DNA of 64,000 bases from Liolophura sinensis (Eukaryota > Mollusca > Polyplacophora > Chitonida > Chitonidae), in the NCBI RefSeq assembly GCF_032854445.1, contig NC_088307.1:4216001-4280000 (forward strand), given 5' to 3'. Shown here one piece after another: positions 1 through 64,000 of the stretch. Every line of letters begins with the position of its first letter. Positions within the stretch are counted from its first letter, which is position 1. Below the pieces are notes generated by a model. That model saw only the letters and a program-made list of their open reading frames with translations. It was not told the origin of the DNA and did not search any database. A program made the position numbers and the translations under genes.

Positions 1-480
1 CTCAGGTCTGTGGTTTAAACCGGAAAGTCAGGTTTTCTCCAGCCATAATGCTTCCCACCATCGTACAAGTGAAAAAGTATTGCGTGTATATTGCGTTACA
101 AAACAATCAAATAAACAGCGTGAAATACACAGACTGACCACATGTTCGTCTTCAGTATAGAGACGCAATATGTATACATTTATTCCATTTTCCGCCTTAT
201 TATTTGTAAACATTATTAAGGCTGATGGTGAACCTTGCTTGCTCAGATGGTTAAATCCCTGGTGCGACTATCAGGTCACTGACGAGTGTGGTCGCGTGTT
301 CGAATCCAGCTCTCGCTGTTTCATCTGCGTCTTTAAGACAGGAGGCTTCTCATGTATCTGACCCAGATCGGTTTACTGTTGACTACCACGTTTCCTCCAC
401 TGATGAAGCTGGCGGTTATTAAACACAAGTGAGAAATTCTTAAGTACATCGTTAAAAAAAATGCTCATAGATGAGAAACA
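1..480. repeat. Degraded SINE-like fragments at the window start
   Basis: About 32-117 resembles the 3' half of SINE family A in sense orientation (CCATAATGC ... GTACAAGTGAAA ... CAATCAAATAAA). About 231-345 has a tRNA-like head (GCTCAGATGGTTAAA, then GTTCGAATCCAGC), possibly from another SINE. No gene seen. Confidence 0.45.
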
Positions 481-495
481 CTGTCTCACCAGTGG

Positions 496-859
496 AACCG
501 GCCCGGATAGCACAGTTGGTAGAGCGTCCGCTTCGGGACCGGTAGATCCAGGATCAATCCTTGATTGAGTCACACCTAAGACTTTAAAAGAGGAAGTTGT
601 AACTTCCTCGCTTGGCATTCAGCATGAAAGGGATAGTGCAACGACTGGTTGACCCGTATCAGTATAATGGCTCGGGCGGGGCGGCTTACTTGCCTTCGGT
701 AAGTCGTCTCAGTGAAGCTGCACTAAATAAAAGAGCGGTGAAAATCCGTCCTGCAACAAGGAGGCACATTACACGTACATGCACCCTAATGATTCCGTCG
801 TCGTCATATGACTGAAAAATTGTTGAGTACGACGTTAAACCCCAAGCACTAGCACTCAC
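496..859 (+). repeat. SINE family B, full length, with target-site duplication
   Basis: A tRNA-like head (GGTAGAGCGTCCGCTTCGGG, then GATCAATCC) is followed by a body with the GGCTCGGGCGGGGCGGCTTA block and a tail GAGTACGACGTTAAACCCC. A 12-bp direct repeat TCTCACCAGTGG flanks it at 484-495 and 860-871, marking a retroposon insertion. Other copies: 10452-10741 (minus), 32547-32909, 42893-43112 and 58282-58617. Confidence 0.85.
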
Positions 860-1450
860 TCTCACCAGTGGTAAATTTACCCACTCACTTATTCAGTCAG
901 TCCTGTGAGAACTGCTTTAAACATTCAAATGCATAACATCAGTATCTTAGCACACACCACAAACAACGGCAGCTTGAAGATCTTTAGTGGTTTATTATCA
1001 ACAATAGACAAATTACATAACAAAAATAAATAAAATCTGAGTAACAGCAAATACGATGGAAATACGTCAGTGAGCAGTGAAGTGCCACTAGCTCTGTCCA
1101 TACAGCTATTCTAGATACAAACACACGATACATGGATTTACACAGAGATGTATGATGATATGATGGGTAAAGCTATTCACAGAGCCGACACACGCTCTAT
1201 ATCAAAATGTCTTGACCGATCACAAATTGGTCCGCAAAGTTATCTCCCTTGAGACAGATCAGAATCATATCGGATTGGTTAAAAACCTCAAAGTGGCCAA
1301 ACTGTGATGATTATTCTAAACCTCAACGTAAATCGAGTCCATATGAAAGTTATGTCAAATGGTATTTTCCAAATAAAAGTCGCCATTTCAGCCCCCACAT
1401 AAGTAAGTACAGGTTTTTACTGGAGTACATGTGGCAATGATTGACGAAAT

Positions 1451-2458
1451 TTAAATGCACATCCAGGCGTACACTTTTCGCGGATGTTCAAACGGGCGAC
1501 GTGCGTGAAGCACCTGAATGTTGTCAATCATAATGACGTCACCATGACGCCACATATAATCTACAGCATTACTTTCCAGGACGTCTTTCATAACATCCAT
1601 TTTGTCAGCCTCCATATATTTGCCGTCTCCAAAGCAGACAGATTCTTCGGGAATGTTTCTAGCGTCGTCATAAGCCCTGTAGGCATCGTCAATCGCATTA
1701 AACCACATCATCTTATTGGTTCTTTTATCCACGCGCATGGCCGGTAGCAGCATGGTGGTAGTTTTCATGGAGCCGTCAGGAAGCCAGCTGAAGGTAGTGC
1801 CTTGCTCGCGCGCGCGTTCTTCCGCCTCATGTTTTTCGGTGACAAGGTACGTGCTCTGCCATCCTCGACCAATCGCCGAGTTGTTGTCGTCACCGTCCGG
1901 CAATACCCGGATGTAATGGACACCCTTCTCTTCCAATTCCGCCACAAAATCCGGTTCCCGCTTCTTCATTTCTCTGTACACAACATTGGATAAGACGATT
2001 CCCGTCTGACCGTTCTCCTTTGCCGGAACATCACAGTAAAAGAAAATGGTTTCAGGAGATTTTGGAGCCTGTGAGACCTCGTGATGGAAAGCTATGAGTT
2101 TGTCTGGAGGAGCCTCATTGGTGGTGAACACGTCACCAACCACCACATTTCTGGGTGCAGCGCCCCCTATGTAAGGGAAAGCATCGAAGCCAAGAGACCG
2201 GACAAATTTATCAAAGTGAACTGGGGCGTCCACGGGAAAGCCGCGGAACAAAATGGCGGCGTATTTAAGCAAAAGATCTTTGAGGTCTTCCTTCTTTTCC
2301 TTCAGCCATTCGTTGACGTCGGTGCTGTCCACAAACTGTTCATCATCTGACGGCGTGATGATCAAAGGGAATGGCTTTCCATCAAAAATCTTCTGCTCCG
2401 GTTCCTCAAGAGTTTTGTAGGTTACGCGTTCTCCAAGTCGGCCTACGTCCTTTTCCAT
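1451..2458 (-). CDS. TauD/TfdA-like Fe(II)/2-oxoglutarate dioxygenase (clavaminate synthase-like), paralogue 1
   Basis: This 335-residue protein fills one uninterrupted exon. It belongs to the TauD/TfdA (clavaminate synthase-like, plant At3g21360-type) oxygenases, which use Fe(II), O2 and 2-oxoglutarate to oxidise a small substrate. Seen in the sequence: the H-x-E metal motif in FHHEVSQ (His125, Glu127), the distal His318 in VLHARRPF, and an Arg near 327 that would hold 2-oxoglutarate. The block GGAAPRNVVVGDVFTTNE (about 98-115) is almost identical in the second copy at 23554-24558; overall the two look a little over half identical. Length suits the family, and there is no signal peptide or membrane segment, so it is probably soluble. 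The start is the first ATG after a splice acceptor (AG at 2466-2465). An AATAAA on this strand at 996-991 gives a 3' UTR of about 460 nt. The substrate cannot be told from sequence. Confidence 0.92.
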   Translation of the reverse strand: MEKDVGRLGERVTYKTLEEPEQKIFDGKPFPLIITPSDDEQFVDSTDVNEWLKEKKEDLKDLLLKYAAILFRGFPVDAPVHFDKFVRSLGFDAFPYIGGAAPRNVVVGDVFTTNEAPPDKLIAFHHEVSQAPKSPETIFFYCDVPAKENGQTGIVLSNVVYREMKKREPDFVAELEEKGVHYIRVLPDGDDNNSAIGRGWQSTYLVTEKHEAEERAREQGTTFSWLPDGSMKTTTMLLPAMRVDKRTNKMMWFNAIDDAYRAYDDARNIPEESVCFGDGKYMEADKMDVMKDVLESNAVDYMWRHGDVIMIDNIQVLHARRPFEHPRKVYAWMCI

Positions 2459-2464
2459 TTATAT

Positions 2465-2888
2465 CTGTCAAAGAAAAAAAACACACATAGCATGAGATTC
2501 GATTTTATTACAGTTCACAAATGCACGACCAGCTTTCCTTATGCTTTTTTATACCTCTTAAATGACTGAAAAAAGCTTAGAAAACATAATTAGCAACTCG
2601 GTATTTACAAGACTAAATTTACTCAGGTTAAAAATTTATTGTGTGAAATATTCAACCTGACAGGTAAAAGACAGAGAATTTGCAAAGTTTACTCGCACTG
2701 CATGTAAACACTTAAACGAGAGCTATTTTGATGAAACCTAGACTATCATATAACCAAGCTCTTCATACACAGTTGATAATGTTCGCTTTCAAAAAATCAG
2801 GGTGATCACTCCAAAATTAAAAGGGTTCCAATTAGGAACCCTGAAATACTGCGTTGAATTGTTCAATCACACTAGAAATGTAACTCAC
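2465..2888 (-). other. Probable 5' UTR intron of oxygenase 1
   Basis: Read on the minus strand, AAAG|GTGAGTTA at 2892-2881 is a good donor. A pyrimidine-rich run ending in TTTGACAG at 2465 is a good acceptor, six bases before the start codon. The predicted intron is 424 bp. No alternative coding exon is visible upstream. This is inference from splice signals only. Confidence 0.55.
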
Positions 2889-3092
2889 CTTTGGTTTCTG
2901 CTGTACGTGAAATTGAAACAAAAGTCAAAATAAAGTTGTTTGTCCTGTTACACCGGAAAATAGTTCCAATTCTTTCGTCCAAAGATTTGACAGTGTCGAA
3001 CTCTGCTTTGTAAAAGCTCAAGACTGTTGTCTCTCAGATACAGTGTTAAGATGTCCCTGCTTGTTGTGTGGCAAACCAAGGAAAGCCGCGCC

Positions 3093-3100
3093 ATTTTATA
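3093..3100 (-). promoter_or_regulatory. Candidate TATA box for oxygenase 1
   Basis: On the minus strand the sequence reads CTATAAAATGGCGCGG. It lies about 210 bp upstream of the candidate donor at 2889/2888. A start of transcription about 30 bp downstream (near 3070) would give a short non-coding first exon of about 180 nt. The local rise in GC around 3080-3140 fits a promoter. Motif evidence only. Confidence 0.4.
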
Positions 3101-4244
3101 GCGAGCCCCTGAGATTTGCTGCGTCGCCGTCCCTGTATGGATCGGGTCAGGTCCGGATTTCTTCTGTTCTCTCTGGTTACTGTTTACTGGTCAATCCTCA
3201 AAGCCTACAGGTAAGATAATGTAACTGGCCACAAGCTGGCCGGACAGGTAACAAACTGCAGGTTTCCGATCTCTGCCGAAGCCACGGAAACCACATTTTC
3301 TACATCCTATTAGTGAATTCTAGTCGATTAACATTGGCAGTTAAGAACCTGGGAACCAGGTTGATCTGGTATAGGGGCGTGTTAAGCTATATCAGGCAAA
3401 AGGGCAGCCAAAGTCAAGGAGACTGATATAAGCAACATTTCTCACACGTTTGGACACGTGTTTGAAAAGTCAGCCCCACCCGGTCCTAACCGAATCTCCC
3501 CCAACGTTTCGTACTTCACATTAGCAAACAAATTCACATATACGGTACGAAGTTTCGAGAAATTTCTCTTTCCAAACCCGAAAGAACATAACAAAGTCTG
3601 AGATGAAAAGTTTGTTTTAAGTTTACAAAACTGTCCAAAACTGAGACGGGGAAAACTGTAAATCTGTTCAGCAACAAAATTATTAAGCATGGTCAAAAAT
3701 AACAAATATGATTTTCGAACTCTTTACTTGTTCTGGTTGCTTCCGTTAAAACCCTTTGCGCAAGTCCGAACCGCACGGCAGAAGAATTCGGCTTTCACAA
3801 CAAAACATAACATTTTCATGTAAATTCAAGGTAAGTGATTCTATGATGATATCTTTATTTCAAGATCATTTTGTTTCTTTTACAATGCATCAAGTCACTT
3901 TTTGTATTATATATGCGATTTGTATTTTAAAAAGACACATAATTTTGACTATGCTGAGTTGTTGTGGAAATGAAAAGAATATATCGCAACTCCGTGAAAT
4001 GAATACTTTACTCATGATTCCACTCTCTCACTGTAACTGATATTCAATGTCAACAAGAAAATAGTGATCGTATTACACTATTATCACCTGTGCATTTAAG
4101 TCAAAACTCTTGAATTAACATTTGTTTTTTTAACAATTATATCAGCGATAGTTAATTTAACAGCACTAAAGGAAAATTGCTCCACTTTAGCCACTAGTAT
4201 TGGTGAGCGGAGGACCAAATGCTTTAACATTGGAAGGTTAACGT

Positions 4245-4549
4245 CATTTGAAACCCATTAGCTACCAGACATCTGTAGGAGGGCTTCGGAAAACCCACTG
4301 ATTTCTGTCCATGGAAACCCATTATCTAGCCGTATGTAGGATTGTTTACATAATTCCAGTGATGCAGTTTCACTGCAACCCATTAAGTAGACATCTGTAA
4401 AACTTTTTACGAAAAACCCACTCATGTGTGTCATGTGGAAACCTTTAACTAGACATCTGTAGTTACCAAGTGATGACGGTTGTTTGGAATCTCATTTACC
4501 AGACATTTTAGGAACATTTACGTAAACCTAGTGGTGTATACTATTTGAT

Positions 4550-4584
<35 letters not shown>

Positions 4585-4670
4585 TTTGAGAGCCCGGGGG
4601 AAACCCTATACCATTTGAAACCCAATAACTAAATATCTGTAGGAACGTTTACATGAACCCAGTTCTTAGA
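4245..4670. repeat. Degenerate ~60-65 bp tandem repeat with (TTTA)n insert
   Basis: About six diverged units share AACCCATTA, CTAGACATCTGTAGGA and GTAAACCCAGTGAT. A TTTA microsatellite run at about 4551-4588 interrupts the array. No open frame is maintained across it. Confidence 0.6.
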
Positions 4671-4751
4671 ACCCTTGGTCACGCACGTATGTAAGCGAAT
4701 GTGTTTACATTAATACCGCTCTGTGAAGTATTTAGACCCTTTGAACTAATC

Positions 4752-4931
4752 GTGGTTGCCGTGCTAGCGCAGCACAGAGACCCAAGAGTCTCTTACTAAT
4801 GCTGTCGTGAGTTCAAGTCCGTCTCATGCTGACTTCCTCTCCAGACGTACGTGGGAAAGTCTGTCAGCAGCCTGCGGAGGGTTCGGAAACAACAGTACGG
4901 CGTGAAACAACAGTCACATAATTAAATCAAG
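4752..4931 (+). repeat. SINE family A, internally deleted copy
   Basis: tRNA-like head (CGTGCTAGCGCAGC, then GTGAGTTCAAGTCC) followed by GACTTCCTCTCCAGACG and the tail TACGGCGTGAAACAACAG. Part of the central region is missing. Confidence 0.65.
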
Positions 4932-5159
4932 TAAACTGCATGATTCAATCTAGAACTGGGGTATCAGTATCTGCCAGTGTCAATGATAACCCTTTCTGAA
5001 TGCTCAGCCTAACGGGATAGGTCAAAAATTTGTCAGATCGGTGGATGTGGATAGGGTGCCCTGCCTGGTGTTATAAAACAGATCTATCATTAGTTTACAT
5101 GACAACGTTAGTTACATGTTAAGATAATAGAGTGTTATCTCCACAGCCCATGGGTGGGG

Positions 5160-5462
5160 TGGCTGCTTTGGTTGCATAATGGTTAGAGCGTTTGCCTCGA
5201 AGACCGGAGGCCCTGAGATCAAACCCGGGTCGGGTCATGCCAAAATGATACTTGCTGCTGCCTCGCTTGTCGCTCAGCAGTGAAAATTTAGAGCAAAGAA
5301 ACATGACTGATTAGCCCGGTGTCAGTGTAATATGACTGGATGGAATGTCATGTGTGGTGTGTTCGCATGCCACAAGAAGATACGATATATGTACGCACAC
5401 CTAATAACTCCTTATTGTGATATGACTCAAAAATTGTTAAGTACGACGTTCAACCACAAGCT
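5160..5462 (+). repeat. SINE family C, near full length
   Basis: A tRNA-like head (GGTTAGAGCGTTTGCCTCGA, then GAGATCAAACCCGGG) is followed by GGTCGGGTCAT, CTGCCTCGCTTGTCGCTCAG, a TGACTGGATGG body and the tail TTGTTAAGTACGACGTTCAA. Other copies: 25040-25363, 56612-56955, the split copy at 14755-15560 and an antisense fragment at 27545-27698. Confidence 0.75.
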
Positions 5463-5465
5463 TAC

Positions 5466-6095
5466 ATACATACATGAGGCGGACGTTTTAACCACTTGGC
5501 TAGCTCACTGCATCAAAGTTGGTTGGTGAATAGTGTAAATATATCAACCTTGACTTATTTAATTATATGATTTATTTAATGTAGGTAAGTCCTTACCTAC
5601 ATGCCCTGAAGAATTTGTTCTCTTTTACAACAGCGGAAAGATTTATTAGTGTAAGGGCAAGCCAGTTGTCTGTAACAAACCACCACCATTCGTCAAGAAA
5701 CTGAAAATCCTCCTGACCAGGACGCTGTACCGTAGATTTGTAGCAAAATGTCGTCAGCACCAATCCAATGAAAATTTCATTATTATTCAAAATCAGCAAT
5801 GAACTTCCTAAAGTGTAGAAAACAGGTCGCATTTTAACACTATAAACTTCTCAGGTATGAGTCTGATATAAACTGAAAAGCAACACTTTAAGCTATTTTT
5901 GGTAACTATAGTAAAACTTAATTTGATCACCGAATATGGATGTTTTTCCTAACATCTCCAGTATAGCCTCTGAAGTTACGTCAGAACCATTCATATATCA
6001 GTCTGGGGAAAATGATACCGGTCCAAGTTTTAAGAATCTAATTTTTATCAATTAAGCATTTGACTGGTCTCGATGGTTGAGATAATCAGTGCCCA
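5466..6095. other. No gene recognised
   Basis: AT-rich sequence. The longest open frame (5832-5593, minus strand, 79 codons) resembles no known protein and has no family motif. Confidence 0.5.
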
Positions 6096-6345
6096 GAGCT
6101 CTCAAAAAGAATCTGTTAATTTGTTAAACTTACAGAAACTTTGTTGTCTGAGCGACGCTGGAATGTATTATGTTATTGCAGCAAATTATTGTGTTCAAAT
6201 AGCACAAATATTTTATTAAATCAACATCTGTCAATATTCTATTAAATCAAAGATTGCTCCAAAGCAACAGGATATTATGTTGAATATGACACAGTATTAT
6301 GTTATAATAACAGAATGCATTCTAGCTTCTCTCAGGCAACAGACA
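6096..6345. mobile_element. MITE-like inverted-repeat element, copy 1 (degraded)
   Basis: The left arm (CTCAAAAAGAATCTGTTA ... CTTTGTTGTCTGAGCGACGC) is mirrored on the right (CTTCTCTCAGGCAACAGACA). It matches the better preserved elements at about 13181-13427 and 40910-41141. No transposase frame lies inside, so it is non-autonomous. Confidence 0.55.
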
Positions 6346-7735
6346 TTCGGCCAAAATATTTTGAGTGAAATAAGTTCGCCTGTACTTTTGGGTAAGGGTG
6401 CCTCTTGTACAAGAGTAGTGTTTAGATTTCGAACTCTTTCGTTTCCGAAGGTGGAAGAATTCCCACTGTAAGCCTACCACGTGATCAGTCAGAAATGTTA
6501 TGCAATAGTATTTAATTTTAGTTTCACAAAAATTACTCAGACGAACGATGGAGAAAATGGAAGAGGGGAACGTTTGTGAACACAATAAGTTCCTGACAGA
6601 AATGGGTATCATTTGTTCTCCCGGAACACTGCGAGAAAGGTGATCAGTAAGTTAATGTCAACTAAAAGTTGCCTAACATTTAACATGATACTGTAGGGCT
6701 CGTTTTACCTTACCCGCAAAAGAGTTCGAACTCAAAACCCTCTTATTCGCTGACGGGATGGGGTGGTCTACCTTGCACTCTCGCCGGTTTATTTGGCTTT
6801 GAATTGGTTTCTTAATATCTTTGATCACATCGGTTTTAACGTCGATTTATTTCCTTTATTTTATGTATAAAGGTTTTTTCCTCACTACGCCAGGTACAAG
6901 ATAGACATCATAACGTACAGTCAGCTTGAATTGTTTTCGAACTCGCAACCTCTTCTCTCAGTGGCTTGTGATCTATTCCAATCAGAGTCCTTTCATTTCC
7001 TATGAAGCGATGTTTTTGGCCCATGTGTAAATCAACTCGATGACCTGTACACCGTTAAGATAAATAGGCGTTATTGTTAGGCTGTTTAAATTCAGTAGAT
7101 AAGGGTCTTAAATAATAGTAGCACTATTTAATCTGGTTTTGCTAAAATAAGCCCGCTATCATCTTATATATCCTACTCTGGTAGGGACAGTTGATAACAG
7201 TTATAACATAGAGCAGATAATCCGTGCCTGTAAGGGCCCGGATGTTTAGCTAACGTGAAATTTACCGTTATATATGCGCGCATTTGGTGTGATTTGGAGG
7301 TAGTAGGATAAAAAGGTCCAAAGGTCATGCATGTTTTCAGTGAACAGTTAATGGTTAATTATGGTGCATTTTGATTTTACTCACCATAAGATGTGAAAAA
7401 GAGTTGTGTCAAAAGGGCTGATATCTAAAAAAGTGTAGAATGCATTTTGCTGAAACTTGCTAGGGTTGTCTTATAACGCTTTGATAAATTTATAGACATA
7501 GGTGTAAAGTGTAGGGTTTGTAAAGCCTATAATATAGTTGTTTAACCTTTATTTGCATATTGGGCTATTTCCGGCAGTTGTTTGTTGCATTTTAACTATA
7601 AAAACAACAACAGAAACATAACTGGTATAATTTGTATTAATACAGTTAATAGCTCGAAAGGATTAAGAAAACTATATCATGAAACAATCTTAGACATAAG
7701 TCCAAAGTTCGGAAATTAAATATCGTACGTTCCTT
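6346..7735. other. No gene recognised
   Basis: Contains only short unrelated open frames. An ORF at 6612-6322 overlaps the MITE copy. No conserved motif, RNA gene or repeat array was recognised. Confidence 0.5.
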
Positions 7736-7862
7736 CGCATTGTATTAGCTGAAATTTGTAAAACTGTACAATAACGTTGCCAAGCAATATTTTTAGCTTG
7801 TTACATAAGAAATAACAATTTTATAAGGGTGTGAAATTTTGACTTGAGTCTACGATCTTTTC
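7736..7862. repeat. Dispersed repeat, also present at 38831-38967
   Basis: Shared landmarks in the same order: TTTTAGCTGA-like, TGTACAATAAC, CAATATTTT, GAAATAACAATTTTA and GAGT-TAAGTCTA-GATC. Function and class unknown; probably an old transposable element. Confidence 0.5.
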
Positions 7863-8040
7863 GTAATCTTGTGACCAAAACGTCAATAAACCTTCGTATT
7901 CAGAATTTTAATCTATAAAATGGATAGCAATATAGTTGACATACTAAACAATCTACGCGGAATTACAAAGTTGTGTTCATACCTTGGTCATCGTGAAGAA
8001 GTATCGTGAAGCAGGAAGATTTAAAGGTATATGACTTGTC

Positions 8041-8165
8041 ACAATGCACCAATGGTTGGAGGGGTGGGATGAGGGGAGTGGGGGGTGCCTATACGTTGCC
8101 TCCTTGACCAGAGTGGAGTGGGGACGTCGAACCGTCGGGGAGAAAGGACATAGAGGGGTGAGAAC
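8041..8165 (+). other. G-rich tract
   Basis: Runs of three to six G (GGAGGGGTGGGATGAGGGG, then AGTGGGGGGTG) could fold as a G-quadruplex. The open frames on both strands here (8044-8355 plus, 8330-7977 minus) mirror each other and look like composition artefacts. Confidence 0.35.
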
Positions 8166-8968
8166 GACCAGCAAGGTCTCCTTGACTGAGATTGTTACAC
8201 CTTGTACAGTTGCTGCCACGTGGCTGAGCACGGGGTTGAACTGGTTTGTGATCGTGGAGCAAAGTGTACCAGGCTTCATGATTATAGGGATTAGCTCAAG
8301 TAGATGGCATACGTGCTGCCAACTGCGCATGTACCAATATGTAGAGCGCTGCTAACCAAACCCGACTCGGGCTGGCTGGGGGAAACCAGTTCTCCCTGAA
8401 TACCGTTAGTCCCTGACAGCCAAGCCCGGCCTTGCTCTATATGATTTTATTAACTTTGATCTTCAAAAACAGACAGCTTGAGGGAGAAGTAATGTACGCG
8501 GAATACAAATTTGTAAGCCAAGTTCAAATTGATTGACTTACATAGTTGTAGACCTTAAATGACAAAGAGAGAGCTGAACCCAATTTTTATTTTATGTCTT
8601 CAGTCTTAAAAAATAAAAATATATTTGGACGTGGGCTTAAGGTAATTGTGCGCAATTTTCACGACAATTGCATTATTCGGCGTTTAATACTAAAACAAAA
8701 ATGTTTAATGTAGGCCCCTACCGATGATTTTTATTGCATGTACAATGATTCTTTATAATTAAAAGACTAGGCGAGAAATAAACTTTAATTGACTGTCTTT
8801 CTAGACATCGTAATGGGATACATAAACATTTACTTCTTGCTTGAAATGCACAGTTTAGATATACAGCATATTAGGCCTAATCAGTAAACTGTAATCACAG
8901 GAGAAAGACAAAGCGTCGTAGCATTTCATATTCACCCTTGCCACTTTGTTGCGCTTATCATACAGTTT

Positions 8969-9173
8969 CACCAATACGACAATTGTGAGTTCAAATACAG
9001 CTATACTGGCTTCCTCTCCACTTGTACGTGGGAAGATTTGCCGGCAAGGTTCGGATCGTTGTGTGTTTCGCTCGGACTCTGCTCGATTTCCCCTCACCAT
9101 AATGCTAGACGTAGTCGAATAAGTGAAATATTCTTGAGTACTGGGTTAAATGCCAATCAAATATAAATAAATC
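8969..9173 (+). repeat. SINE family A, diverged copy
   Basis: GTGAGTTCAAATACAGC (box-B-like), TGGCTTCCTCTCC, ACGTGGGAAG, CCATAATGCTAGACG, GTGAAATATTCTTGAGTAC and an AT-rich tail give the family order in sense orientation. Confidence 0.7.
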
Positions 9174-10130
9174 ATATGACATAGACATTGCAAGCTTGTG
9201 TGAAATACGCCAGTTGAAATCACCCGTTGTATCTCCGGACACAACGAAATGCATTTATTGCCTCTCGAGTCATGAGCCGCTGAAACTTGTAAATGAACTT
9301 TAAGTACTATTTACTAACTATGGATGTGGGATTTTTTCTGTAAATTATATAAATTTCGGCATGATAAAACGACCGTTTACTCACGATATAAAAAGCCTAT
9401 ATCATCGTATAGAAAGCTAAAAAAAATCCTTAAATGTGGCATTACATAATAATCAAACAAATAAAAGCATAAACGCTTAATGTGGTACACATTTTGCTTT
9501 TTACGTTCTCATTTAGTAAATATCCAGAAACACACCTTTGACAAGTGAAAAAACGCTAAGGCCAAACAGACTGATAGATCGATACTTGTAGACTGACTGA
9601 TTGACTGAAGCTCATGTCTTCAGAGCTGAAGCTATGTTAACCTTACCATCGGTAACATTATATGGGCCACTCCTTGCATTTAGATCGCAATGAGTATGCA
9701 AAGCTAATATGTATTAAAGAGGTTATACCGGATATTTTGGGCAATAAACCCAGATTGGTTTGTTAAATCTAATTTTGTATATTTATCACGAATAGCTAAT
9801 ATTATGGCCTTTCAGCAAATGTCCGACCAGTGCGACTGACAGATTTTTTGCCAAAACTCTCATGTATAGTTTCTTTGAGTTTACCTCTCTAAGCGTATTT
9901 ATTCATATTTCTTTGATTGGTGTGTGTTTACGTTCGTAGCCAAGTATTTTTCACCCGGTTGGGTTTGTGGGCGATGGAAATAAGAGTAAACCACCGACTT
10001 GACTTGTTTGTTTCTCGTTTCAGTGTCCTTTTCGACAATATTTGGGACATTTCGTGACCGTGTCTCCAGGTAGAAGGTTAAAAATGATGATATTGGTGAA
10101 AAAGAGCAAGACATCGATGTGAAGATCATA
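9174..10130. other. No gene recognised
   Basis: AT-rich sequence with short open frames only (for example 10129-9899, minus strand, 76 codons). No motif recognised. Confidence 0.5.
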
Positions 10131-10139
10131 TAATGCTGT

Positions 10140-10305
10140 CACACCATATCGTTGTGCCAACACGTCATAGCGGGGTCACGTCACGAAGACACCAGCTGAA
10201 CATGACATCATGTCAGAACGATATCAAATGAACGTGACACCACGTCATGCGGACAACACGTCACGGTGACACGAACTGAATGGGATACCAGATATCCGTG
10301 ACACT
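10140..10305. repeat. Two imperfect ~85-bp repeats rich in CACGTCA
   Basis: Four CACGTCA motifs occur within about 110 bp, with surrounding order GTGAC/GTGCC ... CACGTCAT..CGG ... CACGTCACG ... GCTGAA/ACTGAA repeated once. Confidence 0.45.
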
Positions 10306-10398
10306 GATTTTGTGCCTTTTTTCTTAGCTATTTTCGTTCCACCATAAGCAGATTGTGACTATCTGTCTTCACATGTTTGCCGGTTGTGGTCTGCCGAG

Positions 10399-10440
10399 GG
10401 TGGGGGGGGGGATAGTGTGTGTGTGGGGGGGGGGGGGAGT
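10399..10440 (+). repeat. Poly-G / GT-rich microsatellite
   Basis: Two long G runs separated by a GT run, next to the tail of an antisense SINE B. Potential G-quadruplex and a likely assembly-error site. Confidence 0.55.
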
Positions 10441-10451
10441 GGAGTGATTGA

Positions 10452-10741
10452 GTGAGTGAGTGCTTGGGGTTTAACGTCGTACTTAACAATTTTCCAGTCA
10501 CATGACGACGAAGGAATCCTTAAAGTGCATGTAATGTACCTCCTTGTTGCTCTTTTATCCAGTGCTGCTTCACTGAGAAGCCTTGCCGAAGGCAAGTAAG
10601 CGGCTCCGCCCGAACCATTCTGCTGATACCGGTCAACATTCTTTGCACTATACCCTTCACGCTGAACGAAGTTACAACTTCCTCTTTTAAGTTCTTAGGT
10701 GTGACTCAACCCAGGATCGACCCTGGATCTACCGCTTCCGA
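10452..10741 (-). repeat. SINE family B, antisense
   Basis: Reads in reverse as the family tail (GGGGTTTAACGTCGTACT), the CCGAAGGCAAGTAAG core and the head end CCTGGATCTACCGCTTCC. The outermost part of the tRNA-like head is missing. Confidence 0.75.
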
Positions 10742-10744
10742 GGG

Positions 10745-11600
10745 GGGTTGTGGAGGATAAACACAGAGATGAAAAATGGTCAGTGTGAGTTCAAACCGAT
10801 CCAATATACAACAGCTTCAGGCCTTCACCACGGCGCGATTATCTATGTTTATTCCACTAGTTCCATTCGATGAATATATTCGACGAATTACACTGGGTAA
10901 ACGCGACTCAAGTATACTACCCTCGACAATGTATGGCAAAGCGACCTATTTATTACACGATTAGCCTCTAGAGGTAGTATCTGACATGTAGAGCAAAATT
11001 GTCATATTACCGGACACACTATGTCATTGTAATGTACACTTACGTGAATGTATATACGAGCTGTGTGAGCCAAATATAGAAACCACTACAGGTATATATA
11101 CCTCCATGACACGAGCGTTCAGAGGTATAACGTATAAGTCATGGCTATGTAGGTAAGCATGCTTCCTGGAAAGCGTTTATTTAAAACAAATATATATGAC
11201 ACTTTATTCCAACAAAGACAGACATTAATATTTGCCTATTTTAGCGGCGGCATAGCTTGAAACCAGCAGCCCTTGTGACCAATCAACTTTTTGAGACCAA
11301 CTGCGGCTTAACGTCAGGAGGTATTTCAGTAATACGGCGTCACATGATTATATATACGTAACAAATTTGTGAGATTGGCTTAAAACATCAGCCGAGTAAA
11401 AAAAAATTGAGCTTATGGGATTTCAATATATGTCCAAACGTATTACGGTGGTAATCGCGAAGAGGCGAGATACATGACCATCTCTGTACCTGTGTACGCG
11501 AGAAGACATAACTATTTATATAATAGATACAGGGAATTGAAAATCTTATTTCCGTGGTAATCGGGTATCCTTACCTCTGTATCTACGCAACCAACAAACG
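10745..11600. other. No gene recognised
   Basis: AT-rich sequence with TA-rich stretches and short unrelated open frames (longest 62 codons at 10776-10964). A SINE A 3' fragment follows at about 11610-11715. Confidence 0.45.
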
Positions 11601-11609
11601 AGTTTCCCA

Positions 11610-11715
11610 GCGGTTTACTGGGGAACACTGCTCGGTTTCCTCCCACCACAATGCTGACTGCCGTGGTGTAGGTCAAATGCTCGTAAGTACGCCAATCAGC
11701 AATCAAATAATAAAT
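11610..11715 (+). repeat. SINE family A, 3' fragment
   Basis: ACTGCTCGGTTTCCTCCCAC, AATGCTGACTGCCGTGGTG and CAATCAAATAATAAAT match the 3' half of family A. Confidence 0.55.
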
Positions 11716-11869
11716 ACATTACCTGTACACGCAAAACAACTAGAGTTGTAGCTCGGACCATGACCGGTGGCCGTATGGATAGGCCAAATCGAGATAACAC
11801 GACATGCCTTTTTGTCTTCTTTTTGTTCAATAACGGTTTAACACTCATTACCATTTTGTGATCGAATAA

Positions 11870-12922
11870 TTTCTCAGTATCACCCTAATTCCACAATCTT
11901 TTCGCACATGTCCCAGTATCACCCTAATTCCTCAACATTTTTGCACATGTCCCAGTATCACCCTAATTCCTCAACATTTTCGCACATGTCCGAGTATCAC
12001 CATAATTCCTCAACGTTTTCGCACATGTCCGAGTATCACCCTAATTCCTCAACATTTTCGCACATGTCCCAGTATCACCCTAATTCCTCAACGTTTTCGC
12101 ACATGTCCCAGTATCACCATAATTCCTCAACATTTTTGCACATGTCCCAGTATCACCCTAATTCCTCAACATTTTCTCACATGTCCCAGTATCACCCTAA
12201 TTCCTCAACATTTTCGCACATGTCCCAGTATCACCATAATTCCTCAACGTTTTCACACATGTCCCAGTATCACCATAATTCCTCAACATTTTTGCACATG
12301 TCCGAGTATCACCCTAATTCCTCAACATTTTCGCACATGTCCCAGTATTACCCTAATTCCTCAACATTTTCGCACATGTCCCAGTATCAACATAATTCCT
12401 TAACGTTTTCGCACATGTTCCAGTATCACCCTAATTCCTCAACATTTTCACACGTCCCAGTATCACCCTAATATCTCAACCTTTTCGCACATGTCCCAGT
12501 ATCACCATAATTCCTCAACGTTTTCGCACATGTCCCAGTATCACCCTAATTCCTCAACATTTTCTCACATGTCCCAGTATCACCCTAATTCCACAACCTT
12601 TTTGCATATGTCCCAGTATTACCCTAATTTCTCAACCTTTTCACACGTGTCCCAGTATTACCCTAATTTCTCAACATTTTCACACGTGTCCCAGTATTAC
12701 CCTAATTTCTCAACCTTTTCGCATATGTCCGAGTATTACCCTAATTTCTCAACTTTTTCACACATGTCCCAGTATCATCCTAATTTCTCAACATTTTTGC
12801 ACATGTCCCAGTATTACCCTAATTTCTCAACCTTTTCACACATGTCCCAGTATCACCATAATTCCTCAACCTTTTTGCATATGCTCCAGTATCACCATAA
12901 TTCCTCAATATTTTGGCATATG
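11870..12922 (+). repeat. 39-bp minisatellite, about 27 units
   Basis: The unit is 39 bp (13 codons), so an open frame runs through it: MSQYHPNSSTFSH repeated (11908-12471, then 12491-13036). A 2-bp deletion at about 12449 breaks the frame. Differences between units change the amino acid in most cases (CCT/CAT, CAG/GAG, TCG/TTG) rather than sitting at third positions. This fits a non-coding minisatellite better than a selected protein. Units after about 12600 form a second subtype (ATTACC, TTTCTC). Confidence 0.85.
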
Positions 12923-12942
12923 AAAGAGCAATTTTCAGTGCA

Positions 12943-13130
12943 ATGTTTGCACAGTTTTAATTTGATTTTGGAGACAAAACTTACATTGGTTGGATTTTCC
13001 AATTTCAGGGCTTCACAAAAAATACAATGTTGTTAATCCACACAGAATAATACCTTAAGAATACGCTTGAAACGACACCTTGCAAACATGCCAAAAGGTT
13101 GAAGAATTACAGTATTGACAAATTACTCAG
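12943..13130. repeat. Dispersed repeat flanking the minisatellite; second copy at 38406-38575
   Basis: Shared landmarks: TTGGTTGGATT, CAGGG-TTCACAAAA, CACAGAATAAT, CTT-AGAATA-GCTTGAA and GGTTGAAGAATTACAGTAT. The copy at 38.4 kb is preceded by a single piece of the 39-bp unit (CTCAACCCTTTTGCATAT). The minisatellite is therefore probably an expanded internal part of this element. Confidence 0.6.
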
Positions 13131-13180
13131 GTAAATTAAAGGCATTTGACAGTAACAGCATGCATATTCAGTTTGATACC

Positions 13181-13427
13181 CTCAAAAAATTAATCTGTTA
13201 AAGTTAACAGAAAGTCTGCTGTCTGAGTGATGCTGGAATGTGTTCTGTTATTGCAGCATTATTGTTCTGTTAAATGTAACACACATATACTTTTAATTCA
13301 ACATAACCATTCCATTAGACTAATATTAGGTTGACAATATTGTGTCATAATAAGAGAATTCAATCTAACATCACTCAGACAACTCAGACTTTCTGTTAAA
13401 TTTAACAGTTTCATTTTTTAAGTGCAG
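13181..13427. mobile_element. MITE-like inverted-repeat element, copy 2
   Basis: Left arm CAAAAAATTAATCTGTTA ... AACAGAAAGTCTGCTGTCTG and right arm CAGACTTTCTGTTAA ... TTTTTTAAGTG are inverted repeats of about 60 bp with a short AT-rich centre. No coding capacity. Confidence 0.7.
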
Positions 13428-14272
13428 AATACACCCAGCTGTTTTCAGTACGGCATATAATCGCTAGAAACTGGAAAGAATCGAAAAGTCGGGCATATTT
13501 CTCTTTATTTGAACAAAAGTAAATACAATTTGACGTATTTAACCCTGTAAAAACAGTTAAGACATGCGCGTACCAGTTTTCATCAGAAGTAGTAAAATTA
13601 CGATTTTGAGAAAAATAACTGGTTATATAATTTGAACATTACCTAGCATTAGTTCTTGTATGCGCATGCGTGAATTTAGTATCAACCCGCAAAAATCTGG
13701 TAAAATCAGAAATCGGACAAAAGTAGGCGAGGCCAGCACGACTGGCTTCTCCTTGACTCTTTTCGATATCAGCGTGTGTTGTTGTGCGGTGCGGAGAGGA
13801 GGTGTAAAGGTGGAAACACTAAGCAGCCAGCCAGCAATCTGTAGTAGACAGTAATCTAGATCATGTGAAAACAAACCAGGGTTCGTGACCCCCGTCTACT
13901 GCAATAAATGCCAGCCGTTTAAATTAACCGATTTATATAAAGCTATATATAGTATACGCCTTGGGTATTGTAGAGCACATTTTATTTACACTGTGTTCAA
14001 AATCTATCAATCAAAACCGCCGTACAATTCCAGGGTTATTTATATATGATTATAACTCAAAGGGGGAGAGGGCTCTTCTTTGTTAGAGCGATTGCCCATG
14101 TACTTTTTATTTGATTTTATTTATTTGATTGATGTCTTTTATTTACACTCTGTTAAAAATCTATCAATCAAAACTGCAGTACAATTCATAGGTAATCTAT
14201 ATACATGTATACTTATAATTTAAAGGGGGAGAGGGCTCCACTTTGTTAGAACGATTGCATATGTAATATTTA

Positions 14273-14412
14273 TTTGATTTATTTATTTGATTGATGTTTC
14301 ACGCCGCACTCAAGAATATTTCACTTTCACTGCGGTTGCCAAAATTATGGTGGCAGAGCCCTGGGTAGTCTCACAACCATCAGCATGTTGCTGCCAGACC
14401 TTCCAACGTACT
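14273..14412 (-). repeat. SINE family A, antisense fragment
   Basis: TTGATTGATGTTTCACGCCG, CACTCAAGAATATTTCACTT, AATTATGGTGG and CTGCCAGACCTTCC read as the reverse of the family A 3' half. A shorter version lies at about 18710-18805. Confidence 0.65.
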
Positions 14413-14754
14413 GTATTTTTTTACTGATATTGTGTTATCTATTTTGGGGATATATGTTTGCGCTGTGCTCAAGAATACCTTAATACCTTATGTTTGAATG
14501 AATATTTCACCACATCTCGCCAAGAACCTGACAAACCTTCCGAAAGGTCGCTGAAAAAAAGAGGAGAAGCTAGTTTTGAACCCACGAACTCATTGTTTGT
14601 GTTTTCCTGTGACCTTCGGCAAAGGGGATCGAACCATGGCTTGCCAGGAACGTCCAGCTATGTCAAATATGGGCGTCATATATGCATTAGAAAAACGGAC
14701 AAGTGGCAAAGCGATGATTTTCTCTTCGCCCATCGACACAATCCCTGTTCACCG

Positions 14755-15560
14755 CCTCGAAGTCGGGATCAAACCCAGGTCGGGTCATACTAAAGACTTT
14801 AAAGGAGAAGAAAACTTAAAAAGTGACACTATAGGCTGAATAGAGCACCTTTTTTTCTTTCTGGTGGTGCCTGCTGCATTATTTTGCGATTTTTCCTCGC
14901 CATACACGTAAAGCCTGAAAACGGCAAAGCTGGCATAAATCGCTGAGTCCATTTCGTCTTCCATCTTTAACACCTTGTAAATTATGTTGGGGGTGTGTTG
15001 CCTCTCAGCCAATGAGAGTCGTTAAAACTGCCGGCTTGTCCCTGTAAACTCGGAACCTACGTCCAACATTCCAGTTTATCGATCGTCAAGCGGAAAACGA
15101 ACTGTACTGTTAGCTACCTTCTGGGAAGAAGGGCTCTATTGTAAATGTACGAACTGCACTTCGGCGGTTTCCGACGGCAATTGTCCTCCTAACACAGAAG
15201 ACTTCAGGACTAGTTCTTAGGCAAAATGGAGTCGCCCACATCGGATTTTGGCGCTGATTTTATTTATAATTTATCAAGTTGAGGTACATATTAACATTTT
15301 TTTATGGCATGCACCTGCGAGGAAATGCATACTCTTTTCAATGGTATATGCTTGATATTTAAATTTTCTTCTCCTTTAAAGATGTTACTTGTTGCTGCCT
15401 CCCTTGGCGCTCAGCAGTGACAGACTAGAGCAAGGAAATATGACTGGCTGGCCCTGTCAGTATAATGTGACTGGGTGTGGTGTCATGTCTGGTGTCTTCG
15501 GCATGATACTTCAATCGCGGCATGAACTCGCCCAGCCAAAATTGTTCAGCGTAAAAGCTC
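14755..15560 (+). repeat. SINE family C split by a nested insertion
   Basis: The head part (CGAAGTCGGGATCAAACCC, GGTCGGGTCAT) ends at 14803. The body resumes at 15375 (TTGCTGCCTCCCTTGGCGCT ... AAATTGTTCAGCG). The intervening 571 bp is a separate element. The same nested structure is present in the other copy (19180-19990). Confidence 0.75.
14804..15374. mobile_element. 571-bp inverted-repeat element inserted at TTTAAA
   Basis: Ends are GGAGAAGAAAACTTAAA and its near-perfect reverse complement TTTAAATTTTCTTCTCC. TTTAAA occurs on both sides (14798-14803, 15375-15380), so the target duplication may be TTAA as for piggyBac-type elements. There is no transposase frame, so it is a MITE-like passenger. 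The counterpart is 19229-19798. Confidence 0.65.
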
Positions 15561-16387
15561 AAACATACATACTTGGCCGGGAGTGGTGTTTTTACCAAGA
15601 ATATTGCTTGCTTTGTCAACAGTGATATTTTTACCAAGGACATTGCTTGAATGGTGACGACTGGTGTTTTTACCAAGGATTTTGCTTGCTTGGTGAGGAG
15701 CGGTGTTTGTACCAATGGAAATTGCTTGCTTTGTCAACAGTCCGATTAAACTATCGATATAACTGTGAGCCTCTACGCTTGACGATGGCTTTAGGTGCTG
15801 CCACACGGATTAAACATTGATCGAATGAACCTAAAGATTGGCATCCATGAAAGTCGAGTGTCACTGTTTACCTGCAACAAACAGGGCCTTTCACCAATGT
15901 GATCACGTTTTCGAACCCACCTCTTGTTCCTTTGGCTGCGACTTAAAGTCAGGACCAAGAGAAAGTTGGTGGTATTCTCCGGGCACTCATAAACAGACCA
16001 CTGACTTCGGATTAGCTGTATAGTTAGATAATTATCTTGTCAGCAAATGATCCTTTACCAATTTGTGTCCTTTGTGTCGCCTCTTAAAACCAGATTATTA
16101 AAGCTAATGCAGAACCTTGTATATCCTCTAGAAAATCATTACACAGATCAATGTTTCAAAACCAGTAAAAATACATGATTGCATACTGTCTGATAATGTG
16201 ACATCTTGTCTGTAATATAGATTGCTGATAGGTTAATTTCTTTGTCTGGACGGCGAAAACACCAATCAAATAAATAAATAAATAAGTTTACGTGAAAAAC
16301 GATGTGTTGTTCGGTGGATTTTCCGGCAATTCTGCGATCGACTGGTTTCGCCAAGGTTTTTTGACAGTTCACTAATTCATCATTATG

Positions 16388-16525
16388 TTTGATTTGATTT
16401 ATTGATCCATTGATTAATGGAGTGATTGGTTGCTTAGTTAGTTGGTGGGTTGATTGGTTAGTTGATTGACCGAGTGATTCATTGATTTATTGATTGACTG
16501 ATTCATTCATTGCTTGATTATTGCC
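16388..16525. repeat. Degenerate TGAT/TTGG simple repeat
   Basis: Irregular runs of GATTGATTGATTGG type; the matching stretch in the other copy is about 21026-21165. A reversed tRNA-like stretch (GGGATTTGAACCCG) follows at about 16530-16620, probably a SINE head. Confidence 0.5.
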
Positions 16526-18005
16526 CGGTTGTTAGCATCACCAAATTGGCATGACTGGGATTTGAACCCGTTTCAGCATCGGTTATGAGCTAAGCTAAAC
16601 AAACACGCAGACCATCGGGAAGACTAACCGATGTTGTCTAACCCATAAGCTTATTGTTCTTTCTTCACTTTTCCTTTTTGCGCTCGTCAAAATAGGAAAA
16701 AATGCATGTTAATCTTAACCACATCAAGTCAAATATAGAATGTAGGTTGACAAGATTTGATAACATTTATCAAGACATTTCCCTGTCAAGGAGATCGACC
16801 CTGTTCGTCAGGCGCACTGATATCAATCTTGAAGGAGCAGGGAACCTATGATAACGGGGAGATAACTCCGTCACCCAAAACCTCCTTCAGATTTATCAGC
16901 GACTTCTACGTACTTGTGGCGTTTGGATGGTTCATGATGGCGAAAATCATCCGGAATCGATATCCGTCATTGTTAAATGTGTAGAGACAAGTGGTTTCCG
17001 ACTGCATTCTGGTCGTCGAGAACCAAGAGTATGTTAATAAACGAAGGCGGGTCAAAGTGCAGATTGATAGCATCTGTTTTACAGTTATGGAAGTGAGACA
17101 TGTGTTTCCGTCTGGGACCTCGGATCCAACTCGAACTGGTTTAGGTCTGTTAAAAGCCAAAATTGCAGGCTAACAGTATAAAAGATAACCCTAAGATTTT
17201 CTGCTGCGTAATAAACGTCAGACAGATTTACCGATACACATATTTTTTAAAAAAAGAAAGGAAAGTTAATTAATTTGCTTTTTTCAACATCTAAAAGAAG
17301 AAAATTTTCCCCGTAAATCTGGGAATCCTGACCAATTCAGCATCGACCGAGCAAATCTGACGGTGTCAAATTGGCATTTTGAATTGAAGGTACAGTTATT
17401 CTATTTATCTGTATTTAAAATCTATATTACTGGTATTTGTTTCACGGCGAATGATTTTTGTTTTCCTGTTTATTTGGTGGGTAATGCTCATGAAACTTCA
17501 TGTGGGTTGTGCGTTCCAGTCTGGTCTTTGTGGGTTCATTTCTGTTTCATTGTTAGTCAAGAACATCTCAATACATATTCATAATAATTCTTTAAAACTT
17601 CAAATCTCTATTGATGCATTCGTCAAATTACATTTTGTTTTAAATTTCTCCCGAAAAAATTCTATTTGGCAGAAAATAGTGTCCGTGCAAACACTCTCAT
17701 TGCATTGTTTATATTTAAAATGCCCGCTTGTGGGAGGACTCTGACAGGATTATATTCTCTTTTCAGGTTGCGTTTTTTTCTCACACCGAATGATTGTAAA
17801 ATTGTTAAGTACAATATGCTGTAATTACCCAAGTATAGATATATAGCACTTCATGTAAGTGACCTGGGCTGCGTAGGTGAAATCACTGGCTCGAATCCAG
17901 CCTTCGATAATTTGGTTGCTGCTAAAACCCTATAAGCCAGGTGACGGCCTATGATTTACATTGTCAAATCCGATTTTCCCCATATATAAGGATGTCTACC
18001 GTCAT

Positions 18006-18205
18006 NNNNNNNNNNNNNNNNNNNNNNNNNNNNNNNNNNNNNNNNNNNNNNNNNNNNNNNNNNNNNNNNNNNNNNNNNNNNNNNNNNNNNNNNNNNNNNN
18101 NNNNNNNNNNNNNNNNNNNNNNNNNNNNNNNNNNNNNNNNNNNNNNNNNNNNNNNNNNNNNNNNNNNNNNNNNNNNNNNNNNNNNNNNNNNNNNNNNNNN
18201 NNNNN
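18006..18205. other. Assembly gap (exactly 200 N)
   Basis: A round-number gap, so its real size is unknown. It sits precisely between two near-identical segments. Open frames that run through it are artefacts. Confidence 0.99.
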
Positions 18206-21200
18206 AAGCTATATATAGTATACGCCTTGTGTATTGTAGAGCACATTTTATTTACACTGTGTTCAAAATCTATCAATCAAAACCGCCGTACAATTCCAGG
18301 GTTATTTATATATGATTATAACTCAAAGGGGGGAGAGGGCTCTTCTTTGTTAGAGCGATTGCCCATGTACTTTTTATTTGATTTTATTTATTTGATTGAT
18401 GTCTTTTATTTACACTCTGTTAAAAATCTATCAATCAAAACTGCAGTACAATTCATAGGTAATCTATATACATGTATACTTATAATTTAAAGGGGGGGAG
18501 GGCTCTTCTTTGTTAGAGCGATTGCCCATGTACTTTCTATTTGATTTTATTTATTTGATTGATGTCTTTTATTTACACTCTGTTAAAAATCTATCAATCA
18601 AAACTGCAGTACAATTCATAGGTAATCTATATACATGTATACTTATAATTTAAAGGGGGGGGGCTCCACTTTGTTAGAACGATTGCATATGTAGTTTTTA
18701 TTTGATTTATTTATTTGATTGATGTTTCACGCCGCACTCAAAAATATTTCACTTTCACTGGGTAGTCTCACAACCATCAGCATGTTGCTGCAAGACCTTC
18801 CAACGTACTGTATTTTTTTTACTGATATTGTGTTATCTGTTTTTGGGATATATGTTTGCGCTGTACTCAAGAATACCTTAATACCTTATGTATGAATGAA
18901 TATTTCACCACATCTCGCCAAGAACCTGACAAACCTTCCGAAAGGTCGCTGAAAAAAAGAGGAGAAGCTAGTTTTGAACCCACGAACTCATTGTTTGTGT
19001 TTTCCTGTGACCTTCGGCAAAGGGGATCGAACCATGGCTTGCCAGGAACGTCCAGCTATGTCAAATATGGGCGTCATATATGCATTAGAAAAACGGACAA
19101 GTGGCAAAGCGATGATTTTCCCTTCGCCCATCGACACAATCCATGTTCACCAGTCTTCTGCTTCAATAAAATTTATCCGCCTCGAAGTCGGGATCAAACT
19201 CAGGTCGGGTCATACTAAAGACTTTAAAGGAGAAGAAAACTTAAAAAGTGACACTATAGGCTGAATAGAGCACCTTTTTTTCTTTCTGGTGGTGCCTGCT
19301 GCATTATTTTGCGAATTTTCCTCGCCATACACGTAAAGCCTGAAAACGGCAAAGCTGGCATAAATCGCTGAGTCCATTTCGTCTTCCATCTTTAACACCT
19401 TGTAAATTATGTTGGGGGCGTGTTGCCTCTCAGCCAATGAGAGTCGTTAAAACTGCCGGCTTGTCCCTGTAAACTCGGAACCTACGTCCAACATTCCAGT
19501 TTATCGATCGTCAAGCGGAAAACGAACTGTACTGTTAGCTACCTTCTGGGAAGAAGGGCTCTATCGTAAATGTACGAACTGCACTTCGGCGGTTTCCGAC
19601 GGCAATTGTCCTCCTAACACAGAAGACTTCAGGACTAGTTCTTAGGCAAAATGGAGTCGCCCACATCGGATTTTGGCGCTGATTTTATTTATAATTTATC
19701 AAGTTGAGGTACATATTAAAATTTTTTATGGCATGCACCTGCGAGGAAATGCATACTCTTTTCAATGGTATATGCTTGATATTTAAATTTTCTTCTCCTT
19801 TAAAGATGTTACTTGTTGCTGCCTCCCTTGGCGCTCAGCAGTGACAGGCTAGAGCAAGGAAATATGACTGGCTGGCCCTGTCAGTATAATGTGACTGGGT
19901 GTGGTGTCATGTCTGGTGTCTTCGGCATGATACTTCAGTCGCGGCATGAACTCGCCCAGCCAAAATTGTTCAGCGTAAAAGCTCAAACATACATACTTGG
20001 CCGGGAGTGGCGTTTTTACCAAGAATATTGCTTGCTTTGTCAACAGTGATATTTTTACCAAGGACATTGCTTGAATGGTGACGACTGGTGTTTTTACCAA
20101 GGATTTTGCTTGCTTGGTGAGGAGCGGTGTTGGTACCAAGGGAAATTGCTTGCCTTGTCAACAGTCCGATTAAACTATCGATATAACTGTGAGCCTCTAC
20201 GCTTGACGATGGCTTTAGGTGCTGCCACACGGATTAAACATTGATCGAATGAACCTAAAGATTGGTATCCATGAAAGTCGAGTGTCACTGTTTACCTGCA
20301 ACAAACAGGGCCTTTCACCAATGTGATCACGTTTTCGAGCCCATCTCTTGTTCCTTTGGTTGCGACTTAAAGTCAGGACCAAGAGAAAGTTGGTGGTATT
20401 CTCCGGGCACTCATAAACATGACCCGCCGTTATATAAGTGAATATTCCAGAGTACGGTGTTAAGCACAAATCGATTCAAAAAGATGACTAAATAAGTATT
20501 ATTGTTTACTTGTTAATCTAAAGATTGGCCGATTGTCATTGTATCAAACAAATGGTTGTCTTGATGAATGACTGCATGGCTGAAAGATTAAACAGTTGGT
20601 CAGAACTCTAACTGAACAGTACACTGGTTTAACAGACCACTGACTTCGGATTAGCTGTATAGTTAGATAATTATCTTGTCAGCAAATGATCCTTTACCAA
20701 TTTGTGTCCTTTGTGTCGCCTCTTAAAACCAGATTATTAAAGCTAATGCAGAACCTTGTATATCCTCTAGAAAATCATTACACAGATCAATGTTTCAAAA
20801 CCAGTAAAAATACATGATTGCATACTGTCTGATAATGTGACATCTTGTCTGTAATATAGATTGCTGATAGGTTAATTTCTTTGTCTGGACGGCGAAAACA
20901 CCAATCAAATAAATAAATAAATAAGTTTACGTGAAAAACGATGTGTTGTTCGGTGGATTTTCCCACAATTCTGCGATCGACTGGTTTCGCCAAGGTTTTT
21001 TGACAGTTCACTAATTCATCATTATGTTTGGTTTGATTTATTGGTCCATTGATTAATGGAGTGATTGGTTGCTTAGTTAGTTGGTGGGTTGATTGGTTAG
21101 TTGATTGACCGAGTGATTCATTGATTTATTGATTGACTGATTCATTCATTGCTTGATTATTGCCCGGTTGTTAGCATCCCCAAATTGGCATGACTGGGAT

Positions 21201-22673
21201 TTGAACCCGTTTCAGCATCGGTTATGAGTTAAGCTAAACAAACAAGCAGACCATCGGGAAGACTAACCGATGTTGTCTAACCCATAAGCTTATTGCTCTT
21301 TCTTCACTTTTCCTTTTTGCGCTCGTCAAAATAGGAAAAAATGCATGTTAATCTTAACCACATCAAGTCAAATATAGAATGTAGGTTGACAAGATTTGCT
21401 GCGTCCATTAGTAATGATAATGCATTGATAACATTTATCAAGACATTTCCCTGTCAAGGAGATCGACCTTGTTCGTCAGGCGCACTGATATCAATCTTGA
21501 AGGAGCAGGGAACCTATGATAACGGGGAGATAACTCCGTCACCCAAAACCTCCTTCAGATTTATCAGCGACTTCTACGTACTTGTGGCGTTTGGATGGTT
21601 CATGATGGCGAAAATCATCCGGAATCGATATCCGTCATTGTTAAATGTGTAGAGACAAGTGGTTTCCGACTGCATTCTGGTCGTCGAGAACCAAGAGTAT
21701 GTTAATAAACGAAGGCGGGTCAAAGTGCAGATTGATAGCATCTGTTTTACAGTTATGGAAGTGAGACATGTGTTTCCGTCTGGGACCTCGGATCCAACTC
21801 GAACTGGTTTAGGTCTGTTAAAAGCCAAAATTGCAGGCTAACAGTATAAAAGATAACCCTAAGATTTTCTGCTGCGTAATAAACGTCAGACAGATTTACC
21901 GATACACATATTTTTTAAAAAAAGAAAGGAAAGTTAATTAATTTGCTTTTTTCAACATCTAAAAGAAGAAAATTTTCCCCGTAAATCTGGGAATCCTGAC
22001 CAATTCAGCATCGACCGAGCAAATCTGACGGTGTCAAATTGGCATTTTGAATTGAAGGTACAGTAATTCTATTTATCTGTATTTAAAATCTATATTACTG
22101 GTATTTGTTTCACGGCGAATGATTTTTGTTTTCCTGTTTATTTGGTGGGTAATGCTCATGAAACTTCATGTGGGTTGTGCGTTCCAGTCTGGTCTTTGTG
22201 GGTTCATTTCTGTTTCATTGTTAGTCAAGAACATCTCAATACATATTCATAATAATTCTTTAAAACTTCAAATCTCTATTGATGCATTCGTCAAATTACA
22301 TTTTGTTTTAAATTTCTCCCGAAAAAATTCTATTTGGCAGAAAATAGTGTCCGTGCAAACACTCTCATTGCATTGTTTATATTTAAAATGCCCGCTTGTG
22401 GGAGGACTCTGACAGGATTATATTCTCTTTTCAGGTTGCGTTTTTTTCTCACACCGAATGATTGTAAAATTGTTAAGTACAATATGCTGTAATTACCCAA
22501 GTATAGATATATAGCACTTCATGTAAGTGACCTGGGCTGCGTAGGTGAAATCACTGGCTCGAATCCAGCCTTCGATAATTTGGTTGCTGCTAAAACCCTA
22601 TAAGCCAGGTGACGGCCTATGATTTACATTGTCAAATCCGATTTTCCCCATATATAAGGATGTCTACCGTCAT
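18206..22673. repeat. Right copy of the near-identical segment, starting at the N gap
   Basis: Begins at the same sequence as 13940 and ends where the left copy is cut (GTCTACCGTCAT). It is longer because it has a third ~165-bp unit (about 18410-18575), 25 bp at 19152-19177, about 215 bp at 20417-20631 and 29 bp at 21397-21425. Otherwise near-identical by eye, as expected for two alleles. No protein gene recognised. Confidence 0.9.
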
Positions 22674-23344
22674 ATTACTGTGCAATTCTTCATTGTATTT
22701 AAACGTCGATCGAATAAAAAAAGAATTTCTACATAATGTGGTATTAAAGCTGGCCAACTTAACCCAGTGTTTTTATTTCGTGAAAAATTCTTCAGCAACA
22801 AAGCGATTTTTAGGCTTTTGTCATAAGCTTGGGCGTCGAGAATGTGTTGAAACTGTTAATGTGTTCTGGACAGCATTTCTTGACTTGCTAAATTAAACAA
22901 CACGCATACCAGAAAAAACAAGCAAATAGACATATGCAATACGTTAATCACACTCAACCGTGCAATGCTGAAACCCCTGGAGTCCGAATTATTAAAAATA
23001 TATATTACGAACTAAATATCATTTTAAGAACGAATACTTAAATGTTTATGCTCCTTAGATGAAGACTTACTCTCGGTGTACGCTCTCACATCAACCGTTA
23101 TTTACATACTGTCATAATTCCGCCATTGGCAAAATATCCAGAATAAAGGCAATATGTACTGGCTGACATGAGACTCGAACTCACGATATACTATGCTTAC
23201 TCCAAGCACTAAATCAGCTCAATGGTATCGCCATAGTTGATCAAAACCTGGGAATCTGTGAAGCTAGATAGTTTGTGGAGCTATTGATGAAGAAATGAAT
23301 GAATGCTATTCTGTGCTATGGGTGATTGGCGTTTAATCCGCTTC
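22674..23344. other. Single-copy sequence upstream of oxygenase 2
   Basis: AT-rich; no gene recognised. It should hold the 5' exon and promoter of the 23554 gene, but no convincing TATA or donor could be picked. Confidence 0.4.
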
Positions 23345-23455
23345 TGTTTGTGCTCTGCCCGGTTTCCTCCCACAATAATGCTGGCCGCCGTCGTATGTGA
23401 AGTATTTTTGAGAACCAGGTACGGCGTAAAACCCTAATCAAATAAATAAACAAAA
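23345..23455 (+). repeat. SINE family A, 3' fragment
   Basis: CTCTGCCCGGTTTCCTCCCA, AATGCTGGCCGCCGTCGTAT, TACGGCGTAAAACCC and CAATCAAATAAATAAA give a clean 3' half just upstream of the oxygenase 2 coding exon. Confidence 0.75.
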
Positions 23456-23553
23456 TGTGTTTGTGTATATATGCGCTTATAATCCTGTAAATTATCAATC
23501 GGCAATCGGTTTTGGTTTTACAACCACAGGAACGACTTTCTGGGATCGTGTAA

Positions 23554-24558
23554 ATGGAAACAGACGTAGCCTCACTTGGAAACCAGGTCACGGCCTTGAC
23601 CTTGGCGGAACCGGAACAAAAGATCATCGAAGGCCAACATTTCCCGCTCATTCTCACGCCTTCTAATGGGAGCCTTGTCTCGCATTTAGAAACCTGCAAC
23701 TGGGTTCGTGGACAGAAAGATGAAATTAAGGCGTTGCTGTTGAAGTATGGCGTCATATTGTTCAGAGACTTCCCACTGCGCCAAGCTCTTCACTTTGATG
23801 AATTCGTGAAGTGCTTAGATTACCAGCCATTTCCATATGTAGGTGGCGCTGCTCCTCGTAACGTTGTTGTTGGTGATGTCTTCACCACTAACGAGTCTCC
23901 ACCCGACACGCTCATCCCATACCATCACGAAATGGCGCAGGCGCCGAAATTCCCAAGGACGCTTTTTTTCTACTGCGAATCTCCAGCGAAACAGGGAGGT
24001 GAAACACCCATTGTGCCGTCCAATTACGTCTATCGACAAATCAAGGCGAAAGAACCCGAGTTTGTCCGAGAGCTGGAAGTTAAAGGCGTTAGGTACGTCC
24101 GAATTTTGCCGGAAAAAGACGATCATTCGTCTCCGATCGGCCGAGGCTGGAAGTCCACGTACTTAACCGACGATCCAGAAGAAGCTGAGCGAAAGTGTGG
24201 CGAACTCGGCACTTCCTTCGAGTGGTTAGCCGATGGTTCCATGAAAACGGTGACGAAGGCTGTTCCCGCCGTCAAAGCCGATCCTCGCACAGGGAAGAAA
24301 GCCTGGTTCAATTCTGTCATCGCCGCCTACAGAGGCTGGAAGGACAGCAGAAACGTACCGGAGAAAGCTGTGCTCATGTCCGACGGCACTTTCATGAAAC
24401 CGGAAGTGATGGACGTTGTGGAGAGAACGCTAGATGACGCTGCGGTCGATTTCCGGTGGCAGCCAGGCGACGTGCTGATGGTGGACAATTATCAGGCACT
24501 GCACGGTCGGCGGGTGTTCACGCCTCCCCGAAGAATTCTCGCGTGGCTTTGCGTGTAG
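23554..24558 (+). CDS. TauD/TfdA-like Fe(II)/2-oxoglutarate dioxygenase (clavaminate synthase-like), paralogue 2
   Basis: A 334-residue protein in one exon, paralogous to the minus-strand gene at 1451-2458. It keeps the family's active site: H-x-E in PYHHEMAQ (His124, Glu126), distal His317 in ALHGRRVF, and Arg326/327 as the probable 2-oxoglutarate contact. The shared signature GGAAPRNVVVGDVFTTNE is intact, and IGRGWKSTYL and LADGSMKT match the first copy. The predicted role is Fe(II)- and 2-oxoglutarate-dependent oxidation of an unknown small molecule in the cytosol. The start is the first ATG after a plausible acceptor (TTTTACAACCACAG, exon from 23530), 24 bases downstream. Poly(A) signals AATAAA are seen at 24806-24811 and 24995-25000. 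No frameshift or missing key residue is seen, so both copies look functional. Confidence 0.92.
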   Translation: METDVASLGNQVTALTLAEPEQKIIEGQHFPLILTPSNGSLVSHLETCNWVRGQKDEIKALLLKYGVILFRDFPLRQALHFDEFVKCLDYQPFPYVGGAAPRNVVVGDVFTTNESPPDTLIPYHHEMAQAPKFPRTLFFYCESPAKQGGETPIVPSNYVYRQIKAKEPEFVRELEVKGVRYVRILPEKDDHSSPIGRGWKSTYLTDDPEEAERKCGELGTSFEWLADGSMKTVTKAVPAVKADPRTGKKAWFNSVIAAYRGWKDSRNVPEKAVLMSDGTFMKPEVMDVVERTLDDAAVDFRWQPGDVLMVDNYQALHGRRVFTPPRRILAWLCV

Positions 24559-25039
24559 CGAGACATCTGTATGTTTATTATAAGCAGTCCTTTAAAACAG
24601 TACTGGTATCGATGCTCGAAGAAGACGTTTATTGTACAAATTCAAGAACACTGGTGGAAGATCATCGTTTGAAGTTCACAGTGACTCACGCTTCTCCTAA
24701 ATGGTTTTGCTTTTCAGTTTGTTCTGTTAGAATGGCTTTAAACATGCAGCCCAATTAAGGTGCCATTTGTGATATAGTGATCAGTTTTATTGGTCAGTGC
24801 ATGTTAATAAATACATCTCTGTGAGCTTGCAATTTTCCGGAGTTGCTTAAAGATTACTTGTAATTAGAGTTCAAATGTAAATGCAACTTTGCACTAATTA
24901 TTCATTATCGGTATACATTAAGTGTTGTTATTATTATATGTTAAATTGTACTTTATATGTTTTGTAAATGTAATTATAGCTGGGTAGGAATTTGAATAAA
25001 GTATTGGGTGCTGACGTGTGTTGGCGATTTATGAGTCAT

Positions 25040-25363
25040 CTAAGCCTTAAACTCGAAGTCGAGATATCCGTGATAAAAGCCGGGTCGGGTCATATCAAAG
25101 ACTTAAAAATGACTTACTTGCTACTGTCTCGCATGATGCTCAGTGTCGGGTCATATCACAGACTAAAAAATGGTGCTATCTCGGTTGTGTGACTAGGTGG
25201 GGTGTCATGTCTGGTGTCTTCAGGGGCGACAACACATGGGCGGCATCGATTTGCCTGCCACAAGAAGACACAATATATATATACACACTCATTGACCCAT
25301 CGTCGTCATATGGCTGAAAAATTGTTCAATACGATGCCAAACCCCAGGCATACCTACATGTAA
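25040..25363 (+). repeat. SINE family C, downstream of oxygenase 2
   Basis: Head remnant with GGGTCGGGTCATATCAAAG, an internal duplication of that piece (CAGTGTCGGGTCATATCACA), then GTGACTAGGTGGGGTGTCAT, CCACAAGAAGACAC and AAAAATTGTTCAATACGA. It starts about 40 bp after an AATAAA of the gene. Confidence 0.7.
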
Positions 25364-25959
25364 TCTAAGCCTTAAAAAACGACTTCGTGAGTTCGAATCT
25401 AACTCCAGCTGGATTAGATTCGGTTTTTCTCGTGAAATTTGCCAGGTGCACTTCAGAAGGATGTTCGATTTTCTTGAGTGCCATTTAAGATATGAGACTA
25501 CCATAAGCTATCAACAAAATGGTCATTTATCTAAATGAAAATAGGCGTGTTTACTCCATTGTACGGATCATTCAGGGCATGTGTTCGAGTCATTTAAACA
25601 TTCAGATTGTCCTCTCTTATACTACATCTTTGCTTCAGCTTTAAATCTGGAAATTTGTCAGGTTCCAGGAGGGTGCGATGGTTTCCTCAACCTGGTTTCT
25701 TCCACTCAAAACCTGTAGCGGCATTGCATGAATGTACTATTCTTTTTAGTTCAACGAAAAATCTTGAACTAATAGATTTGACTCAGTGACATTAACAGAG
25801 AAACAATAGTGGTTGTAACCATCAACAGGTGTAAGTAAAGTAAGCGTGAGCCATAGCCACTTTCTGAAAGCAACTTACAACTGTATGTGAGACAACTACG
25901 TTATCCCAACAAAGTGTATTTACACGCCTTTCTGTTATTCGATCCTGTAAAAGCCAAGC

Positions 25960-26191
25960 ACCAAGGAGGAATGCGGTTGCTGTGAGTTCGAGTCCAACTC
26001 ATGCTGGCTTCCTCTCCGGTCGTAGGTGGGAAGCTGTGCTAGCAAGCTGGATATGGTCGTGGGCTCCCACTGCCCGGTTTCCACCCACCATAATTCTGGC
26101 GGACGTTGTATAAGCGAAACATTCTTGAGTACGGCGTGAAACACCAATGAAATATAAATCAATAAATAAAAAAATAACAAAACAAATAAAT
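25960..26191 (+). repeat. SINE family A, 5'-truncated, with target-site duplication
   Basis: GTGAGTTCGAGTCC, TGCTGGCTTCCTCTCCGGTC, GGTTTCCACCCACCATAAT and TACGGCGTGAAACACCAA are in family order. The 11-bp direct repeat AAAAGCCAAGC flanks it at 25949-25959 and 26192-26202. Confidence 0.85.
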
Positions 26192-26759
26192 AAAAGCCAA
26201 GCTAACAGTAAACTGACACTGTTCATATAACAACGCAAAACCTTTTAAATTCTTTTCAAATTATGTTTTATTATGCAGACTTTGTGTACTTATCGAGAGT
26301 CAGTGGTGAGTTACGGTTTCAAAGGACAAAGCTTAAAAATGCTATATACATGACTTAAGCAAACTTTTATTAGATGGATGGTATCAAGATTCGTATCCGT
26401 AAAAACACAATGGTTTGTACATCGGGTGTTAACCTTGCAATTTGAGTTAGCACCTTCATAAAGGACACGAAATTTGACAACAGCCAAACCGATAAAACCT
26501 GAAGAAAAATGACTGTCTTCGCTGGATTGTTCAGTACACAAACCCAGAGTTTAGAGGTCAAGCTTTACAATAGGGGACATAAATAACCATAAATAGCTTC
26601 TTCTATTTAGTAACATTCCCAGTACACAAACAATGTGAATTGATATATTAAATTGTATAGGCAAACAGGTGGTCTGCAAATCTGTTACAGAACAACAGAT
26701 CTATACATTTTCTAAAATGGACGTACGATCTAAGGAATCTTTCCCACCTTAACTTATTG

Positions 26760-27245
26760 GGGTTCAAGCTGTGTAGGATGTTGTTCAGTTTCAAGTTGTA
26801 CAGTCTGTTATTCAGGTTAAAGCTGTGTAGTCTATTGTTCAGATTCAAGCTATGTAGTCTACTGTTCAGGTTCATGCTGGGTAGTCTATTATTCACGTTC
26901 AAACTGTGAGCCCGTTGATCAGGTTCAAGCTGTGTAGTTTATTGTTCAGGTTTAAGTTATGTAGTCTATTATTCAGGTTCATGCTGGGTAGTCTATTATT
27001 CACGTTCAAACTGTGAGCCCGTTGATCAGGTTCAAGCTGTGTAGTTTATTGTTCAGGTTTAAGTTATGTAGTCTATTATTCAGGCTCAAGCTGTGTAGTT
27101 TATTGTTCAGGCTCAAGCAGTAGAGTTTATAGTTTATGTTCAAGCTGCGTAGCCTGTTGTTTAGATTCAAGCTGTGTAGCCTATTGTTCAAGTTCAAGCT
27201 GTGTAGCCTGTTGTTCAGGTTTAAGCTGTGTGGTTTACTGTTCAT
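26760..27245. repeat. 27-bp minisatellite downstream of the minus-strand deiodinase
   Basis: About 18 units built on CAGGTTCAAGCTGTGTAG plus TCTATTGTT. A ~107-bp block (from about 26870) is itself repeated from about 26976, a higher-order repeat. Because 27 is divisible by three, long minus-strand frames (NLNNRLHSL repeats) arise without being genes. Confidence 0.8.
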
Positions 27246-27544
27246 TTCTGCCTTTGCGGACGATTTGTGAGCGAACTGGCAGCTTAGGTCTGATTTATTG
27301 TTGGAGAAAAAAAGGTCCATCCGCCTTTGATCATTCCGTAAACTTAATTAAATTAATTAATTATTTCTTCATTGTTACATTGATCAAGATTATATGTATA
27401 TATATGTAAACAAATACACCTTCTCCTTTGCTAAGAAAACAAGGGAGACTTTCTAAAGTTATTTAGGAAAGCATATCGTTTCTACAGCCATTTAAATATG
27501 GGTGGATATCAGAATAGGCCTATAACAACCCATGCAGTCACTTA

Positions 27545-27698
27545 TCGAGACCGGGCTAATCAGTCATGTTTCTCTTGTTCTAACCTCCCAGCGCCAAGCG
27601 AGGCAGCAAAAAGTACTTTTCCTTAAGTCTTCCATATGACCCGATCCGGGTTTGATGCAAGGTCTCCCTTCTTCTAGGCTGACGCTCTATCACCAACG
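27545..27698 (-). repeat. SINE family C head fragment, just after the deiodinase stop codon
   Basis: Read on the minus strand: GTGATAGAGCGTCAGCC, then GCATCAAACCCGGATCGGG, then CTGCCTCGCTTGGCGCTG and ACATGACTGATTAGCCCGG. It starts about 11 nt after the TAA at 27711-27709, so it is probably transcribed in the 3' UTR. Confidence 0.7.
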
Positions 27699-27708
27699 CC
27701 AGAAGGTT

Positions 27709-28494
27709 TTAATCCATTTTGGACGTCGAAATGCTCTCATCCGGATTTGCTTTAGTATTTTTCTCAAGCCAGTCTTCCACATCCTCTATCCGACATTTCT
27801 TTGGGAAAATATCGCTCATGTATTGAATTCTGCATCTTTGAATGACATAAAGCCGCTCTGGTCTTCCGGAATATTGGGTGCACGCCTTATTGGCCATCGA
27901 GTCCACCAGAATTGGGCAAGTAACTTTTCCCGCCAAAATCTCGGCGGCTTTCAATCGGTCCTCCATGCAGAGGTGTTGATGAATCTGATAATTTTGCTTT
28001 CCCAGAGACCACTCATCTGCAGCGTGAACCTCCTGGATGTAAACTACCACGAAATCTGCAAGCCCCGCGAACCGGGACGAAATCTCGTTCCAAGCTCCCA
28101 GCTTCACCATAAACGGAGGTCACGTGCAACTTCCGAAATACACCACTAGAGGGCGTTCTCCCTGTTGAAAATCTAACAGCGCATGCGTTGTCTTTCCGTC
28201 CAATGAAATCAGCTTCGGGTTTGGCGCGATATCCCAGCGCTTAGCTTGTTTGAAAATGTCGTCATATTTTGCTCTCCATATGGTTTTTATAAATAAAAAG
28301 TTAATAACCGAATCGGCAACATCCTCACCAGGTATCCCAGAGCCTGCAACAGCCCCTGAAGCTCTGGCTACCATTTTCTTTCTGGTTGAAGGCAACAGTC
28401 TGGCAATAAATGCCATTACTATCATATTAGCCATAAAGAAGGCAAGTTTCAACAGTTTTAGACCGGTAACCACCCTGTCAAAGAGCTCGGGCAT
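27709..28494 (-). CDS. Iodothyronine deiodinase-like selenoprotein (UGA = Sec), minus-strand copy
   Basis: Two open stretches in the same frame (28494-28123 and 28119-27709) are joined by one TGA at 28122-28120. Reading it as selenocysteine gives 261 residues, normal for deiodinases. The TGA falls exactly at the family catalytic site: VVYFGSCT-U-PPF, Sec125. These membrane enzymes remove iodine from thyroid hormones through the selenol, in a thioredoxin-like fold. Residues about 8-33 (GLKLLKLAFFMANMIVMAFI) form the expected N-terminal membrane anchor. Downstream are VYIQEVHAADEW, matching the conserved EAHxSDGW-type segment, and IHQHLCMEDRLKAAEIL. The late glycine-rich GxGPxxY motif is replaced by SDIFPKKC, an unusual change. 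The start ATG follows acceptor TTTTCAG by two bases. A 5' UTR intron may begin at donor GTAAGT (29460). Iodothyronine as substrate is inferred from the family. Confidence 0.92.
28120..28122 (-). other. Selenocysteine codon (TGA) of the minus-strand deiodinase
   Basis: In-frame TGA between ...FGSCT and PPF..., at the position of the catalytic Sec in all classical deiodinases. Open frame continues for 136 codons beyond it in the same phase, with family motifs on both sides. This argues against a nonsense mutation. Confidence 0.9.
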
Positions 28495-28791
28495 TTCTGA
28501 AAACAGAAAGAAAGAATGAATTCCTTTTAGTTTCGGCTAAGCAGCTCTGTAACGCCTTCCGTCTATCGGTTAATCAATTTGACTTCCCATTTACCTACCC
28601 AGTGATCTCCATGCATAACGACACGAAATCCTATATTTGGGGTTTAGGCAGCCGCTGAGAATTCACGCTAAATTTTCGTAAATGATCATTTCATTAGATT
28701 GGAGGTTTGGTTCAGACGAATCGGCAGAAGTTATTCGAGTTCTCGGCCTTACATTGCACGGTCAGGAGCTGACAGGCTGTGTGAAGAGTTT

Positions 28792-29055
28792 TTTTTTTTT
28801 TTTTGATTGGTGTTTTACGCCGTACTCAAGAATATTTCACTTATACGACGGCGGCCAGTATTATGGTGGGTGGAAACCGGGCACAGCCCGGGGGAAACCC
28901 ACGACCATCCGCAGGTTGCTGGCAGACCTTCCCACTTACGGCCGGAGAGGAAGCCAGCATGAGCTGGACTTGAACTCACAGCGACCGCATTGGTGAGAGG
29001 CTCCTGGGTCATTAGGCTGCGCTAGCGCGCTAACCGACTGAGCCACGGAGGCCCC
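28792..29055 (-). repeat. SINE family A, full length, antisense, with target-site duplication
   Basis: This is the best full copy. On the minus strand: TGGCTCAGTCGG (box A), GTGAGTTCAAGTCC (box B), TGGCTTCCTCTCCGGCCG, GGAAGGTCTGCCAGCAACC, the meta-domain-like core GGGTTTCCCCCGGGC, AATACTGGCCGCC and the tail GAGTACGGCGTAAAACACC plus an A run. The 13-bp duplication GTGTGAAGAGTTT lies at 28779-28791 and 29056-29068. It sits in the presumed 5' UTR intron of the minus-strand deiodinase. Confidence 0.9.
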
Positions 29056-29244
29056 GTGTGAAGAGTTTGAATGACACTTTAAAGTGTGAACGTCTGTGTT
29101 TATCAACACAAAATCTGAATTTCCATTAAAATGACTGGGCTGACGGGTGAACTAGAGAGCGTGCAAATTTCGCTTTAAAGCGCCGATAAGCCGCTCTGTA
29201 AGTCTGTCTCTCCAAACAACAAGACAAACTACTCAATATTTATA

Positions 29245-29380
29245 TATTTGAATAGAGTTTTACGTCGTACTCAAGAATATTCCATCTATACAACAGCGGC
29301 CAGCATTGCGGTGGGAGGAATCCGGGGAGAGCCCGGAGGAAGCCCATGGTCATTCACAGGTTGCTGCAGACCTTCCCATG
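29245..29380 (-). repeat. SINE family A, antisense fragment
   Basis: TTTTACGTCGTACTCAAGAA, GGCCAGCATTGCGGTGGGAG and CAGGTTGCTGCAGACCTTCC match the reverse of the family A 3' two thirds. Also inside the presumed intron of the deiodinase. Confidence 0.7.
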
Positions 29381-29469
29381 GAAACTGGTCAATAAGATTC
29401 TAAAGTAACTTCACTGACAAATCACAATCAGACACAAACCTGGTTGAATATTGTACTTACTTGCGAATA

Positions 29470-30200
29470 CCAGTTGAAGCGATTTTCATACGTCAGATTT
29501 TCTTCAGGCTATAAAACACAAATGTATGTGAAATTTTGATCGATATAACAGTATTGCAGCTTCACCTCTGCATGACTGCACCCTCCCAGGAGAGGCTTTC
29601 CGTTGTATACAGTATTCTACACTTCTGGTTTGGCAACTATTGAGGGACTGCTTGGCTCATTATTTTTTTCACTCTGGCCTGGAGCAAAGATTCTATGGAA
29701 GGCAGTTTCAACCAACGCACTTTTCCACAACATCACATGACTGCACTTAACAACGGTCTCAATTTATTTAATTTAACAACCGGTAATGAGTTTGTCATTG
29801 AAGCATGATTACATATTTATGTTTCTACCAGATATAAACACATGGTCTATTATCATCTATTGCTTTTATCCAGTCATGTTTATTCAGCTGTCTATAAAAT
29901 CAGTCAGACTCACTATCAAAAACGCCTTTAGTCAGTGACCCGTAACACCACAAGCTCTACACATCGATATCTTGTGTTGTGTTATTGTCCCTTATTGTCA
30001 AGACAATGCCGTTAGGATACTTTTTCTAAGTCATTATGTCAAACTCCAAGGGTTCATTGTTTCGGGTGACGTCATAATTTGTCAAAAGCAAGTTGCATTC
30101 TGGACAATGGGCGGGGAAAGTAATTTGTTTTTCAAAGACTTCAGCAACAAGCGTTTAGAACAAACAAATATTATACTAAAACGTGTAAACAATTTCAGAT
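29470..30200. other. Intergenic spacer between the two deiodinases
   Basis: AT-rich. It should contain the promoter of the minus-strand deiodinase if the donor at 29460 is real. No TATA in the right orientation was found. Confidence 0.35.
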
Positions 30201-30205
30201 ATGGT

Positions 30206-30270
30206 AGTGTGAGAAACACGGTTCACAGTGTGAGAAACAGGGTTTACAGTGTGAGAAACAGGGTTTACAG
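30206..30270 (+). repeat. Three 22-bp tandem units
   Basis: AGTGTGAGAAACAGGGTTTAC is repeated three times with small changes. Confidence 0.7.
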
Positions 30271-30429
30271 TAAAGTCGATAGCCACTGTGTTTTTTTTTA
30301 AATAATTATAAGGTCACCTGAAGCAATGGGTTCATGACGAACGAAAAAAGAAATCTCTAGGAATATCAATCTCTAGGACACACGAGGTGTGGGTTCAAAA
30401 CCGGCCTCGGGGCATTTGTATATCTCCTC

Positions 30430-30690
30430 GCATCCACCGCTTGTGGGGCCTTGGTGACAATAAGCTCGTTTGTCCGTTTGTGCCATATAACGTTCGTTAA
30501 AGTCCTCTTGTCTCCCACCAATACGCATGGTGTGCTTATCTGTCCTTCGCAGGTGGGAAAGTGTCAGTAAATTGCCAGAGGTCATTAGTTTAAGGCGTTG
30601 CACTCCTGTTTCCTCTACCCATAAAACTGCCCCCATCGTATAAGCGAAACAATCCGACTGCAGCATGGAGCTGCGCAACAATCAAATAAA
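30430..30690 (+). repeat. Diverged SINE-like element
   Basis: GGTGACAATAAGC, CGTTCGTTAAAG, CTCCCACCAATACGCATGG and a family-A-like end (ACCCATAAAACTGCCCCCAT, CAATCAAATAAATG). A related left half occurs at about 57970-58080. Confidence 0.5.
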
Positions 30691-31324
30691 TGTATACTAT
30701 CTATGGGGCTTTTAGTCAGCGTTGTCCTGGTAAATTTACTTCAATATTGCAATCACACTTTTGCGTATGTTCCATCCAAACCGATAAAATATACAAACCG
30801 GTATATATATTATCATTTGCCTGATACAGTATGTTTGTCATTCTGGCCTTCCGTACCTATTCCTCTACTTGATACGTCCTAGATTTTAACCTTTCACATT
30901 CTATGTATTACAGTAATGTTTAGGAGAGCATGTTATGTCTGACCTTGTAAGTATACCACAAGAAGCCTGTGAATCGATGCGAACATACGTGCTGATATCT
31001 GAAATGAGTTTAGGCACGCTGTGGCCCTCGCTGAATTTACCTCGCTGGGTGTACGCCACACCTGCAAAATCAGGCAACGCAGAGTACGCAAAGTAGCAGT
31101 TAAAATCCACGACAGGTAAGGTACATTTATTATTGTCTGAAGTATTATAGGTAAACGTTATAGCACTGTTATATGCGTGGACTATAGAATAAGTATAATA
31201 TCTGAGACGTTGATATGTGTGGCCGCTCTCTGTTTGTGGGTGTGCGAGTTGAGGAATTCTGAGGAAGGAATGGGGTTGGGAGTGAGTGGCGGATATCTCC
31301 TTTGTCTAGTTGTTAACGCGGTCA

Positions 31325-31507
31325 CACTTAAGACTCTCTCAACAATGCGGCCGCTGTGGGTTCAAGCCCAGGTCATGCTGACATCCTCTCCAGTCGTATG
31401 TTTTCCCTCAGCCTCTGCCTGGTTTCCCCACCATAATACTGACCGCCGTCGTATGCATAAATGAAATATTCTTAAGTACGGGGTAAAACTTCAATCAAAT
31501 AAATAAA
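31325..31507 (+). repeat. SINE family A copy
   Basis: GTGGGTTCAAGCCCAGG, CATCCTCTCCAGTCGTATG, CCATAATACTGACCGCCGTC and the tail AAGTACGGGGTAAAACTTC plus CAATCAAATAAATAAAT. Confidence 0.75.
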
Positions 31508-32530
31508 TCCTACAGGTAGATGGCACTGGATGCCAAGTGAGGAACCTGAATCAACTGCGGCTTTAAATTAGGAAGATTGTCAGTTGCCTTACAAAGGACG
31601 GTAGTGTCCTCCGGGAACTCTGATTTCTTCACTTTTAAGAATGGCCGAGATCGCATAACGAGTATTCTTGAGTAAAATACATATCGAATGGATACAATAC
31701 AACAACTCGCGTCTTTCTGTTACATATAGAGAATATAGGGCGTTATACCTTAGTTCTGACATATTTAATCCCTCTGTATATCACGATTGTAAGTAAGTTC
31801 CCCACTATACGCCATCCCCCTCCTCACACGCCTGTATAGATCATTGTATCTGTAGGCCTGTGTGACCTAAATATGGAAATCAGAAAACAACGTTGAGGTC
31901 AGAAACTGGAACACAAGAAGACGACATTTCAATTTCTATGCACATTGTCACTGATCTCATGAAAATGTTAAAGAAGGCAGTAAAAACCGTTTTGTCGTGT
32001 AACTTGAAGCCTGGCTAGACTGCATATCAATCGTGTCTGAATGTATGCTTGGGAGTTTTACGTTGCGCTTAACAATTTTTCATAGGCTCATTAGGGTAAT
32101 TACGTTGGTATACACACGAGTACACAACTCTCCGCGAGAACACGAGTAACCATATGTTATTATTACTAGTACTGTTTTAATTACTCTCCCCAACTAAGGA
32201 ACTTTTGCTTTTCAAGCGTGTATTTGTCGGTCTGTCTGTGAATCTGTCAGCGGAAAATTACTGAATGATTTGTGCGCATGTTTGCTTTGGTCTAAAAACC
32301 GCATCCAGGAATCTTATTAAATACTTTTATGTGTCCATCAGAACGGACAGAAATACAGAGTATTCTCCCCTTGTCTGCAGTGCGGGAACGAGTACATTTA
32401 TGGCTGTGTGGTTCATCTCGTATGGTCTTGTGGTTAAGAATAACAGTGAAAAGTTACCGAGTGAGATACCATCCTCCAATTTTTTCTCTTGAAAGATTCA
32501 TCTCTATATAGCCTTTGACCAATAAGATCG
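31508..32530. other. Presumed 5' UTR intron of the plus-strand deiodinase
   Basis: No coding exon recognised. An antisense SINE B tail remnant (TTTTACGTTGCGCTTAACAA) lies near 32050-32110. If the donor at 31115/31116 is used, this lies in a 2.2-kb 5' UTR intron. Confidence 0.3.
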
Positions 32531-32546
32531 ACAGTTCGAATCCAGT

Positions 32547-32909
32547 TCCACTGGTCCGGATAGCACATTTGGTAGAGCCTACGTTTTTGGGAGCGGTAGA
32601 TCCAAAATCAATCCTGGGTCGAGTCACACCTAAGACTTTAAAAGAGGAAGTTGTAACTTCTTCGCTTGGCGTTCAGCATAAAGTGGATATTTCAGCGATT
32701 GGTTGACCCAAATCAGTATAATGGCTCGGGCGGGGCGGCTTACTTGCCTTCGGTGAGTCGTCTCAGTGATGCAGCACTAGATAAACGAGCGGTGGAAATC
32801 CGTTCTGCTACAAGGAGGCACATTACATACACCCTAAGGATTCCTTCGTCGTCACATGGCTGAAAAATTGTTGAGTACGACGTTATACCCCAAGCACTCA
32901 CTCACTCAC
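32547..32909 (+). repeat. SINE family B with target-site duplication
   Basis: Full family order from GGTAGAGCCTACG through GGGCGGGGCGGCTTACTTGC to GAGTACGACGTTATACCCC and CACTCACTCACT. The 11-bp repeat TCGAATCCAGT lies at 32536-32546 and 32910-32920. It ends about 420 bp upstream of the deiodinase start codon. Confidence 0.85.
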
Positions 32910-33205
32910 TCGAATCCAGTACCCGATAGTTTGATTTCGACTTTCTGTCCGGAGACTTTTCATGTAGATTAGGACAGGCACTGTGATTTCTTTTTGGCTC
33001 TGTCTGAATTCCTGAAGCCTCCTGACATGAAGTGACATGAAGTCACTGAGACCTCCAGCGAAATGTAATATGGGCGTTAACTGATATACTGTTGTTCTTA
33101 GAATTATCACATACCGTTAGCATCAATCACTTTTCTTGTTATATAAATTGGTCTGCTCGGATTCCACTCGCCATAATGCTGTCAGGTTGCCATAGAGGCT
33201 CCAAT

Positions 33206-33297
33206 AAATAAATAAATAAATAAACAAACAAACAAGCAAATAATTAAATAAATAAATAATTCAATAAATAAATAAGTAAATAAATAAATAAGTAAAT
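33206..33297. repeat. AAAT/AAAC microsatellite
   Basis: Tetranucleotide repeats of AAAT/AAAC type end just before the splice acceptor at 33325 of the plus-strand deiodinase. Confidence 0.7.
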
Positions 33298-33331
33298 CTA
33301 AATTGGTGCCTCTCTGTCGTTTCAGCTCAAT

Positions 33332-34078
33332 ATGTGGCCTCTCCGGACGGTTTTGAAACTGTTACGTCTCATACTGATGTGCATAATGTTGGAGACTTTG
33401 GTGCTAATCTCGCGAGTTTTTCCGGGAGTTATGAACGTGGTGGGTTACTTCGCTCCGGAACATGTGCGATTATTGCCAGGAAGTGAAGGTCGACTTAAAC
33501 AGCTTGGCCAGAATATGAGAAACTGGAACATGAGAGCCTCCCTGTATTTTAACGGCTTGACTGACGCCTTCCTGAGAACTCATGTCAACCATCGGGCACC
33601 AAACATTACAGTTTTCAATTTAGAGGGCTCCGAATGCAAACTTTTAGACTTTGCCAGAAAGGGACGCCCCCTGGTGGTGAACTTTGGAAGCTGCACCTGA
33701 CCTTCGTTTATGCTGAAGCAGGAGCACTTCAAAGACGTTGTCCGTCGCTTTGCGTCGTCAGCTGATTTTGTGCTGGTGTACATTCGAGAAGCACATCCGA
33801 CTTACCACGGTACGAACATCGTTGGAAAAATCGAGGACCACGTGACCATCGCGGACCGAATCGAGGCTGCCAAGCTTTTGTTGACCGATGAAGGTTATCC
33901 GTGTCAGGTGGTGGTTGAGAGCTTGGAGAATCGGGCGGTTTGGGAGTATGCTTGCCGACCGGAAAAGCTTGCCATTATTTTAGACGGAATTGTGGTGTAT
34001 CTTGGGAAGAGAGGTCCCCATGGTTACTTAATGGAAGAGGTGGAGGAGTGGCTCGTGCGCTTCACACGAAAAGAATAA
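33332..34078 (+). CDS. Iodothyronine deiodinase-like selenoprotein (UGA = Sec), plus-strand copy
   Basis: One exon encodes 248 residues if the in-frame TGA at 33698-33700 is read as selenocysteine (Sec123 in VVNFGSCT-U-PSF). Residues about 5-32 (LLRLILMCIMLETLVLI) are the predicted membrane anchor. The catalytic thioredoxin-like part contains SADFVLVYIREAHP, the DHVTIADRIEAAKLL segment matching the family's QHxxxxxR block, and the late KRGPHGYLMEEVEEWL, close to the vertebrate GxGPxxY...WL ending. Expected activity is reductive removal of iodine from iodothyronines, with inner- or outer-ring preference unknown. The ATG lies six bases after acceptor TCTGTCGTTTCAG (exon from 33326). A strong donor CAG|GTAAGG at 31115/31116 could mark the end of a 5' UTR exon. 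Two AATAAA motifs sit at the stop codon (34074-34079, 34084-34089); using them would remove any SECIS. Divergent from the minus-strand deiodinase 4.8 kb away. Confidence 0.93.
33698..33700 (+). other. Selenocysteine codon (TGA) of the plus-strand deiodinase
   Basis: TGA lies between FGSCT and PSFMLK in an otherwise open 249-codon frame. Same alignment position as the TGA in the paralogue at 28122-28120. Two independent genes carrying the stop at the same catalytic residue is strong evidence for recoding. Confidence 0.92.
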
Positions 34079-34129
34079 ACGCGAATAAACGTTAATTGTG
34101 GGATGCCATAAAACTACTCTACATGTAGC

Positions 34130-34440
34130 ATTTACCATGTGCTTATTTGCTTCGCGGTCCTCTTTTATTTTTATTAGCTTGCACATCACTTTCACTTTCA
34201 AAATCCTTTAATGTATGTTTACTTACTTGCAGCTGACTTTCAGTTTCAAAATCTTTTACGTATATTTATTCATCTGCGGTTCTGTTTCAGCTTCATTGCC
34301 ATATACTGTAATTCCATTATCCTTTTCTGTGTGTTTATTACTTTGCATTTCATTTACACGTTCAATATTCTTTATTGTGTATTTAGTTGCCTGCAATTCA
34401 CTCTCACTTTGGATGTTGTTTACTGGTGGATAGAATTTAA
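34130..34440 (+). repeat. Degenerate ~47-bp tandem repeat in the deiodinase 3' flank
   Basis: About five to six diverged units share CTTGCA--TCACTTTCA-TTTCAAAATC and TTTA-GTATATTTA. It begins about 50 nt after the stop codon, so it is probably transcribed. Confidence 0.5.
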
Positions 34441-34929
34441 ACAGTATGATTTAAATGCACAGCACAGAGAGAAAAATCAGAGCAGCGACGACAGCGTGAA
34501 AGCTGGCAAATGGTCACAGGTAATCGGTGAAACACGGCCTCTTGTCAATTTACCTCGATAAACCTAGGCCGACGTTCCATTTGCCACCTTAGAGACGATG
34601 TAATGAATGTTCCCTGTTGTATATACTCTATGAAGACGACGATGTTCTTGTTGATATTGTTTGGGATGCTGGTCTTATTAATTATGATCGAGGTTTGCAT
34701 TTGGAAATCTTTTTGACCGCACATCAATCATTATTATAGAAAAATGGCTTGGTAAGGTGGCACAGCCTTGCTGTTGTCGTACCATCTGTTACTCACGTCA
34801 GGACAAACCAGACAAAACCTTTGGGATGGTTATGATAATTCATCATTGACTTGTCACGGTATCCACAAAGTACAATAATAACACCCTCATCGCATCATCC
34901 CATTCAGGTCAAAGGAGGAATACTCTAAA

Positions 34930-35725
34930 GCTAGAAGCCCACAAATGCTGGTGCAGCAGTGAGCTTGTGGCGTGACAGTGATGAGCTACAGGCTTGATAG
35001 TGGTGAGTTAGTGGTGAGCAGAGGCCCCTAAACCTGGGCTAGCGATGAGTTAGGATCTTCTAAAGCTTGGCTAACGGTGAGCTAGTGGTGTTATAGTGGT
35101 GTGTTTATGGCATGATAGTGCTGAGCTAGAGGTGTGATAGTGTGAGCTAGGGATGAGCGAGTGGTGTGATAGTAGTGAACTAGCGGCGAACTAGCGACGA
35201 GGCATAGGCGTGATAGCGGTGAACAAGTGGCGTGATATAGGTGAGCTAGAGGCGATGTAGTGTTGAGCTACTGGTGGGCTATAGGCGTGATAGTGGTGAG
35301 CTATCCATGAGCTGGTGGCGTAATAGTGGTGAGCTATCTGTAAGCTGGTGGCGTGATAGTGGATAGATAGAGGCGTGGTGGTGGTGGTGTGCTAGCGATG
35401 AGCAAGTGGCGTGATATAGGTGAGCTAGAGGCGTGGTGGTGTTGAGCTACTGGTGTGTTATAGGCGTGATAGTGGTGAGCTATCCATGAGCTAGTGGGGT
35501 GATAATGGTGAGATAGAGGCGTGGTGGTGGCGTGCTAGCGATGAGCGAGTGGTGTGGTATAGGTGAGCTAGAGACGTGGTGGTGTTGAGCTACTGGTGTG
35601 CTATAGGCATGGTAGTGGTGAGCTATCCGTAAGCTGGTGGCGTGATAGCGGTGAGATAGAGGCGTGGTGGTGTGCTAAATGTGAACTAAATGCATGATGG
35701 TGGTGAGCTAGCTGTGGCGTGGCAC
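34930..35725 (+). repeat. GTGAGCTAG / GTGATAG repeat tract
   Basis: About 800 bp of irregular 20- to 45-bp units built from GGTGAGCTA, GGCGTGATAGTGG and GAGGCGTGGTGGTG. Open frames are not maintained. It lies 0.85-1.65 kb downstream of the plus-strand deiodinase; the next AATAAA is at 35946-35951. Confidence 0.7.
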
Positions 35726-35951
35726 AGGTAATCTGATTTAGCTTCATGGTCCATGCACTTGATTCAGGAACCTTTTTCCCTCTACTTTTTGTATAATACT
35801 TTCACATTTGTTGTTTTCTCATGTTCATAGATGTCTACATTTACCATAGCTCTTCACAACCTTAAAAAAACACCAAACTTGCCATTCAAAGTTTATTGTT
35901 TATGATGGTGTTTGCAGAAATCGCATTGCCTTCACCTGATGCCTTGAATAA

Positions 35952-37229
35952 ACTGATACGAGCGGGAAAAACATTCAACGTTACGTGCCTTATTCATTTA
36001 CATTTTATACATTTATTATTGGTCAAGTAGTAGGAGGCTTATACCAAAATTAAGACGACTGACCATTCCTCAATAAAGTCATGAGTTCGAATCCAACTCA
36101 AACTGATTTTGCTGCAATCTTGATACAAGATAAAAGTATGCGAAAGTCGGAAAAGCAAAAGTGGACTGTCAAAGAACCAAAGATTCATGCACTTTCGTCA
36201 TTTTTCATGCAATTGCAAATCTGCTTTTTAAAATTTACTTAGAGTGACCAAAATGCAAAAAAGAAGAAAAACCAATTAGGATCTATGGTGGGGTGTTGGG
36301 GCCATATTAATGAGACAGGAGCACAGTGAATGAGGTTACATATTATTTTAGTCTTTGAACATGCACTAATCCATGTAATTTCAAATCACATTTGTAAATA
36401 TTAAACTATATAGCACTAGGTACGTACTGCTATGTTGAGTACAGGAATGTATCAATCAGCGCGAATTTAGCAGCTTAAAGGAATCGGTGATTACATTGTG
36501 CTTGATCTTCTTCATTTAGGTTAAAAAAAAGTTTCACCAAAAAATCTAAGTCCTTATTTGCATTTTAGTAACTGTACAAAGATGCAAATGTTAGAAAAAA
36601 TCATAGAAACCATACTTGAAACCAGCATGAAGTCGCCTTTTAGATGAAGCGTACTTTATTTCATTTTCTCGAAGATGAAAGTTGATCTTCTTGACGAAAT
36701 TTCAGGCCGCAGTCTTTTTTACTAACCAGTTATCTCCCTTCCATCACAAACCGCGGCAGATTAATTTGACAAATAAAATTCACAAAAGTGAATGAATTCA
36801 ATCTATCTTTCTTTTATTTACATGGACATAACTAACACGACTGCCCAGAGTGAGATTCTGACAATTCTAACAAGAAAGCTATAGGGCCTACTATTGGACG
36901 GTTCGTTTTATCATTCTGTTGTTTTAAAGAGAGGCAGCACTTTTAGTTCACTGTCCGAGTTGTTGTGACGCTTGTTCTCAAGTCGATATATGCGGGTTTA
37001 TTCCTTGCCCTAGACAGCTTGTTCCCCCTCCCCCACCTCCTCACCCCCGTCTCATCCCCTACCCCATCCCACCCCTCACAGACAGACTTTTATTGCTGGT
37101 GGGGCCTGGATGGCCTCAAAGAAGTCGGCAACGTTGGAGGTGTCATATACACAGTCTACCCTTCGATGCATGAAGACGATACGCTTATCCTCCACCAGTA
37201 TATTTGTACGTCCCTCGCAATGACCCAGT
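35952..37229. other. No gene recognised
   Basis: AT-rich. A tRNA-like SINE remnant (GAGTTCGAATCCAACTC) lies near 36080-36100. The ORF at 36965-37231 has no recognised motif and runs into the SINE at 37230. Confidence 0.45.
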
Positions 37230-37366
37230 AGCTTTTCACCAATGCGGTCGTTGTGAGTTCAAATCCAGCTCATGCTGGCTTTCCCTCCAGTCGTATGTGC
37301 GGATGGTCGTGGGATTCCCCCTGGCACTGGCCGATTTCCTCCCACCATAATGCTGGCAGCTGTCGA
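37230..37366 (+). repeat. SINE family A, partial
   Basis: TCACCAATGCGGTCGTTGTG, GTTCAAATCCAGCTCATGCT, GGATGGTCGTGGGATTCCCC and TCCCACCATAATGCTGGCAG; the 3' tail is missing. Confidence 0.75.
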
Positions 37367-37814
37367 GCTTGGACCTGTTACGGCTCTCTACGGCTTCTGT
37401 AATTTTTTACAGCTGAACAAATATGGGCTGAATTCAATAATCAGTTTATGAAAGAATCACAATGAAATGTGATATGAAATCTTCCTGAATCAGTAGACGG
37501 TAGCTTTGAAAAATTGTAAGTGACCAGATTCTTGACTAAGGCATGAAACATCAGTCAAAGGAATTCGAAATAACTTCGTTAAGCAACAAGAATCAATTCC
37601 ACAACTCCAGGTTTGATTTAAATTCTTTATTTAAGTATGGCCTGATCTATTATAACTAAAAACAATATGTAAATCTATGTATTGCAATAGGCATTCCTAT
37701 ACCAATCGTGGAGCATAATGGACGTTATATTTCAATATTTTGAAAATAACATAAAACAATTATACAACATGGACAATAAAACCAGAGCAACGACAATAGT
37801 GACGATAGCGATAG

Positions 37815-37922
37815 TGACAACATATATACTTGTGTCAACATATAGACTTGTGACAACATATATACTTGTGTCAATATATATACTTGTGACAACATATATA
37901 CTTGTGACAACATATATACTTG
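37815..37922. repeat. 18-bp minisatellite
   Basis: About six units of ACTTGTGACAACATATAT with small changes. Open on both strands only because 18 is divisible by three. Confidence 0.75.
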
Positions 37923-38388
37923 AATAGAACACATAACACATTTCCCATATACAGCCTGCGTTCAGTGAAACCCACGCCGGCTAAGAAATCCGTGAATCCT
38001 CAGAATCACAGTCAACTCATTTGAGCGACTTTGACTAGTTTTTGTACTGTATTTGGGAATATTCTAAGGGCACTTCTGACTTTGTTACTCAACGATAACA
38101 CTTTTCGACTAAAGGTTACAAGAAGCATAAGCACAAATGGACCGACCCTTTCTTTTAGGTGACATCATCTTATCCCAAATCGTCTACATGAGTTAATCCA
38201 CAGCTGGAGATCTGAGAGTTGAAATTACTGATGATGTGTATTGTTCTGAACTTTCACCAAGTTAAGATTTTGTTAAGCTGGACGCTATGATATATGGACA
38301 ACACGTCAAAACTTTACCCTATAACAAATAAATAATCGTGACTGATTAAACTCTACATTGCCCAGATGTTAGTTCTGGCCCTTCTGAT

Positions 38389-38967
38389 CCCTCAACCCTT
38401 TTGCATATTTTTTTTCAGCGCAATTTATGCACGTTTAAATTGGTTGGATTGGCCAGTTTCAGGGATTCACAAAAGTAAAATTTTATCAGTCAACACAGAA
38501 TAATGCCTTGAGAATATGCTTGAATAAACACCTCGCAAACATCCGAAATGGTTGAAGAATTACAGTATGAGAATATGTGTTTAACTATTTTGCTCTTGAA
38601 CGTTTTGACCTATGTACCCATATACCAATCAAAACATCAATGTATATGAGTTCCGTTTTGTGTGCAACTGTTCACATATCCATGTTGGCGAATGTGTTCA
38701 TTACGATGTGCACACGCTGCCTCAAGGCCTAGCTGTTTCAGTCAAAAGTAACAAACGCCCTCGACCCGACATCACACATCTGTCTTAGTCTTAAATTAAA
38801 ATTGTAATCATTAACTTTAGTATATTCCTTGCCGTTATTTTAGCTGACTGTTGTTGTACAATAACTTATTCAGAATTTACGATGTCAAACAATATTTTGA
38901 CTTTGTTACACCAGAAATAACAATTTTAAAATGATTTGAAAGTTTGAGTTAAGTCTAAGATCGCTTC
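38389..38967. repeat. Element with two parts seen elsewhere in the window
   Basis: 38389-38575 matches the flank of the 39-bp minisatellite (12943-13130) and includes one partial unit. 38831-38967 matches 7736-7862. This may be one old ~580-bp transposable element of which the other loci keep different pieces. Confidence 0.45.
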
Positions 38968-38969
38968 AT

Positions 38970-40905
38970 GGTCCCTGGTCAAGGTATTTGTTTACGTCCT
39001 TGGCTTTCATCATGAGAAAATACTGGCTGGATTCGTGTCAACCATGAGAGACATCAAAGCTTTCCATATTGTTATTTTATGAAGTCATTGTAGTAATTCG
39101 GTAGTTACGAAAGCTTTGTTGGTAAATTAATCAATTTGGTGATGATGTTGTTGCATTTTCACGGGCACATGCATTTGGTGAAATAGATCAGAAAGATGCC
39201 TTTATAATCCATGAGTCTAATTAAACTGTCTATATAGGTCGCCGTGGTACTTAAAAAAACCTCAGAGATCAAGGGGGTGTCGGGGAGCGTGAAGCAGTGG
39301 GGTGGGGGTTTTCGGCCTCAGCACTGTGAAACTGGCCCTAAATCATGATAAGATGTTTCCAACAAGGTGACTATTGAGGAGACACCTCCTTTATAACAGA
39401 GCTGTATTTAATTAGCACACATATGGCAGTTGTTATTTTGTTTACAGAGATACTTACACCGTTTCTATTCAGCCCGTATCCGCTTGGAAGGTTCCGGCAG
39501 CCAAATTGGCATTTTAGCAAGACCCAAACAGATGTCCATCTTGGAGTGCCATCTTTAAAATCCTGCTCAATCTCTCTTATGGGGGATTTGGCTTTTTGAG
39601 AGGGATCCGATGGAAATGTCGGAGGAGACAAAAGAGCATTCGTGGAGCATAGGCTTTGTGGGTATGATCTCAGTTGGTTTCTGATTTGTTTGCATTAATG
39701 CTCTCTCGCCAGTATTCCGCCAAGAAATGCAGTGGGCAAACAAAGAATAAAAGGACTTTTGAAAAAAACCAACAATGCGAATCAAGTTAAATAAATCCGC
39801 TGCAATGAATAATTTACACCGGAAGATTGTTAGGTAAACAGGTACAATAAAGAGTGATTAGGGCACATAAAATCTGGTTTGATTACCTCACCTGACCCTA
39901 CGGGCACCTGCTAGGAAGACATAGTAGAGCGAGGTGGGTGGAAGGGGGTAAATGGATAGATCAGAAGTTCATTTACGCTTCCGTATAGATAGTCATTTCC
40001 CTAATTTTTGAATGAAAGGAAAAAACACGAATTCTTAAAACGGAAACTGTACTAACGTTAAACTGAACATTTTTTAAGTGGCGGAGGAGGGAAATGTTTG
40101 GTAAAATACCCTGCTGTAATTTTTATTTCACAGCCTTCTAAATGTTCAATTAATGCTCATGATGCGTTTCACATTAGAAGAAGTCTTGTAATCTAACTTT
40201 CCAGACATCATAAAGGTGTCGGCATGCACTCATGGTATCGCATTTGCCATGTTATATCGCACTGAAAAAAGAATGCACGCTCTTGTTTTCCACTGTTTGA
40301 TCACATATTAATACATCCACGCACTGATCAAGACCTATACAGTGACTATATTTGGACGCAAACAGAATAGTCAATCACCCATTCGTTTTTACACACCTCA
40401 AACTATATATAATAAGCATGCCCCCACACTGCACTAGTTTCAGGGCGATTTTTTCAATTCGGCCTGTCATTATTCACTGCCTAAGTTTAATTTGTTTTTA
40501 ATATCTGAAGTGTCCTGGGCCAAGTTTCACATTTTTTTATCGTACATTTGTTGCATGGCTTTTTGTATGTCACTATAACCGTTCCATTGTCCTATATGTG
40601 CGATTATCGTACAAGTACGACATCTTTGTGAAACTGGGCCCAGGTATATATACTTTTTTTCGATAATGCAGTGTGGTGAAATACGTTGAACTAACCAGTT
40701 TTACCACTGATTTCAAATTACCGTGATAAAAATATACGTGGGGTTTCAATAGTGATAAATAAAATAACAAACTGATTAATCAGTTATATGAGAGAACCAA
40801 TGCACTGTAATTATAAACATATTCTCATAACAGCGAGGGATAGGTCAGCTTATATAGCTATATATAAGTTAAGCAATACACCGGTTAAAACATATCCCCA
40901 CATAA
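38970..40905. other. No gene recognised
   Basis: Short open frames only (longest 86 codons at 39631-39371, minus strand). No protein motif or repeat array. Confidence 0.5.
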
Positions 40906-40909
40906 CTAC

Positions 40910-41141
40910 ACTAAAAAAATTAACCTGTTAGCTATAACAGAAAGTCTGTTTTCTTAGTGATGCTACAATATATTCTGTTATAATAACATAATATTCTGTC
41001 ATACTCAACCTAATGTCTTATTTATCTAATAGAATGTTTTAGAATATTTAACCAAATAATGTATTGCAATCAGAGGATACATTTTAGCATCAGTCAGATA
41101 ACAGACTTTCTTTTAAAATTAACAGATTAATTTTTTTGAGT
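40910..41141. mobile_element. MITE-like inverted-repeat element, copy 3 (best preserved)
   Basis: Left end CACTAAAAAAATTAACCTGT and right end AACAGATTAATTTTTTTGAGTG are inverted repeats extending about 65 bp inward. TA on each side fits a Tc1/mariner-type target duplication. There is no coding capacity. Confidence 0.75.
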
Positions 41142-41146
41142 GTAAT

Positions 41147-42600
41147 ATTTCTTCATGATTGCATGTCCTAATCTTGCTCATCCCTCTCTTTCTCGAACCC
41201 TGGGCATCCCCTATCCCTCCTCTCCATCTAGCACACTGCTCCCTGCTTCTCCTTATCTCTGCTGTTAATCTGACATCTGTGCCCTGCCAGGTAAGAGTGT
41301 GAGACAGACAGGAAATTATCATGGCGATTGTTTTCCTGCTGGCGGATATTCCCCATTATTGATTGCCATCGATAAGAGGAATTGACGGCGTCATATCTGT
41401 ACAGATGTCACATTCCAGCATATGTGCCATCAGATACAGGGGAGAGGATAAAGGTGGTCAGAGAGAGTATTCTGTATCCATTATTCCATCTGACTGATTT
41501 TTAGGATTTGCTGGCGTTATTTTCAGAATCTATGAATAAAAAAAAAATAGCACATTGTAAAACTGCAAGTAAATTTTTTCTACAACGCTATCGGTACATC
41601 TGCACTTAAATATGATCAAAACCCTCACTTGAAGAGACCCACAAAGTTCTTTTAAACGGATCGTACATTTAAAGATAGATTCGTCAAATTTAATGGCTAC
41701 CTGTTTGGGTGTGTGGTTATTCGTACAGGACTCTTCGGGTGCAGTATAACAGAGATGCAGTAGAGTGACAACTGTATCCATGACAGCAAAAATTCAAGCC
41801 TATCATCCTTCAATTATTTACAATTATATCTTTACTTTGACAAGAAGAAACTGGAAAACGAGAAGAAACTGAATTATAAAAGAAGTGACACGTGATGACC
41901 CCTGAAAAAGTTTCCATGTATACTGTAAGAGCGTTAGAGCGTTTTCTTCTTTCTGTCCATTGTGATTGATTGAGCTAATAGAACATGATTTCATCTCCTT
42001 CAAGTGTATAATTATAGTCCTACGTATGTAAAACCTGATTTTCTATCGACAGGTGTTTCTAATTTCACGTATACCCACCGGAATCAGGTAAAGGTGAATT
42101 CCGAGATAATGAACTGAACCCTGTGGAGACGCCGCTCTCAGGTCCTGTAATTAAATCTCTCGCCGTCATGGATCTATGTTATTATCTTTGAATAAAACTT
42201 TTGAATTCTTTATCCACTCTCTTTTTATACCTACATAAGAATATTCCTGTTTTTGAGACACGGGAGCAGGTGGTTTTACGCTTCTGTGAACTTTCCCTAT
42301 GTAGGTCAGCTTCACACTTAGTCCTGCCTTATAACCATGCCGTTTTATAGTCCTCTGGGTGCTTGGAAAGTAACTCTATATAAAAATCGCGTATACTGTG
42401 AAGTAATAAACACTAACATATACCACTTGAAAAAATCATAAAGTAGAACAAAATATGTTTACATCAAATTTTCATATTTTATCTTATGCTAAATGTGAAA
42501 TCTTGGTGGTTAAATTCTACTCATTTATTATATCACAACTACTTTTATTCCTAAGATTTTGCTTCGTGTGGCACTCGCGTGGTGTAAATATATATTTTTT
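41147..42600. other. No gene recognised
   Basis: Includes a pyrimidine-rich run ending in a strong donor-like CCAG|GTAAGAG near 41290, but the sequence before it gives no recognised peptide. Confidence 0.4.
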
Positions 42601-42611
42601 TTTCAGGAAAG

Positions 42612-42742
42612 ATGGCTCGGGTTATAATATCCAGTTAACGAACTGCGAGGTCTTTAAGCAGTGTTTCATTGGAATGCGCCAACGTCCTGTAATAGGCGTA
42701 CCACTCATTGTTACATTATTCTTTTCATCCGCTGCCCTATAA
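42612..42742 (+). other. Exon-like segment with motif KQCFIG, copy 1
   Basis: An acceptor-like TTTTTTTTTCAG is followed by an open stretch reading DGSGYNIQLT, NCEVFKQCFIGMRQRP and VIGVP. A second copy at 44120-44261 reads INWNVLKQCFIGVSQGA and LFGLP. Over 23 aligned codons the copies differ at 8 first, 1 second and 10 third positions, which is the pattern of a protein-coding past. Family not recognised. It could be an exon of an unknown gene or a pseudogene piece. Confidence 0.4.
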
Positions 42743-42782
42743 GCATTTGTTCAACTGTGCCAAAATGCTGTAAGTTAAAAAG

Positions 42783-43112
42783 ATTTATTTATTTATTTGA
42801 TTGGTGTTTTACGCCGTTCTCAAGAACACTTCACTTATACGACGGCGGTCAGCACTATGAGGGAAAGAAACCGGATATAACCTTGAGGGGATAGTGCAAC
42901 GACTGGTTGACCCGTATCAGTACAATGGCGGGGCGGCTTCAGTGAAGCAGCACTAGATAAAATAGTGGTCGAAATACGTCCTGCAACAAGGAGGCACATC
43001 ACATGCATTCTAACGACTCCTTCGTCATCACACGATTGAAAAATTGTTAAATACATCATTCCTCACCACCGTATCCTCATCACTAAGCCCCAAATACTCA
43101 CTCACTCACTCC
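42783..43112. repeat. Chimeric SINE: antisense family A end joined to sense family B
   Basis: 42783-42893 is the reverse of a family A 3' part (TTGATTGGTGTTTTACGCCG, ACTTATACGACGGCGG). At about 42893 it switches without a gap to sense family B (GGGGATAGTGCAACGACTGG ... CACTCACTCACT). The B head is missing. Confidence 0.75.
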
Positions 43113-43639
43113 ATGGCAAACCACAGTGGAGTCCGTCTCTAACATTCGTTTGTGCACAGCTGTGTCCTCTTGAACTTAGTTCCTAAACCATTAATAATTA
43201 TACAGGTACATGCTGGGCTGATATGGACCTAATACACGGCTAGGTATAAAACCCTAGAATTATCCCTTCAGAGAAATAGTTAATGACTTAATGTATTTTG
43301 TGATGATATTTACAAGAGTCAAAACCCTACATTACAACCCAATCATCATGCTGTTGATGGACAAATCGGCGCGCACTATTATGAGTTGTACAGATTTTAT
43401 GAAGTTCGTCAGATACTGACAGCCTGTGACATGTGTAGTATACTAAATGGACACAGTTGGATACTGGATGGAATTCCCTAGCCAGTCCGATCAGTGCATG
43501 TGTACTCGTGGATTTTAGTGAATGTAATTACATAATAATCAACCCCAACACTGCAAAAAATCTCAAGATTTTCTTTGCAAAAAATTTTGTAAGTACGTAC
43601 ACGTGAATGCAGCAACGTAGATCTAACGTAAATGAAAAA

Positions 43640-43936
43640 TTCATGGGAAACATGCATTCTGGATCGTGTTATATTGAACTGTGTGTGGTAATGGGGTGTG
43701 TTGTAATGAGGAAGAGGTGTATTTACCTAGTTGTGAAACACAGCGGGTGGCAATTCCTCACAAGCATTCAGTACAGAATACACCAGGACTTATACCAAGA
43801 AGAATTGATCATTACAAGGGTTTCGATAGAGTACACGGATTCTTCAAAGAAAACCAAACTGGTCACACATGAGTGGGCATCGGTGGAGATTCTCCCACCA
43901 CTTATGCCGTCAGTCGCAAAGGATCGTGCTGTGAAT
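43640..43936 (+). other. Cysteine-rich open segment, coding status unclear
   Basis: Two overlapping frames are open. One reads VCGNGVCCNEEEVYLPSCET; the other reads GSCYIELCVVMGCVV and later ELIITRVSIEY. The counterpart at about 45730-45880 is about two thirds identical, but differences are spread evenly over the three codon positions. There is no support for either frame. Confidence 0.25.
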
Positions 43937-44770
43937 TGACAATGTCTTAACCTCTGCATTCCACAAAATCAAGCCATTAAATTAACAATGTTTGCATCAG
44001 CGGTCTCGCTAATACCCTTTAATTAGAACCTCCTAAGTTTTGTTACCTTTCCAATGTGAAATGCATGAAGTTAGTGAGTTTCTGCTGCTGAGATTTCTGG
44101 TGCAGATTTGGCTGAATTTGTCACTTGGGTTTAAAAGAAATATGAATTGGGTTGTAGAATTCAGTTTTATAAATTGGAATGTCTTAAAGCAATGTTTTAT
44201 TGGAGTGAGCCAAGGTGCATTATTCGGCCTACCACGTTCCCGGCATACTCCCTGTCTATCGTAAATACAAGTAAGACTTTATTTACGCGTAATTAAAAAC
44301 ATGATGACGCTTTCACGCAAGCTAGAAAGTACAGTAACGTTAAATACATAAATATTCTTTGTGGGTACCTCATCTGCTTATATTAAAACACACATTCACA
44401 GTTATCCAAAATAATGAGTTATTTTCTGCATTTACAAACAGTTTAGCTTTATAGGTACCATTTTATTAACGGCAATTAATCATTTACCTATAGTTATGCA
44501 TCGTTTATGATAGTTGTGTCCATAGATGGAGATGTCATTAAAATTAATCACCATACAGGAAACTATAGGTCCATTGTGAAAAATCATACCGGGTTAATTT
44601 TGTTTCATTCCAGGTAGATATAATGGGGGAAGTTACGCATGGCAAATCATTGTCGGGACCGTCTCTAATATTCGGAGAAAATATATCCTGGACTAAGAAT
44701 ACCACTCAACATATAGTATGTTATTATGATTGTCTAAATCGATATAATGGGGTAGACCCAGGAATTTTCT

Positions 44771-45025
44771 CTTTATTTATTTATTTATTTATTTATTTGA
44801 TTAGTGTTTTACACCGTACTCAAGCATATTTCGCTTATACAACGGCTGCCAGCATTATGGTGGGGGGGAGAGGAATCGGACAGAGCCCGGGGGAAACCCA
44901 CGACCATCCGCAGAATGCCTGCAGACCTTCCCACATACCGCCGGAGAAGAAGCCAGCATCAGCTGGACTTGAACTCACAGCGACCGCATTGGTGGAAGGC
45001 TCCTGGGTCATTAAGCCGCCCTGGT
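44771..45025 (-). repeat. SINE family A, antisense
   Basis: TATTTGATTAGTGTTTTACA, GCCAGCATTATGGTGGGGGG, CGACCATCCGCAG, GAACTCACAGCGACCGCATT and TCCTGGGTCATTAAGCCG. The distal part of the tRNA-like head is missing. Confidence 0.8.
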
Positions 45026-45090
45026 GATACAACTTCAGCTTTGCTCAAAGAGTCAGAAGACTCAAAAGTGAATCAGATATTTACAGAAAT

Positions 45091-45757
45091 GTGACACAAA
45101 ATGCCATGGCGGTGTGCGGGTGTATTCAGTGCTGTGGATTCAGAACTGTGGCACAAAATGCCATGGTGGTGTGTAGGTGTATTCAGTGCTATGGATTCAG
45201 AACTGTGACACAAAATGCCATGGTGTTGTGTAGGTGTATTCAGTGCTGTGGATTCAGAACTGTGACACAAAATGCCATGGCGGTCTGTGGGTGTATTCAA
45301 TGCTGTGACACAAAATGCCATGGTGGTGTGTAGGTGTATTCAGTGCTGCGGATTCAGAACTGTGACACAAAATGCCATGGCGGTGTGTAGGTGTATTCAG
45401 TGCTGCGGATTCAGAACTGTGACACAAAATGCCATGGCGGTGTGTAGGTGTATTCAGTGCTGCGGATTCAGAACTGTGACACAAAATGCCATGGCGGTGT
45501 GTAGGTGTATTCAGTGCTGCGGATTCAGAACTGTGACACAAAATGCCATGGCGGTGTGTAGGTGTATTCAGTGCTGCGGATTCAGAACTGTGACACAAAA
45601 TGCCATGGCGGTGTGTGGGTGTATTCAGTGCTGCGGATTCAGAACTGTGACACAAAATGCCATGGCGGTGTGTAGGTGTATTCAGTGCTGCGGATACAGA
45701 ACTGTGACACAAAATGCCATGGTGGTGTACAGGTGTATTCAGTGCTGTGGATTCAGG
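45091..45757 (+). repeat. 57-bp minisatellite, about 12 units
   Basis: The unit is 19 codons and open on both strands: VTQNAMAVCRCIQCCGFRT on the plus strand and TALNTPTHRHGILCHSSES on the minus strand. One unit (about 45300-45315) is shortened. Units are nearly identical from 45310 on. The single-copy counterpart in the other duplication copy (about 43730-43790) is not repeated, so the array grew after the duplication. Confidence 0.85.
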
Positions 45758-45899
45758 GGACTTCAATGTAGAATTAAGAATTCATCATCACAAGCGTTTC
45801 GGTACAGTACATGGCCACTTCAGGGACATTCAAACTTGTCGCGCATGGCCGTCCAGGGCTCTTGATACCCACTCACAGAGGGGATACAATGATTCAATT

Positions 45900-47524
45900 T
45901 GTCATTGACAGAAAAGTTTCTATTATTGTCCTTGAGACTTTCAGCCACCCTTTGTTATGGGTGGAAACTGGGCGCAGCTCTCTGTGACGGTGTAGGCCAC
46001 TTCGGAGGTGCTTTGCCGATGTGTTACGGAAGAGTGGCATTTTTGGACTTCCACACTCCACATACCGCCGAGCAGGGCACGTTCCCATGCCATCTGAACC
46101 CTTACATACATCGACCTCCACCCTCTCCATTCTCTTGCCCTTCGTGTAACGACGCCCACTCCGCCCTTCTGAATCGGTCCCGTCCCCCACTAGCCCAACA
46201 GGCTCATTATTTTCCAGCTTTTTCGTAAATCACCTCTGACCTTTACCCCCCCTGCCTCAAGACTATCATACGATCATTATGACCCTGTTTTTTTGTTGTT
46301 CATCAGATAACGCCTGGCCTAGCCTGATAAAACAAAAAACGACCAAATCTCAACCTGGACATAATTGGTAAAGTTCCTCCTAGTGGAACTGCGACTGTCG
46401 GAATTTCTTTGAGAGCACAGATGGGCTTTATTCCCCAAAAGACAATGAAACAGAACAAGCATGGGAAATGGAGTCATTTTGGAGTACGCTGAGCCTAAAG
46501 TTTTGTTATCAACATTGAAAGCGTGATCTTGATTCAGGTGCAAAAAAATACGTGAAAAAGTATGACTCTTCTATCCGCGACCCGACAACCCCTGCCCCAG
46601 TACAGCAGGGATAGTTAACAAGGGTCAGAGCGGGAAGAGCTTAAAAAACTTTTATGAGCGAGAAAAATATTTCCTACATGTAGGTGTCCAGTATGGCCAG
46701 CAGAACAAGATCAGCTTACACATAATCAGACATTCTTTGAGGCTGTCAATATACAGAGGCCTGTGTCGCCCTGTAAAGAGTTGTTTTATTCAATAAAACA
46801 GAACGGAAATTTGGTACTTCAATTATCTTGTCAGTTAAAAATTTTCTTTTAAGCAAAAAATGTTAACTTGAATTTGACACCATTTTGAACAAGGAACCTG
46901 AAGTATTTTAATTCACAAGATCTTACAAAATCTCATAAATTGCAATTAAAATCACTGAATTTTTTGTACCTAATTCTGTTTTTTTTTTTTAATTTGCTAA
47001 TATTTGAGCATTTACATGAACAGTTATAAAAAAAACTTTAACTGAGGAACACTGAGAAGAGGCTGGATTTCACCGGTTATATACGCGTGACTCTTTGTTA
47101 CTGTTACTCTGTCGTCGATAAATGGGTTTAACGCATGTTGTATAGTCATTTATATTTTATTGCAATTATTGACCTTGAACGTCCATTGTAACTGATGATA
47201 GGTATACGAATTTCCATCACAGTGCCAAGATTTTCATATGGTTGCTATTTATGCAAAAACACAACGCGAGACCTGAAAGTGCAGACAGTCGATGGTGCTT
47301 CTTTATTCATCAATTATTGGATTTCCTAATGTCGTGTAATTTAAAACATTTTATGCTTTTAAATTTAAAAATGTTAAGATTTTAAATATTAATAGGTGTG
47401 GCTCATTTATATAGAACATTTCCATATGTTTAATGGTATATTTCATGAAAACGAACGAGGTAGATTCAGTCTCTCAGTTTTCAAACACATTGAACAAAGA
47501 AGTCACAGAATCTCCGCACTCTAC
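45900..47524. other. No gene recognised
   Basis: The GC-rich open frames at 45899-46228 and 46190-45894 overlap on opposite strands and look like composition artefacts. The rest is AT-rich. Confidence 0.45.
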
Positions 47525-48734
47525 AGTAAATATCTAAATTGGTTCATGGATGCAGAAAGGTGCCAGATGTTGACACTACAGATGATGCCCTGTCACTCTG
47601 ATTTATATCTGACTCATTCATTCCAGGTAGCTTCAGTTTCAAACCTTCAGACTTTCTAGTAATTTCCTTTCATCCCGTAACAAAAAGGTGGTACTCTAAA
47701 CCTGTTGACCTCTTACACTGTCAAATTAGCACGCTGACGCTTAAATAGACGCGTATTAATCTGCGAGTCGACGACGATGATGACCACTAATGGCAGGACT
47801 GTACCTATGGGACGTTGAAGAAGAGATTCCAATACTGGATAAGAGGTCGCGGGGGAGATTCAGATGTGATGAGCATTAGGATAGAGTGGGCCATATATGA
47901 TCACGTGACTCACGCCCCACTGGTGACAATCGATGCAGGCATCTCGAGTGTCACTATACGACACGTGGATGACTGAAGCAGAAGAATAGAACGCATCTGG
48001 CCCGTCCCATCTCACCTTCACTAGAAGCTAATTTTAAAATTTGAATCGTTAAAATTGTTTGGTTTCTAAGGCAGTGGCTGGAATTGTTTCCATACAGTTC
48101 GAAAAGAAGAGGTCAAGTAGTCAAGTGTGGGTTAAATGACCGGCATACCACATGGAGAGAAAAGACACGCGTGAAAAGGTTCATTAGCGACTGCATTCTG
48201 GGAGAGGCCATATGGTTCTACTGAGGCTTCTGACGTTCAATATTTGAAGCTTAAAGACGGTTTTGAAATTTGAAGAGAAATAAATAAAAAAGAATACACA
48301 CAATGAATGCAAGACTGAATCGCTGTTAATAAAATATACTCAAGCGTTCCGAAGTTAAAATCTGATATTAATATACATACATCTAGGCCAAAAAAAAAAA
48401 TGGCTATATTGAAGACGGAAAGAAAAGCACTTGGAGTGAAGAAGTTCCGTACGCATGGCTGATATTGAATCCTCACCTACTGTGCCAGCGAATGAGAGTC
48501 GTGCACCACCCGTTCCTTTGCATATTCAAACCTCACCGACAGTTTTGTTTGAACTGAGGTGTGAATCAAGACTGATGAGTCCAATCGAGTGATATCAGAG
48601 GTGTTGATATCAGAAAAGGAAATAGAAGTAGTGCAGCAAAAGAAGTAGGCCTACAATACCAAATGTGAACAAACGATCCCACGAACAGTGAGAGCGAGAA
48701 AATCTGCAAATGCTCTGCCCAATGTGATAAATGT

Positions 48735-49120
48735 AATAAAGGAAGCGTTCTGTATGTCAGAAGTGTAACAAGGGAAGCGTTCTGCATGTCAGAAGTGTAA
48801 GAAGGGGAGTGTTATGCATGTCAGAAGTGTAATAAGGGAAGCGTTACGCATGTCAGACGTGTAAGAAGGGGAGCGTTATGCATGTCAGAAGTGTAATAAA
48901 GGAAGCGTTATGCATGTCAGAAGTGTAATAAGCGAAGCGTTCTGCATGTCAGAAGTGTAATAAGGGGAGCGTTCTGCATGTCAGAAATGTAAGAAGGGGA
49001 AGGTTATGCATGCCAGAAGTGTAATGAGGGAAGCGTTCTGCATGTCAGACGTGTAATAAGGGGAGCGTTCGGCATGTCAGAAGTGTAATAAGGGAAGCGT
49101 TATGCATGTCAGACGTGTTA
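48735..49120 (+). repeat. 32-bp minisatellite, about 12 units (duplication copy 1)
   Basis: Units combine AGAAGTGTAATAAGGGAAGC with GTTCTGCATGTC. The paralogous place at 59712-59790 has only two to three units, plus about 1.5 at 59845-59898. There are no unique spacers, so it is not CRISPR-like. Confidence 0.85.
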
Positions 49121-49128
49121 TAACACAA

Positions 49129-49155
49129 GTGATATTTTATGGCGAAAAATATCAC
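49129..49155. repeat. Perfect 10-bp inverted repeat after the minisatellite
   Basis: GTGATATTTT, a 7-base loop, then AAAATATCAC. The same hairpin with a 9-bp stem occurs at 59799-59825 and 59903-59928. Confidence 0.7.
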
Positions 49156-51169
49156 TTTCATTTTTATCTTGACAAAATCCCCTTTATATAAAATGAAAAA
49201 TATTACCCCTGTTTTCGCAAGTCGTTCCTGTATTTATTCTCTAATTATACACTTAAATCATGTGCAGAAGAATTATGCGTATGTTATAATTATGTTATAT
49301 ATATATGTGACCTCACATATATGTGTAATTACACAAGTGATATTTTATGGCGAGAAATTCACCTTTAAATAAAAATCACCTTTATATAAAAATGAAAATT
49401 ATTACCCCTCTTTTGGCAAGTCGTTCCTGTATTCCTGTATGTTCATTTCTTTTGCACATATACATAATTATAGAATAAATAACAGAAAGACTTGCCAACT
49501 ACCTGTCTGTATATACAACAACGGTTCTCACACAGATTTGTATAGAGCAGTTTTATTGCTTGAATCTATTGGTACAAACCCTCAGCCGTATACATAACCA
49601 GATCTGCTCCGACAAATCTGTATCAATGACGGACGACAAAACCAAACCCTTGGCCTTGCTGTTCCCACCTGCATACCTGCCTTTACTGCACCCATTAGTT
49701 AGGCCTATTTGTCATCCTCTGACCGTATCAGACCTATGGTCAGCCATTACGACCGATGACCCATTCTTCTGAGAGACGGATTAAGACCTCAGACCATTAA
49801 GTGTTTGTTCGACTTACACGACTGAGCGCGTTTGGTGACAATACAATCACGTAATCAGTCTCATTATGATACAAGTAATGCGACGCTACATGTGTGGAAC
49901 ACGCAACATTGACATCCCAAGGAGGGCATCACTGACGTCATGCGCGCCATGTTCATTTAGAACTGAATGTAGACAAATGTGACAAGTGAAACTGAATTAG
50001 TTTGATCAACGCAACAATTAAACTGACCCAGAATACCTGCTAAGTTTGTAAAAAATTGAAAAGAGCAGTCGAGCGAGAGAATAATAAAAAATAAAAAGCG
50101 ATTGTTATTTAAATTTCATGGAGTATTTATGGTTGTGTTGAAGTCAAGTTTAAATGTATGAAACACAAATGTCAAAATTTAATTAGCGCCTTTCACCAAA
50201 CCATAATACTGAAATAGCTTGCCAAATGGCGTCAACTAGATTCTTTAATTAGCTGATTGACTTAGACGAGAAAAATAATTAAGCATTTGAAAACGTCTCT
50301 TCCACGGAGGAGGAAACATGCTACACGAGGTCATCGATATAGTCTCATAAATTTATACCTACATGTAATTTGACGGTGGGATGCAATATATAACTGCATG
50401 CTGTAAAACCGTGTAAGGAACACTGATGACGTCATTAATCCTTCTTCATAACAAACTGAACTAAACCAGAAAGTCACAATACTGAGGATGAAGCTTGGTG
50501 ATTGGTTGCTTATAACGACAATAATATACAAAAGAACATTATTTTTTGTGTTTGTGTACGACTATGTAAAGGTGAACACAGTACAAACCCTTTGTAAGTA
50601 AACTTATGGGGTTTTTGTAGAAAACCATCTTTGAGCTGAGACAAGTCCTTGCTGATGGAAACCTAATAAAAATGAAAGAATCCTGACCATTCCTGGTGGA
50701 AACGACAAAATCTGGAAGAAACCCGACGAAACCTGAAAGAAACCTACAAAATGGAAGAAAGTTAACAAAATCTAAAGAAACCTAACCGCCCTTCCCTGTA
50801 ATATATGCACAGAAAGCTCATTATATCAAGCTGTACATATCTATAGCCGAGTAAGCGGGAACTATATACCCCATCCCAAGACCACGTAACAAGCGCTTAG
50901 GTGTTGCATATAAGCATCACTTTGTAGGACACAGCTGCAGTGTGTAAATGGAAAGTCGAATTAAATATCGATATGGAAAAGTATATTTCAGTAAACTCTA
51001 AAATTATCGTCAACGATTTGTAATGATAATGAAAGTGATATGCGCATGTATACATACACGCGAATCACCTAGGCTTTTCGAACACCACTGGGTCTTTGAA
51101 TAATTGTTAGTTCACGTTTTTGCACTAATTCCTTTGCATTCTCGACTCTTTACCGGAACTGTATCGGCT

Positions 51170-51183
51170 GTTGTCATGGAAAC
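51170..51183 (+). promoter_or_regulatory. X-box-like (RFX-type) motif, duplication copy 1
   Basis: GTTGTCATGGAAAC fits the imperfect palindrome bound by RFX factors. The motif is unchanged in the paralogue at 61735-61748 although the surroundings have diverged. No gene is identified beside it. Confidence 0.3.
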
Positions 51184-53240
51184 ACGTGCTTTGCTATTAC
51201 TGACCAGACGTGTTCTGTTCATAGCGGTATAATGGGCAGTGTCCAGGCAGTCCCTTAGCCTCAGGTTAGATTGAACAAGCCCAAAGTGCAATTTACTTAT
51301 CTAACCATTTTACAACTTTGTGTAATAAGAACTTAGCAGCGATTAACGGTTTACCAATTCGTTTACCCAATGACTGTGAAATACCCTAAAGGACGAGAAA
51401 ATAACTAGTTTCCTTAACGATGTTATCGGCTAATGCCTTAATCTCCAACCTCGCCGTTACTTTGGGTTTTTTGCCAATTTATTCTGACAGTTTAATGATC
51501 TAAACCCATTATTATCGCAGAATGTTGTCTGTTGGGGTACTCGAATTAAACTCTTCACAATGTTGGTTCTATAGTCTTCATTTAATGAAAACCGTCACGT
51601 GACCATGAAATGGCGTCTATGCGCGTGCAGTCTATAACGAGGCTCTATTCTACCGTTTTCTTGTTGAATGAAAAATAACCTCTGGGAGACAGATTGTTTC
51701 CTACCCATAACAAAGAACTCCTAAAAACTAATTCACACTTAAGACAGGTGTCCCATATCAACTGGCGCCATACCAGAGCCAATGGTTGCATGTGCACAAA
51801 CCATTAACAAAATGTTAAGAAATCTAAAGATTAAACCGTTAATGGCAGAAACTCTAAGGCACAAAATAGATAATCCGAATTAATGATCTATGGGAGGAGT
51901 AGTTTGAATTTGCCTACTTACCCAGTAAGAAACCAAGAACGTCAGACTTGTATATAGACAGGGACTGTAACGCCAAACGAAATAAACGGTCGACATGCAA
52001 CACTCATACCCGCCTCAACCTTGAGGAAACATTTTTAATTTACGGTAGATATTTAGCGATGCTAACGAGCACTTTACCTGGTCATGACTGTGCAGAAAAG
52101 GCTGCCCGTTTATAGTATTGTGTAATGGCCGTTCTTGATGTATGTTTCATTGAAACACTTCGTGAATATATGTGCGAACAAAATTATTGACACACTCCAA
52201 CATGCACATTCCCACTTCAAGGAACACATGACAAGCTTTTACCAAAATATTTCTACAAGTGTTTTCTTATTTATATCGTTAGAATTTAAACGGCACTCAA
52301 GAATATTTCACCCAGACAATGGTCACACGTTTCACGCTAGGAAGACTCAGGGGGCGTATGTTGTCTTGGAAGCACGTGCGATGACGAAAACTTGCGATAA
52401 ATTGTCGTGAGTTCCCGTAAAGTCCTAATTACAGTTTTCAAATAGCACATTCAGCATGTAACGATGTCTGAATACAGGGAAGAAGTGGACAATCGTCTGG
52501 ACAAAATGGGCAGTATAACTGTGAACGTGTTCTGATTGACCGACTAGGGGAATAGGGGAACCTTAGAACGATTCGTTCAAATTATTTAGGCCGCACGCGT
52601 TGAAGGATTTATAAACGGAAACATTAAAATTTCAATCTTTTATCATCCGAAGTCTACCATACATATATCGCAAAGCTCAGATATCAATGATCAGGCCAGT
52701 GTTTACAATATATCGGGTTTAGGTGAGAAAAAACGATATCTATCGCACATGCATACCTTATTATCCTAAATGTTTCCAACCTAATACTTTCATACTTCCG
52801 ACACATTATTTATTGGATATTAGACACCTTTTAGGCAAAACACAGCAAGAAACAAATTCAGAAGTACAAGCCTGAATTTCACCATATCCGCAAAAACTTG
52901 ATGCATCTCACTCTATACAAGATTCTATATTTCGGGCATGATGTCGTCGTTGTTTTTTGTTTTTTTCGAACAGTGGGACGTTTACATTTTTATTGAGTTT
53001 TTCTTTTACCAATATCGAAGAATTTGCACCTTTGTCGTTAACGAATAATTTGCCTACTTGGCATTAGAGTAAGCCACGCACCTCGATTTATTGATTTGTT
53101 TATTTACACCCAATGGGTAGCAATTTACGGTTCGTCCCATCAACATCAGCAATTAGCGGAACCGCGTGGCGTGACGTCAGCAGAAGTGAAAACCTAACGG
53201 GATGACATCTGAATAGGCAGACGATAAAAGCAGTGTGAAA

Positions 53241-53790
53241 TGAATCCCTCCTTCACACATTTACCTGGTTGTTACCTGTAATTAGTCCCACACCGCCACC
53301 AGGTAAGAGATTTTAATCCGAACTCACCTGAGAAAAGACTACCGGTTGTCAACAATTGGTTATCGACTGGAGACTGGGATAGAGAGAATGTCACCATGGA
53401 CAAAAAAGCAGGTAGATAGCCCGGGAAATAGAAGCTGGCCAGCTTTTTTTTGGGGGGGGGGGGGGGGCAAGGGAAAGAATGTGACAGTCATTTTGAATCC
53501 ACTACGTTACATAATAACATCGTTAACGTCTGAGTGTCTTTTGTAGCGCGGACTACAGTTTGGGCGTAAAACCAGACAGAGGTAGAAAAGATCACAGACT
53601 AATGGTGCCTCTCACGGGTAACATGATACGGACAAACTGCACACTTTTTGTGACCTGGTCAAATTACGGACCCTGATAAATGCCACAAACATATATACAT
53701 GCGGGACAAAAAAAACTAAAAAAACAACATAGATATTGTGTAGAGATATTGGTACCAGGACGTAGCCAGAATTACATGCAGTTTAAAATA
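53241..53790. other. No gene recognised; poly-T/poly-G run
   Basis: A T8-G16-like run at about 53441-53467 is a likely sequencing or assembly weak point. Otherwise nothing is recognised. Confidence 0.5.
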
Positions 53791-53794
53791 TATT

Positions 53795-53945
53795 GGGTGG
53801 CTCAGTTGGTTAGCGCGCTCATGCTGGCTTCCTTTCCCCGTGCTCTGGCCGGTGTCCACTCACTATAATGCTGGTCGCCGTCGTATAAGTGAACTATTCT
53901 TGAATGTGGCGTAAAACACCAATCAAATAAATAAATAAATAAATA
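53795..53945 (+). repeat. SINE family A with internal deletion
   Basis: The head GGTGGCTCAGTTGGTTAGCG runs directly into CTCATGCTGGCTTCC, then AATGCTGGTCGCCGTCGTAT and CACCAATCAAATAAATAAAT. Box B and part of the centre are missing. Confidence 0.75.
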
Positions 53946-54277
53946 GTATATAGATAATCCATTGCATGTTTTACGCCTTCATATGATTATATGGAATGGG
54001 TGAAATTCTATAAGTAATAAAGACAAAAAATGCCAGTGTTTAACACCATGGATAATAACTTTTCATGTACAGGATGGACAGGGTTAGCCTAAAACATCTT
54101 CACAGCGCGGAATGTACACGTCATGCACTCGGTCCGGAAGTTCTGTGGCATTTTGGGACATGTTGATGTTAAAAGGATCAAAATCTTTTTTTGGAAGATT
54201 CACCGAAATGTTTTTCCTGTTTCATGAACAACTTTATACGCTCTGTATACGACTGCTCAAGAACCTTCGTTTTCAGC

Positions 54278-54375
54278 ACGACCATCCGAAGGTTGCGGAC
54301 AGATTTTCCCAAGACCAAAGAGGAAATCGGCATGAGCTGGGCTTGAACTCACATCGATCATATAGGTGGGAGTCA
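54278..54375 (-). repeat. SINE family A, degraded antisense fragment
   Basis: CACGACCATCCGAAGGTTGC, GAGGAAATCGGCATGAGCTG and CTTGAACTCACA match the family centre in reverse. A second piece (CCAGCATTATGGTGGGAGGA) is at about 54650-54690. Confidence 0.55.
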
Positions 54376-54699
54376 CGTATAAAGTATTTTTATAAACGTA
54401 TATCATCTGTTGTGTTGGTATCCCAAAACTCGCTGCGCCTATTGTATAACTCATTTGAAAATACCTGGTAAAGCGATGCTTGCTTTGTGCAGTCATGCAA
54501 ATTCCTCGGAAATACATTTTTTTGTTGATGTTTTGCCAGGTTTGACAAAGTGCCTGTAAGCCTTCTTACTTTCTTCCAGGTGCAAATTACCCTCTGATCA
54601 CTGATCCTGTCCAGAGATGGTGTTTTGATGAGTATTTCATACAAAGCGACCAGCATTATGGTGGGAGGAAACCGGTCATAGCCCAAAGGTGTATACTGG

Positions 54700-56600
54700 G
54701 TGGAAGAGTGCAAAGAAATGTACCCTAAAATACAAAATATAAAACGTATGGGCGCAAAAATAGTATCGGCTAAACTGATAGGGGTTTTAATTTCGCATCT
54801 GTTTAAAAACCCCACACAAAGATTGTGGTTTAGGCATATTCAGACATATTTTCCGGAACACACTAACATTATAATTGTCAGGTAAGAAGGAATGATACCT
54901 GGTGTCTGTCTGATCAGCCCATGGACCTTACATGAATGCCAACATTAGTACACAATACGGTTCATTTTATTTGTTTTCAAGATAGGGAACAGTTTTTGTT
55001 TACTCTGTGCGAGAACCTTTCAACAGGACAAGCCTGCATAACTCATCATCTCGAGCGTGCGAGGCATCCCAAGATGTTGACTTACATGGGCAGATGCGTT
55101 GGCAGCACCTGGCAGCGGCACGTCGTCCACACGTGATATCATCAGTCAACCTGTTTGGTTGGTTGTGTTATTGCAGTTTGACGTAATTTGGTGACGTAAC
55201 ATATTACGCGTGCACGTTGGCTATCGTCTGCTTCGCGGCCCTTCTATAATTTGTAGACAAAAATGAAAATATATACGTATGACTTCCCCCTGTCGACATA
55301 TGCAAATTAAATTCTAAAATAGTTAGTTCAATTGACAAAACTTCGGACTTTTAAGATTTCAGCCTGGAATTTTACTACTGGACTAAAGAATGTTCTACAA
55401 AGACTGATCTATAGACCTAATGTCGATTTTTAACTGAGACGTGGTGCTCTAAAAGTCTAATGTGACGTCACTGAAAGATCAAGGAACGAAAAGGTAAGAC
55501 AACCCATTGTGACGTTCTTACACACCATTCAGTGGCGTGTATATACAAAAATACATTTCAGCGAGTATCAATCTTTGCGTCACTTAAATCTGCATTTGCT
55601 ATTTTGTTGTTGGTTCATGTTTTAATGTAAAAGGAATCACAACAAGCTTATATAGAGAGCTAATGTATAAAATACACAAAATGTGAACCTTCTTTATACC
55701 TTTTATTTCTAATGTTGCCCAAGTGCATGTTTAAATTGGCGAGTACATGTTTTCTGTACAAACGCTTGTAGAATGTGGATGCATATGTTACAATTCTTGG
55801 AAATTAATGCATTTAACACATGTTTTTCATAGATTTTCAGTGATCATGATGGTTCTGCAAAAAAAACTATATACTTCTCACCAGCCATAGAAGACGATGT
55901 TCAATTGAAATCGAGTCCTGTTTTGTGGGGAAATTCATCAGAGATCCTTCAAGGAATGTTCACTTTGGTGGAAAACATAAAAAAAACATCTTTAATTTCT
56001 CGAGAAGGAAGAAAAGAAAATGAAAATGGACGTCTTTAATGCCATCCAACGAGATAGGACCTACAAATATCCAATAATCGACGAATAAGAGTTCGTGGCT
56101 CAGAACGAATTCCAGAATGCCTCAGCAGAGTTTCCGGACCAGGGCATGTCCGGCTGCGCGCATGTTCAGACAAAGCAGGCCAAGAAATACAGACCTGGTG
56201 TGAAGGCGAAAGTCTCCATCTGTTTGGGAAAAGCCAGAAACCAAAGGCAGCTCGTTCACACTTCATTGCTCCCTTTGCACATCGTCTATAGAACCGACAA
56301 AGATTTGATCAGAAACTTTCTATGCTTTTATGATTTCGATATCTTATTTGTCAAGATTATTTGCGTCTTAATAATTGTTGATTGTAAAAACATTAACAGT
56401 TTCTATATACACGTTGTCCGTAAACCAGGTCACAAAACGTGTTCAGTTCAGCTGTACTTATAGATTTACACAATGTATATGACATTACAATAAAACAAAA
56501 GACTTTATTTATTTATACATTCGTGTAGTCTGGTTAATGTCCTTTCCACATTTCACGACGATAGCTTTCTGTAAGGTTTACGATGAGCAGGTGATTGGAA
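54700..56600. other. No gene recognised
   Basis: The frame at 56095-56463 (AQNEFQNASAEFPDQGMSG, then TKQAKKYRPGVKAKV) has a protein-like first part but no family match and loses that character after about 60 codons. A terminal exon of an unknown gene is possible; AATAAA occurs near 56490. Confidence 0.3.
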
Positions 56601-56611
56601 GAATTGGAGTG

Positions 56612-56955
56612 CTTTGGTGTTCTATATTGGTTAGAGCGTCCGCCTCAAACTCGGGAGACCTGGGATCATACCCCACTCAAACTGAGACTGTTCAAATGGT
56701 ACCTGTTACTGCCTCGCTTGGCGCTCAGCCCTTAGACGTTAGAGGAAGGAAATAAGGCTGGTGTCAGTATAATGTGACTGGGTTGGAAATCATGTCTGGT
56801 GTCTTTGGCGTGACACTTTATTGGAGGCCAAACTTTGGCGGCATGGACTCCCTCTGCTACAATTTAAGAAGACACGGTATACGTCCACACGCCTAATGAC
56901 TCCTCGTCGTCATCTGACTGAACAATTATTAAGTACAACACAAAACAACAAGCAT
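56612..56955 (+). repeat. SINE family C, near full length
   Basis: TTGGTTAGAGCGTCCGCCTC, CTGGGATCATACCCC, TACTGCCTCGCTTGGCGCTC, ATAATGTGACTGGGTTGG, TCCTCGTCGTCATCTGACTG and ATTATTAAGTACAACAC are in family order. Confidence 0.75.
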
Positions 56956-57548
56956 GTAAAGTTTGAAATAAGTGTATCTATGACATGACCTATTCTTGAT
57001 TGTCCCTTGCTTCAAACCAAACATTTACTGACTTTTTTTGATTTCTCTCCTTGACTGTTCCCTAAACCATTTGTTCCGTTTGTACATTAGACATCTGTGG
57101 GAAGAATACGTTTCCAATATATACGGGATTCTATAAAGCGCTTCTTGCATGGTATATATATATGTTCATTGAAGAACCCTGTATAGAAACCATATACATT
57201 TTTCTTAAGAGAACACTCATAAATTCCATAGAACATAATGGAGTCCTTACTTATATCGATGTCTCCATCATGGTGCACAGTCAGCAGGATACCTTCAAAT
57301 CCTTCTTCTGTTTGTTCTTCCAAATTACAAGAAAAAGGGCCCTATGCCAACCAGATAAGTAATTATAGGTTATCCATTAAGGTCAACTTTTAGCATTTCT
57401 GTCGTTAGCTTGAATGTAAATAGCTTTGCCGAATGAAATCCCCTGTTATAATACATTTGCTAATTATCATGCCCGTTTGTAAATATTAGATGTGTTTTTG
57501 ATTACTTCAACATTGTTATGCCTTAGATATACAACTGAACCTGTCTCA
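56956..57548. other. No gene recognised
   Basis: Short overlapping frames on both strands (57087-57362) mirror each other; no motif. Confidence 0.45.
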
Positions 57549-57783
57549 TGGTTTACGCCGTACTGAAGAAAACTTCACTTACACGACTGCGGCCAACATT
57601 ATTCTCCTGGGCAGAAATCGGGGAAACCCATGGCCATCCGCATGGTTGCTGGAAGACCTCCCACGTAGGCCTGGAGAGAAAGCCCGCATGAACTGGACTT
57701 GAACTCAGAGCCACCGCATTGGTGACTGGCTCCTGGGTCATTGTGCTGCGCTGGCACACTAACCACCTCGGCCATGGAGCGCC
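57549..57783 (-). repeat. SINE family A, antisense, nearly full length
   Basis: GGTTTACGCCGTACTGAAGA, GCGGCCAACATTATTCTCC, GGAAACCCATGGCCATCCGC and the reversed tRNA-like head CACACTAACCACCTCGGCC. Confidence 0.8.
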
Positions 57784-58281
57784 TATTGTTCACCTAGCTC
57801 AATAACTATCATCTTTTTTATTGTTATCCCTCTTCTGTGGGTGAATAATGTGACATGATGTAAGGTCGGAAGGTTAGCGTAATAATTCATGTAACAACAA
57901 AATTCATCACATGTTTAACTATGAAGGAGGTTAATCCTCACCTTAAAACATCCCGCTCTCATTGTTCGTGAAGATTTGGTGACAATAAATGGTAAACGAT
58001 CGGCCTTCGTGGATCGGCCTTTCTGATATTACATTCGTTAAAGACCATGCACTTGTCTTCCACCAATAGTGTGTGCAAATAGGTCACGCGTGAAAAAGTG
58101 CATCTGCAACTTTCCTAAGCAAGGTGGTTTACTACGGGTAAATGTGTAGAAAAATGAAATATCTAAATGGTTTGATGAAGGGAGAAGCCAGATGTTGACG
58201 CTACATATGACGCCATGCCACTCTCGTTCATTCCAGGTAATTTGAGTTTCTAATCTCCACACTACTGAGCAATTTCCTTTT

Positions 58282-58617
58282 GTCCTGGAGCGTCCACTTC
58301 GGGAAGTATAGATCCAGGGTGAATCCTGGGTCGTGTCACACCTAAGACTTTAAAAGAGGAAGTTATAATTTCCTCGCTTGGCGTTCAGCGTGAAGGGGAT
58401 AGTGCAACGACTGGTCGACCTGTATCCGTATAATGGCTCGGGCGGGGCGGCTTACTTGCCTTCGGTAAGGCGTCTCAGTCAAGCAGCACCACATAAAAGA
58501 GCGGTGGAAATCCGTCCTGCAACAAGGAGGCAGATCACATGTGCTCTAAGGATTCCTTCGTCGTCATGTGACTGAAAAATTGTTAAGTGCGACGTTAGAC
58601 CCCAAGCACCCAATCAC
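58282..58617 (+). repeat. SINE family B inserted in duplication copy 2
   Basis: CGTCCACTTCGGGAAG head, GGGCGGGGCGGCTTACTTGC, GTGCGACGTTAGACCCCAAG. Flanks TCCTTTTGTCCT and TCCTTTCATCCT look like a target duplication with two changes. Copy 1 has a single TCCTTTCATCCC there (about 47667), the empty site. Confidence 0.85.
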
Positions 58618-58785
58618 TCCTTTCATCCTGTAACAAAAAGGTAACAAAAAAAGGTGCTGCTTTAAAAGTGTTGATCCTCATATTGTCAAATTAGCCAGCT
58701 GACCCTTAAACTGACGAGACTCGTTGATGGCCACTAATGGCTGGACGGTATCTGAGGGATGGGGAAGAAGAGATACCAACATCGG

Positions 58786-58808
58786 GTGGGGGGTGGAGGT
58801 GGGGGGAA
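58786..58808 (+). other. G-rich tract specific to duplication copy 2
   Basis: Four or more G runs (GGGTGGGGGGTGGAGGTGGG) could form a G-quadruplex. Copy 1 has only CGCGGGGGAGATT at the matching place. Confidence 0.4.
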
Positions 58809-60168
58809 GATTCAGATGTGATGAGCAGGGGGTTAGAGTGGGCCATGTATGGTCACGTGACTAACGCCCCACTGGTGACAATCGATGCAGGCATCTCGAG
58901 TGTCATTATATACGACACGTGGATGACTGAAGCAGAAGAATAGAACGCATCTGGCCCGTCTCAACTCACCTTCACTAGAAGCTAATTTTAAAATTTGAAT
59001 CGTCAAAATTGTTTGGTTTCTAAGACGGTGGCTGAAACTGTATCCGTGTAGTTTGAAAAAAAGAGGTCAAACGGTCAAGTTTGGGCTAAATGACCGGCAT
59101 ACCACATGGAGAGAAAAGGCACGCGTGAAAAGCTTCATTAACGACTGTATTCTGGGAGAGGCCATATGGTTTTACTGTGGCCCCTGACTCAGTATTTGAA
59201 GCTTAAAGACTCTTAAAGTTTTTACAGTGCTAAATTTAAAAAAATGGATAAGCACCGAGAGCTCAAAACTGAGTGTTACTCAGATTCACTGAAGTGTTTC
59301 TAGAGAACGTTGAAATTTGACATTAATATACATGAAGCCAAAACGAAAAATTGGTCTATAATGTAGATGAGAAAAAAAGGCATTTGAATCACGAAATTCC
59401 CTACCAATGGCTGGTGTTGAGCCCTCACCTACCCTCACCTGTCAGCGAATGGGAATCATAGATTTCTCATTCCTTCATACATTCAAACCTTACCGTGCTC
59501 TGGCATTTTAATTACGTGTTTGGACAGTTTTGTCTGAATTGAGGTGTCAATCAAGACTGATGAGTCCAATCGAGTGATATCAGAGGTGTTAATATCAGAA
59601 ATGGAAATAGAAGTAGTGCAACATAAGAAGTAGGCCTACAATACCAAATGTGAACAAACGATCCCACGAACAGTGAGAACGAGGGAATCTGCAAATTCTC
59701 TGCCCAGCGTGATATCATAAGTGTAATAAGGGAAGCGTTCTGCATGTCAGAAGTGTAATAAGGGAAGCGTTATGTATGTCAGAAGTGTAATAACACAAGT
59801 GATATTTTATGGCGAGAAATATCACTTTCACTTTTATCCTGTTCTGCATGTGAGAAGTGTAATAAGGGAAGCGTTATGTATGTCAGAAGTGTAATAACAC
59901 AAGTGATATTTATGGCGAGAAATATCACTTTCACTTTTATCCTGACAAAGTCACCTTTAAATAAAAATGAAAAATATTACACCTCTTTTGGCAAGTCATT
60001 CCTGTATTTAATAATTATAGACATATGCTCATTTCTTTTGCACATATGCATAATTAGACTATCAATGCCAGAACAGTTTGGCATATACCTGTCTGTATAT
60101 GCAACAATAACAACGGTTCTCACACAGAATTGTACAGAGCAGTTTTATTGCTTGAATCCCTCAATATA

Positions 60169-60436
60169 TTTATTTATTTATTTGATTGGTATTTTTCGCC
60201 GTACTCAAGAAAATTTCACTTATACGACGGTGGCCAGCATTTTGGTGGGTGGAAACCGGGCAGAGCCCGGGGGAAACCCACGACCATCCGCAGGTTGCGG
60301 GCAGACCTTCCCACTTACGGCCGGAGAGGAAGCCAGCATGAGCTGGACTTGAATTCACAGCCACCGCATTGGTGAGAGACTCCTGGGTCATTACGCTGCG
60401 CTAGCACGCTAACCAACTGAGCCACGGAGGCCCCCC
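60169..60436 (-). repeat. SINE family A, full length, antisense, with target-site duplication
   Basis: Nearly the same as the copy at 28792-29055. The 12-bp repeat TCCCTCAATATA flanks it at 60157-60168 and 60437-60448. Duplication copy 1 has no SINE at the matching point (about 49565-49580), so it inserted after the duplication. Confidence 0.9.
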
Positions 60437-60465
60437 TCCCTCAATATAAACCATTAGCCGTATAC

Positions 60466-60772
60466 ATAACCAGATCTGCTCTGACAAATCTGTATCAATG
60501 ACGGACGATAAAACCAGATCTGCTCTGACAAATCTGTATCAATGGAGAATAAAACCATATTTGCTCTGACAAATCTATATCAATTAGGGACGATAAAACC
60601 AGATCTGCTCTGACAAATCTATATCAATGATGCACGATAAAACCATATTTGCTCTGACAAATCTATATCAATTAGGGATGATAAAACCAGATCTGCTCTG
60701 ACAAATCTGTATCAATGATGCACGATAAAACCAGATTTGCTGTGACAAATCTGTATCAATGACGGACGACAA
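60466..60772 (+). repeat. 44-bp minisatellite, about 7 units, only in duplication copy 2
   Basis: Units contain AAACCAGATCTGCTCTGACA, AATCTGTATCAATGA and CGGACGAT. Copy 1 has one unit at about 49597-49645. Alternating unit types (CAGATCTG/CATATTTG) suggest expansion of a two-unit block. Confidence 0.85.
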
Positions 60773-61734
60773 AACCAAATCCTTGACCTTGCTGTTCCCA
60801 CCTGTATACCCGCCTTCACTGCATCTGTTAGTTAGTTGTCATCTTTTCGCCTGACGCCGTATCTGACCGATGGTCAGCCATTACGACCAATGACCCATTC
60901 TTCTCAGAGACGGATTAAGATATCATACCATTAAGTGTTTGTCCGACTTACACGACTGAGCGCGTTTGTTGACAATACAATCACGTAATCAGTACCATTA
61001 TGATACAAGTAATGCTACGTTACATGTGTGGAACACGCAACATTGACCCCCAGGGATGGCATCACTGACGTCATACTCGCGGTGCATTTTGCCACAATAC
61101 AGAGGTTTGACCCGCTATGTTCGTTTAGAACTGAATGGAGACAAAATGCGACTTGTGAAACTGAAATAGCTTGATCAACGACCCACAACACTTACCAAAG
61201 CTAAATAGTTTTAAAAAGTTGCCCAGCGAAAAGCAATAACAAAGATAAAGCGTTTGTTATTTAAATTTCATCTGTGTTTAGCGCCATACTCTAGTCAGGT
61301 ATATAAATGCAGTAAACAGGGATGTCAAAATATAACTACCACCCTTCACCTCACAACCAAATTGAAAATAGCTTCCCAGATGGTGAAAGTTATAAATCCT
61401 TTCAATCGTTGATCGGCTCAGACGAGATAAATAAGTGCTCCAAAATTTGACTTAAAACTTAATTTGAAAAATGATTTAAATACACTAGTTCATCGATTAT
61501 TTCACGATTTTCTGCATACGTGTTCTGTGACATTGGCCAGCAATAAATAACTACATCACGTGATGCAATTTTTCAGCAACACTGGCGTCATTAATCTATC
61601 CCCTGGGTTGATACATACGTACATGCAAATCCCTTAAGCTTTTTGGACAGCAATGGACCTTTGATTTATTTTTAGTTCTCGTTTTCGCACTAATCCATTT
61701 ATATTCTCATCTCTTTACGGGAATTGTATCGGCT

Positions 61735-61748
61735 GTTGTCATGGAAAC
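61735..61748 (+). promoter_or_regulatory. X-box-like (RFX-type) motif, duplication copy 2
   Basis: GTTGTCATGGAAAC, identical to 51170-51183. The open frame that starts at its ATG (61741-61938) has an in-frame stop in copy 1 (TAATGG after 17 codons), so it is not a conserved gene. Confidence 0.3.
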
Positions 61749-62582
61749 GCGTGCTTTGCTATTATTGATCAGACGTGTTCTGTTAACGGCGATATACTGG
61801 CCAGTGTCCAGACTTATTCAACAAGTACAAATTGCAATTTACTTATCTAACCATTATACCATTTCGTGTAATAGGAATTTCTTAACGGGGGTTACCGGTT
61901 TACCGATTCGTTTTCCCAATGGCTGTGAAATACCCTGAAGGACGAGAAAATAACTAGTTCTCCGAGCTATGTTATCGGCTAGTGCTTTAATCTCCAACCT
62001 CCCGTTACTTTGGAGTAGTTTGTTATTTTATTCTGAAAATTTAATCATTTAAATCCGTTATTATCACAGAATGTTGTCTCTTGCAGTACTTGAAATAAGC
62101 TCTTCACATTGCTGCAAAATAGAGGGTTCAGAGAAACTTGTTATGTGACCTTGAAAGGGCGTGTGTGCGCGTGCAGTCTATAACGATGCTCTGTTTTCTG
62201 AATGAAAAATAACTTTTGGCAGAGAAATCGTCCTGTGCATAGCAAAACAAAAACTCCTAAAAAACTAATTCTCACTTTTGGCAGCTAGGTATCTCACTAT
62301 CTGACGCCATGCCGGGGCCAGTGGTTGTATATGGAAACGAGAAGGTTAACAAACCTAAAGGCTAAACCTGGTGGTTAAAACGTGGTTCAGAACAGATAAT
62401 CCGAATTAATTATCAATTTGTGAGGAGCAGTTCGGTTCAGCCTAGAAACAAGGACGATAGACTTGTATAGACATACAGACTCTACATCACAAGACGAAAT
62501 CAATAAAATAAGAGGAATTATAATGACCTATTTGGGCAGTCATCAATTGACTGATCGGTTGATTGATTCAAGGATTCTCCGC

Positions 62583-62678
62583 AGACGAGCCGGTATTGGA
62601 TCCTCCGTCTTACGTACATGTAATGATATAAGACGAGCCGGTATTGGATCCTCCGTCTTACGTACATGTAATGATATA
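62583..62678 (+). repeat. Perfect 48-bp tandem duplication
   Basis: Two identical units beginning AGACGAGCCGGTATTGGATC, followed by AGATGAG as the start of a partial third. Their identity means the duplication is recent. Confidence 0.85.
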
Positions 62679-63659
62679 AGATGAGAAAAAAAAAACAGTT
62701 TAGGGAATCTAATAAATATAAAATTAATTCGTACATTTTTTTAACTGGCGAGCTGACTACAAAACCAAGTACATCTTTTCACTTGTTCCGAAGGTATAAA
62801 CATTGGGGTTTTTAATGATCAGCATGTATAATATCAGCTTTGGAGGAGAATCCTCGAAATTCATCCACTTTTTCTGTTTTTTGGGGGTGGGAGTGCTTAG
62901 AAAAAACTAAGTGGTTGACATGCACCACTCACTGGGCAGTGTAGCAACCTTTGAAAAAAACATTTTTAATTTATGATAGATTTGTCTTTTAAGATCTCTA
63001 TAGAGCCCTTATAAATTACAATAAATGTTCATGACATGTATTCGTTTATGGCTTCTTATGATATGTTTCATCGAAGCAATTATGCATGCGTGCAAAGTTT
63101 AAAAAGATCGTATTCTGTGGACACATTTGCACTTCAACAAGCGCGTGACAAGTTTTTACCACCCCCCCCCCCCTTCATGTATTTGCTTATTTATGTGAAT
63201 AAACCGTACTCAAGAATATTTCACCTATGTACAATGGTCACACGTTTTATGGTTGAGGGACAGGGGCGTCTGTTGTCTTGGAAGCACGTGCGATGACGAA
63301 AACTATCGATAAATTGTCGTGAATTTCCGTAAAGTCCTAATTACAGTTCTCCGGTAGCACATTTAGTCTGTAACAATGTCTTACTACAAAGAATAAGTGG
63401 ACAATCTTCTGGACAAAACGGACAGGTTATGTAAATATAACTGTTAGCACGTTCCGGTTGACTGACTGTAAAGGGAACCTTGGAACGATTCATTAAAAAT
63501 TGCTCAGGCCGCACGCGCTGGTCAAATTTGGTATTTGGACCAATGGGACTCTATAATGCCTAGCAAAGCTTATATATCACAGTGCAGGCCAATGTTTATA
63601 ATATATCTTGTATAGGTCAGAAGAAAATGATCTCGTACATACGCCATTAATCAAAAGTT

Positions 63660-63848
63660 TTTATTTATTGATTTATTATTTGATTAATTATTTGATTTAT
63701 TTATTTGGTGTTTTGCGTCGCACTAAGAACATTTCACTTATACGACGACGGTCAGCATTATGGTTGGAGGAAACCATGCAGAGCCCGGGAAAAACCCACA
63801 ACCATCCGCAGCTTGCTGGCAGATCTTCTCACGTACGACCGAAGAGCA
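63660..63848 (-). repeat. SINE family A, antisense, truncated
   Basis: ATTTGGTGTTTTGCGTCGCA, TATACGACGACGGTCAGCAT, GAGCCCGGGAAAAACCC and TTGCTGGCAGATCTTC. The tRNA-like head is missing. Not found at the matching point of duplication copy 1 (about 52.75-53.09 kb). Confidence 0.75.
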
Positions 63849-64000
63849 AATTTATTTATGTATGTTTTCGGAAACTTTGAAATGGGTTGTCAATTAAAGT
63901 TTGTCCCATCAATGGCAGGTCAAGCGCATCTAGCAGAGGCAATTACGGGCCTGTCTAACCTGATGTTAGCACACAGGATCAAATCTTAAAAGGCAGACGG

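Follow-up and report, generated by a model that had tools for sequence, protein, structure and literature searches.

A probable selenocysteine-containing iodothyronine deiodinase gene in the chiton Liolophura sinensis

A 64,000-nt stretch of contig NC_088307.1 of the chiton Liolophura sinensis (the window) contains, on its minus strand, a deiodinase-like reading frame with a TGA codon in its middle, which raises the question of whether this codon terminates a dead gene or is read as selenocysteine (Sec) in a working one. Translation of positions 28494-27709 yields a single frame with one internal TGA at 28122-28120, as the preliminary description of this DNA had claimed, and both motifs quoted there, VVYFGSCT-U-PPF and YIQEVHAADEW, are present as given. 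The product of this gene, termed here gene A, comprises 261 residues including the presumed Sec and is followed by a TAA terminal stop; the coding part (27709-28494) is apparently a single exon. The membrane anchor proposed in the same description coincides with hydrophobic residues 12-30 near the N-terminus (28405-28461, minus strand), which on hydrophobicity are a likely anchor: they form the top 19-residue hydrophobic stretch, with a Kyte-Doolittle value of 1.93, whereas no stretch that begins past residue 45 exceeds 1.25. An N-terminal membrane anchor is a trait of the deiodinase family, and the location of the most hydrophobic segment matches this expectation.

The only Pfam family matched by the gene A protein is T4_deiodinase (PF00837), with 190.2 bits (cut-off 27) and an E-value of 4.5e-56 over residues 13-246, i.e. 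on both sides of the TGA; at the sequence level this similarity is far beyond chance. Among the PDB chains two distinct sequences are matched, namely the catalytic domain of type 3 deiodinase (D3; PDB 4tr3/4tr4; 137 bits, E 5.6e-39) and type 2 deiodinase (D2; PDB 9h48; 103 bits, E 1.8e-28). The identity over the aligned stretches is 39% to D3 and 41% to D2, the bit score is higher for D3, and no D1 chain is found among the PDB matches. The deiodinase family is characterized by a thioredoxin-like fold, which homology to the solved D3 structure implies for the gene A protein; a structure predicted from three sequences had a mean pLDDT of 55.2, too weak for a fold comparison.

The catalytic region of gene A is the same as that of the type 3 and type 2 enzymes (4tr3/4tr4, 9h48). 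In the alignment with both PDB chains the TGA is paired with Cys at the active-site position, and the Sec/Cys position is next to a P-x-F motif, gene A reading FGSCT-U-PPF. The FGSCT sequence is common to gene A and D3, whereas D2 has FGSAT, and near the C-terminus all three differ (FPKKCR in gene A, GPDGYQ in D3, GPFSYN in D2). A five-sequence alignment contains 32 invariant columns, including F120, G121, S122, T124, (Sec125), P126 and F128 as well as Y152, E155, H157, H174, D179, R180 and E213, and we take several of these residues to be catalytic in D3. The codon at 28120-28122 thus occupies a column held by the active-site Cys in the D3 and D2 chains and by TGA in two paralogs described below, and we infer that it very probably encodes Sec125.

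The preliminary description depicted two deiodinase genes; both are real, but they are not just a pair, as a profile search of the genome (609,464,459 bases in 632 contigs) returned five matches at four loci, A, B, C, and D. The sister gene B (33332-34078, plus strand) is divergent to gene A, with the two ATGs about 4.8 kb apart, and has a single internal TGA at 33698-33700 (FGSCT-U-PSF). The assertion that two diverged genes carry a stop at one and the same residue holds, since codon 125 of A and codon 123 of B fall in the same alignment column. Loci C and D are both on contig C7, apart from the contig of A and B: C has an uninterrupted coding frame with SCT-U-PPF, and D is exon-split, with a Sec exon that reads SRS-U-PPF (by eye, with splicing predicted). 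A TGA is thus found at the matching place in all four loci, each with a SECIS-like candidate downstream. At the DEW/DGW block, which the other two aligned paralogs, D2, and D3 all retain, the gene B protein is shorter by three to four residues.

Upstream of the gene A frame, a pyrimidine-rich stretch followed by CAG (28497-28520, minus strand) forms a likely 3' splice acceptor 2 nt 5' of the ATG, which implies a non-coding 5' exon further upstream. Equivalent signals precede the ATG by 2, 6 and 2 nt in genes A, B and C, respectively, and suggest a common layout of a predicted non-coding first exon and one coding exon. Within the window, acceptor-like signals at most 5 nt before an ATG were found for 24 of the 2503 ATGs on both strands, a range that excludes the acceptor of gene B (6 nt).

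On the minus strand of 25500-27708, where the preliminary description placed the search for a SECIS element, the Rfam model SECIS_1 matches positions 26468-26410 with 22.2 bits, below the gathering score of 35. This SECIS-like element exhibits AUGA, a helix, an apical AAA and a 3' CGAU, and is located 1.24 kb 3' of the stop and ~38 nt 5' of a candidate poly(A) signal AATAAA (26366-26371, minus strand); it is a candidate element identified by score plus position only. The raw E-value of 2.2 refers to a search of 14 kb on both strands with 4227 families and becomes about 4e-5 when rescaled, by our own arithmetic, to one family and the ~2.2-kb sense 3' flank. Two control segments of the window (37000-51000 and 1-14000) gave no SECIS_1 match at E-values up to 10. 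The Rfam search of the whole window lists only the element of gene B, that of gene A having there an expected E-value of about 10 and falling just outside the list. A genome-wide SECIS_1 search, in which 150 of 13032 candidates were scored and which consequently says little, gave two matches, one of 34.9 bits, the best of those scored and still short of the cut-off, and one of 23.8 bits; both lie away from the deiodinase loci, and the gene A element is not among them.

Folding of the gene A element yields the expected helix round an apical loop with AAA, with a z-score of -2.15 and 5 of 200 shuffles folding equally well. A cruder pattern test is less favorable to it: when the 3' flank was dinucleotide-shuffled 2000 times, 53 of the shuffles attained the pattern score and 36 equaled the element in inner-helix energy. 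A pattern-and-energy scan of 213,704 strand-bases (some of them doubled by overlapping loci, and exclusive of L001 and L003, which are part of the window) reported 12 rows at 11 distinct places. The gene A element is row 7 of these and the gene B element was missed; rows 1-2 are in the 3' flank of locus D, rows 3-4 represent one place in the 3' flank of locus C, and rows 5-6, which stand above the gene A element, are found where no SECIS is expected, in the gene B minisatellite and at a tRNA locus (L009). At its 3' quartet the element reads CGAU, whereas the consensus given in the mussel paper PMC8481496 is KGAW, and this mismatch is the weak point of the SECIS case for gene A. Four further AATAAA sequences lie between the stop and the element, and constant use of any one of these would leave the gene A mRNA without its SECIS. 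A planned covariance model with the gene A element left out was given up, because the automatic alignment misaligned the four other SECIS-like elements.

The presumed 3' UTR of gene A also contains, between the stop and the SECIS-like element, a minisatellite of 18 copies of a 27-nt unit (26761-27244), diverged relatives of which, with 66-68% identity, occur on contigs C8 and C9. Gene B has a minisatellite of a different unit in the corresponding place (35077-35722), and these arrays make the presumed 3' UTRs of both genes longer.

Over the four loci, SECIS-like candidates were detected by Rfam at three with sub-cut-off scores and by the pattern scan alone at locus C, and none of them attains the Rfam cut-off of 35 bits. 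The gene B element (35894-35950, plus strand) scores 26.4 bits with E 0.16, and its fold has a z-score of only -0.59, with 52 of 200 shuffles as good. Locus C has no SECIS_1 match in the Rfam searches of the stretches L002, L004, and L005, and its pattern-scan candidate is equaled in total score by 38 of 2000 flank shuffles and in inner-helix energy by 123 of 2000. Locus D has two SECIS_1 matches downstream (28.5 and 24.1 bits), ~250 nt apart, which form two tandem SECIS-like elements on the minus strand (L006, 7566-7500 and 7314-7251, corresponding to about 59609.0k and 59608.8k of C7). A precedent for two SECIS elements is the amphioxus deiodinase gene Bf.DI_b, according to PMC3473315.

Decoding of UGA as Sec requires dedicated machinery, and our search for it covered tRNA-Sec, SepSecS, and eEFSec. 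A tRNA-Sec profile search of the genome gave 32 matches, five of them above the family cut-off. Control genomes produced a match in 14 of 14 cases, above the cut-off in 5, so weak tRNA-Sec matches mean little; the two best matches in the chiton (80.4 and 79.1 bits) are tRNA-SeC with the anticodon TCA according to ARAGORN. For SepSecS, a single contig has seven exon-size matches inside 9 kb, with E-values between 1.1e-19 and 1.2e-10, no one of which is by itself above the whole-protein cut-off, and domain III of eEFSec has one match in the genome, with E 2.9e-38. The genome thus contains tRNA-Sec with a TCA anticodon, SepSecS exon matches, and eEFSec.

The sub-cut-off SECIS match with its off-consensus 3' quartet and the minisatellite expanded in the 3' flank could be taken as marks of a decaying duplicate, i.e. 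a pseudogene in which the TGA is a true stop or the SECIS has degenerated. We consider this very improbable and rejected it on the grounds of the intact frame and the codon-position constraint. Apart from the TGA the frame is intact over 261 codons, with homology that extends through residue 246, and the TGA sits exactly in the active-site column. In the comparison with locus C, the closest paralog, the identities at codon positions 1, 2, and 3 are 51, 65, and 36% over the 124 codons upstream of the TGA and 52, 67, and 30% over the 123 codons downstream; these values are nearly equal on the two sides, which indicates a similar degree of protein-level constraint after the TGA and before it, the second position downstream remaining 67% identical and the third only 30%. 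Gene A accordingly presents an in-frame TGA with conserved protein on each side, as selenoprotein genes do. Still harder to credit is that the TGA is bypassed or otherwise read, through a sequencing error, RNA editing, an intron or ordinary read-through, so that the enzyme has Cys or another residue at this position. The deiodinase genes of Nematostella have been found only in the Cys form (PMC3473315), but in the chiton genome a TGA and no Cys codon occupies one alignment column at three loci, and the fourth, exon-split locus D reads SRS-TGA-PPF (by eye, in an exon unmatched in the profile search). In addition, the D3-like residues that directly flank the TGA leave no space for an intron, and Sec-decoding genes exist in the genome.

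The combination of a deiodinase frame, a TGA at the catalytic position, residues common to D3 and D2, a SECIS-like hairpin, and Sec-decoding genes therefore argues for Sec, and the earlier reading of gene A as a Sec-recoded deiodinase is supported by the homology of the frame across the TGA, by the SECIS-like match, and by the decoding genes. On this sequence evidence gene A is very probably functional and encodes an iodothyronine deiodinase that contains Sec, with transcription, Sec insertion and enzymatic activity being predictions. A non-coding first exon would be spliced on just before the ATG, the hairpin in the 3' UTR would recruit the Sec machinery, the UGA at codon 125 would be decoded as Sec, and the resulting membrane-anchored enzyme would deiodinate iodothyronines or similar aromatic compounds that carry iodine. 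The Sec gene model also fits a selenoenzyme of the deiodinase family that acts physiologically on a substrate other than T4/T3, which we regard as possible though rather unlikely. Molluscan thyroid receptor activity seemingly does not arise from T4/T3 binding, according to a 2025 review (PMC12965858). Against another substrate speak the active-site region that gene A has in common with D3 and D2, the thyroid hormones, peroxidases and two deiodinases reported in an oyster study (PMC4692385), and the increase of deiodinase mRNA by T4 in oyster larvae, cited in PMC12965858. A more elaborate proposal, in which A and B would be a functional pair driven from a shared 4.8-kb region, one activating and the other inactivating the same hormone, with the 3' UTR minisatellites tuning the recoding, appears to us very unlikely.

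A gene of this kind has counterparts in other molluscs. The mussel Mytilus coruscus has two Sec deiodinases, McDx and McDy, of 258 and 242 aa, in which, as described in PMC8481496, a TGA at the catalytic center is combined with a SECIS in the 3' UTR (found there by SECISearch3), the arrangement also predicted for gene A; oyster CgDx/CgDy and scallop AfDx are named beside them in that text. Four deiodinases are listed for Lottia gigantea in PMC3473315, and the same paper describes deiodinase clusters on both strands in Branchiostoma and Trichoplax, and clustering in Lottia too. These copies are clustered like A and B; unlike those clusters, however, the chiton has one divergent pair and two further loci on another contig, C7. 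Sec deiodinases with SECIS elements are thus already known in molluscs, and decoding of a UGA as Sec is either known or predicted for the deiodinases of other animals, so that gene A is real but ordinary. In the openly licensed PMC literature we found no description of a chiton deiodinase and no relevant report of a head-to-head deiodinase pair, and the word deiodinase is absent from the Liolophura genome paper (PMC11068029). Gene A adds a chiton to the list of molluscs in which Sec deiodinase genes are complete, and the four loci of this genome provide a starting set for asking if thyroid-type hormones act in chiton development. An annotation that ends at the TGA would, by inference, split gene A or lose it.

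Two minor observations concern the surroundings of gene A. Sequences at about 28800-29050 and 26000-26180, both on the minus strand, resemble by appearance a tRNA-derived SINE, a type of element common in molluscs. Past the 3' end of gene A, on the opposite strand, positions 23554-24558 contain an intact 334-residue frame that matches the TauD dioxygenase family (PF02668, E 2e-35).
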